Assembly (NCBI GenBank): GCA_946186115.1
Contig: CAMHLV010000003.1
Span: 32,921-96,920, forward strand
Source of the DNA: an uncultured Prevotella sp.
GTDB taxonomy: Bacteria > Bacteroidota > Bacteroidia > Bacteroidales > Bacteroidaceae
Reading direction: 5' to 3'
DNA: 64,000 nt
Below are positions 1-64,000 of this stretch, piece after piece; position 1 is the first letter of the stretch; each line of letters begins with the position of its first letter. Below the pieces are notes generated by a model, which was not told where the DNA came from, did no database searches, and worked only from the letters and a program-made list of their open reading frames with translations. The translations under genes were made by a program, and so were the position numbers.

Positions 1-675
1 GACCGCTCGGCCACCCTGCTCGATCTCAGTCCTGGTACCTATTGTCTGGAAATCCGCTCTACCAATGCCGACGGCGAATGGATCGACAATGCGAGGCGCC
101 TCACTATCATTGTGCGCCCCACATTCTGGGAGTCGGTGTGGGGCCGTCTGCTTATGCTGGTGATTATAGTCGCCACGCTGGCCGTCATCATTTACACCAT
201 ACTATACATACGCCGCATAAAGCGCAAGCAGCGCGAAACCTTAGAGGCATATCTCAGTCTGATAGAGTCGGGCGGCAGCAGTCAGCAGTCGTTATCCCCC
301 AGTAGCAGCGCGGCCGAGCACACCCCTCAGCCCTCTGGTCCTAAAGAGCTCGACCCGATACTGCAGCGTGTGATGGATTTCATAGAGCGCAACATCTCAA
401 ACAGCGATGCCAGCGTGGGCGACATGGCAGAGGCTGCTGCCCTCAGCCGTAGCGGCCTTCAGCGCAAGTTAAAGCAGTCGATGGGTATCACCCCTCAAGA
501 CCTGCTTCGCGAAGCTCGTATCAAGCATGCCTGCCAACTGTTGCACACTACAGATAAGACAGTATCCGACGTAGCCTACTCTTGCGGATTCAGCGACCCC
601 AAATATTTCAGCCGCTGCTTCAGGCAGAGTACCGGTGTGTCGCCAACAGAATACAAGACGTCTGAACAGCGATAG
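1..675 (+). CDS. Membrane AraC-family sensor-regulator, 3' part only
   Basis: Open from the first base in frame 1, so the 5' end lies outside the window. The visible part starts in the end of a Y_Y_Y-type periplasmic domain (PGTYCLEIRSTNADGEW), followed by one transmembrane helix (about residues 49-70), a basic stretch (RRIKRKQRE), a Ser/Pro-rich linker and a C-terminal AraC/HTH_18 domain ending in ACGFSDP-like CGFSDPKYFSRCFRQ and GVSPTEYK. This is the C-terminal architecture of Bacteroidota hybrid two-component regulators, but no HisKA, HATPase or receiver domain lies between membrane and DNA-binding domain. By family it should sense a sugar in the periplasm and activate a nearby polysaccharide locus; the target is not visible. 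It converges on the next gene with a 27-bp gap. Confidence 0.85.
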   Translation, partial: DRSATLLDLSPGTYCLEIRSTNADGEWIDNARRLTIIVRPTFWESVWGRLLMLVIIVATLAVIIYTILYIRRIKRKQRETLEAYLSLIESGGSSQQSLSPSSSAAEHTPQPSGPKELDPILQRVMDFIERNISNSDASVGDMAEAAALSRSGLQRKLKQSMGITPQDLLREARIKHACQLLHTTDKTVSDVAYSCGFSDPKYFSRCFRQSTGVSPTEYKTSEQR

Positions 676-702
676 TCGTTAAAGTAGGTTAAGTGTAATT
701 TT

Positions 703-2757
703 TTAGGCGCTGAAGCCCACCTGACGGCGTGGCTTCAGCTCGATGGTCTTGGGATTGAACTTCTCGTAGGCACGCTGGATGTCGGTTGCCTCTATGCGCT
801 GATAGACCTCACGGGTGAAAGGATGAGCGGTAGAGGCTAGTCGGTCGGCGAGGGCAGGGATGATGCCGTTGCTCACGTACTGTTCTATCCAGCGGGCATT
901 GCCGAAGTTCTTGTTCTTCTGTGCGACGGTATCGCGGATGGTCTGCAACAGCAGGGCTTCCGCCTCGTCGGTGAGCATATATTCGTCGCGAGCAAGCAGC
1001 GATTGTGCTATCTGCATCAGTTCGTCGGCGGTATAGTCTCTGAAATGGAACTTATATGGGAATCGTCCCACGAGACCGGGGTTCATCGTCATCAGGCGGT
1101 CCATTTCTTCTTTGTAACCGGCAAAGATGACAAGCATGTCGGGATTCTTCTCTGAGAGCGATGTCAGGAGGCTTTCCACGGCACGCCGTCCGTAGTCGTT
1201 GGTGCCTTCGCTGCTGTAGAGCGAGTAGGCTTCATCGATGAAGAGCACGTTGCCCTGTGCCTCCCTGAGCAGGTTCTTGACGTTGTCCTCGGTATCGCCG
1301 ATGAAGCGGCCTACAATGCGGCTTCTGTCGACGCAGATGACTTCGCCTTTCGAGAGCAGTCCCAGCTGGTGGTAGATGCGTCCCAGCATTTTTGCCACTG
1401 TGGTCTTGCCAGTGCCTGGGCTGCCAGTGAAGACGGCATGGAAGACGTCCTTCGTATTGGTGGGCAGTCCCTGTTGGCGACGCTCGGCAAAGATTTTGAC
1501 CTGATGGGCTATGGTGGTAATGCTTTTCTTGATATTGTCGAGTCCCACCATCTGGTTGAGTTCTTGCAGACTTTCCTCATAGCCTGACAGCCGACCGTAG
1601 AGTTGTGTGAAGTCGATGTCGTCGGCCTTAAGTTCGTCTTTGTCAAACGATTGTGCCGTATCGGCCAATCGGCGCAGATAAGCCTTCATCACGTGTTCCT
1701 GATAGAAGCGGTTGATGTCGGCTCTGGTCCAGTTGGCAATGGTTCCGTCGTCGCATCCCTTTCGGACGGCAGCCATGAGCTGCCGTGAAACGTCCTCTGA
1801 AGGATGAAGGTCCCATGCCGTCATTTCGCTGAAGAAGCTGTGTACCATCTCCGTGGGAGTGGGTGGCAGCAGCGTCAGCCGTTTTGATTCGGGAAAGAAT
1901 TCCCTCAGCGAGGGGTACATGTTGAAGAGTGCCTCGACTTCCTGGCAGGTGCCGGAAAGCCAGAGTCCGTAGCGATTGTTGCGTACGGCGTTAGAGAGCT
2001 GTTGGATGATGAGTCGTCCTCCAGTCCCTGTCAGCACTCCCACATGATCAAGACAGATGGTCTTTCCTGCCTCCGTTTCGTTAAGCAGGTTATTAAATCT
2101 GTCCATCGGATTTTGCAGTGTTGCGTCATAGAGTGTCGTGCTGTCGACCAGTTCCAACGATGACTTGGTGTACAGTTCGTCGAAGAAGCAGCGGATGGCA
2201 GGCAGTGGGTTCTCCTTGCCTTTGTTGATAAAGACATAGCCCGACGGCTGCCGTACCGAATCCTTGACGTTGAGGTGCAGGCAGTCGGCCCACAGTCGCA
2301 TGCGATTCGCCTCAATCGTTGCCAGTCGCAGTTCCTTAGTGCCTGGCAATGTGGCCAGCACGCCCCAGGCAGTGTCGTTGGCCAGAAAGGACATTGCGAT
2401 GTCGTCAGGGTCGAAAATGCCATAGGCATTGATGGATTGTATTTCGACATCTTGTTGCTCGTCCACCTGGAACTCCATCACGCCCATGAGTGACTCTGCC
2501 AGCGAGAAATGCAGCTTGTAATGCCCTGCCAGCCAGGGGAAGCGGCTCTGCATTTTGAGCCTGACGGTACCACGCCGCACTTTCGGGGCATTTTCTTCAG
2601 CGTCAGTACACATCAAGAAGTAGTCGTCGGCATAGATACAGCAACGAAAGTCGTGGTCTTTCATACTGTTTCTGTCGGTCTCCATTTTCATGATGAAGTA
2701 CTGTCCTTCGACACTCATTTCCATGGATTTGATCAAAAGATTGTGGTTTTCAATCAT
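703..2757 (-). CDS. Tandem AAA+ ATPase, CbbX/CbxX-like
   Basis: A cytosolic ATPase with a novel N-terminal region, a degenerate AAA-like module and a canonical AAA+ module. Numbered from the upstream Met at 2838, the C-terminal module has Walker A GSPGTGKTT near residue 470, Walker B VLFIDEAYSLY near 531, and the pore/arginine-finger region GLVGRFPYKF, all typical of the CbxX/CfqX (SpoVK-like) family. The middle region (about 245-400) has a Walker-B-like TICLDHVGVL and sensor-like GLWLSGT but no Walker A. I chose the Met at 2757 because the sequence upstream belongs to a repeat-rich leader; the longest frame starts at 2838 (711 aa). The substrate is unknown; family members remodel or activate protein complexes. 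No partner gene is adjacent. Confidence 0.8.
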   Translation of the reverse strand: MIENHNLLIKSMEMSVEGQYFIMKMETDRNSMKDHDFRCCIYADDYFLMCTDAEENAPKVRRGTVRLKMQSRFPWLAGHYKLHFSLAESLMGVMEFQVDEQQDVEIQSINAYGIFDPDDIAMSFLANDTAWGVLATLPGTKELRLATIEANRMRLWADCLHLNVKDSVRQPSGYVFINKGKENPLPAIRCFFDELYTKSSLELVDSTTLYDATLQNPMDRFNNLLNETEAGKTICLDHVGVLTGTGGRLIIQQLSNAVRNNRYGLWLSGTCQEVEALFNMYPSLREFFPESKRLTLLPPTPTEMVHSFFSEMTAWDLHPSEDVSRQLMAAVRKGCDDGTIANWTRADINRFYQEHVMKAYLRRLADTAQSFDKDELKADDIDFTQLYGRLSGYEESLQELNQMVGLDNIKKSITTIAHQVKIFAERRQQGLPTNTKDVFHAVFTGSPGTGKTTVAKMLGRIYHQLGLLSKGEVICVDRSRIVGRFIGDTEDNVKNLLREAQGNVLFIDEAYSLYSSEGTNDYGRRAVESLLTSLSEKNPDMLVIFAGYKEEMDRLMTMNPGLVGRFPYKFHFRDYTADELMQIAQSLLARDEYMLTDEAEALLLQTIRDTVAQKNKNFGNARWIEQYVSNGIIPALADRLASTAHPFTREVYQRIEATDIQRAYEKFNPKTIELKPRRQVGFSA

Positions 2758-3088
2758 AAATGTTGAAATGTCATTTGATAAAACGTTGTGTGTTCTAACG
2801 AATCCGTCGCCCGTTGTTCGCACAACAGGGACGTACAAGAGTTTGTATGCCGAATAGGGGGTGTATCAGTATGTCAAAGAGCGTGCGAGCCGAAGGCAGA
2901 GCCAAGCTTGCTTGAGCTTTGCTGAGGCGAAGCCGGTTTTCGAGCCGAAGGCTCATAGAGCGCGTGAGAGTTCTGGCATTGCCAGAGGGCGCAAGCCTGT
3001 ACACATGGCATTAGGGGCCATGCGTTGGCGTCATTGTCGTTGTAATGCGAAATGCGTTAGATAATCTTTCCTTTCATATTTGGGGCTG
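2758..3088 (-). promoter_or_regulatory. Long structured 5' leader of the AAA+ gene
   Basis: If transcription starts at the -7 motif at 3089-3096, the AAA+ mRNA carries a leader of roughly 325 nt. It is GC-rich compared with other intergenic DNA here and contains small hairpins, for example GAGCC/GGCTC at 2942-2954, which in the minus strand closes on a UUC loop, and a second copy of the GAGCCGAAGGC string near 2887. No known riboswitch class was recognised. Confidence 0.35.
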
Positions 3089-3096
3089 CAAAGATA
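3089..3096 (-). promoter_or_regulatory. Bacteroidota -7 promoter motif upstream of the AAA+ gene
   Basis: CAAAGATA on the plus strand reads TATCTTTG on the minus strand, matching TAnnTTTG. No clear TTTG at -33. Confidence 0.4.
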
Positions 3097-3228
3097 TGAA
3101 TAAATCCTGATATCCGCCAATATTTTTCTGGATAATTTCCGACTTTAACATTTCCACCTTATTATATATACAAGACATTGATGGACAAGGGGAGATAGTA
3201 TGAAGCAAACAGGGATTTAGCTTGTACC

Positions 3229-3345
3229 TAAGGGGAAGTTTGCCTGAGGCGAGCGGGTTCGCAGCGGGCGGGGAAATAATCAGCAGCGCCCGCTGCTAAT
3301 ATCGGCAGCGGGCGGGGAAATTGTCGGCAGCGTTTGCTGCGGACC
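3229..3345. repeat. GC-rich intergenic repeat cluster
   Basis: A 17-bp direct repeat GCAGCGGGCGGGGAAAT occurs at 3261-3277 and 3305-3321. Between and after the copies are inverted repeats: AGCAGCG/CGCTGCT at 3282-3297 and GCAGC/GCTGC at 3327-3340. The rest of the 3097-3405 gap shows no gene. It lies just downstream of upp and could act in its 3' end, but there is no T-tract terminator. Confidence 0.5.
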
Positions 3346-3405
3346 AAGTTTTATACTGAACGGACCAGAGAGTCCCTTAATCTATACGCAGTACGGCGTG
3401 ACAGG

Positions 3406-4092
3406 TTAGCGCTTATCGGCTATTTTGCGGAAGCTCTGTAGCTTTTCGCCGAAGCAGAGATCGCCGCAATCGCCGAATCCCGGTACGATGTACTTCTGAG
3501 GGTTCAGCCCCTGGTCGATAGAGGCGCACCAGAGCGTGGCATCGTCGGGCAGTACCTCCCTCACCACGTCAATGCCCTCCGGAGCAGCTATGACGCAGCA
3601 GACATGCATCTTCTTGGGCTTGCCCGACATGAGCAGTGCCTCGATGGCTGCCGCCATTGAACCGCCGGTGGCCAGCATGGGGTCGGTGATGATGAGCGTC
3701 TTGCCCTTGACGCTGGGCGCAGCGATGTAGTCGGCATGGATGCCTACCTCGGTATGCTCGCGGTTGATGTACATGCGGAAAGCAGAGACAAAGGCATTGT
3801 CGGCACGGTCGAAGATGTCGAGGAAGCCTTGGTGGAACGGCAGGCCGGCACGCAGCACGGTGCCCAGAATGATGTCGTCCTTCGGCAGTGGAATCTGGAG
3901 CGTGTCAAGGGGTGTCGTCACGGTCTTGGGCTTATACTCCAGTCGTTTTGACACCTCGTAGGCCATCAGTTGCCCGATGCGCTCGACGTTGTGCCGGAAA
4001 AGGAGTCGGTTCTTCTGCATGCTCTTGTCGCGCAGCTCGTACATGAACTGGTTGATAATGGTGTTCTGTTCTGCGAAATTGATTACTTCCAT
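3406..4092 (-). CDS. upp: Uracil phosphoribosyltransferase
   Basis: Salvages uracil with PRPP to make UMP in the cytosol. The protein (228 aa from Met at 4092, MEVINFAEQ) has the PRPP-binding loop LIITDPMLATGGSMAAAI, the uracil-site region AAPEGIDVV and the C-terminal PGFGDCGDLCFG. The open frame extends upstream to 4191, but that segment contains the putative promoter at 4137-4144, so the start at 4092 is preferred. It is downstream of pnp in the same orientation but separated by a strong terminator, so it is probably its own transcription unit. Confidence 0.95.
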   Translation of the reverse strand: MEVINFAEQNTIINQFMYELRDKSMQKNRLLFRHNVERIGQLMAYEVSKRLEYKPKTVTTPLDTLQIPLPKDDIILGTVLRAGLPFHQGFLDIFDRADNAFVSAFRMYINREHTEVGIHADYIAAPSVKGKTLIITDPMLATGGSMAAAIEALLMSGKPKKMHVCCVIAAPEGIDVVREVLPDDATLWCASIDQGLNPQKYIVPGFGDCGDLCFGEKLQSFRKIADKR

Positions 4093-4136
4093 AGTATGAC
4101 AGGTTTTTAGGGGGTGATGCTTATTGTTTAACAGCA

Positions 4137-4144
4137 CAAAGGTA
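4137..4144 (-). promoter_or_regulatory. -7 promoter motif for upp
   Basis: CAAAGGTA on plus is TACCTTTG on minus, 45 bp upstream of the chosen upp start. Confidence 0.55.
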
Positions 4145-4210
4145 CACAATTTTTTGGAAAATGAAACATTTTCCTGTATTTTTCTTATCAATTCTAATAC
4201 TCAATAGAAC

Positions 4211-4251
4211 AAAAAATCCCGATAAACATTTGGCGTTTATCGGGATTTTTT
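4211..4251 (-). terminator. Rho-independent terminator after pnp
   Basis: A 16-bp perfect inverted repeat, AAAAATCCCGATAAAC (4212-4227) and its complement (4235-4250) with a 7-nt loop. The A/T ends give a U-tract in either direction, so it may be bidirectional. It begins 11 bp past the pnp stop codon. Confidence 0.9.
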
Positions 4252-4261
4252 AATCTGTAGC

Positions 4262-6613
4262 TTAGAAGTCAAGCTTGTCAAGCTCGTCGGTGAAATCCTT
4301 CGGCTCGCGGTTCGGCTCGTGATACTCCTCGTTACGCTCAGGACGGGGGCGGTCGCCGCGCTCAGGACGGGGACGGCGCTCACCACGCTCGGGACGGTCG
4401 CCGCGCTCAGGACGGGGACGACGCTCGCCGCGCTCAGGACGGTCGCCACGCTCACGGCGGGCAGGACGCTCCTGATAGCCCTCGGGCTTCTCGATGAGCA
4501 CACGGTGCGACAGTTTGAACTTACCAGTCTTCGGGTCAATCTCCAGCAGCTTCACCTTGATCTTGTCACCTTCCTTGATGCCAGCCTCCTCGACGGTCTC
4601 CAAGCGCTTCCAGTCAATCTCGGAGATGTGGAGCAGACCGTCCTTGCCAGGCATGAACTCTACGAAGCAGCCGTAAGGCATGACGCTACGGACAGTCCCC
4701 TCGTAGACCTCGCCGACTTCGGGAATGGCCACGATGGCACGAATCTTGGCGATAGCGGAGTCAATAGAATCCTTGTTGGGACCGCTGACCTGAATCTTGC
4801 CAACACCGTCTTCCTCGTCAATGGTAATGGTGGCACCAGTGTCCTCCTGCATCTGCTGGATGATCTTTCCGCCCGGGCCAATGACAGCACCAATGAACTC
4901 CTTCGGAATCTCGAAGGCCTCGATGCGGGGAACCCAAGGCTTCAGCTCGGGACGCGGCTCAGCGATGGTATCGGTGATGCAGTTCAGGATGTGCTCACGG
5001 CCAGCCTTGGCCTGCATGAGGGCCTTCTCAAGGATGTCGAACGACAGACCGTCGCACTTGATATCCATCTGGGTGGCTGTCAGACCGTCGCGTGTACCGG
5101 TGGTCTTGAAGTCCATATCGCCCAGGTGGTCCTCGTCACCGAGGATGTCGCTGAGGACAGCGTATTTGTCTTCTCCGGGGTTCTTAATCAGACCCATGGC
5201 AATACCCGATACGGGCTTTTTCATGGGAACACCAGCGTCCATCAGGGCCAGCGTGCCGGCGCAGACGGTAGCCATTGACGAAGAACCGTTGGACTCCATA
5301 ATCTGGCTCACCACACGAACGGTGTAGGGGAAGTCAGCGGGAATCATATCCTTCAGACCGCGCCATGCCAGATGACCATGACCAATCTCACGACGGCCTA
5401 CGCCGCGCTGGACCTTGGCCTCACCAGTACAGAACGGGGGAAAGTTATAGTGCAGTAGGAAGCGCTGATAGCTCTTGTCGAGCACATCGTCAACCAGCTT
5501 CTCGTCAAGCTTGGTACCCAGGGTAACGGTGGTCAGCGACTGGGTCTCACCACGGGTGAAGATAGAGCTTCCGTGAGGCATGGGCAGGGGAGAAACCTCG
5601 CACCAGATGGGGCGGATGTCAGTAGTCTTACGACCGTCGAGACGGATGCCCTCGTCCAGGATGCAACGGCGCATGGCGTCGCGCTCTACGTCGTGGTAGT
5701 AGCGGTCCATCATGGCGTACTTCTCTTCCAACTCGTCCTCAGTGAGGTCGCTGTGGGCAGCAGCATACTGCTCCTTGAAGTCAGCCAGAATCTTTTCGAA
5801 GGCCTCGGCACGGGCCTGCTTCTCGAGTGCCTGCTTGGTGACGTCGTAGGCGGGCTGATACAGCTCCTTGTTCATCTGCTCGCGCAGATCCTCGTCGTTC
5901 ACCTCGTGGTCGTACTCGCGCTTAACGTCCTTGCCCAGTTCCTTGCTCAGCTCAGCCTGCAGCTCGCACATGGGCTTGATGGCATCCATGGCAGCCTTCA
6001 GGGCGCCCAGCAGGTCCTGCTCGGAAACTTCCTTCATCTCGCCTTCCACCATCATGATGTTCTCAGCAGAGGCACCGACCATGATGTCCATGTCGGCCTG
6101 CTTCATCTGCTCGAAGGTGGGGTCGATAACATATTCACCATTGATACGAGCCACGCGAACCTCAGAGATGGGGCACTCGAAGGGGATATCTGAACATGCC
6201 AGTGCTGCCGATGCGGCAAAACCTGCCAAGGCATCGGGCTGATCAACACCATCGGCGCTGAAGAGCATGACATTGACAAAAACTTCTGCGTGATAATTAG
6301 AGGGGAACAAGGGACGGAGCACACGGTCAACCAGACGGCTCGTCAGAATCTCATTGTCAGAGGCCTTACCCTCGCGCTTGGTGAAACCGCCAGGAAAACG
6401 TCCTGCAGCGGCATACTGCTCTCTGTAGTCAACCTGCAGAGGCATGAAATCTGTTCCGGGAACTGCATCTTTTGCGGCACAAACAGTAGCCAGCAGCACG
6501 GTGTTGTTCATGCGGAGCATTACACTGCCGTCGGCCTGCTTTGCCACTTTCCCGGTTTCAATTGTGATGGTTCTTCCATCAGGCAACTGAATCGTCTTTG
6601 TAATTACGTTCAT
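4262..6613 (-). CDS. pnp: Polyribonucleotide nucleotidyltransferase (PNPase)
   Basis: A phosphorolytic 3'-5' exoribonuclease in RNA turnover, 783 aa from Met at 6613 ([14 protein letters not shown]). Order: first RNase PH domain, helical linker, second RNase PH domain ([27 protein letters not shown]), KH domain ([12 protein letters not shown]) and S1 domain ([21 protein letters not shown]). After S1 comes an unusual tail of about 70 residues made of Arg/Glu/Pro/Gly iterations ([12 protein letters not shown]) and an acidic end (DELDKLDF); the DNA under it (about 4335-4465) is correspondingly repetitive. The tail resembles RNA- or protein-binding extensions of RNases elsewhere; that role is inferred. 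The open frame extends to 6658, but the Met at 6613 fits the family start. Confidence 0.96.
4335..4465. repeat. Repeats encoding the Arg-rich tail of PNPase
   Basis: Imperfect in-frame iterations of GCGCTCAGGACGGGGACG-like units encode alternating [19 protein letters not shown] segments. Confidence 0.7.
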
Positions 6614-6695
6614 CTTGATTAAAACATCTAAAAAATAAAAAATAGGATGCAAATTCAATACCTACTTTCGCAGAAGGCAGTGACATTTGCGGCTG

Positions 6696-6703
6696 CAAAG
6701 GTA
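6696..6703 (-). promoter_or_regulatory. -7 promoter motif for pnp
   Basis: CAAAGGTA on plus (TACCTTTG on minus), 83 bp upstream of the pnp start. Confidence 0.55.
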
Positions 6704-6785
6704 CACATTAATATAAAAAGAAACGAAAAAGGCCCTATTTATTATTGTTTTTTAGGAATTATGACAAGTTTTGTGTTTTTTTTCG

Positions 6786-6793
6786 TACTTTTG
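6786..6793 (+). promoter_or_regulatory. -7 promoter motif for the DUF2851-thioesterase-dprA operon
   Basis: TACTTTTG matches TAnnTTTG and lies 35 bp before the chosen start. It falls inside the longest open frame, arguing against a start at 6745. Confidence 0.5.
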
Positions 6794-6828
6794 CCAATGA
6801 AATTACAATAATCGCATTCATTATCAGT

Positions 6829-8130
6829 ATGGAGCAGCTGCTGCACTATTGTTGGAAACACAGGATGTGGCCCGCTGAAGGTCTTCAGACCACCGACGGG
6901 CGTATCGTTGAGGTTATCGACCCGGGATTGCATAACCGCAATAGCGGACCGGATTTCTTCAATGCCAAGGTGAAGATTGGGGGTACTCAATGGGTGGGCA
7001 ACGTAGAGATTCACGACCGATCGTCGCATTGGTATCAGCATGGGCACGACCGTGATGCCAATTACAACAACGTAGTGCTGCACGTGGTAGGCGAGGCTGA
7101 CCGCGACGTACAGACGTCGGAAGGACATTTTGTGCCTCAAATGTGTCTGAAAGTGCCCCAGACGGTCATAGAGAACTATGAGGAGTTGCTACGTACCGAC
7201 AGCTATCCTCCATGTTACCGGATTATTCCTAATCTCACACGCCTCACCGTTCACTCATGGATGGCTGCACTACAGACCGAACGACTGGAGCAGAAGACGA
7301 TTGCCATAAGTCAGCGTGCCCAGCAGGCCAACGGTTCTTGGGAGCAGGCTTTCTTCATCACACTGGCCAGAAACTATGGTTTCGGCATCAATGGCGATGC
7401 CTTCGAAGAGTGGGCGCGCCACATACCATTGCAGGCTGTGGGCAAACACCGCGACGACTTGTTCCAGATAGAGGCTATTTTCTTTGGTCAGGCAGGGCTG
7501 CTGGAACTTGAAGCCGTTCCAGAGCGCTATCAGCAGGCAGCACTCAATGAGGGCTATTTTGCTCGTCTGCGTAATGAGTATAAGTATCTTTCACATAAGT
7601 TCTCGCTACAGCCCATGGACTGGCATCGCTGGCGTTTTCTGCGGCTGAGGCCTCAGAATTTCCCACATATCAGGCTGGCTCAACTGGCCAACCTCTACTA
7701 CCAGCGGCGTGCCGGACTATCACAACTAATAGACTGTCGAGATATGGGCAGTATGGCCGACTGCCTGCGTACCCAGGTGACTCCATACTGGGAGACACAC
7801 TATACTTTCGGCTCAGAGAGTGTGCGCAATGCCAAGCATCTGTCGCCAAACTCGATCAGTCTGCTCATTATTAATACCTGTGTGCCTATGCTCTTTGCCT
7901 ATGGGAGGCATACACTGCGCGAAGAGCTCTGCGACCGTGCCTTCGACTTCCTTGAGCAGCTCAAAGCAGAGAAAAATCATATCATACGTATGTGGCAGGA
8001 GTGCGGACTGCAAGTGCAGACTGCCGGCGACTCACAAGCACTCATACAACTGAAACGTGAATACTGTGACCGACGCGACTGTCTGCGCTGTCGTATCGGC
8101 TATGAATACCTAAAGAAAATTGAAAATTGA
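6829..8130 (+). CDS. DUF2851 family protein
   Basis: A 433-residue cytosolic protein of the Bacteroidota-typical DUF2851 family, function unknown. Family hallmarks: N-terminal MEQLLHYCWKHRMW, then DPGLHNRNSGPDFFNAK and VGNVEIHDRSSHWYQHGHD, a charged cluster reminiscent of nuclease-like active sites (my inference). The C-terminus has a Cys group (CDRRDCLRCRIG). The upstream in-frame Met at 6745 is rejected because a promoter motif sits between it and 6829. It is first of three genes; the thioesterase follows by 18 bp and dprA overlaps that by 4 bp. The link with dprA hints at DNA metabolism, but this is weak. Confidence 0.85.
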   Translation: MEQLLHYCWKHRMWPAEGLQTTDGRIVEVIDPGLHNRNSGPDFFNAKVKIGGTQWVGNVEIHDRSSHWYQHGHDRDANYNNVVLHVVGEADRDVQTSEGHFVPQMCLKVPQTVIENYEELLRTDSYPPCYRIIPNLTRLTVHSWMAALQTERLEQKTIAISQRAQQANGSWEQAFFITLARNYGFGINGDAFEEWARHIPLQAVGKHRDDLFQIEAIFFGQAGLLELEAVPERYQQAALNEGYFARLRNEYKYLSHKFSLQPMDWHRWRFLRLRPQNFPHIRLAQLANLYYQRRAGLSQLIDCRDMGSMADCLRTQVTPYWETHYTFGSESVRNAKHLSPNSISLLIINTCVPMLFAYGRHTLREELCDRAFDFLEQLKAEKNHIIRMWQECGLQVQTAGDSQALIQLKREYCDRRDCLRCRIGYEYLKKIEN

Positions 8131-8148
8131 GAATTGAAATAAGACACT

Positions 8149-8556
8149 ATGAAGAACGACAAATACGCCTTTGAAACCCGTATGGAGGTTCGCGACTACG
8201 AGTGCGACATTGAGGGTATCGTCAACAATGCCAACTATCTGCACTATATTGAGCATACGCGTCATCTCTTTCTCAGGCATTGTGGACTGAGTTTTGCCGA
8301 AATGCACCAGAAAGGCGTCGATGCCGTGGTGGCTCGTATGAATCTGCAGTATAAGTCGCCACTGAGATGTGACGATGAATTCATGTCGTGTCTGTGGATA
8401 GAGAAGCAGGGACTGAAATACGTCTTCCATCATGACATATTCCGTGCCGACAGTGATGAGCTGTGCTTCAGAGCCGACGTAGTGTTAGTATGTATTGTAA
8501 ACGGCCGCTTAGGCGACAGTGAGGAATATAACCAAGCTTTTGCACCATACCTATGA
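8149..8556 (+). CDS. Acyl-CoA thioesterase, 4HBT (YbgC/FadM-like) family
   Basis: A 135-residue hotdog-fold protein predicted to hydrolyse acyl-CoA thioesters. The 4-hydroxybenzoyl-CoA thioesterase signature is clear: RDYECDIEGIVNNANYLHY, with the catalytic Asp (DIEGIVNNA) and the following helix EHTRH. The length is normal for single-domain members. Its last codons overlap the start of dprA (ATGA, 8553-8556), so the two are probably translationally coupled. The substrate cannot be read from sequence. Confidence 0.9.
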   Translation: MKNDKYAFETRMEVRDYECDIEGIVNNANYLHYIEHTRHLFLRHCGLSFAEMHQKGVDAVVARMNLQYKSPLRCDDEFMSCLWIEKQGLKYVFHHDIFRADSDELCFRADVVLVCIVNGRLGDSEEYNQAFAPYL

Positions 8557-9665
8557 ACAGCGAGATATTATACTCTATGGCCCTGACGCGTATGACGGGC
8601 TTCAATTTTGCTATAGCCAGGCAACTCTACATAACGCTTGGAGGGGGTACTAAGGTATATGAACACCGTAACGATATTGGTGATGTGCTACCAGATTGCA
8701 CACCACGGTTGTGCGAGGCTATGAGGCATTGGGATGAGGCTCTGAAACGTGCTGAGGCTGAAGCAGCTTTTGTGCAGTCGAAGAATATACGTGTGCTAAC
8801 GATGAACGACCCTGACTATCCACAGCGTCTCACTGAGTGTCCGGATGCTCCACTGCTGCTTTATTACAAAGGTTCGGCAGACCTTAATCAGCAACGTGTC
8901 ATTAACATCGTAGGAACTCGGCATTGTACTACTTATGGTCAGGATATTATACGTCAGTTCGTAAGCGAACTGCATGACATGCTGCCACAAGTGCTGATAG
9001 TCAGCGGTCTGGCCTATGGCATAGATATCTGTGCTCATCGGAATGCAATGCAACAGGGATATGAGACAGTGGGAGTGCTTGCCCATGGCCTCGACCAGAT
9101 ATATCCTCATGCTCACCGTGAAACGGCCATAGAGATGCTGTCACAAGGTGGGCTACTCACTGAATTCATGTCACAGACTAATGCCGACAAGCCTAATTTT
9201 GTGCGTCGTAACCGCATAGTGGCAGGCATGTGTGATGCCACAATACTGGTGGAAAGCGCTGCGAAGGGTGGGGGACTGATTACTTGCGACATAGCTCGTA
9301 GTTATAATCGCGATGTCTATGCTTTTCCTGGGGCTGTAGGGGTAAAGAGCAGTGAGGGATGCAACCGTGCCATTCGCGACAATCTGGCTGCTCTTATTAC
9401 CTCAGCAGAAGATTTTGTGAAGGCTATGGGCTGGCCGATAGACTCGGAAAAACCTGAGAGTGTAGAGCGCCAGCTCTTTCCAGACCTTACAGATGATGAA
9501 CAGCGCATAGTGGATACTCTCATGCAAACTAACGATTTGCAGTTGAATCTGATTAGTGTCCGTACCAACATGCCTATCCATCAGATTACAGCCCTGCTGT
9601 TTCAACTTGAAATGAAAGGTGTCGTAAGGCCTCTGGCTGGAGGCACATACCACCTGCTGCAATAG
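8553..9665 (+). CDS. dprA: DNA-processing protein DprA
   Basis: Loads RecA onto incoming single-stranded DNA during natural transformation; widely kept in Bacteroidota. The Rossmann-like core shows INIVGTRHCTTYG, IVSGLAYGIDICAHRNA, GVLAHGLDQIYPHAHR, PNFVRRNRIVAG and KGGGLITCDIA, followed by a C-terminal winged-helix (about residues 300-370, DDEQRIVDTLM to GGTYHLL). An N-terminal SAM-like helical region precedes it. The start overlaps the thioesterase stop. It converges with the ComEA-like helix-hairpin-helix gene, with only 5 bp between the stops; both families are linked to DNA uptake. Confidence 0.95.
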   Translation: MNSEILYSMALTRMTGFNFAIARQLYITLGGGTKVYEHRNDIGDVLPDCTPRLCEAMRHWDEALKRAEAEAAFVQSKNIRVLTMNDPDYPQRLTECPDAPLLLYYKGSADLNQQRVINIVGTRHCTTYGQDIIRQFVSELHDMLPQVLIVSGLAYGIDICAHRNAMQQGYETVGVLAHGLDQIYPHAHRETAIEMLSQGGLLTEFMSQTNADKPNFVRRNRIVAGMCDATILVESAAKGGGLITCDIARSYNRDVYAFPGAVGVKSSEGCNRAIRDNLAALITSAEDFVKAMGWPIDSEKPESVERQLFPDLTDDEQRIVDTLMQTNDLQLNLISVRTNMPIHQITALLFQLEMKGVVRPLAGGTYHLLQ

Positions 9666-9670
9666 TCTGA

Positions 9671-10570
9671 TTAGTATTCTACGTATGGTCGTAGGCGCTC
9701 GATAGCTTCGGGGGTGAAGTCGTCAGAAAGGCGAAGCTCGTCGAGGCTGCTGATAGGACCGTGCAGTCGTCTGTAGTCAGTAATAGTCTTTGCCTGAAAA
9801 TAGTTGATATAAGGATGTCGGCGCAATTGCTGGAGCGTCATCTTGTTGATGTTCACCTTTACGGGGTGAGCATCCTTTATTATAAAGTATTTCTTTGATT
9901 CGGATGGGAATCCGTCTATCTCGTCCAGTTGGTCCACACTGACATATCCACCTAACCACTTTCCGTGGCGTATTATTTCGCCAGCATAGAAAGAGCCAAT
10001 GCCCGGCACACGTTTCAGCTGGGTGGTGTCGGCTGTATTCAGCACTATATATTCCCCTTTATTCAGTTTGACGGGCTGTTGTGCACTATCAACAATCGTA
10101 GTATGTTTCTCCACTGGAGCAACGAGATTTGCTGCTGGCTGATAGTCGCTTGAGATTCTGATGTAAGGCTCCAGTTCGCGGTATTGCTTTGCTGTGAGAC
10201 CGTAGAGGCGAGCAAAGTCTTCTTTGCGCCGGTAGATGCCGCCATGAGTCCTGTATTTATAAATGTTACGTATTTGCCACTTCTGTAATCCCAGATTTTG
10301 CAGTTGCGTTGAGTCGGCGGTATTCGGATCGAAGTAGAAGCGCTGAGGCTGAGGTTGCTCAGTAGAATAATGAATAGCATCCGCCGAACTGTAGTATGAG
10401 CGATGTCGGGATGCTTCTTTTGAGTCAGCCGAAAATGGATGCTGTGCAGAATCTTCCTGACTTGTGGCTACTGGAGGTTGCTGGTCGCTTCCGCCAAGAT
10501 AAAGCCCTAATAGAGCCATTGCCGCCACGACAATAGCGCCAACACCGATTCTGCGATCGTTACGGTTCAT
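9671..10570 (-). CDS. Membrane-anchored helix-hairpin-helix protein (ComEA-like)
   Basis: 299 aa. An N-terminal transmembrane or uncleaved signal segment (residues about 8-27, IGVGAIVVAAMALLGLYLGG) precedes a low-complexity linker and three helix-hairpin-helix units: about 80-135 (PNTADSTQLQNLGL), 175-232 (LNTADTTQLKRVPGIG) and 240-299 (VNINKMTLQQLRRHP). ComEA-family proteins bind double-stranded DNA in the envelope during transformation; this one carries more units than ComEA, so an equal role is inferred. It is the last gene of a probable prfB/47-aa/CYTH/HhH minus-strand cluster; the CYTH stop is 24 bp upstream. Confidence 0.85.
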   Translation of the reverse strand: MNRNDRRIGVGAIVVAAMALLGLYLGGSDQQPPVATSQEDSAQHPFSADSKEASRHRSYYSSADAIHYSTEQPQPQRFYFDPNTADSTQLQNLGLQKWQIRNIYKYRTHGGIYRRKEDFARLYGLTAKQYRELEPYIRISSDYQPAANLVAPVEKHTTIVDSAQQPVKLNKGEYIVLNTADTTQLKRVPGIGSFYAGEIIRHGKWLGGYVSVDQLDEIDGFPSESKKYFIIKDAHPVKVNINKMTLQQLRRHPYINYFQAKTITDYRRLHGPISSLDELRLSDDFTPEAIERLRPYVEY

Positions 10571-10594
10571 CTTCTGTGGATGTATTTGTGCTGA

Positions 10595-11068
10595 TTACTG
10601 CCACGTCTTGAAAGGCCTCTGCCTCAACTGACTGTTGTAGTAGCGTCGGTCGCCCGTTACTTCCTTTCCGATAAAATGGGGCTTAACAAACGCTTCGTCT
10701 TCAGAAGCCAGTTCTACTTCAGCTACTATCAGCCCGTCGTTGTCGCCATGAAACTCATCAACTTCGAAGACATGATGGTCGGAGCGTACAAGCCATCGTG
10801 TCTTGTCGATAATACCTGGGTCGCAGAGTGTCAGCAGTTGTCGGGCATCATCCAATGGAATCTCTTGTTCAAACTCATATCTCGACAAGCCACCATTGAG
10901 CGATGGACCTTTGATAGTAATATACGCATGTTCATCTCTTATACGTATCCGCACGGTGCGTCCCCTTTCGCTGCAGATATATCCCTGCTGGATATGACTG
11001 CTTGAAAAAGCCTCGTGCTTGAAGGAATCGTCAAGCACGAGGAATTTGCGTTCAATCTCTAATGCCAT
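10595..11068 (-). CDS. CYTH domain protein (triphosphate tunnel metalloenzyme)
   Basis: 157 aa. The N-terminal MALEIERKFLV contains the ExExK signature (EIERK) of the CYTH/TTM fold, which binds triphosphates inside a beta-barrel tunnel. Later strands show RTVRIRIRDEHAYITIKG, SRYEFEQEIP, TRWLV and FEVDEFHGDNDGLIVAEVEL, matching bacterial inorganic triphosphatases or adenylate-cyclase-like members; the exact substrate is not decidable. The longest frame starts at 11137, but the Met at 11068 is correct for the family and sits on the stop codon of a 47-codon gene (TAATG), implying coupling. Confidence 0.9.
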   Translation of the reverse strand: MALEIERKFLVLDDSFKHEAFSSSHIQQGYICSERGRTVRIRIRDEHAYITIKGPSLNGGLSRYEFEQEIPLDDARQLLTLCDPGIIDKTRWLVRSDHHVFEVDEFHGDNDGLIVAEVELASEDEAFVKPHFIGKEVTGDRRYYNSQLRQRPFKTWQ

Positions 11069-11211
11069 TATGCCATCATTGCGAACGTCCAAATGAGATA
11101 GATAACAGCCAGGAGGATGAGTCCTGCGAAGATCCATGTCACTACTTTCTTTCCTTGTTCTTCTTGTTTCTTGGCGTAGGCTTCACGTTTCTTGTTAACT
11201 TTTTTGTTCAT
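11068..11211 (-). CDS. 47-residue single-pass membrane protein, coupled to CYTH gene
   Basis: A short gene starting at 11211 (MNKKVNKKREAYAKKQ...) and ending with TAA at 11068-11070. The first 22 residues are strongly basic/charged (Lys, Arg, Glu), followed by one hydrophobic segment of about 22 residues (VTWIFAGLILLAVIYLIWTF). This predicts a small inner-membrane protein with its charged N-terminus in the cytoplasm. The stop and the ATG of the CYTH gene share one base (TAATG), typical of translational coupling. I know no function; it might anchor or regulate the downstream enzyme. The gene lies 104 bp downstream of prfB. Confidence 0.7.
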   Translation of the reverse strand: MNKKVNKKREAYAKKQEEQGKKVVTWIFAGLILLAVIYLIWTFAMMA

Positions 11212-11285
11212 AGTTTTTAGTTTTAAATTATGAGTTTCTATATCATTCTGCTTTATTTAGTGACTTATCAGGGCATTTAGGTAAT

Positions 11286-11317
11286 TATAATTTCTAATTC
11301 CTAATTCCTAATTTCTA
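11286..11317. repeat. AT-rich iteration (TAATTTCTAATTCC type)
   Basis: Iterated TTTCTAATTCCTAATT units directly after the prfB stop. Copies of the same unit lie at 12446-12480 and 12880-12912, so it flanks both prfB and the four-helix-bundle gene. Confidence 0.7.
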
Positions 11318-12439
11318 ATTGTCTTCGTCAGAGGAAGGAAATTCCATCAAGTATGCCTTGATGAATTCATCAATCTTGCCGTCCATCACACCGTCAACGT
11401 CAGATGTCTGGTAGTTGGTACGGTGGTCTTTCACCCTTCGGTCGTCGAAGACGTAGGAGCGAATCTGTGAGCCCCACTCAATCTTCTTCTTGCCAGCTTC
11501 TATCTTAGCCTGGGCCTCCAAGCGCTTCTGCATGGCACGGTCGTAGAGTTGTGAGCGCAGCAAGGCCATGGCACGCTCCTTGTTCTTGGGCTGGTCGCGG
11601 GTCTCGGTATTCTCGATGAGGATTTCCTCTTCGGCTCCCGTGTCAGGGTCGGTGTACCAATAGCGCAGACGGACACCCGATTCCACCTTGTTGACGTTCT
11701 GACCACCGGCACCGCTGCTTCGGAACGTATCCCAGCTGAGTTTGGCGGGGTCAACATACACCTCGATGGTATCGTCAACCAGTGGACTGACAAATACTGA
11801 GGCAAACGACGTCATACGCTTGCCCTGGGCATTATAGGGTGACACACGCACCAGGCGGTGCACACCATTCTCGCTCTTCAGGTAGCCGTAAGCATACTCG
11901 CCACCCTCTATCTGCATGGTGACGCTCTTGATGCCTGCATCGTCGCCATCCTGCAGGTTGGCAATAGACACCTTGTAGTCGTGAGCCTCTGCCCATCGCT
12001 GGTACATGCGCATCAGCATCTGTGCCCAGTCCTGTGCCTCGGTGCCGCCGGCACCGCTATTGATTTTCAGCACACAGTCCATGGGATCCTCCTTCTGGCG
12101 CAGCATATTCTTCAGTTCCAGGGCCTCGATAACATCCAGGGCCTTTTTATAGTCGGCATCGACCTCCTGTTCGGTCACCATCTCCTCCTTGAAGAAGTCG
12201 AAAGCCAGTTGCAGCTCGTCAGCGGCAGTACGTACTTCCTGATAGCCGTCGAGCCACTTCTTGATGCCCTTGACTTTCTTCATTTGTGCCTCGGCACGTT
12301 TCTGGTCTTCCCAGAAGTCGGGAGCCTGTGTACGAAGATCCTCTTCCTCGTACTCCATCTTCTTTTCATCTATCTTCAAGTACTTGTACAGTGCGTCGGC
12401 ACGGTCAAGCACATCCTTAAGCTGGTCGGTTGTGATCAT
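11315..12439 (-). CDS. prfB: Peptide chain release factor 2
   Basis: Recognises UGA/UAA stop codons and triggers peptide release. 374 aa, full length in a single frame: there is no in-frame UGA after about codon 25, so the programmed +1 frameshift that controls prfB in many bacteria is absent. The GGQ motif is present (SSGAGGQNVNKVES, about residue 245). The codon-recognition tripeptide, SPF in the classical factor, reads SPY (RLVRVSPYNAQGKR). The Asp/Glu-rich C-terminus (SSDEDN) ends inside an AT-rich repeat. The repeat on both sides suggests an isolated unit, although the 47-aa/CYTH/HhH genes follow on the same strand. Confidence 0.96.
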   Translation of the reverse strand: MITTDQLKDVLDRADALYKYLKIDEKKMEYEEEDLRTQAPDFWEDQKRAEAQMKKVKGIKKWLDGYQEVRTAADELQLAFDFFKEEMVTEQEVDADYKKALDVIEALELKNMLRQKEDPMDCVLKINSGAGGTEAQDWAQMLMRMYQRWAEAHDYKVSIANLQDGDDAGIKSVTMQIEGGEYAYGYLKSENGVHRLVRVSPYNAQGKRMTSFASVFVSPLVDDTIEVYVDPAKLSWDTFRSSGAGGQNVNKVESGVRLRYWYTDPDTGAEEEILIENTETRDQPKNKERAMALLRSQLYDRAMQKRLEAQAKIEAGKKKIEWGSQIRSYVFDDRRVKDHRTNYQTSDVDGVMDGKIDEFIKAYLMEFPSSDEDN

Positions 12440-12445
12440 ATTTCA

Positions 12446-12480
12446 AAATTAGGAATTAGAAATTAGGAATTAGAAATTAT
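12446..12480. repeat. AT-rich iteration (AATTAGGAATTAGAA)
   Basis: Tandem AATTAGGAATTAGAAATT units immediately upstream of prfB; same family as 11286-11317 and 12880-12912. Confidence 0.7.
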
Positions 12481-12499
12481 GATTTCTTTTAGCCATTCC

Positions 12500-12872
12500 T
12501 TATTTCCTTAACTTCCCTTTGATAGTCTCAGTTATTTTTACTAAAATACTTATTATTTCTTCATTATCGATTAATAATCGATTGGTATTCCTTGTCTGTC
12601 AAGTAATTCCCTCCATACAAGCGATTCAACCAGTATTTCGTTTCGTTGGCCTCTTTTAGGGCAATCGTTAGTTTGGTTAAGAAATCAGCTTCACTTTGGG
12701 CAAATTTACTTTCTGCCACGTTAGCACCAATACTTGTTCCGCTACGCACTATTTGCTTCAAAATATCAGAATTCCCTTGCCGTTTTTGAGACAGATACTT
12801 ATGCATGTTTACTATTCTGTCTCCGAAATCTTCAGATTTTTTCGCAATTATGTTTTCGCGCCTTTCCATCAT
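12500..12872 (-). pseudogene. Four-helix-bundle protein (23S rRNA-intervening-sequence family), frameshifted
   Basis: The open frame 12564-12872 encodes 102 aa of the TIGR02436 family: ENIIAKKSEDFGDRIVNMHKYL, SGTSIGANVAES, FLTKLTIALKEANETKYWL. It stops early at QSIINR. Reading on in the +1 frame gives the missing last helix (NEEIISILVKITETIKGK, then a stop at 12500-12502). Deleting one base at 12569 would restore IINDNEEIIS and a product of about 123 aa, the normal length of the family. The four-helix core is largely present, so a truncated protein might still fold, but the last helix is lost. Proteins of this family are of unclear function, often encoded by mobile or stand-alone units. Bordering repeats are consistent with insertion. 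A sequencing error is possible. Confidence 0.75.
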
Positions 12873-12879
12873 AATTAGG

Positions 12880-12912
12880 TAATCATAATTTCTAATTCCT
12901 AATTTCTAATTG
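12880..12912. repeat. AT-rich iteration (TAATTTCTAATTCC)
   Basis: Third copy of the AATTAGGA/TTTCTAATT repeat, between the four-helix-bundle gene and the acyl-CoA synthetase. Confidence 0.7.
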
Positions 12913-14721
12913 TTAATCTTCGTACATTTTGTCGATTAGTGCTTTATAGTTTTCATTAAGCACTCGGCGGCGGATTTTAAGAGTATTGGTGAGTTCTCCC
13001 TTGGCCATAGAGAGCGGTTCGGGCAACAGTGTGATGCGCTTTACCTGCTCATAGTGTGCCAACTGCTGCTGCAGAGTGTCGATACGCTCCATAATCATAC
13101 TTACTATGCGCTTGTCGGCACATAGCTCGCTACGATCTACAAAGGCAATGCCGTGAGCACGTGCATACTCCTCGAGAAGCGAGTAAACAGGAATGATAAG
13201 TGCAGACACAAACTTTCGCTGGTCGGCAATGATGCATATCTGGTCGATGTATTTGTCAACGAGCAGCTTAGATTCTATCATCTGAGGAGCTATGTACTTT
13301 CCGTTCGATGTCTTGAAAAGGTCCTTGATACGCTCGGTGAGGAACAGCTCGCCATCCTTCAGATATCCGGCATCTCCCGTGCGGAAGTATCCGTCTTCCG
13401 TAAAGGCCTGCTTGGTGAGGTCGTCGCGGTTGTAGTATCCGATGGTTATCGTCGGGCCCTTAAGCAGTATTTCGCCCTCTTCGCTGATCTTGATGTCGAT
13501 ACCCTCGATGGGAATACCCACAGAACCTACGGTAAATGGGTCACCAAAATGATTGCACGACACTGTTGCCAGACTTTCTGTCAGTCCGTAGCCCACCACC
13601 ATGTTGATACCTATTGAGTGTACGAACTCCTCAACGTGGGCACTGACGGCAGCACCAGCCGTAGGGAAGAAATGGGCATTCTCGAGTCCGAGTTCCTTGC
13701 GAACCAGCGAGAATACGGTGCGATTAAGCATCTCGTATTCCAGATGGAGTGCCACTGGTGGTTTCTTACCCCTGCTGAGATATTCTATGTTGTGCTTGCG
13801 TCCAACGTTTAATGCGTGCATAAATAACTTGCGCTGAACGGCACTCGAACTCTCAATCTTTTCCATCACACCCATATAGACCTTCTCCCAGAATCGGGGA
13901 ACGGCCGACATACATGTCGGGTGAGTCTCTCTCATCGACTGCTGAACCTGAATGGGATAGGTGTTAACTATCATAGTAGCTCCCTCAGTGAGAGAGAGGA
14001 TGGCCCATCCGCGCTCAAAGATATGAGTGTATGGCAGGAAGTTCATTACCCTGTCCTTTTCGCCCACAGGCACACACTTGTCGTTGGCGATGAAAGCAGC
14101 ATGGAACTGTCCGTGGGTCAGTATCACACCCTTTGAGTCGCCTGTTGTTCCGCTGGTGTAAAGAATGTTGGCAATATCGTCGAATGTTGCTTCCTTTTGC
14201 AGTTTCTCCACCTCGGTTTGTCTTGGCAGGTTCTCACCCAGTTTCAGGAAGTCGCTGAAACTGATTGCCGTGGCATCATTATCAGGGATCACCACATGCG
14301 GGTCGAAGACGATGATGCGCTCAAGGGTGGGGCATAGCGAGAAGATTCGCCGTGCCTTGTCGTACTGCTCCTGTTCGCCAACGAACAGGAACCTCACTTT
14401 GGCATCATTCACCATAAACTGGATTTGCTGCTCAGAACTGGTGGCATAGAAGGGTATTGTGACAGCACGAATACCCCATGCTCCGAAGTCGCACTCAATA
14501 TACTGAACAGAGTTCTGCGAGAAGATACCGATATTCTCTTGCACCTTGACGCCGAGGTTTAGCAGTGCATTCGACACTTGCTTTACCGTATTCGACACCT
14601 CTTGCCACGACAGTGATTTCCACTCACTTCCTCCGAAATCCTGATATATCAGCATCTCGCGGTCGCCGTATTTCTTGGCCTGGTCGTGTATCAGGACCGA
14701 CATGTGACTGTTTGTCTGCAT
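12913..14721 (-). CDS. Long-chain acyl-CoA synthetase (AMP-forming)
   Basis: Activates fatty acids with ATP and CoA through an acyl-adenylate; likely peripheral to the inner membrane. The 602-residue protein has the AMP-binding P-loop YTSGTTGDSKGVILTHG, the A5-type motif VVGYGLTESLA, the adenine/ribose region YFRTGDAGYLKDGELFLTER, and the C-terminal catalytic region IKDLFKTSNGKYIAPQ. It fits the FAA1/FadD15-like subgroup common in Bacteroidota. The frame begins at 14757, but that overlaps the promoter motif; Met at 14721 (MQTNSHMSV) or 14703 is the real start. Confidence 0.92.
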   Translation of the reverse strand: MQTNSHMSVLIHDQAKKYGDREMLIYQDFGGSEWKSLSWQEVSNTVKQVSNALLNLGVKVQENIGIFSQNSVQYIECDFGAWGIRAVTIPFYATSSEQQIQFMVNDAKVRFLFVGEQEQYDKARRIFSLCPTLERIIVFDPHVVIPDNDATAISFSDFLKLGENLPRQTEVEKLQKEATFDDIANILYTSGTTGDSKGVILTHGQFHAAFIANDKCVPVGEKDRVMNFLPYTHIFERGWAILSLTEGATMIVNTYPIQVQQSMRETHPTCMSAVPRFWEKVYMGVMEKIESSSAVQRKLFMHALNVGRKHNIEYLSRGKKPPVALHLEYEMLNRTVFSLVRKELGLENAHFFPTAGAAVSAHVEEFVHSIGINMVVGYGLTESLATVSCNHFGDPFTVGSVGIPIEGIDIKISEEGEILLKGPTITIGYYNRDDLTKQAFTEDGYFRTGDAGYLKDGELFLTERIKDLFKTSNGKYIAPQMIESKLLVDKYIDQICIIADQRKFVSALIIPVYSLLEEYARAHGIAFVDRSELCADKRIVSMIMERIDTLQQQLAHYEQVKRITLLPEPLSMAKGELTNTLKIRRRVLNENYKALIDKMYED

Positions 14722-14746
14722 AAGCCGATGAAATATAAATTTTGTG

Positions 14747-14754
14747 CAAAGGTA
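14747..14754 (-). promoter_or_regulatory. -7 promoter motif for the acyl-CoA synthetase
   Basis: CAAAGGTA on plus (TACCTTTG on minus), 26 bp upstream of the chosen start. Short GTGAAAA iterations (14763-14790) lie just upstream. Confidence 0.5.
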
Positions 14755-14850
14755 CAAAATAAAGTGAAAAGTGAAAAGTGAAAAGAGAAAAAATTGCTGC
14801 TGCCAAAGATAATTTTCATTTTTCGATTTTCAATTATCAATTTATTTCAG

Positions 14851-14858
14851 TACTTTTG
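14851..14858 (+). promoter_or_regulatory. -7 promoter motif for the M20 hydrolase
   Basis: TACTTTTG matches TAnnTTTG, ending 8 bp before the ATG, so the mRNA would be nearly leaderless if the +1 lies 5-7 bp downstream of the motif. Confidence 0.5.
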
Positions 14859-14866
14859 CAGCAATT

Positions 14867-15919
14867 ATGGACATGCATCAATACATAACAGATTCTGTTG
14901 AACTGCTAAAGAGGCTTATCAGCACACCTTCTGTGAGCCGTGATGAGTCGGTTGCCGCAGATATAATGGAGAGTTATATCAGCCAGTGGGGCATGTCTCC
15001 ACGTCGTATAGGCAACAATATCCTGATACAGGAGAATATTGATCCGCAGAAACCAACTCTGCTGCTCAATGCCCACATCGACACGGTAAAGCCTTCAGCG
15101 TCGTGGACGCGCGACCCGTTTACTCCCACTATGGAGGGCGACCGCCTCTACGGACTGGGTAGCAACGACTGTGGCGGCGGACTGGTGAGCCTGTTGGCTG
15201 CCTACCGCTTGCTACGCGATAAGCCACTTACCTGCAACATCGTCTATCTTGCCTCCTGCGAAGAGGAAGTGAGTGGTGCCGGTGGCTTCTCGCTGGCCTT
15301 GCCGGAACTGCCGAAGATAGATGTGGCCATTGTGGGCGAACCGACGGGTATGCAGCCCGCCATTGCCGAGAAAGGACTGATGGTGATTGATGGTGTGGCA
15401 CGTGGCAAGAGTGGACATGCTGCCCGTAACGAGGGTGTCAATGCCATCTACGAGGCTCTTGACGACCTCGTCTGGCTGCGCGACTACCGTTTCAAGAAAG
15501 AGAGCCCGCTTCTTGGACCAACCAAGATGACGGTGACCGTCGTCAATAGCGGCACACAGCACAATGTCATTCCTGACGAGTGCCATTTTGTTATCGACGT
15601 CCGCACCAACGAATACTATCAGAACGAATACCTCTTCGCCTTCCTCCAGAAGCACATGAAGAAGTGCGAGCTCAAGGCCCGCTCTTTCCGCCTGTCATCG
15701 TCGCACATCGACGAGAGCCATCCCTTGGTGCAGCGCTGCTTGCAATTGGGTATGAAGCCTTTTGGCTCGCCCACGCTCAGCGACCAGGCCCTGATGCCTT
15801 TCCCCTCATTCAAGTTAGGCCCCGGCGACAGCGCCCGCAGCCATAGCGCCGACGAGTACATCTGCCTCAGCGAAATCACCCACGCCATTGAGACATACAT
15901 CAAGATGGTAAATCTCTGA
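14867..15919 (+). CDS. M20 family deacetylase, ArgE/DapE-like
   Basis: A zinc-dependent amidohydrolase of 350 aa. Metal and catalytic motifs are present: LLLNAHIDTV (first His and Asp), YGLGSNDCGGG, SCEEEVSGAGG (general-base Glu pair), VGEPTGM, and a His near the C-terminus (RSHSADEY). The dimerisation lid starts at GVARGKSGHAA. Length and motifs fit N-acetylornithine (or N-succinylornithine/citrulline) deacetylase of arginine synthesis in Bacteroidota; DapE-type activity cannot be excluded. No other arginine gene is adjacent, so the assignment rests on family likeness. Start is the first Met (MDMHQY), two codons before another Met. Confidence 0.85.
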   Translation: MDMHQYITDSVELLKRLISTPSVSRDESVAADIMESYISQWGMSPRRIGNNILIQENIDPQKPTLLLNAHIDTVKPSASWTRDPFTPTMEGDRLYGLGSNDCGGGLVSLLAAYRLLRDKPLTCNIVYLASCEEEVSGAGGFSLALPELPKIDVAIVGEPTGMQPAIAEKGLMVIDGVARGKSGHAARNEGVNAIYEALDDLVWLRDYRFKKESPLLGPTKMTVTVVNSGTQHNVIPDECHFVIDVRTNEYYQNEYLFAFLQKHMKKCELKARSFRLSSSHIDESHPLVQRCLQLGMKPFGSPTLSDQALMPFPSFKLGPGDSARSHSADEYICLSEITHAIETYIKMVNL

Positions 15920-15951
15920 TCTGTACTATATAAAACTTGGACATAAAGTTC

Positions 15952-15967
15952 GATGCCGCGAGGCATC
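15952..15967. other. Hairpin with GNRA-type loop
   Basis: GATGCC/GGCATC closing on GCGA, 33 bp after the M20 gene stop. No U-tract, so at most a weak 3'-end structure. Confidence 0.4.
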
Positions 15968-16042
15968 AAATTCTAAACTCTCGGCAATAATAAGAGAAAA
16001 TGTCACTCAATTAATTTGTAAACACTAAATAGAAAAAGTACA

Positions 16043-16768
16043 ATGAAAAAGCTAATTTTGATGGCCGTTGCGACGCTTGTCGTTTCAACAGTATTGGCGC
16101 AGAATGAGAAAGGAACTTTCTCCATCAAGCCGATGGCCGGTATCAACGTAACCGGATTCAGCGGTGGTATCGTAGAAGACATCTATCACTACAAGGTACG
16201 CTTCACGGCGGGCCTTGAGGCGGAATATGCCTGCAACGACTGGTTAGGCGTGTCGTTGGGTGCCGTCTATTCGCAGCAGGGTGCAAAGGTTGACGGCAGT
16301 TTTGAGGCGATAGGTGTCAATGAAGCAGGCCAGCAACTCTATATAAAAGCCAAGGAGAAGGGAAAACTGCACAGCGACTACATCAACCTGCCCCTGATGG
16401 CCAACATCTACATCCCTGCCGTTCGCGGACTGGCCGTCAAGGTTGGTGCGCAGATAGGCTTGCTCGTCAACGACCGCTTAGAGGTCGAAGTGGAAACTGC
16501 AACCATCCCCATCCCTGACCGCCCGTCTGAAGGTTTAGAACCTGCCGATGTCGAACATCCTATTTACACATGGTCTTCGAACAGCATTTCCGATATATGC
16601 AAGTCTGTTGATTTCGGCATTCCCGTAGGCTTGTCCTACGAGTACAAGAACGTCACGCTGGATGCCCGCTACTACTTCGGACTGACCAAGGTCGACAAAA
16701 CCAAAGACCCCGACACGGTGCGCAACCGCTATCTGTCCATTACCTTAGGCTACCGTTTCCACCTGTAG
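16043..16768 (+). CDS. Outer-membrane beta-barrel protein (PorT-like)
   Basis: 241 aa with a clear signal peptide (KKLILMAVATLVVSTVLAQ) and alternating amphipathic strands: FSIKPMAGINVTGF, YKVRFTAGLEAEYACNDWLGVSLGAVYSQQGAK, LPLMANIYI, LAVKVGAQIGLLV, VTLDARYYFGLT and a final YLSITLGYRFHL ending in a hydrophobic residue as barrels do. This fits the OMP_b-brl_2/PorT-like family of Bacteroidota. Precise role unknown. It stands alone between M20 hydrolase and the HepT/MntA pair. Confidence 0.8.
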   Translation: MKKLILMAVATLVVSTVLAQNEKGTFSIKPMAGINVTGFSGGIVEDIYHYKVRFTAGLEAEYACNDWLGVSLGAVYSQQGAKVDGSFEAIGVNEAGQQLYIKAKEKGKLHSDYINLPLMANIYIPAVRGLAVKVGAQIGLLVNDRLEVEVETATIPIPDRPSEGLEPADVEHPIYTWSSNSISDICKSVDFGIPVGLSYEYKNVTLDARYYFGLTKVDKTKDPDTVRNRYLSITLGYRFHL

Positions 16769-16797
16769 AATCATTACAATAAAAACTATGCAAGACA

Positions 16798-16828
16798 TGC
16801 TCACAGAGGGTCTGTCCCTTTGTGAGCA
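16798..16828. terminator. Hairpin after the beta-barrel gene, possible terminator
   Basis: TGCTCACAGAGGG (16798-16810) pairs with CCCTTTGTGAGCA (16816-16828) with one G.U-type mismatch and a 5-nt loop. The downstream T-tract is poor, so termination is only probable. Confidence 0.5.
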
Positions 16829-16970
16829 CAGAACTTTAACCACTAACTTCTAATCAGCAGCAGAGAGCATGGTAACCTCGATGCGACGGGAGCGCCATGC
16901 AATAAGGCAGGGTATGCCGTGCGGAAATGCCGTAAGTGCCGTACTAAAACAATGAAAGTGCCGTCCGAAA

Positions 16971-17054
16971 GTTAAAACAGCGTCAGTGTTTGTTAAAACG
17001 ACGTCGATGTTTACAAAAACAAAGGCATTGTTTACAAAAACAACGTCATTGTTT
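16971..17054. repeat. Four tandem copies of a 21-bp degenerate repeat
   Basis: Units at 16971-16991, 16992-17012, 17013-17033 and 17034-17054, each (GTT/ACA)AAAAC-n-CGTC-n-TGTTT. The unit is 7 codons long; the minus frame reads as DVVFVNN-like heptads, but that open frame has no supporting signals. The remaining intergenic DNA (16829-16970, 17055-17123) shows nothing else. Confidence 0.7.
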
Positions 17055-17123
17055 GATGTTTTTCTTTGAACCACTTTCGGCTATGGCCGAGAACAAGGAT
17101 AAATTTAGATTTAGGCTTCAAAA

Positions 17124-17155
17124 TTTGGAATATTCAGAAAAAGTTCCTAATTTTG
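17124..17155 (+). promoter_or_regulatory. Complete -33/-7 promoter for hepT-mntA
   Basis: TTTG at 17124-17127 and TAATTTTG at 17148-17155 with a 20-bp spacer, matching the Bacteroidota primary-sigma consensus. It lies 27 bp before the hepT start. Confidence 0.7.
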
Positions 17156-17182
17156 CAGCGTAAGGTATAAAAAGTTTGAATC

Positions 17183-17623
17183 ATGGAACAGCAGACAGAT
17201 ATACGATGGATACAACGGTATGCTAACTTTCACAAGGCATGCAGCAGACTTGTGGCTGTGACTGAGGCTGACAGATTCATGGACGATTTGTCTGAACTTG
17301 AAATCGAGGGGCTTGTGCAGCGTTTCGAGTACACCTTCGAATTGGCATGGAAAGTGCTGCAAGACCTGTTGATATATAAGGGCTACGAATTTATGATGGG
17401 GCCCAATGGCACGTTGAAGATGGCTTTTGACGACGGTCTTATCGCTGATCATGATGGTTGGCGGAAAATGGCAAAGTCGCGTAACACGCTGAGCCATGTG
17501 TACGACGAAGAAGAGGTGCTGCCAATCGTCAAATTGATTTACAGCGACTATGCACCACTCTTAAAGAAATTGGATGAGGAACTCAATATTCTTTCACAAG
17601 ACAGTAATTATAAGCAGGCATGA
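17183..17623 (+). CDS. hepT: HEPN toxin HepT (HI0074-type)
   Basis: 146 aa of the HEPN/nucleotidyltransferase-substrate-binding family. The HEPN ribonuclease motif RX4HXY is intact: R-NTLS-H-V-Y in AKSRNTLSHVYDEEE, near residue 105. HepT toxins cut or block RNA and are silenced when the paired MntA adds AMP to the Tyr of this motif (established for homologous pairs). The helical N-terminal region (CSRLVAVTEADRFMDDLSEL, QRFEYTFELAWKVLQD) is typical. It overlaps mntA by 4 bp (ATGA), toxin first. Confidence 0.9.
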   Translation: MEQQTDIRWIQRYANFHKACSRLVAVTEADRFMDDLSELEIEGLVQRFEYTFELAWKVLQDLLIYKGYEFMMGPNGTLKMAFDDGLIADHDGWRKMAKSRNTLSHVYDEEEVLPIVKLIYSDYAPLLKKLDEELNILSQDSNYKQA

Positions 17624-17925
17624 AGTTCGGGCTTAGCGATACGGTTATCAAGGAACTGCAGGATGTATTTCGGAGACATACGAACATCAAGAAAGTTCTG
17701 ATTTTCGGCTCACGGTCGAAAGGGAACTATCGTGAAGGTTCGGATATTGACTTGGCGGTTATTGGCGACCATATCGATTACAATCAGATTTTGACCATCT
17801 TGTGCGAAATCGACGATTTGGAGCTGCTTTATTCCATTGACCTGCTGGACTACAGCAAAAAGGCAGGCACGCCCATTGGCGACCATATTGATAGAGTAGG
17901 ACAAGTATTCTACGAGGCTGCATAA
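17620..17925 (+). CDS. mntA: MntA nucleotidyltransferase antitoxin
   Basis: 101 aa minimal nucleotidyltransferase. The catalytic signature GS-X10-DxD is intact: FGSRSKGNYREGSDIDLAV, with the third acidic residue likely in the strand around LELLYSIDLLDY. In characterised systems MntA neutralises HepT by AMP transfer to its active-site Tyr. The start codon lies inside the hepT stop, so translation is coupled. The pair has its own promoter and stands alone, as expected for a toxin-antitoxin module. Confidence 0.9.
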   Translation: MKFGLSDTVIKELQDVFRRHTNIKKVLIFGSRSKGNYREGSDIDLAVIGDHIDYNQILTILCEIDDLELLYSIDLLDYSKKAGTPIGDHIDRVGQVFYEAA

Positions 17926-17990
17926 ACACTAACAAGTATCAGCGGCTATCAGTCGGCAGACCCTCATGATCTTATGATCTCGACTAAGAT

Positions 17991-18779
17991 ATGACACAGA
18001 AATACGCATTATTCTTCGACATCGACGGCACGTTGGTGAGTTTCCAGACGCACGAGATTCCTGCGTCGACTATCCTTGCGCTGACGCAGGCTAAGGCCAA
18101 TGGTTCGCGGGTGTATATCGCCACGGGGCGTCCGCCGTTGATTATCAACAATCTGGGGGCTATTGACCACTTGATTGACGGCTACATCACCACCAACGGC
18201 GCATTGTGCTACGTGGGTGACGAAATGGTCACGTGCCAACCCATCCCTAAAGAGGATGTAATGACCTGCGTGGAGGACTGTCGCGAGCGGGGCAACAGCC
18301 TCATCGTCGTGGGGCGTAAGGATGTGGCGGTGCTCGACCCCAAGGGCGACGTCGACCGTATTTTCCGCCAGATGCTCGCCGTAAAGAACCTCAACCAAGC
18401 CTCACCACTCGACGTCGTGCTCCAGCAGGACATCCTGCAGCTGACGCCCTTCTTCCCTGCCGACTACGAACCTGTGCTGATGGCCCGTATGCCGCAATGC
18501 GTCTCTGGCCGCTGGCATCCGGAGTTTACCGACATCACCGCCAACGGTGCCGACAAGGGCAAGGGCATCCTGGCGATGGCTCGCCACGAGGGTTTCGATC
18601 CCAGTCGCACGATGGCCTTTGGCGACGGCGGCAACGACACCACGATGATTCTCCAGGCAGGCATCGGCGTCGCGATGGGCAATGCCATCGATGCCCTCAA
18701 GCATCAGGCCGACTACGTCACCACCTCCGTCGATGACGATGGCATCCTCAACGCCCTGCGACATTTCGAAGTGATATGA
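17991..18779 (+). CDS. Cof-type HAD-IIB hydrolase
   Basis: 262-residue cytosolic phosphatase. HAD motif I FFDIDGTLVSF, motif II region YIATGRPP, motif III Lys in GADKGKGILAMA, and motif IV AFGDGGNDTTMI with the Cof ending GIGVAMGNAIDALKHQADYVT. The Cof-type cap between motifs II and III marks it as HAD-IIB, acting on sugar phosphates or similar small phosphates. No operon partner. The substrate is not predictable. Confidence 0.9.
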   Translation: MTQKYALFFDIDGTLVSFQTHEIPASTILALTQAKANGSRVYIATGRPPLIINNLGAIDHLIDGYITTNGALCYVGDEMVTCQPIPKEDVMTCVEDCRERGNSLIVVGRKDVAVLDPKGDVDRIFRQMLAVKNLNQASPLDVVLQQDILQLTPFFPADYEPVLMARMPQCVSGRWHPEFTDITANGADKGKGILAMARHEGFDPSRTMAFGDGGNDTTMILQAGIGVAMGNAIDALKHQADYVTTSVDDDGILNALRHFEVI

Positions 18780-18880
18780 TGATGAAGAAAGTAATGATAC
18801 GGATGGATGATTAAGAAGAAGAACACCCCATAAAAAGCAATTATTCCAAATTCAACTTTTTTTTGGCGGCTTGTAGCTCA

Positions 18881-19036
18881 TCAGCAAGTCGCCTTATCTC
18901 CTGTTGCCATGGCTGCTGTACCGAAAGTTAGTACAATAGATACCGTCGTGGCTAAGAGGGATAACAGGAACTGCTTCCACGAAGCCATTCCACTACCATT
19001 CTTCAGGCTCTTTGGGGTGTGTAACTTGATGTTCAT
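18881..19036 (-). CDS. Small membrane protein or truncated gene after the EnvC-like gene
   Basis: A 51-codon frame starting 5 bp after the EnvC-like stop: MNIKLHTPKSLKNGSG, then one hydrophobic helix (FLLSLLATTVSIVLTF). The N-terminus looks like the start of a larger membrane protein family seen in Prevotella (from memory, unverified), so this may be a truncated copy. In the +1 frame, coding-like sequence (QQPWQQEIRRLADELQAAKKK) continues to a stop at 18841-18843, so a single frameshift could join both into a protein of about 65 aa. Either a real small protein or a remnant. Confidence 0.35.
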   Translation of the reverse strand: MNIKLHTPKSLKNGSGMASWKQFLLSLLATTVSIVLTFGTAAMATGDKATC

Positions 19037-19041
19037 ATCAT

Positions 19042-20637
19042 TTATCTGCCAATCCAGCTCTCGGGGTTTAGCTTAGCTGTTTCGCGGCGCAGTTGGAACT
19101 GGAGGATATTGTCTTGGCCGACGCGGCCGAGGGCCTGGCGGGTGCTGACGTGCTGACCTCGGCTGACGTTGACGCTGGAAAGGTTACAATAGACGGAGAT
19201 GTAGCTGCCATGGCGCACCATGACCACCATTGTGCCACCGATACCGAATACGGCACTTACCTCACCATCGAAGATGCTGCGTGCCTGTGCGCCAGCCTCA
19301 CCACGGATGTTGATGCCCTTGTTGTCGAGGGTCACATTATGCAGGCCTTCGACGTTGTATTGTCCGAAATGGCTGACAATGCGATAGGGACCGGTAATGG
19401 GGACGGGCAGACGGCCACGGTTGCTTTCGAACTTGCCGCTGACACGCATGTCCTCGGTAGGCATACGCAGGGCTTCGTCGGCCTCCTTGCGTGCCGATGC
19501 CACCACCTTGGCGTGCTCACGGTTCTCGGCCTCTGCCTTACGCTCGGCAGCGAGACGGCGCTGCTCGGCTTCACGGGCACGGCGCTCGGCAGCCTCGCGG
19601 GTCTTCTTGTCCTTGGCAGCCTTGGCCTCAGCCTTGGCTTTCTCCTCCTTGGCCTTGGCTTCGGCTATGCGCCGGGCATTCTCGCGGGCAGCAGCCTCGG
19701 CGGCAGCTTTCTTGCGAGCCAGTTCGGCAGCACGCTTCTTGGCAGCTTCAGCCTCGGCTCGTTTTTTGGCTTCGGCAGCAGCACGTGCCTTCTGTCGTGC
19801 CACTTCCTCGGCTATCAACTTGTCGATTTGTGCATTCAGTGCTGCGTCTTTTTTCTTTTGCTGCGCTATTACCGTTTGTATGGTTTTTTGTTCTTTCTGG
19901 AGTGTGCTGACGATGTTCTGCTGTTCCACTTGTCTGCTTTCCAGCGAGCGTCGCTCCTGTTCACCCTTGTTGAGCAAGTTTCGCTTTCGCTCCTGAGCGT
20001 TATTCAGGCTCTGGAATTTCAGGTTGACTTCCTCCTCCTTGCTTTTGACTTTTTCTCCCTGCACCTTCTGATATGAGGCATACTCCCTCATAAATCTCAG
20101 TCGCCTGTACACCTGGGTCAGGTTGTCGGCACTGAAGATGAACATCAGCTGGCTGTGGGTAGAGCGGTTGCGGTGCATATATCGCATCGACTTCACGTAG
20201 TTCTTCTTGCGCTCCATGAGCTGGTCTTGCAGCATATCGAGCTGTATTCCAAGTTGTTCAATCTCTACATCGAGAGATGATATGTCGTGACGTATAGTGT
20301 CGATAGTGCGCCGTTTGCCCTCAATTTCGGTATTGAGTACCATCAGGTTCTGCAGTTTCTGCTTCACGTCGCGCTCGTTGGCTCGCAGTTTCTGTTCTTG
20401 TACTTTTATCTGCTGCTGAATCTGTTTGCGCTGATTCTGTAGCGACTGTACAGAAGGCTGGTTTGTCTTTGTGGCAGTCTTCTTTTTGCTCTTACCCTTC
20501 TGGCTTGTAGTGTTTTTAGCCTTCTTGCTGGCCGCGGCGGTCTTTGTCGCCACAGGCTTTGCCGCACGCTTTTTTTGCTGAGCGTAGGGCGCCAGGGTGA
20601 ATATCATCATCAACAGCAGTATTCCTATTCGCTTCAT
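19042..20637 (-). CDS. EnvC-like murein hydrolase activator (degenerate M23)
   Basis: 531 aa: signal peptide (IGILLLMMIFTLAPYAQ), Lys/Ala-rich linker, long coiled coil (about 65-280), an Ala/Glu/Lys-rich segment (280-380) and a C-terminal LytM/M23 domain (about 415-531). The zinc ligands look lost: HxxxD-type region reads NVTLDNKGINI, and the HxH region reads ILQFQLR instead of HFEIR. Such domains activate cell-wall amidases rather than cut peptidoglycan. It is the last main gene of dut/TPR/DUF4292/EnvC. The Ala-rich stretch is DNA-repetitive. Confidence 0.88.
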   Translation of the reverse strand: MKRIGILLLMMIFTLAPYAQQKKRAAKPVATKTAAASKKAKNTTSQKGKSKKKTATKTNQPSVQSLQNQRKQIQQQIKVQEQKLRANERDVKQKLQNLMVLNTEIEGKRRTIDTIRHDISSLDVEIEQLGIQLDMLQDQLMERKKNYVKSMRYMHRNRSTHSQLMFIFSADNLTQVYRRLRFMREYASYQKVQGEKVKSKEEEVNLKFQSLNNAQERKRNLLNKGEQERRSLESRQVEQQNIVSTLQKEQKTIQTVIAQQKKKDAALNAQIDKLIAEEVARQKARAAAEAKKRAEAEAAKKRAAELARKKAAAEAAARENARRIAEAKAKEEKAKAEAKAAKDKKTREAAERRAREAEQRRLAAERKAEAENREHAKVVASARKEADEALRMPTEDMRVSGKFESNRGRLPVPITGPYRIVSHFGQYNVEGLHNVTLDNKGINIRGEAGAQARSIFDGEVSAVFGIGGTMVVMVRHGSYISVYCNLSSVNVSRGQHVSTRQALGRVGQDNILQFQLRRETAKLNPESWIGR

Positions 20638-20649
20638 CTGTTAGTCAGA

Positions 20650-21504
20650 TTATAATGACATAAATCGCTGTAGAATTTCTTCCATGGTCACCTGACGGTA
20701 TTTGCTGGATATCTCTGTGCGTGTTTCCCAATCTTCGTCGCTGCCCATATAGTTGAGTATCATGCCCAGTTTTATCTCCTTCTCAGGTGTAGTGAAGGTC
20801 ATCTTGTGCTCCATGGGGAAGTGCTTGCGGTTAGCCATCTGGAAGTCTTCATAGTCCCAGTTCAGTTGGTAGTTGCCTCTGAACCGGTCTTGGTATTTCA
20901 CGTTTGCCATCTTGATGAGAGCCGATTTGTTGTTGGCCAGCCATCGGTACGACAGCTTGTCGTCGTCAATCATCACGATAGTGTTTTCTTCTTCCTCTTC
21001 GGTGCGATAATTTTTCAGCAGCTGGTCGGTAACGCGTACCTCTCTGGGCTGGAACAGCTCATTCCAGAAGAGTCCCTGCAGCACGCTAAAGTCGATATGG
21101 CTGTTGCGCAGGAAGTCAACCTGTGCGTATGGTACCTTCAGGTAGAGCTTGTTGATGCGGTCCATCACGAGCACGTACTCTTTTGTAAACTCCAGCCGGC
21201 CTGCCTCAACAAAGCCAAAGGCCATCAGCTGAAGTCTGATGACGTCATCGCGCTTCATTTTGAGGTTACCAGTCAGCGTCATCTGCCGGTTTCCCACCTC
21301 AACGGTGAATTTCACTTTCGACGTGATAAACTTCGTATATTGTGCGTTGTCGTTTACCTTCTGCAGAAAAGCTATTTTCTCTATGGTTTCGCCAGCACCT
21401 ACCTCTGTTGTCTCTGTTACAGCCTTGCGGTGAGTGCTACAAGCGGTGGCAGCCATCAGCACCAGTGCCATAAGGGCCACGTTAACGATACTTTTTATTC
21501 TCAT
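20650..21504 (-). CDS. DUF4292 lipoprotein
   Basis: 284 aa with a lipoprotein signal (LMALVLMAATACS, Cys22). The remainder matches the Bacteroidota DUF4292 family: TLTGNLKMKRDDVIRLQL, EFTKEYVLVMDRINKLYLKVPY, FWNELFQPRE. The beta-rich body recalls LolA/LolB-like lipid-binding folds; this is inference. Its start overlaps the TPR gene stop by 4 bp and the EnvC-like gene follows 12 bp downstream, so it works in an envelope operon, perhaps lipid or lipoprotein transfer. Confidence 0.85.
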   Translation of the reverse strand: MRIKSIVNVALMALVLMAATACSTHRKAVTETTEVGAGETIEKIAFLQKVNDNAQYTKFITSKVKFTVEVGNRQMTLTGNLKMKRDDVIRLQLMAFGFVEAGRLEFTKEYVLVMDRINKLYLKVPYAQVDFLRNSHIDFSVLQGLFWNELFQPREVRVTDQLLKNYRTEEEEENTIVMIDDDKLSYRWLANNKSALIKMANVKYQDRFRGNYQLNWDYEDFQMANRKHFPMEHKMTFTTPEKEIKLGMILNYMGSDEDWETRTEISSKYRQVTMEEILQRFMSL

Positions 21505-23174
21505 TCCTTCAGGTATTTTTTAAGTTTTATTTTTCTTATGAGCACCTGCTTGCGCTCATCCTTGATTTCAGAGTTTTCGGCCGACTTGTCCAGGGCTTGC
21601 TGCCACAAACTGACAGCTTTCTCCTTGTCGCCGATATGGTAATATATGTCGCCGGCATGCTCAAGCAGTACTGCCGACGAGTCGCTGTCGCATTGCAGGG
21701 TCTGGTCGATATATATCTTGGCCTCGCTGTATCTCTGCTGCATAAAGAGAATCCAAGCGTAGGTGTCAAGATATGTAGCGTTTTTGGGCTCGGCCTTAAT
21801 AGTGCGATACGACATCTGCTCTGCCTTGTCCAGTTGTTCTCCCTGTTCGCTCAGGTAGTAGGCATAGTTGTTGAGGCATCCTATATTGTCTTCTTTCCAC
21901 ACCAGGCATGAGTCATAGGCAGCATAAGCCTCCTTCTCCATTCCCTTCTGGTGCAGTATGTCTCCCATAACAGCATAGAAGTCCGACACAATAGCTGGGT
22001 CGCTCTCGGCATTGATTACGCTGATACCGTTTTTAAAAGCATCCAAGGCATCATCGAGCAGTCCTTTCTGATAGCATGCTATGCCTTGGTAGTAGTAGAA
22101 AGCCATCTCCTCGGGATTATACTGTCGGGCTTCGCTGCACAGGGATATCACTCGCTCTTTGTCTTCCTTCTGCCATGCGTAGCTCACCAGTTGCAGTCTC
22201 ACAGCAGCATTGTCGGGACTGATTTTCAGCACTCGTTCCAGCACAGGGCTGATGCTGTCCTGTGGCATTTTCTTCATATTCATGTATGAGGCATAGTATA
22301 GTGCTGTCTGAGCATCGAGGTTAGGTCGTTGCAGAGCCTGGCGGAACAGTTGCATTACGCGCACCGAGTCGTTGGCCTGATGATAATGTGAGAGCAGTCC
22401 CATCAGGGCATTACGGTTGTCGGGATACTCATTCATGATTTCTGAGTACATGGCCAGAGCCTGTTTCTCTTGTCCGTTGTTATACAGTGTGTTGGCATAA
22501 AGACATCTGTAGTTGGGGTCGCCGGGATACTGGTCGGCCAGAAGCTTCATCTCGCGTATTGCTGCCTTTCTGTCGTTCATCTGTGTGTACAGTTCACTCT
22601 TTGCCACCGAGAGTCGTTCCGACTTTCCCTCGGCAGTTTCAATTTTAGTCAGAGTGGTGATAGCCTTGTCGTAATTACCTGTTTGCTCATACAATTGTAC
22701 GAGCACGGCCAATATATCATCGCGCTCTGAGTTCTTCTCGTAGAGCCTCTCCAGGGTTGCTGCAGCCTCGTCGTATTCCCGCTGGGTGATATAGGCATTT
22801 GCCATAGTCTCCAGATAAGTGGCATTGTCGGGTTCAAGTGCTACCGCTTTTTTTATGCAGTAGATGGCTTTCTCCTTGTCCTTTATCATGCTGTAGTAGG
22901 GCGTAAGATAGAAATAAGCCTCAGAACGGGTAGAGTCTATTTCTACACAATGGCGCAACAAGTCGAATGCCGCATCATTGTTGCCTAGATTACGCTGGCA
23001 TACAGCATCTAAGAAGAACGCGTCGTAATTGCGGTTGGTGTCTTGAGCAAAGCAAATGAGGAATGAGAAATGAGGAATGAGAAATACGAATGTAGAAATG
23101 AGAAATGATCTCATCCCCAATATTCTCCATAGTCGATAGCCGGCGTATGTCATCCCTTCATTTTTCATTTTCAT
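21501..23174 (-). CDS. Exported TPR protein
   Basis: 557 aa of tetratricopeptide repeats from about residue 48 to 545 (for example AYFYLTPYYSMIKDKEKAIYCIKKA, LDTYAWILFMQQRYSEAKIYI). Exported: residues 21-43 form a hydrophobic signal segment ending CFAQ. That segment is encoded by GAGGAATGA/GAGAAATGA-type AT-rich iterations (23048-23112), similar to intergenic repeats elsewhere in the window, so the leader is unusual. Possible starts are 23174 (chosen), 23168, 23153 and 23114. A scaffold role in the envelope operon is inferred. Confidence 0.88.
   Translation of the reverse strand: MKMKNEGMTYAGYRLWRILGMRSFLISTFVFLIPHFSFLICFAQDTNRNYDAFFLDAVCQRNLGNNDAAFDLLRHCVEIDSTRSEAYFYLTPYYSMIKDKEKAIYCIKKAVALEPDNATYLETMANAYITQREYDEAAATLERLYEKNSERDDILAVLVQLYEQTGNYDKAITTLTKIETAEGKSERLSVAKSELYTQMNDRKAAIREMKLLADQYPGDPNYRCLYANTLYNNGQEKQALAMYSEIMNEYPDNRNALMGLLSHYHQANDSVRVMQLFRQALQRPNLDAQTALYYASYMNMKKMPQDSISPVLERVLKISPDNAAVRLQLVSYAWQKEDKERVISLCSEARQYNPEEMAFYYYQGIACYQKGLLDDALDAFKNGISVINAESDPAIVSDFYAVMGDILHQKGMEKEAYAAYDSCLVWKEDNIGCLNNYAYYLSEQGEQLDKAEQMSYRTIKAEPKNATYLDTYAWILFMQQRYSEAKIYIDQTLQCDSDSSAVLLEHAGDIYYHIGDKEKAVSLWQQALDKSAENSEIKDERKQVLIRKIKLKKYLKE
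23048..23112. repeat. AT-rich iterations inside the TPR signal peptide
   Basis: Repeated GAGGAATGAGAAAT-like units; on the minus strand they read TTTCTCATTCCTCATT and translate to F/L/I/S-rich peptide (FLISTFVFLIPHFSFLI). Confidence 0.7.
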
Positions 23175-23191
23175 TTCTTATCCCTTATTTA

Positions 23192-23629
23192 TCATTTAAC
23201 ACCTGTGTGTCCGTATCCGCCTTCACCCCTTTCGGTCTCGTCAAGCGTTTCAACAGTCACTAATTCTCCCTGCTCGCATCTGGCAATTACCATTTGGGCT
23301 ATGCGTTCACCGTCGTTAACTACGAAAACCTCTTGCGACAGGTTAATGAGTACCACGCCTATTTCGCCGCGATAGTCGGCATCGATGGTGCCTGGCGTGT
23401 TGAGCACAGTCACTCCATGTTTCAAAGCCAGTCCGCTGCGCGGTCTTACCTGGGCCTCGAAACCCTCTGGCAGAGCTATGTATAAACCAGTGGGAATGAG
23501 CCGGCGCTCCATCGGTTGCAGAGTCACTGGCTCATCCAAGTTTGCTCTCAAATCCATGCCAGCACTCTGTGGTGTGGCGTATGCAGGCAGTTGCTGATGC
23601 CCGCGGTTGATTACAGAGATTTTTATCAT
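23192..23629 (-). CDS. dut: dUTP diphosphatase
   Basis: Hydrolyses dUTP to dUMP and PPi, keeping uracil out of DNA. 145 aa with the five trimeric dUTPase motifs: [51 protein letters not shown] and the C-terminal [10 protein letters not shown]. First gene of the dut/TPR/DUF4292/EnvC cluster, 17 bp before the TPR gene. A -7 motif lies just upstream. Confidence 0.96.
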
Positions 23630-23660
23630 CTTGCTGAAACGTTTCTTTCTTACCGATTTG

Positions 23661-23668
23661 CAAAGGTA
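23661..23668 (-). promoter_or_regulatory. -7 promoter motif for the dut operon
   Basis: CAAAGGTA on plus (TACCTTTG on minus), 32 bp upstream of dut. Confidence 0.5.
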
Positions 23669-23729
23669 AGCAATTTAAACGAATCATCATGCCTTTTTTA
23701 TATATTTTAGCAAAAAACCATTATAGATT

Positions 23730-24686
23730 TCATTTACCTACTACATTCATTGGATTTCCTTCGATGAAGGCTATTACATTGCTGATAGCCACGTCTATCA
23801 ATCGTGTTCTTGCTTCCTTGGTAGCCCAGGCGATATGCGGGGTGATAAAGGCATTCTCGCACTTTAGCAGCGGATTGTCGGTCCGTGGGGGCTCTTCGCT
23901 CAATACATCGGCGCAGTAGGCTCTTAGCCGATGTTCGCTGAGAGCTGCTGCCACATCCTGGTCGTTCACCAGCGGTCCACGCCCAGTATTGATTAGTATG
24001 GCTGTAGGCTTCATCTTCTGGAGTGTCTGTCGGTTAATCAGCTGGTGGGTTTCGGGTGTCAACGGACAGTGTAGGCTCAGCACGTCGCTCTGCGTCAGCA
24101 GTTCTTCCATCGTCAACTTGGTGATACCTAAGGGAAGGCTGTCGGCACTCTTACTGGTATAGGCCACAACCTTCATTCCCAAAGCCAGAGCTATTGTGGC
24201 TACACGGTTTCCGATGTTTCCAAGACCTACAATGCCGAAGGTCTTGCCTGCCAGTTCTGTGAGCTCAGTGTCCCAATAGCAGAATTCGGGACAGGCAGTC
24301 CATTTACCCTCGCGATTGAGGCGGGCATAGTGCTCCGTGCGATTGGTAACGGTAAGCAAATGGGCAAACACCATCTGTGCTACACTTTCTGTGCTATAAG
24401 CAGGCACATTGGTCACTACTATGCCATGCTGTCTGGCGGCGTCAATATCCACGACATTGTAACCGGTAGCCAGCACACCGATGTACTTCAAATTAGGCAG
24501 TTGCTCTATCTCCTGCTCTCGCAGGCATACCTTGTTGGTGAGCACTATTTCTGCATGCTTGGCACGCTCGATGATCTCTTCGGGCTGTGTACTGTCATAC
24601 ACTGTCAGTTCGCCAATATCATTAAATGCTTGCCACGAGAGGTCGCCCGGATTTGCTGTGTAGCTGTCGAGTATTACTATCTGCAT
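23730..24686 (-). CDS. D-2-hydroxyacid dehydrogenase (glycerate dehydrogenase-like)
   Basis: 318 aa NAD(P)-dependent dehydrogenase. Dinucleotide fold GIVGLGNIGNRVA; catalytic Arg in INTGRGPLVND, Glu in ADVLSEEPP, and His in ITPHIAWATKEAR; this last string is typical of hydroxypyruvate reductase/glycerate dehydrogenase. It would interconvert hydroxypyruvate and D-glycerate (or a related acid). A full promoter precedes it. Confidence 0.9.
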   Translation of the reverse strand: MQIVILDSYTANPGDLSWQAFNDIGELTVYDSTQPEEIIERAKHAEIVLTNKVCLREQEIEQLPNLKYIGVLATGYNVVDIDAARQHGIVVTNVPAYSTESVAQMVFAHLLTVTNRTEHYARLNREGKWTACPEFCYWDTELTELAGKTFGIVGLGNIGNRVATIALALGMKVVAYTSKSADSLPLGITKLTMEELLTQSDVLSLHCPLTPETHQLINRQTLQKMKPTAILINTGRGPLVNDQDVAAALSEHRLRAYCADVLSEEPPRTDNPLLKCENAFITPHIAWATKEARTRLIDVAISNVIAFIEGNPMNVVGK

Positions 24687-24745
24687 ATTCTGTTAATCTA
24701 AATAATCAAAGCATATATTTCCACATTTGCCGCTTTGGGGTAATG

Positions 24746-24776
24746 CAAAGATACATAATTACTCTGAAAAAACAAA
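24746..24776 (-). promoter_or_regulatory. Complete -33/-7 promoter for the hydroxyacid dehydrogenase
   Basis: On the minus strand: TTTG (24773-24776) and TATCTTTG (24746-24753), spacer 19 bp. Confidence 0.7.
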
Positions 24777-24846
24777 TAATTCCCTCATTTTTTACTTTTC
24801 AAAGTTAAAAACAAAGCAAGAACAGATGATATTATAGTGATAAAAC

Positions 24847-24937
24847 ACCAGCGAGACAAACAAACGTATATTGTTTATCTCGCTGATTTTTAACTTGTTA
24901 ACTCTAAATCAGAGCCTTAATACTCATCCTCGTTGAA
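24847..24937. repeat. Left copy of a ~95-bp direct duplication
   Basis: Matches 26823-26914: a terminator hairpin (shared CAGCGAGACAAACAAAC and TTTATCTCGCTGATT) plus the last 26 bp (24912-24937 = 26889-26914) spanning the 3' end and stop of the DUF2795 gene. The left copy is joined to a truncated thioredoxin-type gene. Together the copies bracket nearly 2 kb of broken genes. Confidence 0.8.
24849..24890. terminator. Terminator hairpin, left copy
   Basis: CAGCGAGACAAACAA pairs with TTGTTTATCTCGCTG (one mismatch), followed by TTTTT on the plus strand. Confidence 0.6.
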
Positions 24938-25913
24938 AACTTGGTTTTCGTGCTCACTCTTGGCCTCCGACATCTTGCGCACCCATATCCTTGCACAACG
25001 TCTACAGTACATCTGCGACTACTATATGCGTGCCGACGACAAAATGCGTCAGGATAGCACATTCAATCGCGAAGCCTATTGGCAGCAGTTCTTCGACTTT
25101 GTGGCACCACGTGCCAAATACCTCACGGACAATCCCCTGCTGATGATCAGTGCCGACGAGTTCTTCTTCAACAGAATAGAGTTCTATCTCTTCCGTCCCA
25201 TCACTGCTGGCGGATATCTATGGTACATACCTTTTGACTATGATGCCGAGAAGGCAGAAGACATCGCACGCAACAAGTGGATATCTCGTCGTGAGGCAAG
25301 AATGAATGACATGAAAGAAATACAAAAGAAGCTTCAACTCAATCCCACCGACTTCAGTGCTCAGGTGTGCCAGTTGCGCAACTTCTTCAGCACATTGGAG
25401 TGGCATAAAGACCAGTATGACACTGCTACTGACGATTTTGCTGCCACAATGGCCGTTGTTTCACATCCCGATTTGGTGCGACAAGGAATATTGGCCTTCC
25501 GTGACTACGTAAAGGAGAACGAGATCAAGGTGGTGGAGCAGAAACCGATGACCAAGGGTGACAGCATCTTCCAGCGCATCATCGAGCCCTACAAGGGTAA
25601 CGTGCTCTTTGTTGACTTCTGGGAAATGTCATGCGGCCCCTGCCGCGCAAAGATGCTCCACATGCGCGACGAGGTGGAGGCCAACAAGGACAAGCCCGTC
25701 AAGTACCTTTATATTACCGACGACACACCAGAGAAGTGCAAGTCCTTCCTCGAACCCAACAATATCAAGTGCGAGCATATCTATATCACTCCCTCTGAAT
25801 GGGGCTATCTGCAGCAGAAGTTTAATTTCACTGGTATCCCATTCGTCGTGCTCTTCGACAAGCAGGGCAAGCAACGTAAGGATGTGACCGTGGAGCAGTT
25901 GTTAGCAGAGTAA
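24933..25913 (+). pseudogene. Thioredoxin/TlpA-like gene, 5'-truncated
   Basis: The frame encodes up to 326 aa, but the only upstream start is TTG inside the duplicated DUF2795 end; the first ATG is at 25027. There is no signal peptide, although TlpA-like proteins of this kind are exported. The C-terminal thioredoxin domain is intact: FVDFWEMSCGPCRAKML (CGPC redox site), FTGIPFVVLFDKQGK with the cis-Pro. The N-terminal half is a helical region of the kind found in Bacteroidota thiol-disulfide proteins. I conclude the 5' end was lost when the flanking duplication formed. A remnant of a similar 3' end lies at 26049-26138. Confidence 0.7.
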
Positions 25914-25940
25914 CAGAACAACAGAGTAACAGAACAACAG
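25912..25940. repeat. Short tandem repeat AGTAACAGAACAACAG
   Basis: Two adjacent copies at the stop codon of the truncated thioredoxin gene. Confidence 0.6.
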
Positions 25941-25975
25941 GTATACGCCTTATACTCCCGTTTGTGCCAGTATTT

Positions 25976-26018
25976 AATCTCCCCACTTATGGCGTTTTTC
26001 CATATAAGTGGGGAGATT
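25976..26018 (+). terminator. Hairpin after the truncated thioredoxin gene
   Basis: AATCTCCCCACTTAT pairs with ATAAGTGGGGAGATT around a 13-nt loop. T-tract weak. Confidence 0.5.
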
Positions 26019-26048
26019 TACAATATACAGCTATATCCCAAGTCCCCG

Positions 26049-26138
26049 TTTCTTTGTTCCATCCCAATTTGTGAGTTCTTCGACAAGCAAAGCGGCAAAG
26101 CCGAGCGCATCAGCATTGCTATTGCTGCCACCGACTGA
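26049..26138 (+). pseudogene. Remnant of a second thioredoxin-like 3' end
   Basis: Thirty codons ending in TGA read CSIPICEFFDKQSGK, aligning with TGIPFVVLFDKQGK of the preceding gene, with matching DNA at ATCCCA and TTCGACAAGCA. No start codon or upstream domain. Decayed copy. Confidence 0.4.
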
Positions 26139-26278
26139 CTGTCCTCTCATTGACCAACCACTCCTGTTCACTTATTACATGCAGTGCCCGTATCCATATC
26201 TTCTGTCATATAGTTCTTTTATGCGCAGTTCTTCAAATGCATCAAAAGTGAGAAATGCTTCAGCAACATCAGATAAAG

Positions 26279-26305
26279 AAACTGTTCGGAAATCCCGAAC
26301 AGTTT
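26279..26305. terminator. Perfect 11-bp hairpin
   Basis: AAACTGTTCGG pairs with CCGAACAGTTT over a 5-nt loop. On the minus strand it follows the HTH fragment and is trailed by TTTCTTTATC, so it may be that gene's terminator. The rest of 26139-26430 holds no recognisable gene. Confidence 0.5.
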
Positions 26306-26430
26306 ACCTTTTATTGTTGAACTTGTGCATTTTTTGCACAGGTTGCTTCTTCCTATTCGTTTGCAATATTGCAATTACCAATGTGTCAGGCAGAGGTGGG
26401 CAGTAACAACTAAATTGAGACAATCATTCC

Positions 26431-26766
26431 TTATTCTTCAACGACTTCCCAATGCCCGCCTTTATCAGGCCCAATACGTTTTATTACGCCTCTTTCTTGT
26501 AGAGATTTAATATGTTTTGCAACAGTTCTGTGAATAATACCAATAGAATCTGCCATTTCCTGAGTCGTGACATATGGATCAACTCGAATTAAATCAAGTA
26601 TTTTCTGTGTACTTTTCTGTGTACTTTTCTGTGTAGTATCACTGTTGCTACCCTGTAAAGTTGACATATAGGGTATCTCTATACGATAAACATCCTGTTC
26701 TTCTATAATGGGTTCCTTACCATTAGTATAGAGTGAGGATTTGAAAAAAATGTAGCATTTAGCCAA
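26431..26766 (-). pseudogene. 3' fragment of an AlbA_2-type ATP-binding/HTH regulator
   Basis: 111 codons with no ATG until residue 34. Residues 15-33 (EPIIEEQDVYRIEIPYM) resemble the end of the ATPase-like domain of AlbA_2/RecG-like putative regulators, followed by a winged helix (TTQEMADSIGIIHRTVAKHIKSLQERGVIKRIG). The 5' part of the gene is missing. A 12-bp repeat (26606-26640) encodes QKST iterations. It lies inside the scar bracketed by the ~95-bp duplication. Confidence 0.65.
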
Positions 26767-26822
26767 ACAAATTGCATTTTATCCCCTTATATCCCCCATT
26801 TCTTCGTATATTCTACAAAAAC

Positions 26823-26914
26823 AAATCAGCGAGACAAACAAACTACTGCTATTTATCTCGCTGATTATTAATACTATGACTCAATACCGAGCCTTAATAC
26901 TCATCCTCGTTGAA
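26823..26914. repeat. Right copy of the ~95-bp direct duplication
   Basis: Parental copy with the intact DUF2795 gene 3' end; see 24847-24937. Confidence 0.8.
26825..26865 (-). terminator. Terminator of the DUF2795 gene
   Basis: ATCAGCGAGA pairs with TCTCGCTGAT; on the minus strand it is followed by TTTGTTTTTG. Confidence 0.65.
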
Positions 26915-27115
26915 GAGGAAATCTTCTTTAGTGGGATAGTCGGGCCAAATGTCCTCGATACTTTCGTAAACGTCGCCCTCGTCTTCTATTTCCTGCAGAT
27001 TCTCAAGAACCTCCAGGGGAGCACCTGAGCGGATGGCATAATCTATCAGTTCGTCCTTGGTTGCGGGCCAGGGTGCGTCTTCGAGTTTTGAAGCTAATTC
27101 TAGTGTCCAATACAT
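26894..27115 (-). CDS. DUF2795 family small protein
   Basis: 73 aa, strongly acidic, with the family string LEDAPWPATKDELIDYAIRS followed by GAPLEVLENLQEIEDEG. DUF2795 is a small domain common in Bacteroidota and actinobacteria; its function is unknown. The 3' 26 bp and the terminator also occur at 24847-24937. AT-rich TTTACGATTT iterations (27117-27160) lie immediately upstream. Confidence 0.88.
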   Translation of the reverse strand: MYWTLELASKLEDAPWPATKDELIDYAIRSGAPLEVLENLQEIEDEGDVYESIEDIWPDYPTKEDFLFNEDEY

Positions 27116-27201
27116 AGTTTTATTTACGATTTACAGTTTTACGATTTTCGATTTATTTGCTCTCGTTTTTGATTTTGCCCGCAAAAGTACTATATTTTTT
27201 C

Positions 27202-27765
27202 TTATTCGCAAGCATTCTGCCAAGTTTTTTCACTTTTGCCTGCAATAAAATTCAACTTTTTGGCCAAAACGAAGAGATAATCGCTAAGACGATTGATGTA
27301 TTGAAGCACTTCGGGCGATACAATGGCCACTGCTGACAATGCTACAATGCAGCGCTCGGCACGACGGCATACCGTACGACATACATGAGCTTGGGCAGCA
27401 GCATGACATCCTCCGGGGAGAATGAAACCTTGCCGCTCGGGCAATTCATGCATGATGTTATCAACTTCGTTTTCAAGGAGTTCAATCTCACCTTCATGAA
27501 GGTGGGCAGAGGGATAGAGTGGTGTGGTTTCCTGGTCGGTGGCCAGATTAGTGCAAAGGTTGAACAGGTTGTTCTGGATGCGGTAAACCATGTCGAGTTC
27601 ATGCCCTTCTGGCAGCAGTGCTGCAAGGAGGCCGAGATGTGAACTGAGTTCATCTACTGTGCCGTATGCTTCGAGGCGCTCACTGGCTTTTGAAACACGC
27701 TGTCCTCCCACAAGCGATGTCAGCCCTTGATCGCCTCCACGTGTGTAAACTTTTATAATCTTCAT
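27202..27765 (-). CDS. Cob(I)alamin adenosyltransferase, PduO type
   Basis: Adenosylates cob(I)alamin with ATP. 187 aa with the PduO-type N-terminal ATP motif YTRGGDQGLTSLVGGQRVSK, then YGTVDELSSHLGLL and the C-terminal signature PGGCHAAAQAHVCRTVCRRAER. Adenosylcobalamin is needed for methylmalonyl-CoA mutase in propionate/succinate metabolism of these bacteria. Stands alone. Confidence 0.94.
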   Translation of the reverse strand: MKIIKVYTRGGDQGLTSLVGGQRVSKASERLEAYGTVDELSSHLGLLAALLPEGHELDMVYRIQNNLFNLCTNLATDQETTPLYPSAHLHEGEIELLENEVDNIMHELPERQGFILPGGCHAAAQAHVCRTVCRRAERCIVALSAVAIVSPEVLQYINRLSDYLFVLAKKLNFIAGKSEKTWQNACE

Positions 27766-27788
27766 AGCTTCTATTTATAACGACGCTG

Positions 27789-27796
27789 CAAATATA
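27789..27796 (-). promoter_or_regulatory. -7 promoter motif for the cobalamin adenosyltransferase
   Basis: CAAATATA on plus is TATATTTG on minus, 24 bp upstream of the start. Confidence 0.45.
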
Positions 27797-27842
27797 GTAA
27801 TTTTATTTGTATAACTGCATGGTTTGGATGAAAAAGTAAACG

Positions 27843-27878
27843 GACAGGCTCCCCAACCCGCGGGTTGGGGAGCCTGTC
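27843..27878 (-). terminator. 36-bp perfect palindrome ending the pectin SusCD transcript
   Basis: GACAGGCTCCCCAACCCG is followed directly by its exact complement CGGGTTGGGGAGCCTGTC, with extra A-T pairing outside. On the minus strand a T-rich tract follows (TTTACTTTTTC). It lies 25 bp past the SusD stop. Confidence 0.9.
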
Positions 27879-27902
27879 TGTTTTACTGATATAAAGTAGC
27901 TA

Positions 27903-30134
27903 TTACTCTGGCAATGTGTCAGCCAGCGGGTCGAACAAACCGTCGGCATTGCGACCTAAGTCATGCCAACCCACGGTCTGGTGCAGCGTCACGTTATTGC
28001 TCATGGCGTTGCTCTTAAGACCCAGGAAGTAGTACTTGGGCAGATAGGTAATAGTCAGTGCATCGTCGTTACCGTCGGCATTGACATCCTTACGCTCCAG
28101 ATAGGTGTCATAGAAGTTGGCCAAAGCCTCCACGTTGGCATCGGCATAGGCACCATTGGCATACGTCATGTCCTCATCCAGCGTCAAAGCCTTCGGGCGA
28201 TTGCCCGTGGTCGGGTCAGTAGCTGAAGCCGTCTTGCAGTAGAGCACAATATTGTGGCGCTTGGTACCGTTAAGCGGGCTGACACCCAGATAGGTGCAGG
28301 TGTTGCCGCCAAAGCCCGTCAGTGCCCAGCTGCTCTTCAGTGCAGACTGCCCCTGACCACCGTCGAAGAGCATCCAACGACGCATGGTGTCGAAGCGCTT
28401 GCCTTCGAAAGCCAACTCAATCTGGCGCTCATAGAGCACGGCAGCAATAGCCTCCTGACGACTGCCCATTGAAGACAGGCCGTAGTTGTTTTCAGATGTA
28501 TAGCCTACACGAGCACGAATCTGCTGCAGGGCAGCAACGGCCTCGCTGATGTGGTTGGCAGCAGCGGCAGCCTCGGCGAAGTTCAGCAGCACCTCGGCAT
28601 AGCGTACAGTCAACAGCGGAGCAGCGCACTTCATGAAGCCCTTCGGGTTAGAGTTGCTGATGAGGAACTGGTAAAGCACATTGGTGGTCAGGTGGTAGTC
28701 CTGTGTACGCTTGCGCAGATAGATGGACTTGCCACCCGACTTGTCGGTACCACCGCTCAGCAGCTCGGGCCAGTAGCCACTGCTGGTGCCTGTACTGACG
28801 AGGTCGCTCTCCTTGTCGTTCCACTGATAGCTCCACAGCTGGTAGCTGGTTCCCGTAGGATAGACGTCAGCAGGAACAATAGCTTTCAATGCCTCGTCAG
28901 CAAGGTTGTTAGCACCCTCGCTGAACTGCCACTCTGTGCCGGGGAAGGCAAACGTGCGATAGAAGCGCGGGTCGCGGTTCAGCCAGAACTTCTTCTTGTC
29001 ATAGGAAATGCTGCTCTCCGAAGGCTTCTTACCGTCGGCCATGGGGAAGAGGTCTACCATCTCGGCCGTAGGCTGGATGCCACCGCCACCATTGGTATTG
29101 CTGGGACGGATAGCGTTCTCCCAATTGTTCCACTTACCGTAGTCGGGCTGTCCGCTGACGTTGTCGTTAGTGTTGTGCAGTGTCACAAACACAGCTTCGC
29201 GGGTATTGCCGTCGCCACCGTCATAGCTGGTCCAGATGCGGTTCCAGTTGGCAGCGTTCTTCTCACCACCATTGCTGGCATAAGCCAGACCGAAGCCACC
29301 TTCCTGCAACAGCTCCAGTGCCTTCTTGTTAGCCTCGTAGGCTGCTTCCCAGCGGGCAGCATCGTCCGCACGGTTGAAGAGCGGGCTGGCATAGAACAGG
29401 AGCACATAGCCCTTCAGAGCCTGAGCCAGACCCGAGGTAATGCGACCATAGTCTGTTCCATCGTTGCTCCACTTGGCAGGCAGCATGGCTGCAGCCTTGT
29501 CAAGGTCGCTACAGATAAAGTCTATACAGTCCTTGGTAGTCTGGCGCTGCACGACGAGTCCGTCTGCATGGCTGCCAATAGGATCCTGCACATAATCGAT
29601 AATAGGCACACCGCCATAGAGCTTCACCATGCTATAGTACATATAGGCACGGAAGAAGTAGGCCTGTCCTAACAGAGGCGCCTTGTCTTCCTCGGAAATC
29701 GAGGTAGAGTTAGTAACACCCTCAATGATGTCGTTACAGTTGCGGATATGTCCCCAAGGGCTATACGTATCGTTGGCCACGAAGAAGTGGTCATAGACAT
29801 TGTCGTAGGTCAGCTCCTCCTGCGGGTTAATCCACAGCGTAAAGCCACCATACTCCTCGGTGCTCTTCGACCAGTCGTCCTGATTACCTATGCTGGTCCA
29901 ATCGTTCTGGTAGTTAGCACCATTTCCGCTACCGGACCTACTGGTCGGCAACAGCCAGAAGTAGATGCTGTTCAGACGTTCCGTAGCAGCAGCCACAGAG
30001 CCGTATGTGTTCGAGGCGTCGAAGTTGCCGTAGTTCTTCTTCTCCTCCAGGAAGCTGTCGCTGCAAGCAGTAAGACCAGCTGTCATGGCCAGCGCAACAA
30101 CGTAACCGAATTGAAATAGTTTTTTCATATTCAT
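27903..30134 (-). CDS. SusD/RagB-like lipoprotein (pectin locus)
   Basis: 743 aa surface glycan-binding lipoprotein that caps its SusC partner. Lipoprotein signal VVALAMTAGLTACSDSF (Cys24; the start may be the second Met). Family features: N-terminal SYFLEE-type SFLEEKKN, PLLGQAYFFRAYMYYSMVKLYGGVPII, and near the C-terminus LLTVRYAEVLLNFAEAA and YERQIELAFEGKRFDTMRRW. It is large for the family. Located 15 bp after SusC and co-oriented, so translated from the same mRNA; the perfect-palindrome terminator follows. Confidence 0.94.
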   Translation of the reverse strand: MNMKKLFQFGYVVALAMTAGLTACSDSFLEEKKNYGNFDASNTYGSVAAATERLNSIYFWLLPTSRSGSGNGANYQNDWTSIGNQDDWSKSTEEYGGFTLWINPQEELTYDNVYDHFFVANDTYSPWGHIRNCNDIIEGVTNSTSISEEDKAPLLGQAYFFRAYMYYSMVKLYGGVPIIDYVQDPIGSHADGLVVQRQTTKDCIDFICSDLDKAAAMLPAKWSNDGTDYGRITSGLAQALKGYVLLFYASPLFNRADDAARWEAAYEANKKALELLQEGGFGLAYASNGGEKNAANWNRIWTSYDGGDGNTREAVFVTLHNTNDNVSGQPDYGKWNNWENAIRPSNTNGGGGIQPTAEMVDLFPMADGKKPSESSISYDKKKFWLNRDPRFYRTFAFPGTEWQFSEGANNLADEALKAIVPADVYPTGTSYQLWSYQWNDKESDLVSTGTSSGYWPELLSGGTDKSGGKSIYLRKRTQDYHLTTNVLYQFLISNSNPKGFMKCAAPLLTVRYAEVLLNFAEAAAAANHISEAVAALQQIRARVGYTSENNYGLSSMGSRQEAIAAVLYERQIELAFEGKRFDTMRRWMLFDGGQGQSALKSSWALTGFGGNTCTYLGVSPLNGTKRHNIVLYCKTASATDPTTGNRPKALTLDEDMTYANGAYADANVEALANFYDTYLERKDVNADGNDDALTITYLPKYYFLGLKSNAMSNNVTLHQTVGWHDLGRNADGLFDPLADTLPE

Positions 30135-30149
30135 ATCGTGCTTGAATAA

Positions 30150-33100
30150 TTAGAATGAAACATTGACACCCAGTGTGAACTTACGCAAGTTCGGGTAGCG
30201 TGTATAAGTACCTCCCCATGAAGCCCAGCTCTTGTCGGGATAGGGATTATAGAGGTTGAGGGCATTCTGGACGGTGAGGTTCAGTCGTACGCTGCTCAGT
30301 CCTACATAGTTAATCCACTGCTTAGGCAGTGTCCATGCCACCGTGACATTGCGCAGAGCTACCGTAGCAGCATTGACCATCCAGAAAGTAGAAGCTACCT
30401 GGTTGACATTTGAATAGCGCATGTTAGGCATATAAGCGTCACGGTTGGCAGCAACCGTAATATTACCATCGACATCATAAATGTCCTTGTAGTTGAACAT
30501 GTCAACAAAAGACGAAGGCATGTTAGCATACTCATAGTCGCTGGCAGCCTGACGATAGTTGGTCTGGATAACAGCCTTGGCACCCCATGCTGCAGCCAAC
30601 TGTGCCGACAGGGAGAGGCTCTTCCAGCTACCGCCGAAGTTCAGCGTGAAACCGTAAGGATTGCTGCTGCGCTCGCTGATACGAATCATATCGTTTTTGT
30701 CAACCTTGCCGTCGGGCTCACCCCATGTGCCGTCACCATTGTTCTGACCGCGCACATCCTCATACATCAGCATACCGGGATAGACAGCATCCTTCTTCAT
30801 GCCCATGTATTCCGTAATGTTATACTTGGCAAAGTATTCCTCAATGTCCTGCTGGCTACGGAACATGCCGATGCACTTGTAGCCCCAGACACCACGGTCG
30901 GCACGCTCACCGCGTACGATACCGTCCAAGTCGGGAATAGCCTGGAAGTTGCTCTCCAGAATCTTGTTGTCGCTATAGCCGGTGGTCACCTTGGCCCAGT
31001 ACTGAACGTCCTTGCCTATCTTGTCGCGCCAGCCCAGCGTCAGCTCCCAACCCCAGGAATCAATCTCACCGTAGTTCTCAGGAGTAGCCTGTGTACCAAC
31101 AGTAGCAGGGAAGTCAGCAGTACCTGTACGGACAGCAAAGAGCTCACGTCCGCGGTCCTTATAGTAGTTGAAGTTCACTGACAGACGGCTCTGCAGGAAG
31201 CGAGCGTCGATACCGATGTTCGTCTTATAGGTCTTGTCCCAGTGCACGTCACTGTTCACACCAGCCTTAGGCATAACCACACCAACATTCACAGGATTGT
31301 TGGTACCCTTGTTACCAAAGACTGCACCCTTGGCATCGTCACGGTTATAGAGCTGTGCCCAGAGCCATGCACGGATGTTGTCACGACCCATGAGACCCCA
31401 GCTGGCACGAATCTTCAAGAAGTCCATCCAGCTGACCTTCTCCTTGAACCACTTCTCTTCGCTGACTACCCAACCAATACTGAAGGAGGGGAAGAATCCC
31501 CAATAGTTCTTCGGTGCAAACTTGGTCGAGGCATCCGAACGCATCAGGAACTCAAAGAGATACTTGCTGGCGTAGGCGTAGTTCAGACGACCTACATACG
31601 ACAACATACCGCTCTCAGAACGGTTGAAGTCGGTGTTCTTCTCACCGTCGCTACCAATAGAACGGCTCTGGCCGTCGTGATAGGAGATGGGGTTGGTCAC
31701 CGTACCAATGACGTATTCCGTCTCGGCTTCGCTCTTCTCAATAGAGAACAGGGCACTCAGGTCGTGGTCGCCGAACTTGCGGGCATACTGCAAAGTGAAG
31801 TTGAACTGATAGCTCTGGGTTTCCGACATGTTACGGCGCAGGTAGCCGCCGTTATCCATCTGAAGCAGGCCGAAGTTGGTGGGAGCAAGATACTGATCCT
31901 CGAACAGATACAGGTGGCTACCGCTTCCACCACGCTCCAACAGGCGATATACATCAAGTGCCGTGCTGGCCGTATTAGACTTGCTTGAGCTGATATTCTT
32001 CGAGTAAGACACCTTGGCGGTCAGTCCCTTCAAGGCCTTAATCCAACCGAAGTCAAATTCCAAACTACCATTGACGCTCAGGTTGTGTGACTTCGTCTCT
32101 GTGTTGTCAGAACTGTTCTGCACAGCACCGAAGTTATAGAGGCGTGTGGCAGAGGTGGGGTTGGTATTCTCCATACCAGAGTAGACTATGGGATAGCCAC
32201 CCATATAGTCGGGCACAAAAGGCAGATGGGTCATCAGCCACTTATAGTCATAGTCCGTACCACCACCTTCAGGAGCTACGGCATTGTTGCGTTCACCCCA
32301 GTCACCACTCACTTGCAGTGAACTCTTGACATACTTGCCGATGTTGCCGTTTACACCGGCACGGAAGTTGTAGCGGTCGTATGACAGGCGTCCGATGTTA
32401 CCGTCCTGATCGAAGTAGCTGACGCTGGCAAAATAAGTAGCCTTGTCGTTACCACCATTGATATTGACATTATGGCGCTGAGTGAAAGCAGCCTTCCACT
32501 CCTGATCCAGCAGATTATAGTTGACACCGCGTACGGCATTCATCTCGTCTAACTGGAAGAGCTGAGTACGCAGTTCCAGATTATCCTGAGTAGAGGTATT
32601 GGCTGCACGCATCGTGTTGTACACCTTCATATAGTCATAAGAGCTCAGCATCTTCGGGGTGTAGAGGGCATCGGTCCAACCGAACTGTCCAGAGTAGGAA
32701 ATCTTCGGAGCACCCTTGTCACCCTGCTTGGTCTTGACCAGTACGACACCATAGGCAGCACGCGCACCGTAAACAGCTGCAGAAGCATCCTTCAGTACTG
32801 TGATGCTTTCTACTTCGCTGACGTCCAGATTGTTGAAAGCCTCTTCAGTAGAAATGAAGCCATCGATGACGTACAGAGGAGCAGGGTTGGCATCACCACC
32901 ACGGGTAGCGTCAGGTGTAACACTTGTTGCCACCGAACTCTGACGAATGTTCAGCGACGGTGTTTCACCAGGACGACTGCCCTGAGACACCACGCTCACA
33001 CCGTTGAACTGACCCACCAAGGCATCACCAAGACTACCAACAGACAGGTCTTGAATCTCCTTGGGCGAAATCGTTTCGATGGCACCCGTCACGTTCTTCA

Positions 33101-33437
33101 TCTTCTGCGTACCGTAACCAACGACCACCACTTCTTCCAGACTCTGGCGGTCTTCAACCAGTTTGACGCTCTCGCCTGCCTTCACGGTCTGAGGCAGATA
33201 GCCAATATAACTGATGGTGATTTTCGTTCCGGCAGGAACATTCAGTGTATAGTTACCGTCGAGGTCAGTCACAGCACCGGCACCTTTCTTGCCTGCTACA
33301 ACCACGGAAGCACCAATGACCGGTTCACCATTCTCGTCGACCACATTACCCGTCACCTTGTTCTGGGCCAGTGCCGGCGTAGAGAACAATGCCATCATTG
33401 CGCTCATGCATAAACTGATAATGAGTTTTCTTTTCAT
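30150..33437 (-). CDS. SusC/RagA TonB-dependent transporter (pectin locus)
   Basis: 1095 aa outer-membrane importer of oligosaccharides. Signal peptide (IISLCMSAMMALFSTPALAQ), N-terminal carboxypeptidase-regulatory-like domain (VTGNVVDENGEPVIGASV), TonB-box region (LEEVVVVGYGTQKMKNVTGA), plug with SVAT/INVLKDASAA-type SITVLKDASAAVYGARAAYGV, and a C-terminal 22-strand barrel ending in LRKFTLGVNVSF. Follows the DUF4957/DUF5123-type gene by 31 bp. Because a pectinesterase and a rhamnogalacturonan-type esterase lie nearby, pectin fragments are the likely cargo (inference). Confidence 0.95.
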   Translation of the reverse strand: MKRKLIISLCMSAMMALFSTPALAQNKVTGNVVDENGEPVIGASVVVAGKKGAGAVTDLDGNYTLNVPAGTKITISYIGYLPQTVKAGESVKLVEDRQSLEEVVVVGYGTQKMKNVTGAIETISPKEIQDLSVGSLGDALVGQFNGVSVVSQGSRPGETPSLNIRQSSVATSVTPDATRGGDANPAPLYVIDGFISTEEAFNNLDVSEVESITVLKDASAAVYGARAAYGVVLVKTKQGDKGAPKISYSGQFGWTDALYTPKMLSSYDYMKVYNTMRAANTSTQDNLELRTQLFQLDEMNAVRGVNYNLLDQEWKAAFTQRHNVNINGGNDKATYFASVSYFDQDGNIGRLSYDRYNFRAGVNGNIGKYVKSSLQVSGDWGERNNAVAPEGGGTDYDYKWLMTHLPFVPDYMGGYPIVYSGMENTNPTSATRLYNFGAVQNSSDNTETKSHNLSVNGSLEFDFGWIKALKGLTAKVSYSKNISSSKSNTASTALDVYRLLERGGSGSHLYLFEDQYLAPTNFGLLQMDNGGYLRRNMSETQSYQFNFTLQYARKFGDHDLSALFSIEKSEAETEYVIGTVTNPISYHDGQSRSIGSDGEKNTDFNRSESGMLSYVGRLNYAYASKYLFEFLMRSDASTKFAPKNYWGFFPSFSIGWVVSEEKWFKEKVSWMDFLKIRASWGLMGRDNIRAWLWAQLYNRDDAKGAVFGNKGTNNPVNVGVVMPKAGVNSDVHWDKTYKTNIGIDARFLQSRLSVNFNYYKDRGRELFAVRTGTADFPATVGTQATPENYGEIDSWGWELTLGWRDKIGKDVQYWAKVTTGYSDNKILESNFQAIPDLDGIVRGERADRGVWGYKCIGMFRSQQDIEEYFAKYNITEYMGMKKDAVYPGMLMYEDVRGQNNGDGTWGEPDGKVDKNDMIRISERSSNPYGFTLNFGGSWKSLSLSAQLAAAWGAKAVIQTNYRQAASDYEYANMPSSFVDMFNYKDIYDVDGNITVAANRDAYMPNMRYSNVNQVASTFWMVNAATVALRNVTVAWTLPKQWINYVGLSSVRLNLTVQNALNLYNPYPDKSWASWGGTYTRYPNLRKFTLGVNVSF

Positions 33438-33468
33438 ATCGTATTGTTTTTTAGTTTCATATTACTTA

Positions 33469-34950
33469 TTATTCGGAGACAGCATACCACCGTGGGTCAC
33501 CGGTTTTATTCTCTACCTGCTCTGCACCTGTCGGAGTGAGAATGCCGTTAGCGGCATCCACAAAGGCGGGATCGGTAGTCAGTGCCGTGCCTGAGGCATC
33601 ATAAGTACCCTGGTCTACCTGACCTGTCGTCGAGTTCCAGTAAGTGTTACTTACCCAGTTAGCAGAAGCATTATTACCGAGACGTCCATTACCCATCATA
33701 CGGCGGGCAATATTGCCGTCGGCGCAGTCATACCAGATGTTATACCGGGCATCGTAGGTCGAATAGTTGGAAATACCGCTGTAGTTACCCCACTGGCTCG
33801 AAGCCACCTTGTAGAACGTATTGTTCGTATAGGTCATCGTTGTGTGGTCAGCTGTAGTCCAGCCGAAGCGGTCTACTCGAGCTGAGTTGTTGTAGCGGAT
33901 AAAGTAGTTGGAATTGCCTTCACCTCCCTGATATACCGTCGAGTTGGAAATAGAGAAGTCCTTGGCACCGCCACCCTGGAACGATATGAGTGCCTGGTTC
34001 TTGATGGCATCGGTCTTTGTATTCAGCAGAATAACGCAGTTCTTGATCAGGAAGTTGACCACACACCATGACTTGTTGTTGTCATAGAAGAGGCTGCCTA
34101 CCAGTCCTGTGACATTGCTGTTCATGATGCGGACAAAGTTGATGAGGTAATAGTTGCCCGGCTTTTCAAGAATACCGTCGGGATTCTCGCTATAGTTATA
34201 AGCCTCAACAAGTGGCTTTTCTGTAGCACTGGCATCAATGTCAACATAGTTCAGCGTCAAGTCGTTAGAGGCAATAAAGTTAGCACCTGCATCCAACGTA
34301 ATGGCGGCATGATTGGTCTTGTCTGCCGTACGGAGAATTACTTTCTTATAGTCGAAATTCACAGGCTGAGACACTGTATAGTTACCACCAGGCACCAAAT
34401 CGAAGATGAACTCGCTGACAGTCTCTTCGCCTTCCTCTTCAGTATCACCATCGTTACCGGCATCAGGCAGTGGATTCTCCTGGAAGTACTGATAGAGGTC
34501 AGAGCCGTCAGGAATAGTTGCAAACGATGCTGCAAACGTAGAATAAAGCTTTTCCGTTGCCGTCGGAGCATCCGAATTGTTTAGCTTTGTGTTTCCAATC
34601 GTACGGAGCACTATCTTATAGTTCATATCCTCTTCACGGGAAACGGTCAACTTACAGCCGTCAATAATGGTGTCATTCACCAGAGGCTTGGTCTCATCAC
34701 TTGCGTTGAGGAGCTTAAACTGATAGCCACCTGCACCGAATACGACAGGCCACTCAATGTCCATGTGACTGCCGTCCGTACTGGGCGTAATCGTAATGTC
34801 AGCCTCGCTGGGCGACGCCAGAACGGTATTCCTTACATCATATTGGAAGGAGTCCTTACCGTCGTAGGTGTCTGCACATGAAGCCATCAACATACCTGCT
34901 ACTGCCAGCAGGCATGTCTTTGTCATAGCTAATAATTGATGTCTCTTCAT
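33469..34950 (-). CDS. Surface lipoprotein, DUF4957/DUF5123-type
   Basis: 493 aa with lipoprotein signal (LLAVAGMLMASCADTYD, Cys25). An N-terminal Ig-like region (about 30-150) leads into a parallel beta-helix-like C-terminal half (VILRTADKTNHAAITLDAG, IKNCVILLNTK, DFSISNSTVYQGG), as in DUF4957/DUF5123 proteins found next to pectin SusCD pairs. It probably binds pectin or homogalacturonan at the cell surface. Located between the isomerase-like gene and SusC. No lyase catalytic residues are evident. Confidence 0.8.
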   Translation of the reverse strand: MKRHQLLAMTKTCLLAVAGMLMASCADTYDGKDSFQYDVRNTVLASPSEADITITPSTDGSHMDIEWPVVFGAGGYQFKLLNASDETKPLVNDTIIDGCKLTVSREEDMNYKIVLRTIGNTKLNNSDAPTATEKLYSTFAASFATIPDGSDLYQYFQENPLPDAGNDGDTEEEGEETVSEFIFDLVPGGNYTVSQPVNFDYKKVILRTADKTNHAAITLDAGANFIASNDLTLNYVDIDASATEKPLVEAYNYSENPDGILEKPGNYYLINFVRIMNSNVTGLVGSLFYDNNKSWCVVNFLIKNCVILLNTKTDAIKNQALISFQGGGAKDFSISNSTVYQGGEGNSNYFIRYNNSARVDRFGWTTADHTTMTYTNNTFYKVASSQWGNYSGISNYSTYDARYNIWYDCADGNIARRMMGNGRLGNNASANWVSNTYWNSTTGQVDQGTYDASGTALTTDPAFVDAANGILTPTGAEQVENKTGDPRWYAVSE

Positions 34951-34985
34951 AAGCGTTTTGTTTTAATTTTGTTATTATTAATTAT

Positions 34986-35870
34986 TTATCTCTCGTTTTG
35001 AAATATCTCTTTCAGCCAGGCTACGTTGGTACCGAAGTTGCCTTTGACGTTGCGCACATCCTGGGCGTTACGGCTACGCTCCACGACCAGCCAGCCCGTC
35101 CACTTCATCTTGTCGAGCACCTTCTTCACTTTGCGCAGGTCAATACGCGGGTCTTTGTCCAGCGTTACGCTGTCGGTCAGCGAGGCATGAATCTGGGCGA
35201 TGTTCTTTGCTCCCAGCTTCTTCAGGTCCTTGTAAGGGTTGCGTTTTTGGTCGACGGCATCCTGCAGATTATAGTAAATCTTGATGCCTTCGCTGTCGAC
35301 CTCCTTTAATAAAGAAAGGTTCGCACACGCACACAGCTGCGTACGAAGGGCTATAACCTTGCCAGCCTGTCTGGCCATCTCGCCTACCTCATGCAGTCGT
35401 CGGACCAGCTCCTGACGTGCCTCACCGGGCTTCACCCATTCCTTGCCACTGCCACCCAACGGCAGAAAAGCTACCTTGGCACCCATCACGTCCATTGACT
35501 GCAGGCAGTCTTGCACTAAGTCTTTGTAGTTTTCGCGTTTCAAGAAGCTCTGCGCAAAGAATCCCGACATCGCCATCGAGGGCACCGCTATGCCCAACGA
35601 GTCCGCCGTATGGCGGAACAGCTGCTGAAAATGCGGGTCGCGCAGCTTGTTGTCGAACTGGATGCGCTGTCCCAGCGGCCCCATGTCCATCTCAATGCCA
35701 TCGGCCTGAATGTCCTTGGCAAGCTGGAACTCGCCCAGTTTCTGACGCTTCAGCATCATCCAGTCACAGGCGGCCACACGATACTGCTGCGCAAACGCAC
35801 CAATCGGCCACGCTGCCAACAACATCAAAGCCCCTGCTACGAGGCAGTTTCTGGTCTTAGAATTACTCAT
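34986..35870 (-). CDS. Exported sugar-phosphate isomerase/epimerase-like TIM barrel
   Basis: 294 aa. AP-endonuclease-2/xylose-isomerase-like barrel: EMDMGPLG, IAVPSMAMSGFFAQS, VAFLPLGG, YNLQDAVDQKRNP, IAQIHASLTDS, WTGWLVVERSRN. An N-terminal signal peptide is clear (LVAGALMLLAAWPIGAFAQQ), so it should act in the periplasm, where sugar phosphates are not expected; the substrate is probably a free sugar or uronate. First gene of the four-gene pectin operon. Signal peptides do occur on related barrel proteins in Bacteroidota glycan loci. Confidence 0.8.
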   Translation of the reverse strand: MSNSKTRNCLVAGALMLLAAWPIGAFAQQYRVAACDWMMLKRQKLGEFQLAKDIQADGIEMDMGPLGQRIQFDNKLRDPHFQQLFRHTADSLGIAVPSMAMSGFFAQSFLKRENYKDLVQDCLQSMDVMGAKVAFLPLGGSGKEWVKPGEARQELVRRLHEVGEMARQAGKVIALRTQLCACANLSLLKEVDSEGIKIYYNLQDAVDQKRNPYKDLKKLGAKNIAQIHASLTDSVTLDKDPRIDLRKVKKVLDKMKWTGWLVVERSRNAQDVRNVKGNFGTNVAWLKEIFQNER

Positions 35871-35880
35871 TCAGTAGTTG

Positions 35881-35894
35881 AAACTATATAGTTT
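35881..35894. promoter_or_regulatory. Perfect 14-bp palindrome between the pectin operon and dusB
   Basis: AAACTATATAGTTT lies 10 bp upstream of the isomerase-like start, in the divergent region. It could be an operator for an AraC-type or other regulator; one copy only. Confidence 0.3.
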
Positions 35895-35938
35895 TACGTT
35901 ATTTAAGACGTTTTAGCACATTGCTTGTCATCAGTTTT

Positions 35939-35970
35939 TTTGGCAGTTTGGAATTTCTTGTGTATTTTTG
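35939..35970 (+). promoter_or_regulatory. Complete -33/-7 promoter for dusB
   Basis: TTTG at 35939-35942 and TATTTTTG at 35963-35970, spacer 20 bp. The transcript would begin just before the ATG at 35979. Confidence 0.7.
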
Positions 35971-35978
35971 CAGTCGCT

Positions 35979-36929
35979 ATGATGAAGATTGGTACGATAG
36001 AGTGGGGAGACCGTCCACTGTTTCTTGCTCCTATGGAGGATGTTACCGACATAGGGTTCAGGTTGCTGTGCAAGCGATTTGGTGCCGCTATGGTATATAC
36101 CGAGTTTGTCAGTGCTGAGGCTTTGGTGCGCGATGTTAAGTCAACCGTTAAGAAGCTGGTTATCAGCGACGAGGAGAGACCCGTGGGTATCCAGATTTAC
36201 GGGCGCGACGTAGATGCAATGGTTGAGGCCGCTAAGATTGTTGAGCAGGCAGGACCTGATCTGATTGACCTTAATTTCGGTTGCCCTGTAAAGAAAGTCG
36301 CCGGTAAGGGTGCAGGAGCCGGTATGCTGCAGAATATCCCAAAGATGCTTGAGATAACGCGCAAGGTGGTTGATGCCGTCCGTCTGCCTGTGACTGCCAA
36401 AACTCGTCTGGGGTGGAATCACGAGCAGCTTATCATTACTGAACTGGCAGAGCAGTTGCAGGACTGCGGTATTCAGGCACTCACCATCCATGGCCGCACC
36501 CGCTCACAGATGTACACCGGCGAAGCCGACTGGACACTAATCGGCGAGGTGAAGCGTAATCCGCGTATTCATATTCCTATTATAGGTAATGGTGACATCA
36601 AGTCGCAGGCCGATGCCGACCGTGCTTTCCAGCAGTATGGTGTCGATGCCGTAATGATAGGTCGTGCCACGTTTGGATGTCCGTGGATATTCAGTCGGCA
36701 GGAACTGACGCTGGATGAGAAGATTGATGTGCTGGAGGAACAGTTGCGCATCAATGTGGAGCGCATAGATGAGTATCGGGGAATACTGCACACGCGCCGC
36801 CATCTGGCAGCCACACCAGTATTCAAGGGCATTCCCAATTTCCGTGAGACGCGAATAGCAATGCTTCGGGCCGAAAAGCAAGACGAACTGCTGAACATCC
36901 TTGAGCGCTGTCGCGAACAATTGCGGTGA
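35979..36929 (+). CDS. dusB: tRNA-dihydrouridine synthase, DusB family
   Basis: Flavin-dependent reduction of uridine in tRNA D-loops. 316 aa from Met at 35979. FMN-site LAPMEDVTDIGFR, DLNFGCPVKKVAGKGAGAG (catalytic Cys), KTRLGW, IHGRTRSQMY, IGNGDIKS and IGRATFGCPW. The frame extends upstream to 35925, but the promoter falls within that part. An unrelated housekeeping gene lying between the two halves of the pectin locus. Confidence 0.95.
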   Translation: MMKIGTIEWGDRPLFLAPMEDVTDIGFRLLCKRFGAAMVYTEFVSAEALVRDVKSTVKKLVISDEERPVGIQIYGRDVDAMVEAAKIVEQAGPDLIDLNFGCPVKKVAGKGAGAGMLQNIPKMLEITRKVVDAVRLPVTAKTRLGWNHEQLIITELAEQLQDCGIQALTIHGRTRSQMYTGEADWTLIGEVKRNPRIHIPIIGNGDIKSQADADRAFQQYGVDAVMIGRATFGCPWIFSRQELTLDEKIDVLEEQLRINVERIDEYRGILHTRRHLAATPVFKGIPNFRETRIAMLRAEKQDELLNILERCREQLR

Positions 36930-36944
36930 TATTGAAAACAAAAA

Positions 36945-36977
36945 GTATAGGGGTTGCCATCACGGCAACCCCTGTAC
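36945..36977 (-). terminator. Terminator of the pectinesterase operon
   Basis: GTATAGGGGTTGCC pairs with GGCAACCCCTGTAC (one G.U) over ATCAC; the minus strand continues TTTTTGTTTTC. It may also limit dusB read-through. Confidence 0.8.
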
Positions 36978-37030
36978 TACAAAAAAGTTATTTACTATAC
37001 TATAAACCAAAACTATTTTTAATACCAAAA

Positions 37031-40000
37031 TTATTTCTGTATTATCTTTACAACGCGACCGTCGCTCATGCGGACGATGTTGATGCCGCGCTGCATGGAA
37101 AACAGTTTCCTTCCGTTCATGTCGTAGATACCACCGTTATCATTAATGTCAACGTTTCCGTTAAGATTAACGTTTTCTATTCCGGTAGCGGTGTTGGCAG
37201 TGGCTTTCTGGCTCAATCCGCCAAATTCATTCACGGCCTGTACCTGCCATACATCGTTGCCAGCGGCACGCTGCGAATCGGCGGCAGCATTACCATCGAA
37301 AGAGGTCTCGGTGGTAAATCCGGCCACTTCACCATTCTTGGTGACTACATAGCAGATGGCATAAGGTACTGCATCCCATGTGACGTTGCCGTCGGCCTCT
37401 TTGACTACAGGAGCATCGCAGGCCTCGCAAAGCAGGTCGGGCTGCCAGTTGTCGTCGCCACCGCAGACATTCTTGATGGTGTACTGCGCTGCCTCCTCGT
37501 CGGTGAGGTAATTCTTCACGTTGTATTTCTCCACCTTCTGGCCGGTGTTGCTGTCGGTATAATAGTAGTAGCTTTCGCGCTGACTCAGGTCAACGGGGTT
37601 GCCATTGGCATCGACGGTATTGTAGTCTGCCCAAAGCTCGGGCAGTCCGCCCATGGTGTTGTACCAGCCCTTGGCGGGAATGGGCACGAAGGTCTGAGTG
37701 TTGATGAACACGGTCTTGGGTTCACCGTGCCAGGGGCGTCCCAGCCATACGTCGGTGACGTTGACACCAGGATGCTGACGGATGATGTTGTTCTGGAACA
37801 CATAGCCCCACTTGGTGTCGGCCGTATGCCACGGTGCCACGATGTAGCCGCCTGAGGGACGGTTGATTTCCAGCGTGTCGCCGTCGAGATAGACATCACC
37901 ACCGTTGTAGATGAAGTCGACGGCACCCTCGATGAGCGAGTTCTTGATGTAGTGGCGGTTCTTCTGCGTAGAGGTAGTAATCCATGTGTCCTGATAACTG
38001 AGCAGGGCGACATTGTTCATGGCGATGCGGTCGCCGCCGGTGTTCAGAGCCAGAGCCTGCGGACCGGCCTGCTGCTCGTGACCGTAGATATTCTCCATGG
38101 TGAGGTTCTCGAAGAACACGTTGTCGGAGTTGACTACCACGGTAGCACCCACGCTGACGTGTACAGCATTCTCACCACCGCTGAGGCGGTCGTCCTTGAT
38201 GACGGTCTTGTCGCGGTCCTGACCGATGAAGTACAGGTAAGGCTTGTTCTTAGGCACATCGACATGTTCCTTGTAGTCACCGTTCTTGATGAAAATGAGC
38301 CATGGTGTGCCGCGCTGGGCGGGAGCAGCATCAATGGCAGCCTGTACGGTGGTATATACACCACCGGCAAAACCGGCGGGCACACTACCTGTGGCATCGA
38401 CGATGGCATCGTAGAGGCGAGCCTCCGGCTGCTGGCGCTCCATGGTGGTGAAGGTGATTTCGGTGGCAGCCACAGCTTTGCCGCTGCGCGAGATCAGCAC
38501 GCCCTCAGGCATCTGGAAGGTGTACTGGGTGTTGTATTTCAGACCGCCATACTTGAAGATGGCGCTCTTGCCGCTGACGATGGGAGCAATCTCCTCGACG
38601 GCAGAACCGTCGAGCACGAGGGTGGCCTTGCCCTCGCCAGCCTTGATCTTCTTGTCGAAGTTGAGGATGATTGAGCCGTTGCGCGATACGCCCTTGGCTC
38701 CGTTCTCGGGATTCGAGGCTACCAGCGTAGCCTGCTCGTCGGCAGCCCCTGAGGCATCGGCCAGCACGAAGATCTCAGCTATCGACGTGCCATCGTAGTC
38801 GCTTGACACACCAATCAGTTCACTGGTGCGGTCGGGCATCCAGCGAATCCACACACGCTGCTGGTCGTTGGCCTCGGCAGGCAGTGCAAACTCCTTCGGA
38901 CCGTCCCAGCCTCGTGCGGGAGGATTGAAGGTGCCTATCTTGGTGAAGTTGGTGCCGTCGATGGAGTATTCCACGTTGTTAATGCTATAGGTGTTGTAGT
39001 CGTCGCCCAGGCAGCTGGAGATGGTGAGGTTCTGGTAACCCTTCGACGAGAAGGAAATCTCGAAGTACCACTCCTCGGAGAGGTATTTCCAGATGCGGGC
39101 AGCATACTTGCCGTTCTCCTGACCGTTGCTGCTGCCACGCGTCAGCCAGCCGTTGGTCGTGCCGTCGGCCTTGCGCAGCGACAGCATGCCGGCATTCTCG
39201 GAGTCGGCCTTGTAGTCGGCTACACGGTCCTTGGCAGGCTGGTCGTAGTAGAGGTCCCAGCCCACGATGAAGTCGGCACAGGCGAAGTTGGCCATGAGGT
39301 TCATGTCCTCGTTCACCTTTACGATGCGCTCAGCATCGGTAGTGTTGTCCTCCCAGCCAGTGAAGGTCAGGATGCGGTTGTTCAGAGCAGTCAGCTTGAC
39401 GTCGGTACCCTCCTCATAGTAGTGTACACCGTCAACATAGTTGCCTACCGGCGAGAACTGCACCAGATTGTCGTTGGCGCCGCCTTCCAGTGTCAGGTTC
39501 AAGGCATAGACATTCGACTTCGTATAGGTAGCAGTCAGCGAGGTGTTGGCCTTGATATCAAACGAATAGGGATTCTCGGTAGATACGGTGTTGCCCTCGT
39601 CGTCAACCCATGCGGCAAAGTGATAGCCGAAATTCTCGGTGGCCTTGACAGTCAGGACAGTTCCCTCGTCAAACTCAGCACCGGCAGGGGTGCACGACAC
39701 GCTGCCAGCACCCTCTGTGCCCAGCTTCACACTGAATGAATAGCTTGGAACAGGTTCGAGCGTTCCAGCCACATCACCAGTGATGACGACGTCGCTGAAG
39801 GCATACTGCTTGTTAGTGGCAACCCCCATGATGTAGATTTTGACATAGAAGAAATCGTCGGTGGCGGGAATGTTGCTCAGGTCGAACTCATGATACGACA
39901 CGTAGGGGCTTTCTTTGGCCAGCTGCGGGGTAATAGCCTCTCCAACGGTAGTGCTCTGATTGCCACTGACAACGACCACGTCGAACTTACCGCCGTTTGT

Positions 40001-40963
40001 ACCCACGCGGCTGGCGTTGAACGACAGTTTCTTCGGAGTGAATGTCAGTGACTTCTTAGGCTTTAGAGTGAAGATGATAGCGCCACCCTCGTCTTGACTG
40101 CCCACTTGCTCTTTAGGTTGGAACTGCTGACGTATTACATCGGCATCGGTGCGCAGTCCCCAAGGTTCAATCTTGTCGCCCCATGACAGAGCAGCCACAG
40201 AGAACAAACCAGGTGCAGAGGCCGTAGCAGCGGTGACGATGTCAGACTCTTTCAGCGACCATGAGGCAGTAAAACCGCTCTCGTTGACGGCCACGGGGCC
40301 TTCGGCAACCTCGCCACTGATGCTGATTTCGTTCATGCGCCACTGAGCGGTAGCCTCGTTTTCGGCTATCAGTCGCACCAGCACCTGCTCCTTGTTGTTG
40401 GCTGAGAGCTTGACGGTATTGGTATTGTATACCCACCAGTTGGCTGCACCATCGTAGCCTCCGGCATCGCTCCACGTCTGACCGCCGTCGGTGCTGACCA
40501 CCATCTCCAGTTTGCGGACAGTATTGTCACCACAAGTGAAGGCAAAGGTAAACTCAATGTTCTTATAGCCCTTGGTGGGGAAACCGATCTCGAAGTACTG
40601 GTTGTGCTTCGAACCGTCGGTATAGTCAGTGATGCTGTTGGGGTCCTGGTCCTGATAGAGCGACATGATTTTGGCGTCATGATTAGCCATGATGCCCCAA
40701 AAGCGCGTACCCTTGGCCGATACGTAGTAGTTGCCTTGAGTGCCTGTAAACTGGTTGGGCAGGATTCTGGGAAGTGTCCCGAATCCGTTCCACCCTACCT
40801 GCGCCCATTCGTCGGTATTAGGTGTGTAAACATTTCCATCTACGGTGTAGCCCGTATCGAACGTCCATTTAGCCAGTTGCGTAGCGTCCTGCGCTGCTGC
40901 CGTCATTGGCAGCAGTGCGAGGATCGCCACAAGTAGTTTTAGTAGGTTGTTTTTTGTTTGCAT
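37031..40963 (-). CDS. Multidomain pectinesterase (CE8)
   Basis: 1310 aa, exported (signal KLLVAILALLPMTAAAQ). Order: beta-sandwich modules (about 25-420), a divergent InlB-type repeat (410-480, FGYHFAAWVDDEGNTV) and a related unit (490-570, FTGWEDNT), another beta-sandwich (575-760), a bacterial Ig-like Big_5 domain (765-855), then the CE8 right-handed beta-helix (about 870-1180) with QDTW near 989, GAVDFIYNGG near 1011 and LGRPWHGEPK near 1075, which carry the catalytic Asp pair, Gln and Arg. An Fn3-like module and a short C-terminal tag (IYDMNGRKLF, GINIVRMSDGR) resembling type IX sorting domains finish it. It removes methyl esters from homogalacturonan. It lies 28 bp downstream of the CE12-type gene, in one operon. 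Confidence 0.92.
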   Translation of the reverse strand: MQTKNNLLKLLVAILALLPMTAAAQDATQLAKWTFDTGYTVDGNVYTPNTDEWAQVGWNGFGTLPRILPNQFTGTQGNYYVSAKGTRFWGIMANHDAKIMSLYQDQDPNSITDYTDGSKHNQYFEIGFPTKGYKNIEFTFAFTCGDNTVRKLEMVVSTDGGQTWSDAGGYDGAANWWVYNTNTVKLSANNKEQVLVRLIAENEATAQWRMNEISISGEVAEGPVAVNESGFTASWSLKESDIVTAATASAPGLFSVAALSWGDKIEPWGLRTDADVIRQQFQPKEQVGSQDEGGAIIFTLKPKKSLTFTPKKLSFNASRVGTNGGKFDVVVVSGNQSTTVGEAITPQLAKESPYVSYHEFDLSNIPATDDFFYVKIYIMGVATNKQYAFSDVVITGDVAGTLEPVPSYSFSVKLGTEGAGSVSCTPAGAEFDEGTVLTVKATENFGYHFAAWVDDEGNTVSTENPYSFDIKANTSLTATYTKSNVYALNLTLEGGANDNLVQFSPVGNYVDGVHYYEEGTDVKLTALNNRILTFTGWEDNTTDAERIVKVNEDMNLMANFACADFIVGWDLYYDQPAKDRVADYKADSENAGMLSLRKADGTTNGWLTRGSSNGQENGKYAARIWKYLSEEWYFEISFSSKGYQNLTISSCLGDDYNTYSINNVEYSIDGTNFTKIGTFNPPARGWDGPKEFALPAEANDQQRVWIRWMPDRTSELIGVSSDYDGTSIAEIFVLADASGAADEQATLVASNPENGAKGVSRNGSIILNFDKKIKAGEGKATLVLDGSAVEEIAPIVSGKSAIFKYGGLKYNTQYTFQMPEGVLISRSGKAVAATEITFTTMERQQPEARLYDAIVDATGSVPAGFAGGVYTTVQAAIDAAPAQRGTPWLIFIKNGDYKEHVDVPKNKPYLYFIGQDRDKTVIKDDRLSGGENAVHVSVGATVVVNSDNVFFENLTMENIYGHEQQAGPQALALNTGGDRIAMNNVALLSYQDTWITTSTQKNRHYIKNSLIEGAVDFIYNGGDVYLDGDTLEINRPSGGYIVAPWHTADTKWGYVFQNNIIRQHPGVNVTDVWLGRPWHGEPKTVFINTQTFVPIPAKGWYNTMGGLPELWADYNTVDANGNPVDLSQRESYYYYTDSNTGQKVEKYNVKNYLTDEEAAQYTIKNVCGGDDNWQPDLLCEACDAPVVKEADGNVTWDAVPYAICYVVTKNGEVAGFTTETSFDGNAAADSQRAAGNDVWQVQAVNEFGGLSQKATANTATGIENVNLNGNVDINDNGGIYDMNGRKLFSMQRGINIVRMSDGRVVKIIQK

Positions 40964-40991
40964 AAAATGTGATTGATTTTAGTTATTTGAT

Positions 40992-42884
40992 TTAATTCAT
41001 GATTTTGCGAATACTTCCGTCGCTCATGCGGACAATGTTCAGACCATGCTGCAGCTGACTGTGCTGACGGCCGTCAAGGGTAAAAAAAGTGTGTGAGTTC
41101 CCGTTGACGTTATCGTTATCGTTAACGTTCTTTATCCCCGTTGTACTGGCATCGACAGCCATGCCGTGAATAGTCAGGTCGCTCAGACAGATGGTCTTGC
41201 CGTTGGCTGCACCGTTATACCAGGGATAGACGCGAACGAGCAGTTGTTGACCCTCTTTGAGTGTGATGACGGGCTTCGACTCCACGTACTGCGGATTGTT
41301 GGCTGGCATCTTTTTCATCTCAAAGATGGTGGTGCGCGTCTCGAAGTTGTCCGTCGAGTAGTATATATGACAGCACATGCCGTTGCCGCCACAGCCTGCA
41401 ACAAAGAGACTGATGGCATCCACCTTCAGCTCCATGCTGCTGGCGGGCTTGATGCCCCACTGGATATAGCGCTCGGGATTATCGTCGATTTCATCGGCAG
41501 GCCAGGCATCACCCGTCAACAGGTCGCGCTGCATTTTTCGCGAGGCCTCATAGCCCGTCCACTCAGGCCATACGGAGTTGGCATTGGGGTTTGAGTAGCG
41601 TTGCACGTACATGCCCTGGAAAGTCTCTGCGATGGCCGTTGCAGGTCCAGAGAGTTCGTAGCTGTCGTCCTTCTCCAGACGCCAGTATGCATTGACCTCC
41701 ACACCGCCTTCCAATACGATGGCTGAAGCAGTGATGGGAATATCGATTGTCTTGTCGCCCTGACGGACAGTAATGGTTCCGCTGAATGTGCCGTTCTCCG
41801 TCAGAGTCACCTGAGCGTAGAATGTCTGCACCAGTGTAGAAGCTGTATAGTTGGCGGTGAGGTTGCTGCTCCAGTTGGTCTTGTCGGTAGAGAGCATGAC
41901 GCCCTCTGTAGCGGCAATGGTGACTGTGCCCTCCTCGGGAGTGAGTCCGAAGCCGTTCAGTGTAAACTCCTTGGTGAGCGTCTGACCTTTGTAGGCCTCG
42001 CCCATGTCTCCGGTAGCGGGAGCCACGCTGATATCGGTGGGCAGTGTGATGTCGTCGGCCATAATACCCTGTGCCTTCATCAGGCGGGCACACTCGCGGG
42101 CTACCAGCAGGGCACCGGTGGTGTTGAAGTGGGTAGAACCCTCTCCATCGAATAGGTATTCATGGCACTTGGCATCGCCATAGCTTTCGTAGAGGTCGGC
42201 TGTGGCATTGGTCAAATCGATGAATGCCACGCCCTTCTCCTTGGCCAGCTGCTCGGAGTGGTAGGCATAGTCCATGGTATGGTCGTCGGCAGCCAGTTTA
42301 GGTCCGTCAACAGGACCTTTCTCTGTCAGTATCTTATAGCCGTCGCCCAGGTCGTGACGACCGTTACGGCGAATTTTACCGCCGCTGAAATAGCTGCGAC
42401 ATACGGGCGAACATATAATAGGTGTTGCACCCATGGCCTTGGCCTCGTCAACAATCTTACCCAGATTTGCCTTGTAGGTTGTAGAGGGAATGGAGCCGCG
42501 CAGATCGACGGCAGCGGCTGCCGTGGCGTCGCCGATGCTTTCGTAGTAGGCCTTCAACTGGTAGCCATCCATGCCACTGTTCTTCTCATCATTATGTGCG
42601 AAGGTGATGATTACGTAGTCGCCGGCCTCGACATTCTTCTTGGCCGTCTGCCACAATTCGTTGTAGCCACCATAGCTGTCGCGTCCGCCCTTGGCATAGT
42701 TGATGCTGGTCCAGCCGTTGGTGAGGAAGTTGCCGAAGTACATACCCCAACCGCGTGTCACGGTGGCAGATTCATCGTAAGGAGCCATCGTAGAGTCTCC
42801 TAAAGTGTGTACTTTCTTGGCACCGGTAGTAATAGAGCCGGCCATCAATGCCAGTGAGATTAGTCCTAATAGTTTTGTTTTCAT
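40992..42884 (-). CDS. Rhamnogalacturonan acetylesterase-like SGNH hydrolase (CE12)
   Basis: About 630 aa, exported (GLISLALMAGSITTGAK). SGNH blocks: I HTLGDSTMAPYD, II GGRDS, III ITFAHND, V GSTHFNTTG (near residue 252, numbered from the Met at 42890). This matches CE12 acetylesterases, which remove acetyl groups from rhamnogalacturonan or xylan. A Ca-dependent-like second region (290-600) is a beta-sandwich, and the C-terminus has a tag (FFTLDGRQHS, GLNIVRMSDGS) nearly matching that of the pectinesterase downstream. The start may be 42890 or 42884. A -7 motif is upstream, so this is the operon's first gene. Confidence 0.88.
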   Translation of the reverse strand: MKTKLLGLISLALMAGSITTGAKKVHTLGDSTMAPYDESATVTRGWGMYFGNFLTNGWTSINYAKGGRDSYGGYNELWQTAKKNVEAGDYVIITFAHNDEKNSGMDGYQLKAYYESIGDATAAAAVDLRGSIPSTTYKANLGKIVDEAKAMGATPIICSPVCRSYFSGGKIRRNGRHDLGDGYKILTEKGPVDGPKLAADDHTMDYAYHSEQLAKEKGVAFIDLTNATADLYESYGDAKCHEYLFDGEGSTHFNTTGALLVARECARLMKAQGIMADDITLPTDISVAPATGDMGEAYKGQTLTKEFTLNGFGLTPEEGTVTIAATEGVMLSTDKTNWSSNLTANYTASTLVQTFYAQVTLTENGTFSGTITVRQGDKTIDIPITASAIVLEGGVEVNAYWRLEKDDSYELSGPATAIAETFQGMYVQRYSNPNANSVWPEWTGYEASRKMQRDLLTGDAWPADEIDDNPERYIQWGIKPASSMELKVDAISLFVAGCGGNGMCCHIYYSTDNFETRTTIFEMKKMPANNPQYVESKPVITLKEGQQLLVRVYPWYNGAANGKTICLSDLTIHGMAVDASTTGIKNVNDNDNVNGNSHTFFTLDGRQHSQLQHGLNIVRMSDGSIRKIMN

Positions 42885-42934
42885 TGTCATTATTGTTTTT
42901 GTTTTCGTTATTCGTTTTCGTAAATTTCCGGCTG

Positions 42935-42942
42935 CAAAGGTA
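42935..42942 (-). promoter_or_regulatory. -7 promoter motif for the CE12/CE8 operon
   Basis: CAAAGGTA on plus (TACCTTTG on minus), about 45-50 bp upstream. Confidence 0.5.
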
Positions 42943-43049
42943 AGGTGTTTTTCCGTTGGAATGGGGTTAATTTTGCATCAAATGGGGGTGAAAATCGCGT
43001 CAAATCATTAAAAATCGCATTACTTGGCAGTTTTCTCGCATAAAAATAG

Positions 43050-43057
43050 TATCTTTG
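43050..43057 (+). promoter_or_regulatory. -7 promoter motif for the DUF4369 lipoprotein
   Basis: TATCTTTG, 49 bp before the start; divergent from the esterase promoter. Confidence 0.5.
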
Positions 43058-43106
43058 CAGGCGAAATATTAGGAACGAATTCAAAAACAGAAATATTATC
43101 AAGACA

Positions 43107-44252
43107 ATGATTAAGAAATATGTTGTGGCTGCCGTGGCTGTGTTGTCATTGGTTGCATGTAGTGAAGGCAAGTTCCATGTAGAGGGCACCATCGAAAATG
43201 CCCAGGACTCAGTACTCTATCTTGAGAATATCTCGCTGACAGGCCCTGAGACTGTTGACTCGGTAAAGTTGGGCAGCAGTGGCTCATTCAGTTTTGCCGG
43301 ACAGAAGGGTGAAGGTCCTGAGTTTTATCGTCTTCGCATTGGCGACCAGATAATCTCACTCAGTATCGACTCTACTGAGACGGTAACCGTAAAGGCTAAG
43401 TATCCACAGATGGCAAGCCTGTATGAGGTTGAGGGTTCTGACAACTGCCAGAAGATAAAAGAACTCTCGCTTCTTCAGATGGACCTCCAGAAGCGTGTTA
43501 TTGATATTACCCGCAATGAGTCATTATCAAATGAAGAGGTAGATGACAGCATCCTGTCAATGGTGAATTCATACAAGAACGATGTAAAGACTCGTTATAT
43601 CTTCCCGAATCCCGCAAAGCCGTATGCATATTTCGCCCTGTTCCAGACTTTAGGCAATATGCTGATATTCAATCCGCGCACCAACCGCGATGATATCAAG
43701 GTGTTTGCCGCAGTCGCTACCAGTTGGGACACATATTGGCCAACTGCTGAGCGTGGTGCCAATCTCCATAATATCGCTATCGAAGGCATGAAGAACGTAC
43801 GTGTTGCTGATGCCCAGAATAATAACACGATAGATGCCAGCAAGGTACATGAGGCTGGTTTGATTGATATTGCATTGCAGGATAACAAGGGCCGCACGAG
43901 GCATCTTACCGACTTGAAGGGTAATGTAGTGCTGCTTGATTTCCATGTTTTTGCCATGGACGAGTCTCCTGCACGTATCCTGATGCTGAGAGAGCTTTAT
44001 AACAAGTATCACGGTCAGGGACTGGAAATCTATCAGGTTAGTCTTGACGGCGATGAGCATTTCTGGAAGCAGCAGACGTCGGCATTGCCTTGGATTAGCG
44101 TTCGTGAAGAGCGTGGCGTATCGTCGCCCATATTAAATATTTATAATGTACAGGCTGTTCCCGAGTTTTTCCTCATCGACAGAGGAAACAATATCGTAGG
44201 TCGCTCTCAGACCATCAAAGACGTAGAGCAGTCGATTAAGAGTCTGCTGTAG
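43107..44252 (+). CDS. DUF4369 thioredoxin-fold lipoprotein without CxxC
   Basis: 381 aa lipoprotein (AAVAVLSLVACSEGK, Cys18). An N-terminal DUF4369 domain (about 22-120, HVEGTIENAQDSVLYLEN) and helical middle are followed by a TlpA/AhpC-like domain (about 250-381): GNVVLLDFHVFAMDESPARI, where related proteins have WATWCGPC. Both redox cysteines are absent, while the cis-Pro loop (QAVPEFFLID) is kept. It therefore cannot act as a classical thiol-disulfide oxidoreductase; a chaperone or binding role is inferred. Confidence 0.85.
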   Translation: MIKKYVVAAVAVLSLVACSEGKFHVEGTIENAQDSVLYLENISLTGPETVDSVKLGSSGSFSFAGQKGEGPEFYRLRIGDQIISLSIDSTETVTVKAKYPQMASLYEVEGSDNCQKIKELSLLQMDLQKRVIDITRNESLSNEEVDDSILSMVNSYKNDVKTRYIFPNPAKPYAYFALFQTLGNMLIFNPRTNRDDIKVFAAVATSWDTYWPTAERGANLHNIAIEGMKNVRVADAQNNNTIDASKVHEAGLIDIALQDNKGRTRHLTDLKGNVVLLDFHVFAMDESPARILMLRELYNKYHGQGLEIYQVSLDGDEHFWKQQTSALPWISVREERGVSSPILNIYNVQAVPEFFLIDRGNNIVGRSQTIKDVEQSIKSLL

Positions 44253-44397
44253 CAACACCCAGTTAGTGAGGCTGTTTTGCCACATCCAGTTGGCAAAGTA
44301 AAGGACTTCTGCCGAAGCGGTATAAAAACCTTGCTTTTAGGCTGTTAATTGTTCTTAAATGTTGTAATTGCGACTTGCATAATTCGGAATATCACGG

Positions 44398-44405
44398 TAA
44401 TTTTG
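44398..44405 (+). promoter_or_regulatory. -7 promoter motif for the NifU-like/GGGtGRT pair
   Basis: TAATTTTG, 40 bp before the first start. The rest of the 44253-44445 gap holds only a weak 7-bp hairpin (44276-44297). Confidence 0.5.
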
Positions 44406-44445
44406 CAGTTCACACCGAACACATTACTCTTTAATTTATACAAAT

Positions 44446-45147
44446 ATGATTTATTCAAGCGAAGTGAAGAACATGTGTAGCGTCTGTAAGGGCGCCTACC
44501 ATGGTCCTGCACCCATTCCCGAAGAGGGCAAATGGATTCAGGCAAAAGAGATCAAGGACATTTCTGGTTACACTCACGGTATTGGCTGGTGCGCTCCTCA
44601 GCAGGGTGCCTGCAAGCTGAGCCTCAATGTCAAGGACGGTATCATTCAGGAGGCTCTCGTCGAGACCATCGGTTGCACGGGTATGACACACTCTGCCGCT
44701 ATGGCCAGCGAGATTCTGCCAGGCAAGACTATTCTTGAAGCTTTGAATACCGACCTGGTATGTGATGCTATCAACACCGCTATGCGCGAACTCTTCCTGC
44801 AGATTGTCTATGGACGCACACAGAGCGCCTTCTCTGAGGGTGGTCTGGCTATCGGTGCCGGTCTGGAAGATCTGGGTAAGGGTCTCCGCTCTCAGACAGG
44901 TACTCTCTACGGCACTGTTGCCAAGGGTACTCGCTATCTGGAGCTCACTGAGGGTTACATCACCAAGCAGTTCCTCGACAGCAACAACGAGGTTTGCGGT
45001 TACGAGTATGTTCACCTCGGCAAGATGATGGAAGCTATCAAGGCTGGTATGGATGCCAACGAGGCTATCAAGAAGTTTACCGGTTCCTATGGTCGTACGA
45101 CTGAGGAGCAGGGAGCAGTAAAGGCTATTGATCCACGTAAGGAGTAA
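44446..45147 (+). CDS. NifU/IscU-like iron-sulfur scaffold protein
   Basis: 233 aa related to NifU N-terminal scaffolds: the strand/loop KLSLNVKDGIIQEALVET and the GCTGM turn (Cys77, matching the second IscU cysteine). The other ligands differ: an extra CSVC pair near the N-terminus (Cys11, Cys14), Cys49 and Cys56 near the first IscU position, and no clear third Cys. So cluster binding is plausible but not the IscU way. Sixty-one bp (AAAATTGA iterations) separate it from the GGGtGRT gene, a pairing I know from Bacteroidota and some anaerobes. Cytosolic; recipient proteins unknown. Confidence 0.8.
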   Translation: MIYSSEVKNMCSVCKGAYHGPAPIPEEGKWIQAKEIKDISGYTHGIGWCAPQQGACKLSLNVKDGIIQEALVETIGCTGMTHSAAMASEILPGKTILEALNTDLVCDAINTAMRELFLQIVYGRTQSAFSEGGLAIGAGLEDLGKGLRSQTGTLYGTVAKGTRYLELTEGYITKQFLDSNNEVCGYEYVHLGKMMEAIKAGMDANEAIKKFTGSYGRTTEEQGAVKAIDPRKE

Positions 45148-45184
45148 TTGAAAATTGAAAATTGAAAATTGAAAATTGAAAATT
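45147..45184. repeat. AT-rich iteration (AATTGAAA)
   Basis: Five tandem AATTGAAA units between the NifU-like and GGGtGRT genes; same family as 46706-46767 and 47655-47687. Confidence 0.75.
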
Positions 45185-45208
45185 AACAAGTAAAAAACGA
45201 TTATTCCT

Positions 45209-46225
45209 ATGATAAGAAAAGTACAGTTTGAGAGTCAGGAGCGCCGTATCAACCAGGTTCTTGCTGCTCTGAAGGAGAATGGCATCAACAGTATTGAAGA
45301 GGCCAACGAGATTTGTGACAAGGCAGGTGTTGACCCCTATCTGATGTGTGAGGAGACTCAGCGCATCTGCTTTGAGAATGCTAAGTGGGCATACGTTTGT
45401 GGTGCTGCCATCGCTATTAAGAAGGGTGTGAAGAATGCTGCCGACGCTGCCGAGGCTATCGGTATCGGTCTGCAGAGCTTCTGTATCCCCGGTTCTGTTG
45501 CTGACGACCGTAAGGTAGGTATCGGCCACGGTAACCTCGCTGCCCGTCTGCTCCGCGAGGAGACTGAGTGCTTCGCCTTCCTGGCTGGTCACGAGAGCTT
45601 CGCTGCCGCCGAGGGTGCTATCAAGATTGCCGAGATGGCCAACAAGGTTCGCCAGAAGCCCCTTCGCGTCATCCTGAACGGTCTTGGTAAGGACGCTGCT
45701 CAGATCATTAGCCGTATCAACGGTTTCACCTATGTTCAAACCCAGTTCGACTACTTCACCTCTGAGCTGAAGATTGTCAAGGAGGTTCCCTATGGCAACA
45801 ACCCCAGCCGTCTGAAGGTAAAGTGCTATGGTGCTGATGATGTCCGCGAGGGCGTTGCTATCCTGTGGCACGAGAATGTTGACGTGTCTATCACGGGTAA
45901 CTCTACTAACCCCACACGTTTCCAGCACCCCGTAGCAGGTACTTACAAGAAGGAGCGCGTGCTCGCTGGCAAGCCTTACTTCTCTGTAGCTTCTGGTGGT
46001 GGTACCGGTCGTACCCTGCACCCCGATAACATGGCTGCCGGTCCCGCTTCTTACGGTATGACCGACACTATGGGCCGTATGCACTCTGACGCTCAGTTCG
46101 CAGGTTCTTCTTCTGTTCCTGCTCACGTTGAGATGATGGGCTTCCTGGGTATTGGTAACAACCCGATGGTTGGTGCTACCGTTGCTATCGCCGTAGCTAT
46201 CGACCTCGCTCTGAACAAGAAGTAG
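45209..46225 (+). CDS. GGGtGRT family protein
   Basis: 338 aa with the family-naming string SGGGTGRTLHPDN, then MAAGPASYGMTDTMGRMHSDAQFAGSS. Several Cys (ICDKAG, MCEETQRIC, SFCIPG, TECFAF) could hold a cluster, but no known motif is seen. The family has no established function; it is coded with the NifU-like gene, so an iron-sulfur-dependent role is inferred. Very strong codon bias compared with neighbours suggests high expression. Followed by a terminator. Confidence 0.85.
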   Translation: MIRKVQFESQERRINQVLAALKENGINSIEEANEICDKAGVDPYLMCEETQRICFENAKWAYVCGAAIAIKKGVKNAADAAEAIGIGLQSFCIPGSVADDRKVGIGHGNLAARLLREETECFAFLAGHESFAAAEGAIKIAEMANKVRQKPLRVILNGLGKDAAQIISRINGFTYVQTQFDYFTSELKIVKEVPYGNNPSRLKVKCYGADDVREGVAILWHENVDVSITGNSTNPTRFQHPVAGTYKKERVLAGKPYFSVASGGGTGRTLHPDNMAAGPASYGMTDTMGRMHSDAQFAGSSSVPAHVEMMGFLGIGNNPMVGATVAIAVAIDLALNKK

Positions 46226-46231
46226 GAGCCT

Positions 46232-46377
46232 ACCCCCAACCCCTCCCAAAGGGAGGGGGGCGGTAAAGTATGTAATCAAATATGAAGAGAGCTTTGGTAG
46301 AAATGCCAAAGCTCTCTTTTTATGTGTTGAATTTTACTATCTTTATATCCCCCCTCCCTTTGGGAGGGGTTGGGGGT
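46232..46377. repeat. Paired 29-bp inverted repeats flanking a terminator (REP-like)
   Basis: ACCCCCAACCCCTCCC... (46232-46260) and its exact complement (46349-46377) bracket 88 bp with the terminator. Each arm also holds a CCTCCC/GGGAGG palindrome. The right arm supplies the last codons and stop of the Dabb gene. Confidence 0.85.
46286..46322 (+). terminator. Terminator of the GGGtGRT operon
   Basis: AGAGAGCTTTGG (46286-46297) pairs with CCAAAGCTCTCT (46306-46317), followed by TTTT. Confidence 0.85.
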
Positions 46378-46681
46378 CGGCTTCAAAATCCAGACAACTG
46401 CGCTGAACGGTATAGGGCCTTACTTTGCCATTGGCAACAGCGAGGTGCTCGGGATGGTTTTTGTAGCCTTTTAGCGACGCTTCGTTGTCGAAGGTGCTGT
46501 CGAGCATCACGTCGGCTGTCGATGATGCCAGACGGCCTTCTATGTGTACTGTGGCATCAATCAGTCCGGGAACCTTGCCCACCAGCCCTTCCAGCCCTTC
46601 CTTAATACCTGCCTTTACAGCGTTTTTCTCTTCTTCCGACAATTCTGGATTCAATGTCCAAAGTATAATGTGCTTTACCAT
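46343..46681 (-). CDS. Dabb (stress-responsive A/B barrel) protein
   Basis: 112 aa. Dabb family strings: MVKHIILWTLNPELSEEEKN and an A/B-barrel core with GLIDATVHIEGR and YKNHPEHLAVANGKVRPY. The last residues (PQPLPKGGGI) are encoded by the REP-like repeat arm, so the native C-terminus is likely a few residues shorter. Role unknown; barrel dimers bind small hydrophobic ligands in relatives. Repeats surround it on both sides. Confidence 0.85.
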   Translation of the reverse strand: MVKHIILWTLNPELSEEEKNAVKAGIKEGLEGLVGKVPGLIDATVHIEGRLASSTADVMLDSTFDNEASLKGYKNHPEHLAVANGKVRPYTVQRSCLDFEADPQPLPKGGGI

Positions 46682-46705
46682 TTGGTTTTGAGTTTTAAGT
46701 TTATA

Positions 46706-46767
46706 AAGTAATAATTTTCAATTCTCAATTTTCAATTCTCAATTTTCAACTTTCAACTTTCAATTTC
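46706..46767. repeat. AT-rich iteration (TTTCAATTCTCAATT)
   Basis: Repeated TTTTCAATTCTCAA/TTTCAACT units up to the stop codon of the ABC gene. Confidence 0.75.
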
Positions 46768-48586
46768 CCATATACAGCTGGTAGTACTTCCCGCGCTGCT
46801 GTAACAGTTCTTCGTGACTGCCCTGCTCAAGTATTCGCCCGTGATCTAAAACGATTATAATGTCGGCATTGCGCACTGTGCTCAGGCGGTGGGCTATGAC
46901 AAATGTTGTGCGGCCCTGCATAAGCCGGTCCATGCCCTGCTGAACAAGTCGCTCGGTGCGGGTGTCGATACTGCTGGTGGCTTCGTCGAGGATGAGTACG
47001 GGCGGATTGGCTACTGCTGCCCTGCAGATGGCCAGCAGTTGGCGCTCACCTTGCGAGAGGTTGCCACCGTCACCCTGCAGCACAGTATTATATCCGTTTG
47101 CCAGACGCCGTATGAAGTCGTCGGCACCAACCAGTCGTGCTGCCTCGCGGCACTCCTCGTCGGTGGCGTCTAATCGTCCGTAGCGGATATTGTCAAGCAC
47201 GGTGCCTGTAAACAGGTGTGTCTCTTGCAGTACGATGCTCATGCTTTTTCTCAGCGACTCCTTGGTGATGTCTGTCACGGGTATGCCGTCGTATAGTATG
47301 CTGCCGCCTTGAATCTCATAGAAACGGTTGATGAGGTTGATGATGGTGGTCTTGCCTGCTCCTGTGCCTCCCACAAAAGCTATCTTCTGCCCCGGCGAGG
47401 TGTTGATGTCAATGTCATACAGCACCTGTTTGGCTGCCGTATATCCGAAATCTACGTCTTTGAAGTCCACGTCGCCCTGCGGGTTGTCAAGTTCTATCTT
47501 GCCTTCGTCCACTTCTGGCTCGGCATCCATCAGTGCGAAAACGCGCTCGGCTCCAGCACAAGCATTCAGTACGCTGTTTATCTGCTGGCTCACCTGTGTT
47601 ACCGGCTGTGTGAAACTCTTGTTCAGCTGCAGGAAGGCAACCACGGTGCCTAAGGTAATTGAAAATTGAAAATTTAAAACTGAAATTTGGCCAATGGCCA
47701 GTGCTGCACCGACAACTGCCAGTAACACGAAGCCCAGATTACCCAGGTTGCCGTTCACTGGCATTACTATGTTGGCTATCTTATTGGCTTTGTAGGCCGA
47801 AGAGCGCAGCTGTTCGTTAATATCCTCAAATTGTCTGATAGCCTGCTGCTCGTGGCAGAACACCTTAACTACTTTCTGTCCTGTCATCATCTCCTCTACG
47901 AAATAATTGATGCTTGCCAGGCACGATTGCTGGGAGTAGAAATTCTTACGACTGCGTTTGCCCAACTGTGCCGTGGTCATCATCATAATTACAGCCATCA
48001 TTACGGATACGAGTGTCAGCGGAATGCTGAGCACCAACATCGATGTAAAGGTGGCTACTATAGTTATCAAAGAGGAGAATACTTGTGCAAGGGCCGTTGA
48101 TATCATCTGCCTGAGCGTGTCAACATCGTTGGTGTAAACCGACATCATGTCGCCGCGTGAGCGCTGGTCGAAGTAGTTCAGCGGCAAACGTTCCATACGT
48201 TCGAAGATACTCTTGCGCAGTTTCAGCATAGTGCCTTGCGAGATGTTAATCATCAGTCGGTTGTATGCGTATGAACAGAGAGTACCGAAGAGCAGTATCA
48301 GTGCCAGTTTGAAGAGTGTCTGAGCCAGCGAGGCATATTCAGGGTTGTCAACCTGTGTCAGCGGAACTATATAATTATCTAATAATGTACGCGTGAAGAG
48401 CGACGACACCAGCGATGTCAGCGATGCCACCAGGATACACGCCATCACCAGCATCATCTGCCACTTGTAGTAGTGCCAGACGAAAGCCACCATGCGCAGC
48501 AGTGTGGTCTTCTGCTCCTTGCTGACCTTCTGGAAACCAGCCTGGGCTCTTTCTCTCTGAGGACCTCCGAACGATGGTTGTCTCAT
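46760..48586 (-). CDS. ABC exporter subunit, catalytic NBD
   Basis: 608 aa fused transmembrane/ATPase half of a heterodimeric exporter (MDR/MsbA type). Six-helix transmembrane domain, then NBD: Walker A GGTGAGKTT, signature LSQGERQ (variant), Walker B VLILDEATSSID with the catalytic Glu, and H-loop IAHRLST. Its signature would face the partner's Walker motifs, giving one weak and one good site. Residues near 300-309 (SVLNFQFSI) are encoded by the AATTGAAA repeat and sit in an outer loop or helix, absent from normal family spacing (inference). It overlaps the partner by 4 bp. Confidence 0.92.
   Translation of the reverse strand: MRQPSFGGPQRERAQAGFQKVSKEQKTTLLRMVAFVWHYYKWQMMLVMACILVASLTSLVSSLFTRTLLDNYIVPLTQVDNPEYASLAQTLFKLALILLFGTLCSYAYNRLMINISQGTMLKLRKSIFERMERLPLNYFDQRSRGDMMSVYTNDVDTLRQMISTALAQVFSSLITIVATFTSMLVLSIPLTLVSVMMAVIMMMTTAQLGKRSRKNFYSQQSCLASINYFVEEMMTGQKVVKVFCHEQQAIRQFEDINEQLRSSAYKANKIANIVMPVNGNLGNLGFVLLAVVGAALAIGQISVLNFQFSITLGTVVAFLQLNKSFTQPVTQVSQQINSVLNACAGAERVFALMDAEPEVDEGKIELDNPQGDVDFKDVDFGYTAAKQVLYDIDINTSPGQKIAFVGGTGAGKTTIINLINRFYEIQGGSILYDGIPVTDITKESLRKSMSIVLQETHLFTGTVLDNIRYGRLDATDEECREAARLVGADDFIRRLANGYNTVLQGDGGNLSQGERQLLAICRAAVANPPVLILDEATSSIDTRTERLVQQGMDRLMQGRTTFVIAHRLSTVRNADIIIVLDHGRILEQGSHEELLQQRGKYYQLYMGN
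47655..47687. repeat. AT-rich repeat inserted in-frame in the ABC exporter
   Basis: AATTGAAAATTGAAAATTT on the plus strand, encoding NFQFS in the minus frame. Confidence 0.75.
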
Positions 48587-50376
48587 GCCTCACCTCCTTT
48601 CTGAGTTACTACGTCGAAGTCGCCCACATCTTCGCTCTGAATGGCATTGATCTCCTGATACAGAGAGTTGGTCTGCAGCAGTTGCTCGTGGGTGTCAAAT
48701 CCCGTTACCACACCATTGTCCATCACCAGTATGCGGTCACAGTCGCGAACGCTGAGAATGCGCTGAGCGATGACGATTTTTGTCATGTCAGGCAGTTGAG
48801 TGTTCAAAGCCTTTCGTATCTTGGCATCTGTAGCAGTGTCGCAGGCCGAGGTAGAGTCGTCGAGTATCAGTATATTTGGTTTTTTCAGCAGTGCCCTGGC
48901 TATACAGAGTCGCTGCTTCTGGCCTCCACTCACGTTAGTACCACCTTGTTCTATTCGGCTGTTATATCCCTCTGGCATCTGGTCGATGAACTCATCGGCA
49001 CAAGCCAGTTGGCAGGCCCGTTGGCATTCTGCCAGCGAGGCATTACTATCTCCCCAGCGCAGATTGTCGAGGATAGTCCCGCTGAATAGGGTGTTCTGTT
49101 GTAGCACAACGCTCACCGCCTCGCGCAGAGCCGTCATGTCGTATTCCTTCACATTGCGGCCGCCCACCAGCACCTCGCCCCGTGTCGGGTCGTAGAGTCG
49201 GCTGATAAGGCTTACCAGTGTTGATTTTCCTGAGCCCGTTCCACCGATTACGCCGATGGTCTCGCCACTCTTGATGCTGAATGTGACGTTGTATAGGGCA
49301 GATTTGCGGGAGCCTCCTTCCTTCCCCACTTGGGTGGACTGAGGTGGGGCTTGATAGTCAAACCTGACTCCTCTGAACTCTATGCTTCCGTCGCCAATAC
49401 TCGTTACTGCATTATCGGGGTTTACGATATCGGCCTGTTCTTCTATCACCTCAGACACACGTCTTGCCGAAGCGGCGCTCTGCGTTAGCATGACGAAAAC
49501 CATCGAGAGCATCATCAGCGACATCAGTATCGACATCACATAGGTAAACAGCGATGTCAACTCACCCATAGTGAGTGAGCCATCTACTACGTAATGGGCT
49601 CCGAACCACGACAGAGCAATAATGCAACCATACACCACCATATTCATAATAGGGTGGTTGAGAGCCATCAGACTCTCTGCCTTGATATACAGTTTATACA
49701 GTCCCTCAGCAGCACGCGAAAACTTGCTGTTCTCGAAATCCTCGCGCACAAAAGCCTTCACAACACGTATTGCCGCGATATTCTCCTGAACACACTGGTT
49801 TAGTTCATCGTACTTCACAAATACCTGTTGGAAGAGTCTGGCCACCCTTGAAATGATGTTATAGAGCGAGAAGCTCAATATTATCAGGGCTACCAGGAAT
49901 ATTAGCGACAGCCGAGCATCGATAATCAGGCACATCACTATGCTCAGCAACAGTCGGAATGGTGCCCTTACCGTCACACGCAATATCTGCTGAAAGGCAT
50001 TCTGCAGCGAGTTCACGTCGGTAGTCATGCGGGTAATAAGTCCTGCTGTTGAGTACTTGTCAATGTCGGAGAATGCAAAAGTCTGTATATTCCTATACAT
50101 TGCCGAGCGCAGATTGGCAGCAAATCCCGTCGAAGCGTATGCCGATGACCAGCCAGCCATGATGCCGAATGCCAGACTGAGGAATGCCATTCCTATCATT
50201 AAGGCCCCATGGTAGTAAACCTGCTGAATGTCACCCGCTGTGATACCTTTGTCAATGAGCGATGCCGTAACATAAGGTATAAGCACGTCCATAACCACCT
50301 CCAGTGCAGTAAACACAGGAGTCATCACCGATGCAGTGCGGTATTGACGAATTTGTCTGAATAGAGTTTTCAGCAT
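48583..50376 (-). CDS. ABC exporter subunit, degenerate NBD
   Basis: 597 aa partner of the preceding entry. Walker A GGTGSGKST, canonical signature VSGGQKQRL, but Walker B is ILILDDSTSACD: the catalytic Glu is replaced by Asp. This asymmetry (degenerate Walker B plus canonical signature, with the reverse in the partner) is typical of heterodimeric exporters with a single hydrolytic site. The H-loop also reads IAQRILS, with Gln for His. Substrate unknown. Upstream gene of the pair. Confidence 0.92.
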   Translation of the reverse strand: MLKTLFRQIRQYRTASVMTPVFTALEVVMDVLIPYVTASLIDKGITAGDIQQVYYHGALMIGMAFLSLAFGIMAGWSSAYASTGFAANLRSAMYRNIQTFAFSDIDKYSTAGLITRMTTDVNSLQNAFQQILRVTVRAPFRLLLSIVMCLIIDARLSLIFLVALIILSFSLYNIISRVARLFQQVFVKYDELNQCVQENIAAIRVVKAFVREDFENSKFSRAAEGLYKLYIKAESLMALNHPIMNMVVYGCIIALSWFGAHYVVDGSLTMGELTSLFTYVMSILMSLMMLSMVFVMLTQSAASARRVSEVIEEQADIVNPDNAVTSIGDGSIEFRGVRFDYQAPPQSTQVGKEGGSRKSALYNVTFSIKSGETIGVIGGTGSGKSTLVSLISRLYDPTRGEVLVGGRNVKEYDMTALREAVSVVLQQNTLFSGTILDNLRWGDSNASLAECQRACQLACADEFIDQMPEGYNSRIEQGGTNVSGGQKQRLCIARALLKKPNILILDDSTSACDTATDAKIRKALNTQLPDMTKIVIAQRILSVRDCDRILVMDNGVVTGFDTHEQLLQTNSLYQEINAIQSEDVGDFDVVTQKGGEA

Positions 50377-50436
50377 TTCTTTTTATAGACGTACCAAACA
50401 TTCGTATGTCCACGATTTCATGGCTGTAATAATAAA

Positions 50437-50473
50437 AACTTCCCTGTAGCCACTCATAGGCTACAGGGAAGTT
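50437..50473 (-). terminator. Terminator of the xylan operon
   Basis: Perfect 15-bp stem AACTTCCCTGTAGCC/GGCTACAGGGAAGTT with a 7-nt loop; minus strand continues TTTATTATT. Confidence 0.9.
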
Positions 50474-50489
50474 CATAAATTATAAAGGA

Positions 50490-52877
50490 TTACTCCACGG
50501 TTGGTGAAACATTCTGACGCTCGTAGTAAGCCTTGTAGGCATCGCCGCCAAACTTCAGACCGAGGTCTTCGCCAGCCAGGGCATCGCAGACGCCTTTATA
50601 GGCCCACTTGCGCAGGAATGTGGCATCGAACAAGTTGGGCTTCTCGCCCTTCAGCCAGTATTCGTGCTCGTCGTCGGCATCGGTGAGCGACCAGATGGTG
50701 ATACCACTCTGCTGTGCCTCGGGAACATTCTCGAAGTAAGACTCGAATACGGTCTTATAGGCATCGGCCTGAGCCTTGTACTGAGCCGACGAGGGGTTAG
50801 AGGTGTTGAGCGAGATGTCGAGTTCGGTGATGCGGACCAGCTTGCCCGTGGCAGCCAGTTCGTTGAATTGCTTGTCAACCTGTGCGCGCAGGGCAGCCAC
50901 CTTCTCGGCATTGTTGGCAGCATCGTCGCTGGTACCGCTGAGTGTGATGTGCATCTGCGTACCGATACCATCTACGATGGCAGAGCCGTGGGCAGCATCG
51001 ATGTCTTGCACGAACTTGATGGCGGCAGCGCGCTTGCCATCGCTCGACTCCAGATTATAGTCGTTGTAGAACAGCTTGGTCTCGGCGGGCAGGAACTGGC
51101 GTGCGTACTCGAATGCCTTGACGGCATAGTCGTTCACGTAGTAGCCCCAGTAGAAGTGACCGCTGGCCCAGTTGAGCTCTAGTCCGTCTGTTGTGTTCTC
51201 AACAGGCTCCTGATCGTAGTTGCCGTCGCCGTCGGAACCGCCGAAGACTCCGTCAACGCCGCGAACCTTCTTTTCTCCGTCGGTGATAGCCTCGTTGATG
51301 ACGTCATAGCCCTGGGGTACGATGCCTTTGTCGGCCAGGTGTTCGGCCATACCCTTCACCCACGACTCCATGGCACCGAGCAGTGCTGTGCGCTTCTCCT
51401 CGGCGGTCTTCAGCACATAGTAGCTCTTGGCGGCACGGCGGGGAGCAGCGGCTCCCTGATTCTTTGCCGGTCCGAATTTGATGTCGTCGATATAATATGT
51501 AGCACCCACCTTGCCGAAATTGATGATAATGCGATTCACGTCGTCGTAGGCTGGTGTGAATTCTGCCTCGCAGAGCACCCACTCGGTGCCTACTTCGAAG
51601 GTGGTGTAGGCTCCTTGCGAACCGTAGGTGCTGCCGTTCTGATACTGGAACTGCAGCTGTCCGGCAGCCGACGATGACTTGGCATAGAACTGTATGATAT
51701 ACTTCTTGCTGTTGTCGAGATAGTCGCTGAAGGTATAGGCATTCTGAGCCTCCCAGAAGTTGCCGTCGCCCTTGTTGGCAAGCATGAGCGAGTGAGTACC
51801 ACCGTGCGACACGTTGTCAACTACTGCTGCATCAGCCTTGTTGCCGCCCCATGAGCCCCAGCCCTGAGTGTCGCCGCTCTCAAAGTCGCACGACACCATC
51901 AGTTCCATGGGCTCTTCCTGCTGTTCTCCAAACTCTATGTCGTCGATATAGTAGGTGCCACCCACCTTGCCGAAGTTCAGAATGATGCGATTCGCGTCGT
52001 CATAGGCCGTGATGGTAAACTTGGCTTCACATGTTGTCCACTCAGTGCCTACGTCGAAGGTGGTGTATCCGCCCTGCGAACCGTATGTGCTGCCGTTCTG
52101 ATACTGGAACTGTAGTTGTCCGGCAGCAGTGGTTGACTTGGCCTTGAAGCGGATGGTGAGCTCTACATCCATGGGGAGAGGCGTGTCGAAGGTGTAGGCA
52201 AACTGAGCCTCCCAGAAGTTGCCGTCGCCCTTGTTGGTCAGCACGGCAGCGGCAGAGCCGTCAGGACCGGCACCGCTGACCACCTCGACCTTGTCCTTGT
52301 TGCCGCCCCAAGAGCCCCAGCCGCCAGTGGTACCGCCGTTGAAGTCGGAGGCATCGCCAGCCAGCATGTTCTTGATGTCGCTGTCGCTCTCAACCACCAG
52401 TGTGGGCTTGATGAGTGATTTCAGGTAGGTCTGGTTCTGTTGTGTGTGCCAGAAGAAATTGTGGCCGTAGAGTGCCATGTTGTCGGCGATAATGGCATCA
52501 AGAGCGGGGTCGAGGTTGGCAAAGTTCAGTGCTCCCGTGTTGCCAACGATGGCATCGTGTTTCATGGCATTGCCCCACGTCACCATCTGGAAGTTGCCGG
52601 CAGCCAATTCGTGACGGCCGTCGTCGCCCATATAGATACTATTGCCTATACCCAGTCCCAGTTTCATGGCGGGGTGGTTGTCTGCAGCATAGGCTTTGAT
52701 GACGTCGTAGTTGGCCAGCACCTCTTTCACGGCCAGAGGAATCTCATCCTTAGTGACACCAGTATGTCCTTCGGGCGTTCCCCACTCCATAATCTGGTCG
52801 TCGCAGCCAGTGAGTCCAATAGCCAATAAACAATAACCAATAACCGTTATTGTGCTGAATATCTTTTTCATTGTCAT
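50490..52877 (-). CDS. GH10 endo-beta-1,4-xylanase with two inserted CBMs
   Basis: 795 aa surface lipoprotein (LLAIGLTGCDDQ, Cys25). The GH10 (beta/alpha)8 barrel begins at about 45 (LGLGIGNSIY, NFFWHTQQNQ) and is interrupted by two CBM4/9-type modules at about 155-315 and 320-475, then resumes. Catalytic acid/base Glu lies in YDVINEAI (near 525) and the nucleophile in RITELDIS (near 682). Both CBMs share AGQLQFQYQNGSTYGSQG. This is the split Xyn10C type of Prevotella/Bacteroides xylan loci, which cuts xylan at the cell surface before SusCD uptake. Confidence 0.95.
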   Translation of the reverse strand: MTMKKIFSTITVIGYCLLAIGLTGCDDQIMEWGTPEGHTGVTKDEIPLAVKEVLANYDVIKAYAADNHPAMKLGLGIGNSIYMGDDGRHELAAGNFQMVTWGNAMKHDAIVGNTGALNFANLDPALDAIIADNMALYGHNFFWHTQQNQTYLKSLIKPTLVVESDSDIKNMLAGDASDFNGGTTGGWGSWGGNKDKVEVVSGAGPDGSAAAVLTNKGDGNFWEAQFAYTFDTPLPMDVELTIRFKAKSTTAAGQLQFQYQNGSTYGSQGGYTTFDVGTEWTTCEAKFTITAYDDANRIILNFGKVGGTYYIDDIEFGEQQEEPMELMVSCDFESGDTQGWGSWGGNKADAAVVDNVSHGGTHSLMLANKGDGNFWEAQNAYTFSDYLDNSKKYIIQFYAKSSSAAGQLQFQYQNGSTYGSQGAYTTFEVGTEWVLCEAEFTPAYDDVNRIIINFGKVGATYYIDDIKFGPAKNQGAAAPRRAAKSYYVLKTAEEKRTALLGAMESWVKGMAEHLADKGIVPQGYDVINEAITDGEKKVRGVDGVFGGSDGDGNYDQEPVENTTDGLELNWASGHFYWGYYVNDYAVKAFEYARQFLPAETKLFYNDYNLESSDGKRAAAIKFVQDIDAAHGSAIVDGIGTQMHITLSGTSDDAANNAEKVAALRAQVDKQFNELAATGKLVRITELDISLNTSNPSSAQYKAQADAYKTVFESYFENVPEAQQSGITIWSLTDADDEHEYWLKGEKPNLFDATFLRKWAYKGVCDALAGEDLGLKFGGDAYKAYYERQNVSPTVE
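51470..52412. repeat. Duplicated CBM segments in the xylanase
   Basis: Two copies of about 430 bp, with the encoded core near-identical over about 45 residues. Confidence 0.75.
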
Positions 52878-52904
52878 TCTCTTTTAAATGTTTATTGTTT
52901 CATG

Positions 52905-54326
52905 TTATTGTTCATTGTCATCAAAGTCGTTCACCTTGATGGCAGTGGTGTTCACCACGCGGATGTTGTCGATGTAGATCTTCTGGGTGAAGAGCTTAGC
53001 GGGGTAGTTCAACACTGGAGTCACGCCCTCCTCGGTCTTGATGTCGCCATTGACAAAGAGGAAGAGGAAGTTGCGATACGAGCCTGCATTGCGGTCGTCG
53101 CTCACCTGTCGCAAGGTGGCAGCGGCAGCAGTAGCCTTGTCGGCATCGCTCTTAGCCGTCTCGGGGTTGTAGTTGCCAAATTTGCTCAGCGGCAGTGTGA
53201 TGGTCTGCCAGCGTTGGCCTGTTGTGAATGCCTGGTGGGTTCCGTCGTCGTTGAGCCAGGGAATCCACACAGCAGCGGTATTCTTATACTGTGCCGAGAA
53301 CTTGGTGCAGTCTGAGTTCCAACCATAATTTGAGAGGTTGTTCTGCAACGAGAATTCCAGCTGACCACTCTCATCCCACGGCTCTGGACAATAGATGTCG
53401 AACTGCAGGGCCAAGTTGGAAGCTAATGTTGTCTCAGGAATGATGCTGAACATGCGCGACCAGTCGTCGTTGGCATTGTCGTTACCTGCCGTAGCCCACA
53501 GCAGTGAGTTGCTGCCGGCATCCAAACCACCGGCATCCAGTTTTACCTGAGGTACCAGCATGGCCACCTTGCCGCGTCCTGTTGCAAGAGGATCGCTTAC
53601 GAGATCGTCGTTGCTATAGGTAGCCGACCATGAACCCAGCTCTCCCTTTCCGTCGAAATCAGTGACGAAACATCTGAAGTCGTTGAAATAAGCAGGGGTC
53701 ACCGCCGTGCCATTAGCTCCCTCACTGGTGATAGAACCAGCCTCCGTGACTCCATCAGGCATGGTGAATGAATACCACTTACCATCCTCGTCGCTGATTA
53801 TGCCGCTTGTAATCTCTATGCCACCAGGCAGTGTCACCTTGGTGGTCTCCTGCAGGTTAGTACCATATACGTTAACGGTCTCACCAGCCTTGGGCAGGGT
53901 GTTGTCACAACTGCTGATGCTGGGGGCGGCAGCACGGATGGTAAACTTATATACCAGCTTGTTGCTGTCGCTCTTGTATAGGGTGATAGTATTGCGTACA
54001 CTCTCGTCAGCCTTCTCTACGGGTGTGTCGCCATTGAGTGTTACCCACACGTTGTTGTCGGTCATCAGGGCATTGTTGAAGTAGGTCTCATAGCCATTGA
54101 TGTAAATCTTCTTTAGGCCCATAAAGCCCGAGCCCTGGATGCGCAGCAGCTGTCCCAGACGGGCAAATTCCACCTCGCGGTCCTTGTTGACCTCATCATT
54201 GATATTCTCAAGGAATATCTTGTCTATCGTCATTTGTGTCGTACTGCCACCGTTGTCGTCGTCCTTACAGCCCGTAAACACCACAGCTGCGATGGCCAGA
54301 CACAGGAAATATTTCATTGTCTTCAT
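52905..54326 (-). CDS. Surface xylan-binding lipoprotein (SGBP)
   Basis: 473 aa lipoprotein (AIAAVVFTGCKDDDNGG, Cys20); the KDDD after Cys resembles a surface-export signal of Bacteroidota. Two IPT/TIG-like Ig domains (about 40-215) precede a C-terminal ligand-binding beta-sandwich (220-473, YCPEPWDESGQLEFSLQNN). Same place and architecture as the BACOVA_04391-type or XusE binding protein. It holds xylan at the surface for the xylanase downstream (27 bp). Confidence 0.88.
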   Translation of the reverse strand: MKTMKYFLCLAIAAVVFTGCKDDDNGGSTTQMTIDKIFLENINDEVNKDREVEFARLGQLLRIQGSGFMGLKKIYINGYETYFNNALMTDNNVWVTLNGDTPVEKADESVRNTITLYKSDSNKLVYKFTIRAAAPSISSCDNTLPKAGETVNVYGTNLQETTKVTLPGGIEITSGIISDEDGKWYSFTMPDGVTEAGSITSEGANGTAVTPAYFNDFRCFVTDFDGKGELGSWSATYSNDDLVSDPLATGRGKVAMLVPQVKLDAGGLDAGSNSLLWATAGNDNANDDWSRMFSIIPETTLASNLALQFDIYCPEPWDESGQLEFSLQNNLSNYGWNSDCTKFSAQYKNTAAVWIPWLNDDGTHQAFTTGQRWQTITLPLSKFGNYNPETAKSDADKATAAAATLRQVSDDRNAGSYRNFLFLFVNGDIKTEEGVTPVLNYPAKLFTQKIYIDNIRVVNTTAIKVNDFDDNEQ

Positions 54327-54363
54327 AATGTTTTACCTTTTTACTTTTATTACCTTTTTACCT

Positions 54364-56142
54364 TTAAAACAGGTCTGCATCAGTTACTTCACGCTCGCCA
54401 AACTCGTAGGCAATAGTCTGAATGTTACCGCTGGCATCAGGTTTCAGAAGCGGATTCTTGGTCTGGTCGGTATCAGCGATAGGCAGTGTCAGGTTGGCTG
54501 CTGTTGCTACAGAAACGCTGGGACCGGGAGCCACATAGGTGTCGGGCAACTTATATTCGTGCGTAGAGGCTGTATAGTAGCTGGCATTGCGATGCTGATT
54601 GTTGACATAGTTGACAACCTCGGTCTGCTGATAGTATCCGCGACGCACCAGGAAGTACCAGTACAATCCCTCGAAAGCAGTCTCCACACGGAACTCATGA
54701 CGCAGGTCTTCATAGGTCACCTTCTGCTTGGCAGGCATGCCAGCACGCTGACGTATGGTGTTAAACAGTTTCAGGGCTGTTGCATCAGTGGTCTGGAACA
54801 CCATCTGTGCATTACCGTGTATATCGACACTGCTTTGAGCATACTGCAGGCAAGCGTCAACATAGTTCAGATACACCTCGGCCAGACGCAACATATATGT
54901 GTTGATGCCAGAGTTGTTGTTGACGGCAAATCCGTTGACGGCATTGGTGCCGATGACATACTTCTTAATGTTGGCACCCTGGCTGCCAGCACTCTCTGTC
55001 TCGCCATAGATATATGGCTTCTCGGGGTCGGTAGATAGTTCGGGGTAAGCTTCACCATAGCTGGCTACCGAGTAGTGCCGACGAATAGCATCATCAACGA
55101 TACTGTTGTCGAGGGTTTCGTCCTTATATTGCTTCAGTTCTTCCCACAAATCCCACGAGCAGTAGGTTGAACCACCCCATGAGTTACCCTGATTCACCTG
55201 AGTACTCCAAGCCAGGAAACGAGTCATCGACTGAGCCAAACCACTGCTGGCACCAGCCTGGAACTGCAACTGGAACATGCTCTCGTCATTATTGTTCTGC
55301 GTGCTGGCAGCAAACAGGTCGGCATAATTGCCCAGCAACTTGTAAGGACCTTCGTTGATGGCCTTCATTGCAGCCTGCTTGGCAGCGTTCAGATAATACT
55401 CATTGCGCGTGCCAGTGTTTCTGTCGGTGGTCACGTTGCTGCCGTCGTAACGTCCGCTGGTAGTAAGGCCAGCCATTGACAAATAAAAACGGCTCAGCAT
55501 ACCATATGCAGCATACTTATTGACACGGCCTGCACCAGGAGAAGAGGCAGGCAGATTGACTGCTGCATACTCCATATCGCGGATAGCAAACTCAATGACA
55601 TCGGCCAGCGGGGCTGGCGACAGCACGTAGTTGTTGACCAGGTTCTGGGTGTTGGTATATATAATGCCACATCCCCACAGTGAGCCAATGTACCAATATG
55701 CCAGTCCGCGCATAAAGCGAGCCTCGGCAACACCCTGACGCTTGGCAGTCTCGCCGACACCACTGGTCGAGAAGTTGGTGATGTTGTTAATGGTATTGTT
55801 AGACTGGGCAACCACTGAATAGAGTGCTCCCCACGCTTCCGACAAGCCCGTTGACAGACCAGTCTCTGTGAAGTTGGTGTAGGGGTAAATGTAGTCAGAA
55901 TACTGAGCGGTGATATTGTTGGCTCGTCCGTCGCCCATGCCATAGTAGAACTTGTCGTTAAAGTCGTACCATACATAGCTGTAGAGCGGATACACGGCTT
56001 GCGAGACAGCATCGTCACTGGTGAAGAAGTTGCTCTGGCCCAGCTGATAGCTGTTCTCCTGATCCAGAAAGTCCTCGGCACAACTGCCCAACGAGATCAT
56101 TCCTGCCAGTGCTATTGTATATTTTAATATGCTAGTTTTCAT
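54364..56142 (-). CDS. SusD/RagB-like lipoprotein (xylan locus)
   Basis: 592 aa. Lipoprotein signal IALAGMISLGSCAEDFLDQ (Cys21). SusD features: VAEARFMRGLAYWYIGSLWG near the TPR helices and MLRLAEVYLNYVDACLQ, with RGYYQQ-type C-terminal. Binds xylo-oligosaccharides and lids SusC. The open frame starts at 56190, but the additional N-terminus (KNSETQKLKNSR) is read from a GAGTTTTTGAG repeat; the Met at 56142 starts the signal peptide. Confidence 0.94.
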   Translation of the reverse strand: MKTSILKYTIALAGMISLGSCAEDFLDQENSYQLGQSNFFTSDDAVSQAVYPLYSYVWYDFNDKFYYGMGDGRANNITAQYSDYIYPYTNFTETGLSTGLSEAWGALYSVVAQSNNTINNITNFSTSGVGETAKRQGVAEARFMRGLAYWYIGSLWGCGIIYTNTQNLVNNYVLSPAPLADVIEFAIRDMEYAAVNLPASSPGAGRVNKYAAYGMLSRFYLSMAGLTTSGRYDGSNVTTDRNTGTRNEYYLNAAKQAAMKAINEGPYKLLGNYADLFAASTQNNNDESMFQLQFQAGASSGLAQSMTRFLAWSTQVNQGNSWGGSTYCSWDLWEELKQYKDETLDNSIVDDAIRRHYSVASYGEAYPELSTDPEKPYIYGETESAGSQGANIKKYVIGTNAVNGFAVNNNSGINTYMLRLAEVYLNYVDACLQYAQSSVDIHGNAQMVFQTTDATALKLFNTIRQRAGMPAKQKVTYEDLRHEFRVETAFEGLYWYFLVRRGYYQQTEVVNYVNNQHRNASYYTASTHEYKLPDTYVAPGPSVSVATAANLTLPIADTDQTKNPLLKPDASGNIQTIAYEFGEREVTDADLF

Positions 56143-56149
56143 AATTCTC

Positions 56150-56200
56150 AATCTTGAGTTTTTGAGTTTTTGGGTTTCTGAGTTTTTCAACTCATCAACT
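56150..56200. repeat. GAGTTTTTGAGTTTTT iteration
   Basis: AT-rich repeat between SusC and SusD of the xylan locus. Confidence 0.6.
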
Positions 56201-56206
56201 TTTTAA

Positions 56207-59200
56207 TTAAAATTGAACGTTCACACCGACGGTATAGATACGAGGTGATGGATAGCGGCTGTAGTCAACACCGTTGAGCAGGGCATCGCCACGCATCGAA
56301 CCCACTTCAGGATCAAACCCGTCATACTTGGTGATGGTAAAGAGATTCTGGATGTTGCAGTACACCTTGGCATTGCTGAGGTAGATCTTTTGCACCAGCT
56401 TGCGGGGCAGAGTGTAGCTGAGCGACACGTTCTGCAGACGAATGTAGCTGCCGTCCTCAACGTAGGCATCGCTCACGCGGTTGTTCTTGTTGACACCGCT
56501 CTCTGTTGACAGGCGAGGCATAATACTGCTGGTGTTGGTAACATAATAGTTACGATAGTCGTCAGGACCATTCTCATCATACTTGGCCAGACGTGCATAG
56601 TCGAGAACGGTGGTCAACTGGTTACTCGTAGAACCGGTGATATCGAGGAAACGACGGCCATAATTCAGAATCTTATTGCCATAAGAACCGCTGAACTGGA
56701 TGCTCAGGTCAAAACCCTTATATGAGAAAGTGTTGCCAAAGCCCCAGGTGAACTTAGGTTCAGGATTGCCTATGAATGTCTGGTCATTGTTGTCGATGAC
56801 ACCATCGCCATTGATATCTTCATAGATAAAGTCGCCGATGAACACACCACCTGTTGTGGGTGAAGTAGCAATGCTTGCACCTTCGGGCAGTGCTACAGTC
56901 TTGATATTGCCATTGGCATCCTTGTAATAGAAGTCCTCGGGCTTGTCGAAACGTCCGATGACCTTATAGCCCCAGAACTGTCCGATGGGTTCTCCGACGA
57001 TGGTGTTAGTGACAGTAGCTGTCTCTGAACCAATCTGCAAGGTCTTAGGCAGCGTACCGGTCTCGGTGTCCAGCGATGTTACCTTGTTGCGGTTCAGCGA
57101 GAAGACCACATTCGAACGCCACTGGAATTCCTTGTTCTCGATATTGACGGTGTTCAGCGTCATCTCGATACCCGTGTTGCGCAGGCTGCCGACATTACCC
57201 CATGGATTGGTAGCGGCACCGTACTTTGAACCGCCGCCCGAGCCGAGGAATGCAGGCAGATCGAGTCTCATCAGCAGGTCGTTGGTCTTTTTATAGTACC
57301 AGTCGAAGACAAAGTCGATGCGACCGCCAAAGAGCGACAGGTCGAAACCGATGTTGGTAGAATATGTTGTCTCCCATTTCAGGTCCTGATTGGCATTATT
57401 AGCATTCAGCACACCTACGCCCCAAGTGGTGGTGTAGTTGGCCAGCATAGCCATGTAAGCCCAGTCTTCTACGTTCTGGTTACCGGTGGTACCCCAGCCC
57501 AAACGAAGCTTCAGGTTGCTGATGACCTTGTTGTCTTTCAGGAAGTTCTCCTGGCTGGCACGCCATGCGAAGGCTGCTGAGGGGAACCATCCCCAACGGT
57601 TGTCCTTGTAGAACTTGCTGGAGCCGTCGCGGCGCAGCGTTGCAGTCAAGAGATAACGATCGTCGTAATTATATAGAGCACGTCCGAAGTAAGAGAACAG
57701 CGACGTGTTGTTCTGGTAACCATCGATATTGACATTGGCACCTGTGGTCTCACCAGCGCGGATGTCAATCACCGAGTTTGAGAGATAACCCTGATTAGAA
57801 GCATTCATGTTCTCCCAGTAGTTATGGCTCATCTCCTGACCTACCATCACATTCAGATTGTGCTTCTCTGCAATGGTACCGTTATAAGTCAGGATATTTC
57901 GCCACGACCAGTACTTGGAATCGTTCTTGTACCATGCACCGTCGCGCTGACTGCTCTCGCGTACGCCAAACTTATAATCGGGCTGATAGGTCTTGGTCTT
58001 GTTCAGGTTGTAGTCGGCCGACAGCTCCGTCTTCAGCGTCAGTCCCTTATACAGCGTTGCTTCCAGATAAGTGTTGATGCGGAAGTTCAGACGCTTGGCA
58101 TAGTTGGTCTTTATCTCGGCCAGAGCCACGGCATTGTCGGGCATCCACTGGTCGTCGGGACCGTCGTAGCCTCCCTCGGGGTTGCGCACTGCCACAGAGG
58201 GCTGCGAGCGCAGGGCTGTCATGATGATGTCCCAGTTCTTCTCCATCTCCTGCTTCGAGTCTGACAGTGAGAACGAGATGCCGCCCTTCAGCCATTTCTT
58301 CAGCTCTGTATCCAGATTACCGCGGAGTGTCTGACGGCGGAAGCCTGTGTTGATTGCTATACCGTCCTGATTGAGGTATCCGGCCGAGATGGCGTATGTG
58401 GTTTTGTCGGATCCTCCCGCCAGCGAGAGACTGTGATTGGTCATGAAGGCGGTCTTGAACAGCTCGTCTTGCCAGTCGGTACCCTCGCCTAACAGCTCCG
58501 GACGTATGAACGAACCCACGGCTGTCTTGATCTGGGCATCGGCAATGTCGTTGTAATGCTGGGCATACTGCTTCAGGTTCAGCACATCCAGCTTCTTGGG
58601 CATCTGCTGCCATCCCACGTAGCCGTCGTATGTCACGGTAGCCTCGCCAGCCTTACCTCGCTTGGTGGTTATCATGATGACACCATTGCTTGCGCGCGAA
58701 CCATAAATAGCTGTAGCAGAGGCATCCTTCAGAATGTCCATCGTCAGAATGTCGCTGGGGTTGATGCCTGCCAGCGGGTTGGTGTTGCCGTTGTCAGAAC
58801 CGTCGGAATCAATAATGACGCCGTCGATGACAAAGATTGGCTGGCTCGATGCATTGAGCGAGTTAGTACCGCGGATGCGGATGGTAGATGAACCACCGGG
58901 AGTACCGGTATTGGCCTGAATCTGCACACCAGCGGCACGGCCCTGCAGTACCTGGTCGATGCTGGTGGTGACCGACTTCTCGATGGCTTTGTTGTCAACC
59001 TGTGTTACTGCACCCGTAAGGTCTGACTTACGCATCGTACCGTAACCTACTACTACCACTTCGTTCAGCAGTGTCTCGTCTTCTGAGAGCATCACGTTGA
59101 TTTGGCTCTTGCCATTCACCTTGACTTCCTTGCTCTCGTAGCCTACATAGCTGAACACCAGCGTGGCATTAGCCTGAGCGTCGATGGTGTAGTTGCCGTC

Positions 59201-59383
59201 GTAGTCGGTAATCGTACCACCCTGAGCTCCTTTTACTTTTACTGTCGCTCCGATGACGGGGCCGTCGGCAGCCGTCACGGTACCCTTGACAGTGATCTTC
59301 TGCGCATACATCCCTATGGGAAGCATAAAGAGCAGGAAAATCACAACAATGGTACATTTTAAAACTTTACATGTGTGATTCAT
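56207..59383 (-). CDS. SusC/RagA TonB-dependent transporter (xylan locus)
   Basis: 1058 aa, signal peptide (CTIVVIFLLFMLPIGMYAQ), N-terminal carboxypeptidase-like domain (VKGTVTAADGPVIGATV), TonB box (LLNEVVVVGYGTMRKSDLTGAVTQ, in part), plug (TMDILKDASATAIYGSRASNGV), barrel and final strand RIYTVGVNVQF. First gene of SusC/SusD/SGBP/GH10, so imports xylo-oligosaccharides. The frame extends to 59440, but the Met at 59383 begins the signal peptide. Confidence 0.95.
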   Translation of the reverse strand: MNHTCKVLKCTIVVIFLLFMLPIGMYAQKITVKGTVTAADGPVIGATVKVKGAQGGTITDYDGNYTIDAQANATLVFSYVGYESKEVKVNGKSQINVMLSEDETLLNEVVVVGYGTMRKSDLTGAVTQVDNKAIEKSVTTSIDQVLQGRAAGVQIQANTGTPGGSSTIRIRGTNSLNASSQPIFVIDGVIIDSDGSDNGNTNPLAGINPSDILTMDILKDASATAIYGSRASNGVIMITTKRGKAGEATVTYDGYVGWQQMPKKLDVLNLKQYAQHYNDIADAQIKTAVGSFIRPELLGEGTDWQDELFKTAFMTNHSLSLAGGSDKTTYAISAGYLNQDGIAINTGFRRQTLRGNLDTELKKWLKGGISFSLSDSKQEMEKNWDIIMTALRSQPSVAVRNPEGGYDGPDDQWMPDNAVALAEIKTNYAKRLNFRINTYLEATLYKGLTLKTELSADYNLNKTKTYQPDYKFGVRESSQRDGAWYKNDSKYWSWRNILTYNGTIAEKHNLNVMVGQEMSHNYWENMNASNQGYLSNSVIDIRAGETTGANVNIDGYQNNTSLFSYFGRALYNYDDRYLLTATLRRDGSSKFYKDNRWGWFPSAAFAWRASQENFLKDNKVISNLKLRLGWGTTGNQNVEDWAYMAMLANYTTTWGVGVLNANNANQDLKWETTYSTNIGFDLSLFGGRIDFVFDWYYKKTNDLLMRLDLPAFLGSGGGSKYGAATNPWGNVGSLRNTGIEMTLNTVNIENKEFQWRSNVVFSLNRNKVTSLDTETGTLPKTLQIGSETATVTNTIVGEPIGQFWGYKVIGRFDKPEDFYYKDANGNIKTVALPEGASIATSPTTGGVFIGDFIYEDINGDGVIDNNDQTFIGNPEPKFTWGFGNTFSYKGFDLSIQFSGSYGNKILNYGRRFLDITGSTSNQLTTVLDYARLAKYDENGPDDYRNYYVTNTSSIMPRLSTESGVNKNNRVSDAYVEDGSYIRLQNVSLSYTLPRKLVQKIYLSNAKVYCNIQNLFTITKYDGFDPEVGSMRGDALLNGVDYSRYPSPRIYTVGVNVQF

Positions 59384-59427
59384 ACATTTGTTTTTTAGTA
59401 ATGGTATGTATAATGAAATTTCGTCTG

Positions 59428-59435
59428 CAAATTTA
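59428..59435 (-). promoter_or_regulatory. -7 promoter motif for the xylan operon
   Basis: CAAATTTA on plus is TAAATTTG on minus, 45 bp upstream of SusC; lies in the gap after the regulator gene. Confidence 0.45.
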
Positions 59436-59446
59436 GACATTTACGC

Positions 59447-62260
59447 TCAAATGCCTGTTTTTGCATGTTTCATGGTTGTTTCATTTTGTTTCATTTCTGC
59501 ATACTCTGTAGGTGTCATGCCAAAGTGTTTCTTGAAAACAGTAGAAAAGTGGGCCTGATTGTTGAATCCAACAGAGTATGCCACCTGGGTGATATTTATC
59601 TTCTTATTGCCTATCAGGCGTGCTGCCTGTTCTAGTCTGACATTGCGGATAAACTCACTGGTAGAGAGACCAGTCATCTCCTTCATCTTGCGGTGCAGCT
59701 GGGCCCTGCTGATACCTACGCTCTTGGTGAGCGACTCTACGCCGAAGTCGGTATTCGACAGGTTTTCGTTGACGCTCTTTAGCACCCTCTCCATCAGGGC
59801 ATCGTTGTTGTCCTTCACTCTGACAGCCTTTATCTCTCCACCCTCTTCTGATGAACCGAAGACTTTTCCGCGCAGCCATTTCATGTTCTGCTTAAGGTCG
59901 CTGATAATTAGGTGTAGCCGTTTTTCGGCCAGATAGCGTCGCCAACTGAAGGCAAACATGGCTCCGAATGCTGCCACGATGAGAAAGTAGAGGGCATAGG
60001 CCCATGGGGTTTTATACCAGGGTTTCTGGATAGTGATGGTGATGGTATTCGTCGTTTCCGATATAGCACTGCCCGCTTTGGCCTTTATCTCAATGGTGTA
60101 TCGTCCGGGTTGCAACTGGTTGAACACCAACTGGTTGTTGCCTTCATTGGTTTGCATCCATCTGCCCTGATGGTTTAGGCGATACAGGAAGACAATATTC
60201 TCGGCGTTGTGATAGTCGAGCAGCGAGAACTCCAGGGTGAATGAATTGTCGGAGTAGGGTAGCTCGAATTGGTGTTGCAGGGGGTTGAGGGTCTTGCCGC
60301 TGGCAGTAATGCGCGTGAGGAATGTAGGCCCAAGCAGTTGTCTGTTGCTGCTCACTTGATGAGGGTGGAATGTCACCAGTCCGTCGGCTATGCCAAAACT
60401 TATACGGTCGTCGCTGTGGTGTATTATTGCGCCGAGCACATATTCATCGGTTATCAGAGCGTTGCCTGCGATGTGGCCAGTCAGTCGGCCTTGCTTCTCG
60501 TTGTATTGCCAGATACCCATTGTGGTGGATATCCAGATGTCGCCATTCTTGTCGGCGGCCATGGCACATATCATTTTGTCGTGCAGCGGTTCGGTGCCTG
60601 CCACTTCGCTTGTCTTGTTTTTCTTCCTGTCGTAACGGTAGAGTCCGCTCTCGGTACCTATCAGGATGTCGCCGCCTGCCGTTTCACACGTGGTATAGCA
60701 CTGCTTGCCCTCCAGCAGCGTGTTCCATCCGAGGCTGTTGAACACATATCCATCGGTAAGCATCATCGACAGGCCGTTGGTAGTGCATATCCACAGCACA
60801 CCATGCGAGTCGAACATAAGTGCCTTTATCCAATCGTTGCACAGATATCCGCCCTTCCGGCCTGTTTGTTGCATGCTGAGCAACACACCTTGTCTGGCGT
60901 CTGGGTCGTAGGCATACAGTCCGCTTCCGAAGGTGCTGATATACAGCCGTCCGTCGGCATCCTCGGCCAGGCAGTTAAGTCCGCGTCCTTCCAGGGTAAG
61001 CTCTGGGCTGGCATTGCCTGTGGATGGGTCGTAGCGGTATAGCACGTTCTCGGCCGTGAGCCAATAGCGACCTGTCTTGCTGCGGCAGATGAGGCGTGTG
61101 CCCTTTGGCGATTGTGGATGCGAGGTGACGCGCCCCATGCTGTCGAAATGATATACCCCGCTGTTCTGCACCGTACACCAGGTACCACCGCTGCCGTCGG
61201 GTGTTATTGACGATACTCCGCTGCCCGTCAGGTAGTGCTGTTGCGACAGACTATATATATAAAAAGGTGACTGCTGTTTCGACATCACCATCAACCCCTT
61301 GGAATAGCAGGCCGCCCACAGGTTCTGGTCTTTGTCTTCCATCACGTCAACTACGTTGGCGGTATTCAGGTCCATATCAGCATTGTCGCTCACCATGGCC
61401 GTCAGCTGTTGCCTCCCTTTGGATATCTTCATAAGTCCGCTGCCCGATGTGGCTAAATAGATGTTGCCTTCTCTGTCGATCGTGGCATCCTGTATGCTTA
61501 CGTTGTCGGCGAGTGCCGACAGGTCGAAGCCGGCATCACCGATGCTCTCCGTCTGATAGTCGAATGCCAGGATACCATTCATGCAGACTATGAGCAGCCT
61601 CTTACTGTATTCCAAGAATTTCACGGGTTGACCGCATGACGACTCGTAGTCGCGTGTGGCCACTTGACGGCTGCCCTGCTCAACGAAACGGGTAAACGTC
61701 GCTACATGGCTGCTGCGCCACAGGCGTCCCTCGCGGTCAATATGCATACAGTAGTAGAATCTGTCGATGTTGCGACGGTTGTAGCTGCCTTCGTAGTGTA
61801 TTGGGGTGTCGTTGTGTTGCGAGTAGAGGCCGTATCCTGCTGTACCAATAAGCAGTCGGCCGTCGCGGTGTTCGGTCAGCGCATTTATTCGTGGCGTCCT
61901 GTTGTCGGGGAATGTGTATCTGTGGAAAAGGTCTCTCTCATAATCGTAGCGCACCAGTCCCTTTGAGCACCCCACCCATAGCTGTCCTTGATGGTCGATG
62001 AACAGCGACGAAATCTCATTGCCATTGATGGTGGTAGTGTCTGTCCTGCTGTGAAAGTATGAGGTGTAGCGGTATCCGTCAAACTTGTTCAGTCCGTACT
62101 CCGTGCCAATCCAGATATAGCCATACCTGTCTTGACATACACAGGTAATGAGTCCGCTCGACAGCTTGTCGGCAGTGTATAGATGTCCTGTTTCAGCGCT
62201 ACACCATATAGAGTTGATGAGGCTGAACAACAGGATGCTGAGTCTCAAAAATCGTATCAT
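59447..62260 (-). CDS. Membrane propeller/AraC regulator without kinase (xylan locus)
   Basis: 937 aa. Signal peptide/first helix (FLRLSILLFSLINSIWCSAE), two-component-regulator propeller repeats (DRYGYIWIGTEYGLNKFDG, DHQGQLWVGCSKGLVRYD, NGDIWISTTMGIWQYNE) filling about 30-640, Y_Y_Y domain (about 690-760, RYTIEIKAKAG), transmembrane helix (WAYALYFLIVAAFGAMFAF), about 60-residue linker and C-terminal AraC/HTH_18 (GISRAQLHRKMKEMTGLSTSEF). A standard hybrid regulator would have HisKA, HATPase and receiver in the linker; none is there. It lies next to the xylan operon, which it probably controls by sensing xylo-oligosaccharides. Confidence 0.9.
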   Translation of the reverse strand: MIRFLRLSILLFSLINSIWCSAETGHLYTADKLSSGLITCVCQDRYGYIWIGTEYGLNKFDGYRYTSYFHSRTDTTTINGNEISSLFIDHQGQLWVGCSKGLVRYDYERDLFHRYTFPDNRTPRINALTEHRDGRLLIGTAGYGLYSQHNDTPIHYEGSYNRRNIDRFYYCMHIDREGRLWRSSHVATFTRFVEQGSRQVATRDYESSCGQPVKFLEYSKRLLIVCMNGILAFDYQTESIGDAGFDLSALADNVSIQDATIDREGNIYLATSGSGLMKISKGRQQLTAMVSDNADMDLNTANVVDVMEDKDQNLWAACYSKGLMVMSKQQSPFYIYSLSQQHYLTGSGVSSITPDGSGGTWCTVQNSGVYHFDSMGRVTSHPQSPKGTRLICRSKTGRYWLTAENVLYRYDPSTGNASPELTLEGRGLNCLAEDADGRLYISTFGSGLYAYDPDARQGVLLSMQQTGRKGGYLCNDWIKALMFDSHGVLWICTTNGLSMMLTDGYVFNSLGWNTLLEGKQCYTTCETAGGDILIGTESGLYRYDRKKNKTSEVAGTEPLHDKMICAMAADKNGDIWISTTMGIWQYNEKQGRLTGHIAGNALITDEYVLGAIIHHSDDRISFGIADGLVTFHPHQVSSNRQLLGPTFLTRITASGKTLNPLQHQFELPYSDNSFTLEFSLLDYHNAENIVFLYRLNHQGRWMQTNEGNNQLVFNQLQPGRYTIEIKAKAGSAISETTNTITITIQKPWYKTPWAYALYFLIVAAFGAMFAFSWRRYLAEKRLHLIISDLKQNMKWLRGKVFGSSEEGGEIKAVRVKDNNDALMERVLKSVNENLSNTDFGVESLTKSVGISRAQLHRKMKEMTGLSTSEFIRNVRLEQAARLIGNKKINITQVAYSVGFNNQAHFSTVFKKHFGMTPTEYAEMKQNETTMKHAKTGI

Positions 62261-62278
62261 ATCATTTAGTAGTGGTGG

Positions 62279-62286
62279 CAAAGGTA
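62279..62286 (-). promoter_or_regulatory. -7 promoter motif for the xylan regulator
   Basis: CAAAGGTA on plus (TACCTTTG on minus), 18 bp upstream of the Met at 62260, thereby excluding the upstream start at 62281. Confidence 0.55.
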
Positions 62287-62332
62287 CAAAATAATAATTA
62301 AAAGTGAAGAGTTAAGAGTGAATTATTTGGTA

Positions 62333-62378
62333 CCGCCCAAATAAAAATTTTCAATTTTCCATTATCAATTCTCATTTA
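62333..62378. repeat. AT-rich iteration upstream of the CoA-transferase
   Basis: TTTTCAATTTTCCATTATCAATT. A second short iteration (AAATCGTAAATAGTAAATCGT, 62536-62564) directly precedes the next start. The 62287-62494 gap contains no gene. Confidence 0.5.
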
Positions 62379-62494
62379 CTATGCGTAATTTTGCTGTTGA
62401 GTAATTAGAAACTATTTAATACAATGAATATAATCAGGCTTTGGACAATCGGCAGATAAGAATTTGCTGCTCGCTTGAAAAAACTCAAATAATA

Positions 62495-62526
62495 TTTGGC
62501 TTTTTGCTCGCTTAATCGTACCTTTG
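62495..62526 (+). promoter_or_regulatory. Complete -33/-7 promoter for the CoA-transferase
   Basis: TTTG (62495-62498) and TACCTTTG (62519-62526), spacer 20 bp. Confidence 0.75.
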
Positions 62527-62564
62527 CATCCAAATAATAAATCGTAAATAGTAAATCGTAAATC

Positions 62565-64000
62565 ATGTATGCACGTATGACCGCTGCTGAGGCAGCAGCA
62601 TTGATCAAGAATGGCGACCAGATCGCCATGAGTGGTTTCACACCAGCCGGTGTGGCCAAGGCAACAACCAAGGAGCTGGCCAAGATTGCCGTTGCCGAGC
62701 ATGAGGCAGGCCGCGAATTTAAGGTAGCTATCTTCACTGGAGCATCTACCGGACAGTCCACCGATGGTGATCTGGCTAATGCACAGGCCATCAAGTACCG
62801 CGCCCCCTACACCACCAACCCCGATTTCCGCAAGCATGTCAATCTGGGTGAGATTCCCTACAACGACCTCCACCTGAGCCACATGGCACAGGAGCTGCGC
62901 TACGGTTTCTATGGTGACTTGGACTGGGCCATCCTTGAGGTGTGTGATATCGAGGATGCTGGCAACGACTATCACGTCTATCTTACTGCCGCCGGTGGCA
63001 TCTCGCCCACAGCAGCACGCCTGGCCAAGAAGGTTATCCTCGAGCTCAACTCGTTCCATAACCCCAATGCCAAGTTCATCCACGACGTATATGAGCCGCT
63101 CGATCCCCCTTACCGCAAGGCCATACCCATCGAGCATCCCAGCGACCGCATCGGTAAGCCCTACGTCTCGATTCCCAAAGACAAGGTGGTGGGTGTAGTA
63201 GAGTGTAATATCCCCGACGAGGCCCGTGCCTTCAAAGACAGCGACCCCGTCACCGATAAGATAGGATTCCTTACAGCCGAGTTCCTTGTTGAGGAGATGC
63301 ACAAGGGACGTATCCCCCGTGAGTTCCTGCCTCTGCAGAGCGGTGTGGGTTCAACAGCCAACGCCATCCTCGGCGCACTGGGTGCCGACAAGCACGTGCC
63401 CGACTTCAATATCTATACCGAGGTTATCCAGAACTCAGTTATCGAGATGATGCTCAATGGTCGTGTCAAAGACGCTTCTGCCTGCTCGCTGACTGTTTCT
63501 AACGATTGTCTGATGCAGGTTTACGACAATATGGACTACTTTAAGAACCACCTGACACTGCGCCAGAGCGAAATCAGCAACTCACCTGAGATCATTCGCC
63601 GATTAGGAGTTATCGCCATCAATACCGCCATCGAGGCCGACCTCTACGGCAATGTCAACTCTACCCACATCAGCGGCACAAAGATGATGAACGGTATCGG
63701 TGGTTCGGGCGACTTCATCCGCAATGCCTACCTCTCTATCTTCACCTGTCCGTCAGTGGCCAAGGGTGGTGTCATCTCGTCAATCGTTCCTTTTGTAAGC
63801 CATCAGGACTCTTCAGAGCACGACGTCAACATCATCGTTACCGAACAGGGTGTTGCCGACCTGCGTGGCAAGTCGCCTGCACAGCGTGCCGAGTGCATTA
63901 TTGAGAATTGTGCTCACCCCGACTACAAGCAGCTGCTGTGGGACTACCTGAAGATTTCGAAGATGGGTCAGACCCGTCACAACCTGACTGCCGCCTTCGC
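62565..64000 (+). CDS. Acetyl-CoA hydrolase/succinyl-CoA:acetate CoA-transferase, 3' truncated
   Basis: Open from ATG at 62565 past the window end (478 codons seen). Cat1/AarC-like family: an N-terminal lobe (NGDQIAMSGFTPAG, FTGASTG), catalytic Glu in IYTEVIQNSVIEMML, CoA-binding QSGVGSTANAILGAL, and GIGGSGDFIRNAYLSIF, then VVTEQGVADLRG-like IIVTEQGVADLRGKSP. It likely moves CoA between succinyl-CoA/acetyl-CoA and acetate/succinate, part of the fermentation to succinate, propionate and acetate. Its own promoter lies just upstream; strong codon bias suggests high expression. Hydrolase activity is the alternative. Confidence 0.93.
   Translation, partial: MYARMTAAEAAALIKNGDQIAMSGFTPAGVAKATTKELAKIAVAEHEAGREFKVAIFTGASTGQSTDGDLANAQAIKYRAPYTTNPDFRKHVNLGEIPYNDLHLSHMAQELRYGFYGDLDWAILEVCDIEDAGNDYHVYLTAAGGISPTAARLAKKVILELNSFHNPNAKFIHDVYEPLDPPYRKAIPIEHPSDRIGKPYVSIPKDKVVGVVECNIPDEARAFKDSDPVTDKIGFLTAEFLVEEMHKGRIPREFLPLQSGVGSTANAILGALGADKHVPDFNIYTEVIQNSVIEMMLNGRVKDASACSLTVSNDCLMQVYDNMDYFKNHLTLRQSEISNSPEIIRRLGVIAINTAIEADLYGNVNSTHISGTKMMNGIGGSGDFIRNAYLSIFTCPSVAKGGVISSIVPFVSHQDSSEHDVNIIVTEQGVADLRGKSPAQRAECIIENCAHPDYKQLLWDYLKISKMGQTRHNLTAAF

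Follow-up and report, generated by a model that had tools for sequence, protein, structure and literature searches.

The regulator gene of a Prevotella xylan locus raises the question of how a glycan signal can reach the DNA when the phosphorelay is missing from the sensor protein. According to the available text of PMC3878776, PMC3243724 and PMC10766802, PUL regulators are typically hybrid two-component regulators (HTCSs), SusR-like proteins or ECF factors. The window, meaning the whole stretch of 64,000 nucleotides from an uncultured Prevotella sp. that was analysed, carries the regulator gene on its minus strand (59447..62260). Its frame is intact, with 937 uninterrupted codons from an ATG at 62260 to a stop that ends at 59447. 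The 937-residue product matched only Reg_prop, SGL, Y_Y_Y, HTH_18 and HTH_AraC in a Pfam search, and HisKA, HATPase_c and Response_reg were not found at E ≤ 0.001. The motif counts gave the same picture. The H-box was present in 105/105 HTCS relatives of full length as against 0/15 of the kinase-less proteins, and for the receiver phospho-Asp motif (D-x-MP) the counts were 104/105 and 0/15, respectively. Both results confirmed the make-up proposed in a first-pass annotation, namely propeller, Y_Y_Y and AraC domains without a kinase or receiver. From the sequence comparisons described below, the regulator is probably a transmembrane one-component switch that descended from an HTCS from which HisKA, HATPase_c and, except for its last helix, the receiver were lost.

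The chain starts with a signal-peptide-like stretch (residues 1–20, by eye). The ectodomain, composed of propellers and Y_Y_Y (residues 21–748; 60017..62200, minus strand), was assigned by Pfam, and its AF2 model matches the HTCS sensor structures of BT4663 and BT3049. The Foldseek target TM-scores were 0.79–0.82 for the BT4663 chains and 0.75 for BT3049, so that the predicted fold is of the HTCS sensor type. The alignment with BT4673 was poor over the whole length (0.47–0.48). Some PDB titles label HTCS proteins 'one component', and this label was given no weight as evidence. The transmembrane (TM) helix follows at residues about 752–779 (59924..60007, minus strand), at the hydropathy maximum. 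Behind it are a stretch matching the receiver helix α5 (residues 776–800; 59861..59935, minus strand), which was located with a linker-only HMM and carries the signature NM[KHR]WL[RH], and a low-confidence tail (residues 801–817; 59810..59860, minus strand; pLDDT < 50 at 796–816). The AraC-type DNA-binding domain (DBD) occupies residues 820–922 (59495..59803, minus strand), and its HTH_18 match (5.2e-23) is above the curated cut-off. The whole model has a mean pLDDT of 82 and a pTM of 0.58. It draws the TM helix and the relic stretch as a single helix of residues 752–800, the relic part of which is weak (pLDDT 62 and 50 within 781–800, with low confidence beyond residue 780). Since the TM helix ends near residue 779, the AraC-type domain begins near 820 and the HTH_18 match begins at 845, the gap between them is about 40–65 residues, in agreement with the earlier estimate of about 60. 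The domain search of this gap had been set beforehand as a possible refutation. It found neither HisKA nor a receiver, and one receiver helix seems to be retained. A hidden receiver in the linker is ruled out, because Pfam finds none and the match is limited to one helix. The protein has the Reg_prop/Y_Y_Y periplasmic sensor and the C-terminal AraC domain of an HTCS, and it has no HisKA and HATPase_c in the chain and no phospho-Asp receiver. Its TM helix and DBD, with kinase and receiver absent, are those of a transmembrane one-component regulator (TTR), and its HTH_18 domain places it in the AraC/XylS family.

The descent of the regulator may be read from the linker. Among 1306 relatives found, the best 120 comprised 15 kinase-less proteins (the window protein included; 902–966 residues) and 105 full HTCSs. 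In a joint alignment of the 15 kinase-less proteins with 23 HTCSs, the linker aligns with the last receiver helix and the joint behind it. A profile of 37 columns, built from the 15 kinase-less linkers only, matched 105/105 HTCSs among the best 120 relatives. The register was almost constant: 104/105 matches start at column 7 and 7 residues past the receiver KPF, with one each at 6. Most of the single matches are weak, with scores from 4.1 to 23.9 bits and a median of 8.5; the independent E-value was below 0.01 for 94/105 HTCSs. Among 525 shuffled sequences the highest score was 4.0 bits, as against 4.1 for the lowest HTCS. A TM-linker-DBD profile was also searched against 397, 387 and 349 genomes (overlapping sets). 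This linker type was found only in the window's genome, and the HTCS matches, among those listed, start at column 34–36, which is the α5 helix. The signature NM[KHR]WL[RH] is found in 15/15 kinase-less linkers and 0/105 HTCSs, and an NVRRLRGK-like form in 104/105 HTCSs and 0/15 kinase-less linkers. In the reverse test, the linkers of seven kinase-less proteins in the window's genome were scored against three receiver-α5 profiles with 300 shuffles each. With the profile made from the HTCSs of its own clade, 2/300 shuffles scored as high as the window linker; with the other two, 84/300 and 39/300 did, so that the linker is not distinctive there. We infer that the linker is the remnant last helix (α5) of a lost HTCS receiver. 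A lone last receiver helix is best understood as the remainder of a receiver, and therefore a loss of kinase and receiver is the favoured direction.

The relatives of the regulator appear to have a mosaic history. In a tree of 38 rows made from an alignment without the linker, kinase-less and kinase-bearing proteins interleave, with 6 changes, at least 5 of which are forced by starred branches. Most of the evidence for this pattern comes from protein clusters derived from metagenomes, which were analysed as protein sequences, and the trees are unrooted and cannot by themselves separate gain from loss of the kinase section. All trees were quick searches. A single kinase-less clade was rejected in the ectodomain tree (lnL 268 lower, p-AU 0.0028). 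It was not rejected in the DBD tree (lnL 4.8 lower, p-AU 0.27), which is poorly resolved and groups 14/15 kinase-less rows at 87%. The TM helix and linker are nearest to those of another kinase-less protein in 15/15 cases, the linker identity being 62–95% to the nearest kinase-less protein as against 33–51% to any of the 23 HTCSs. When the ectodomain was compared in three segments, an HTCS was the closer match for two or more of them in three of the 15 proteins (P0001, P0006 and P0008), and the DBD of P0006 is also HTCS-like (97% vs 88%). On the simplest reading, the TM-linker module of the window type would have arisen once and then been recombined onto different sensors. Because this module looks like one of single origin, yet the ectodomains interleave, it seems that outputs with and without a phosphorelay have exchanged their sensors.

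A kinase-bearing counterpart is found at the same locus in another Prevotella. In the window, the regulator gene is followed on the minus strand by genes for a susC-like TonB-dependent transporter (56207..59383; the start at 59383 was picked by signal-peptide position), a susD-like protein (54364..56190; SusD_RagB, SusD-like_3), a surface glycan-binding protein (SGBP; 52905..54326; SGBP_B_XBD) and a GH10 xylanase-family protein with CBM_4_9 domains (50490..52877; Glyco_hydro_10, CBM_4_9). The first-pass annotation had suggested a comparison with kinase-bearing xylan regulators of other Prevotella, and in L022, a Prevotella sp. MAG from roe deer abomasum, a full HTCS occupies the regulator's place. 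The order in L022 is an acetyl-CoA-hydrolase-like gene, a hemolysin-III-like ORF (by eye), the HTCS, GH67, a GH35/DUF5597-type gene, SusC, SusD and the SGBP. The identities between L022 and the window are 91% for the acetyl-CoA-hydrolase-like protein, 64% for the HTCS, 86% for SusC, 76% for SusD and 72% for the SGBP. The window ectodomain is sister to those of the L022 HTCS and P0005 (97, starred), and is 69% identical to the L022 / P0005 HTCS over 725 columns. Neither the GH67 nor the GH35-type gene lies between regulator and susC in the window, so that the regulator gene adjoins susC at its 3' end. A search of the window's genome, an assembly of 126 contigs that is 79% complete, gave no GH67; it was run without a positive control. 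Elsewhere in the window, a second SusC/SusD pair is accompanied by DUF4957/DUF5123, pectinesterase and GDSL proteins (27903–42890), and this region is likely a pectin-type PUL.

A possible DNA target is common to both kinds of regulator. Three ATGAAACA repeats at 10–11 bp form a predicted operator at 59466..59494 (minus strand), still inside the regulator gene at its 3' end, and they are kept upstream of susC in L022, L123 and L116. About 30 bp behind the repeats there is a TAnnTTTG box, which we take to be the -7 box consensus and which aligns in the window, L022, L123 and L116. TAAATTTG (59428..59435, minus strand) is the predicted susC -7 box, and TACCTTTG (62279..62286, minus strand) that of the regulator gene itself, by sequence only. 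The block of ATGAAACA-like repeats, spacer and box accompanies the kinase-less regulator in the window, an HTCS in L022 and L123, and a second kinase-less type in L116, where the first repeat is degenerate. The block was not seen in L029, L030 and L041. The repeat matched once in the window and in 0 of 100 shuffles, and once in the window's whole genome at up to 3 mismatches. It was surveyed in a selection of 60 genomes, of which 40 had a regulator match and 20 had none at the cut-off used. Ten sites with at most 2 mismatches were obtained, in 10/40 genomes with a regulator homologue and in 0/20 without. Nine of these ten best sites lie upstream of a SusC homologue, with an identity of 71–100% in seven cases, among them the window itself, and of 41–42% in two; for the tenth, L150, no SusC match was found within the 1.7 kb of available sequence. 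In the other nine site-bearing genomes, the best regulator match lies in a frame of 1295–1455 residues, which is HTCS size. Site and regulator are on one contig in G205, G207, G006, G195 and G070, and on different contigs in G095, G389, G229 and G052. When up to 3 mismatches were allowed, the 60 genomes gave 46 matches as against 8 for a reversed control pattern, and most of these 3-mismatch matches are probably chance. The susC-upstream repeat is a putative operator of this regulator. Because repeat sites co-occur with both HTCS-size and kinase-less regulators, the sensor type and the DNA target appear to be kept and the step between them differs.

The susC repeat had been reached via a motif built from the regulator promoters of L029, L030 and L041. 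Upstream of these kinase-bearing regulators, direct repeats GTTTCWATTTGTYT occur exactly 34 bp apart (L029:9876 and 9910, L030:9822 and 9856, L041:9873 and 9907), and they are possibly the regulators' own operators. A 5+5 bp palindrome, TTTGGGCGGTACCAAA, located 66–81 bp upstream of the regulator ATG (window 62326–62341), was rejected as an operator, as it is absent upstream of the regulators of the five relatives examined. The C-termini of P0001 and P0024 both read ETTM[KQ]HAKT, which in the window is encoded by the susC-upstream repeat, hinting that the P0024 gene may also lie directly before susC.

The kinase appears to have been removed in more than one way. G391 carries a second kinase-less xylan-locus regulator of 925 residues (L116:6535-9309), in a locus with GH67, GH35-type, GH10 and GH43 genes (for GH67 and the GH35-type gene, L116 was compared with L022 by eye). 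Its junction differs from the window type: the HisKA H-box helix is retained and leads straight into the last part of the receiver-DBD joint, with nothing else left of kinase and receiver. The H-box His is replaced by Lys (MRFLINATHDIRSPL in kin, MRFLLNLKKEVKSAL in G391). The same junction is found in P0121 and P0122, two of the best 120 relatives, and the G391 regulator was placed among other HTCSs in the tree and not with the window type. In a draw of 398 genomes from the genus, 178 match at E ≤ 1e-100, and among the matches listed only G000 and G391 are kinase-less. Three further candidates by frame length were dropped, G285 and G276 as frame-interrupted HTCSs and G309 as a frame that runs off its contig. 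The window's genome encodes six further Reg_prop-AraC proteins that lack both kinase and receiver (L003, L013, L014, L015, L016 and L021), and one of them, the kinase-less propeller-AraC regulator at L014:1206-3593, has its end at window 1–675. The same genome has an ordinary HTCS in L018 and a protein with propeller, Y_Y_Y, receiver and AraC domains without a HisKA or HATPase_c match (L017:1567-5319). An α5-like stretch is present in two of the six other kinase-less paralogues. For L016, 0/300 shuffles scored as high with all three α5 profiles; for L003, it was 0/300 with the pooled profile, and 8/300 and 12/300 with the other two. The linkers of L013, L014, L015 and L021 showed no α5 trace with these profiles, being no better than 13/300 shuffles. 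The L003 family is large, as no kinase or receiver domain is listed for any of rows 1 to 105 out of 120. The next 14 full-length rows (P0335–P0348), which are the nearest full-length kin of the family, keep the H-box and phospho-Asp and show no HATPase_c, according to the domain table, the alignment and motif counts, and a domain rescan of 4/14. This hints at a stepwise erosion of the phosphorelay in the L003 lineage and provides a lead.

For the signal path, the following mechanism is proposed. A dimeric ectodomain would close on a xylan-derived oligosaccharide outside the cell membrane. The choice of xylo-oligosaccharide as the ligand, which the first-pass annotation had also named, is a reading from the PUL context and published HTCS work. 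The closure motion would travel through the TM helix and the relic α5 helix toward the AraC domain, and it would set two AraC domains on the repeat, by which polymerase would be recruited at susC. In Bacteroides HTCSs, the unphosphorylated receiver clamps the DBD via its S/CHIP motif and D and K of the DBD, as described in the available text of PMC11253607. Because this clamp is gone, the off state would be set by geometry. The corresponding receiver α3-β4 motif is SDIP in 93/105 of the HTCS kin, as against the S/CHIP reported for Bacteroides, and at the DBD position aligned with the clamp D, most HTCSs and 11/15 kinase-less proteins have N. These differences are only suggestive that the clamp may have been weaker or altered before the kinase was lost, and a D–N pair could still bond. 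By recombination, sensor halves would have passed between output halves with and without a kinase. With the phospho-His and phospho-Asp domains both absent, the direct transmembrane one-component sensor of the first-pass annotation stands as the best reading of the regulator, in which a membrane-tethered AraC dimer would respond to the ligand.

The main rival is a constitutive activator, in which the two AraC domains, freed of an inhibitory receiver, would stay tethered on the dimeric sensor. The PUL would then be always on and the sensor irrelevant. The available text of PMC11253607, in which DBDs tethered on a dimer tend toward activation and the receiver is the brake, lends it some weight, the regulator being without that brake. 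However, in the alignment of the window protein with its kinase-less kin, the ectodomain has kept its full length and is 56–69% identical overall, and sensor halves were apparently re-used. Since a dead sensor would be expected to decay, its conservation and re-use speak indirectly against constitutive activity, which we regard as rather unlikely. A release from the membrane, in which a ligand-triggered protease would cut the linker and free a soluble AraC domain, would suit the predicted disorder of residues 796–816. But the linker is conserved (62–95% to the nearest kinase-less kin) and has a helix signature, which is beyond the needs of a cut site, and this idea is quite improbable. More doubtful still is a separate cognate kinase acting by phosphotransfer. 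Other kinase proteins are encoded in the window's genome (L018, L019), but the regulator has neither a receiver nor a phospho-Asp motif to take the phosphate; a separate kinase would find nothing on it to phosphorylate, in agreement with the signalling without phosphotransfer proposed earlier. Finally, despite the fragmentation of the assembly into 126 contigs, an assembly artefact or a decaying gene is hardly credible and is ruled out by the intact frame and by 14 further kinase-less proteins (902–966 residues) with the same linker signature, so that the kinase-less form is not an assembly accident.

The one-component switch derived from an HTCS can be compared with known systems. The HTCS of L022 / P0005 has the ectodomain, TM position, AraC domain, locus and susC-upstream repeat in common with the window regulator, which differs in lacking HisKA, HATPase_c and the receiver except its last helix. 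The TTRs, as described in the available text of PMC10269533, likewise have a TM helix and a DNA-binding domain on one polypeptide without a kinase. Their descent from two-component systems is raised there as a possibility, whereas here the descent may be traced through the receiver-helix relic and the kinase-bearing counterparts at the same locus. The Neisseria Rsp, a PilS-receptor/PilR-DBD chimera in the same source, is likewise a fusion of the membrane sensor of a kinase to the DNA-binding domain of a response regulator. However, its domains are unrelated, it is described as a pilA repressor, and the available text of PMC10269533 describes no receiver-helix linker. SusR-like PUL regulators are likewise membrane-spanning activators, which have a portion in the periplasm and bind DNA with a cytoplasmic portion, in the available text of PMC3878776, where they form a separate family, and they are likened to the window regulator by description. 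The kinase-less propeller-AraC family of L003 / P0230 has the same domain order and an α5-like stretch after the TM helix, but its nearest full-length kin are HATPase-less HTCSs and its identity to the window protein is ~25%. Kinase-less transmembrane regulators are already known as a class from the available text of PMC10269533, and the bare domain order is common in the window's genome. In the accessible text of the open-access literature, no description was found of HTCSs with the kinase excised, nor of the receiver-helix relic, the sensor exchange with kinase-bearing homologues, the same-locus counterpart or the common repeat.

In a wider sense, it is about an even bet that the glycan-sensor phosphorelay of Prevotella is an optional cassette. 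It would have been excised several times, with α5 left as a signal rod from the membrane to the DBD. The same xylan sensor and operator would work with middle parts that either have or lack a kinase, and sensor halves would pass between these by recombination. If the proposed descent is true, these regulators would be a natural experiment on the purpose of the HTCS kinase, as related sensors that share both the locus and the operator-like repeat occur with and without a phosphorelay. The receiver α5 would be named as the element that seemingly survives the excision, so that the coupling path could be tested by short chimeras. Besides, the family would offer a traceable route from two-component to one-component transmembrane regulators, a possibility raised in the available text of PMC10269533.
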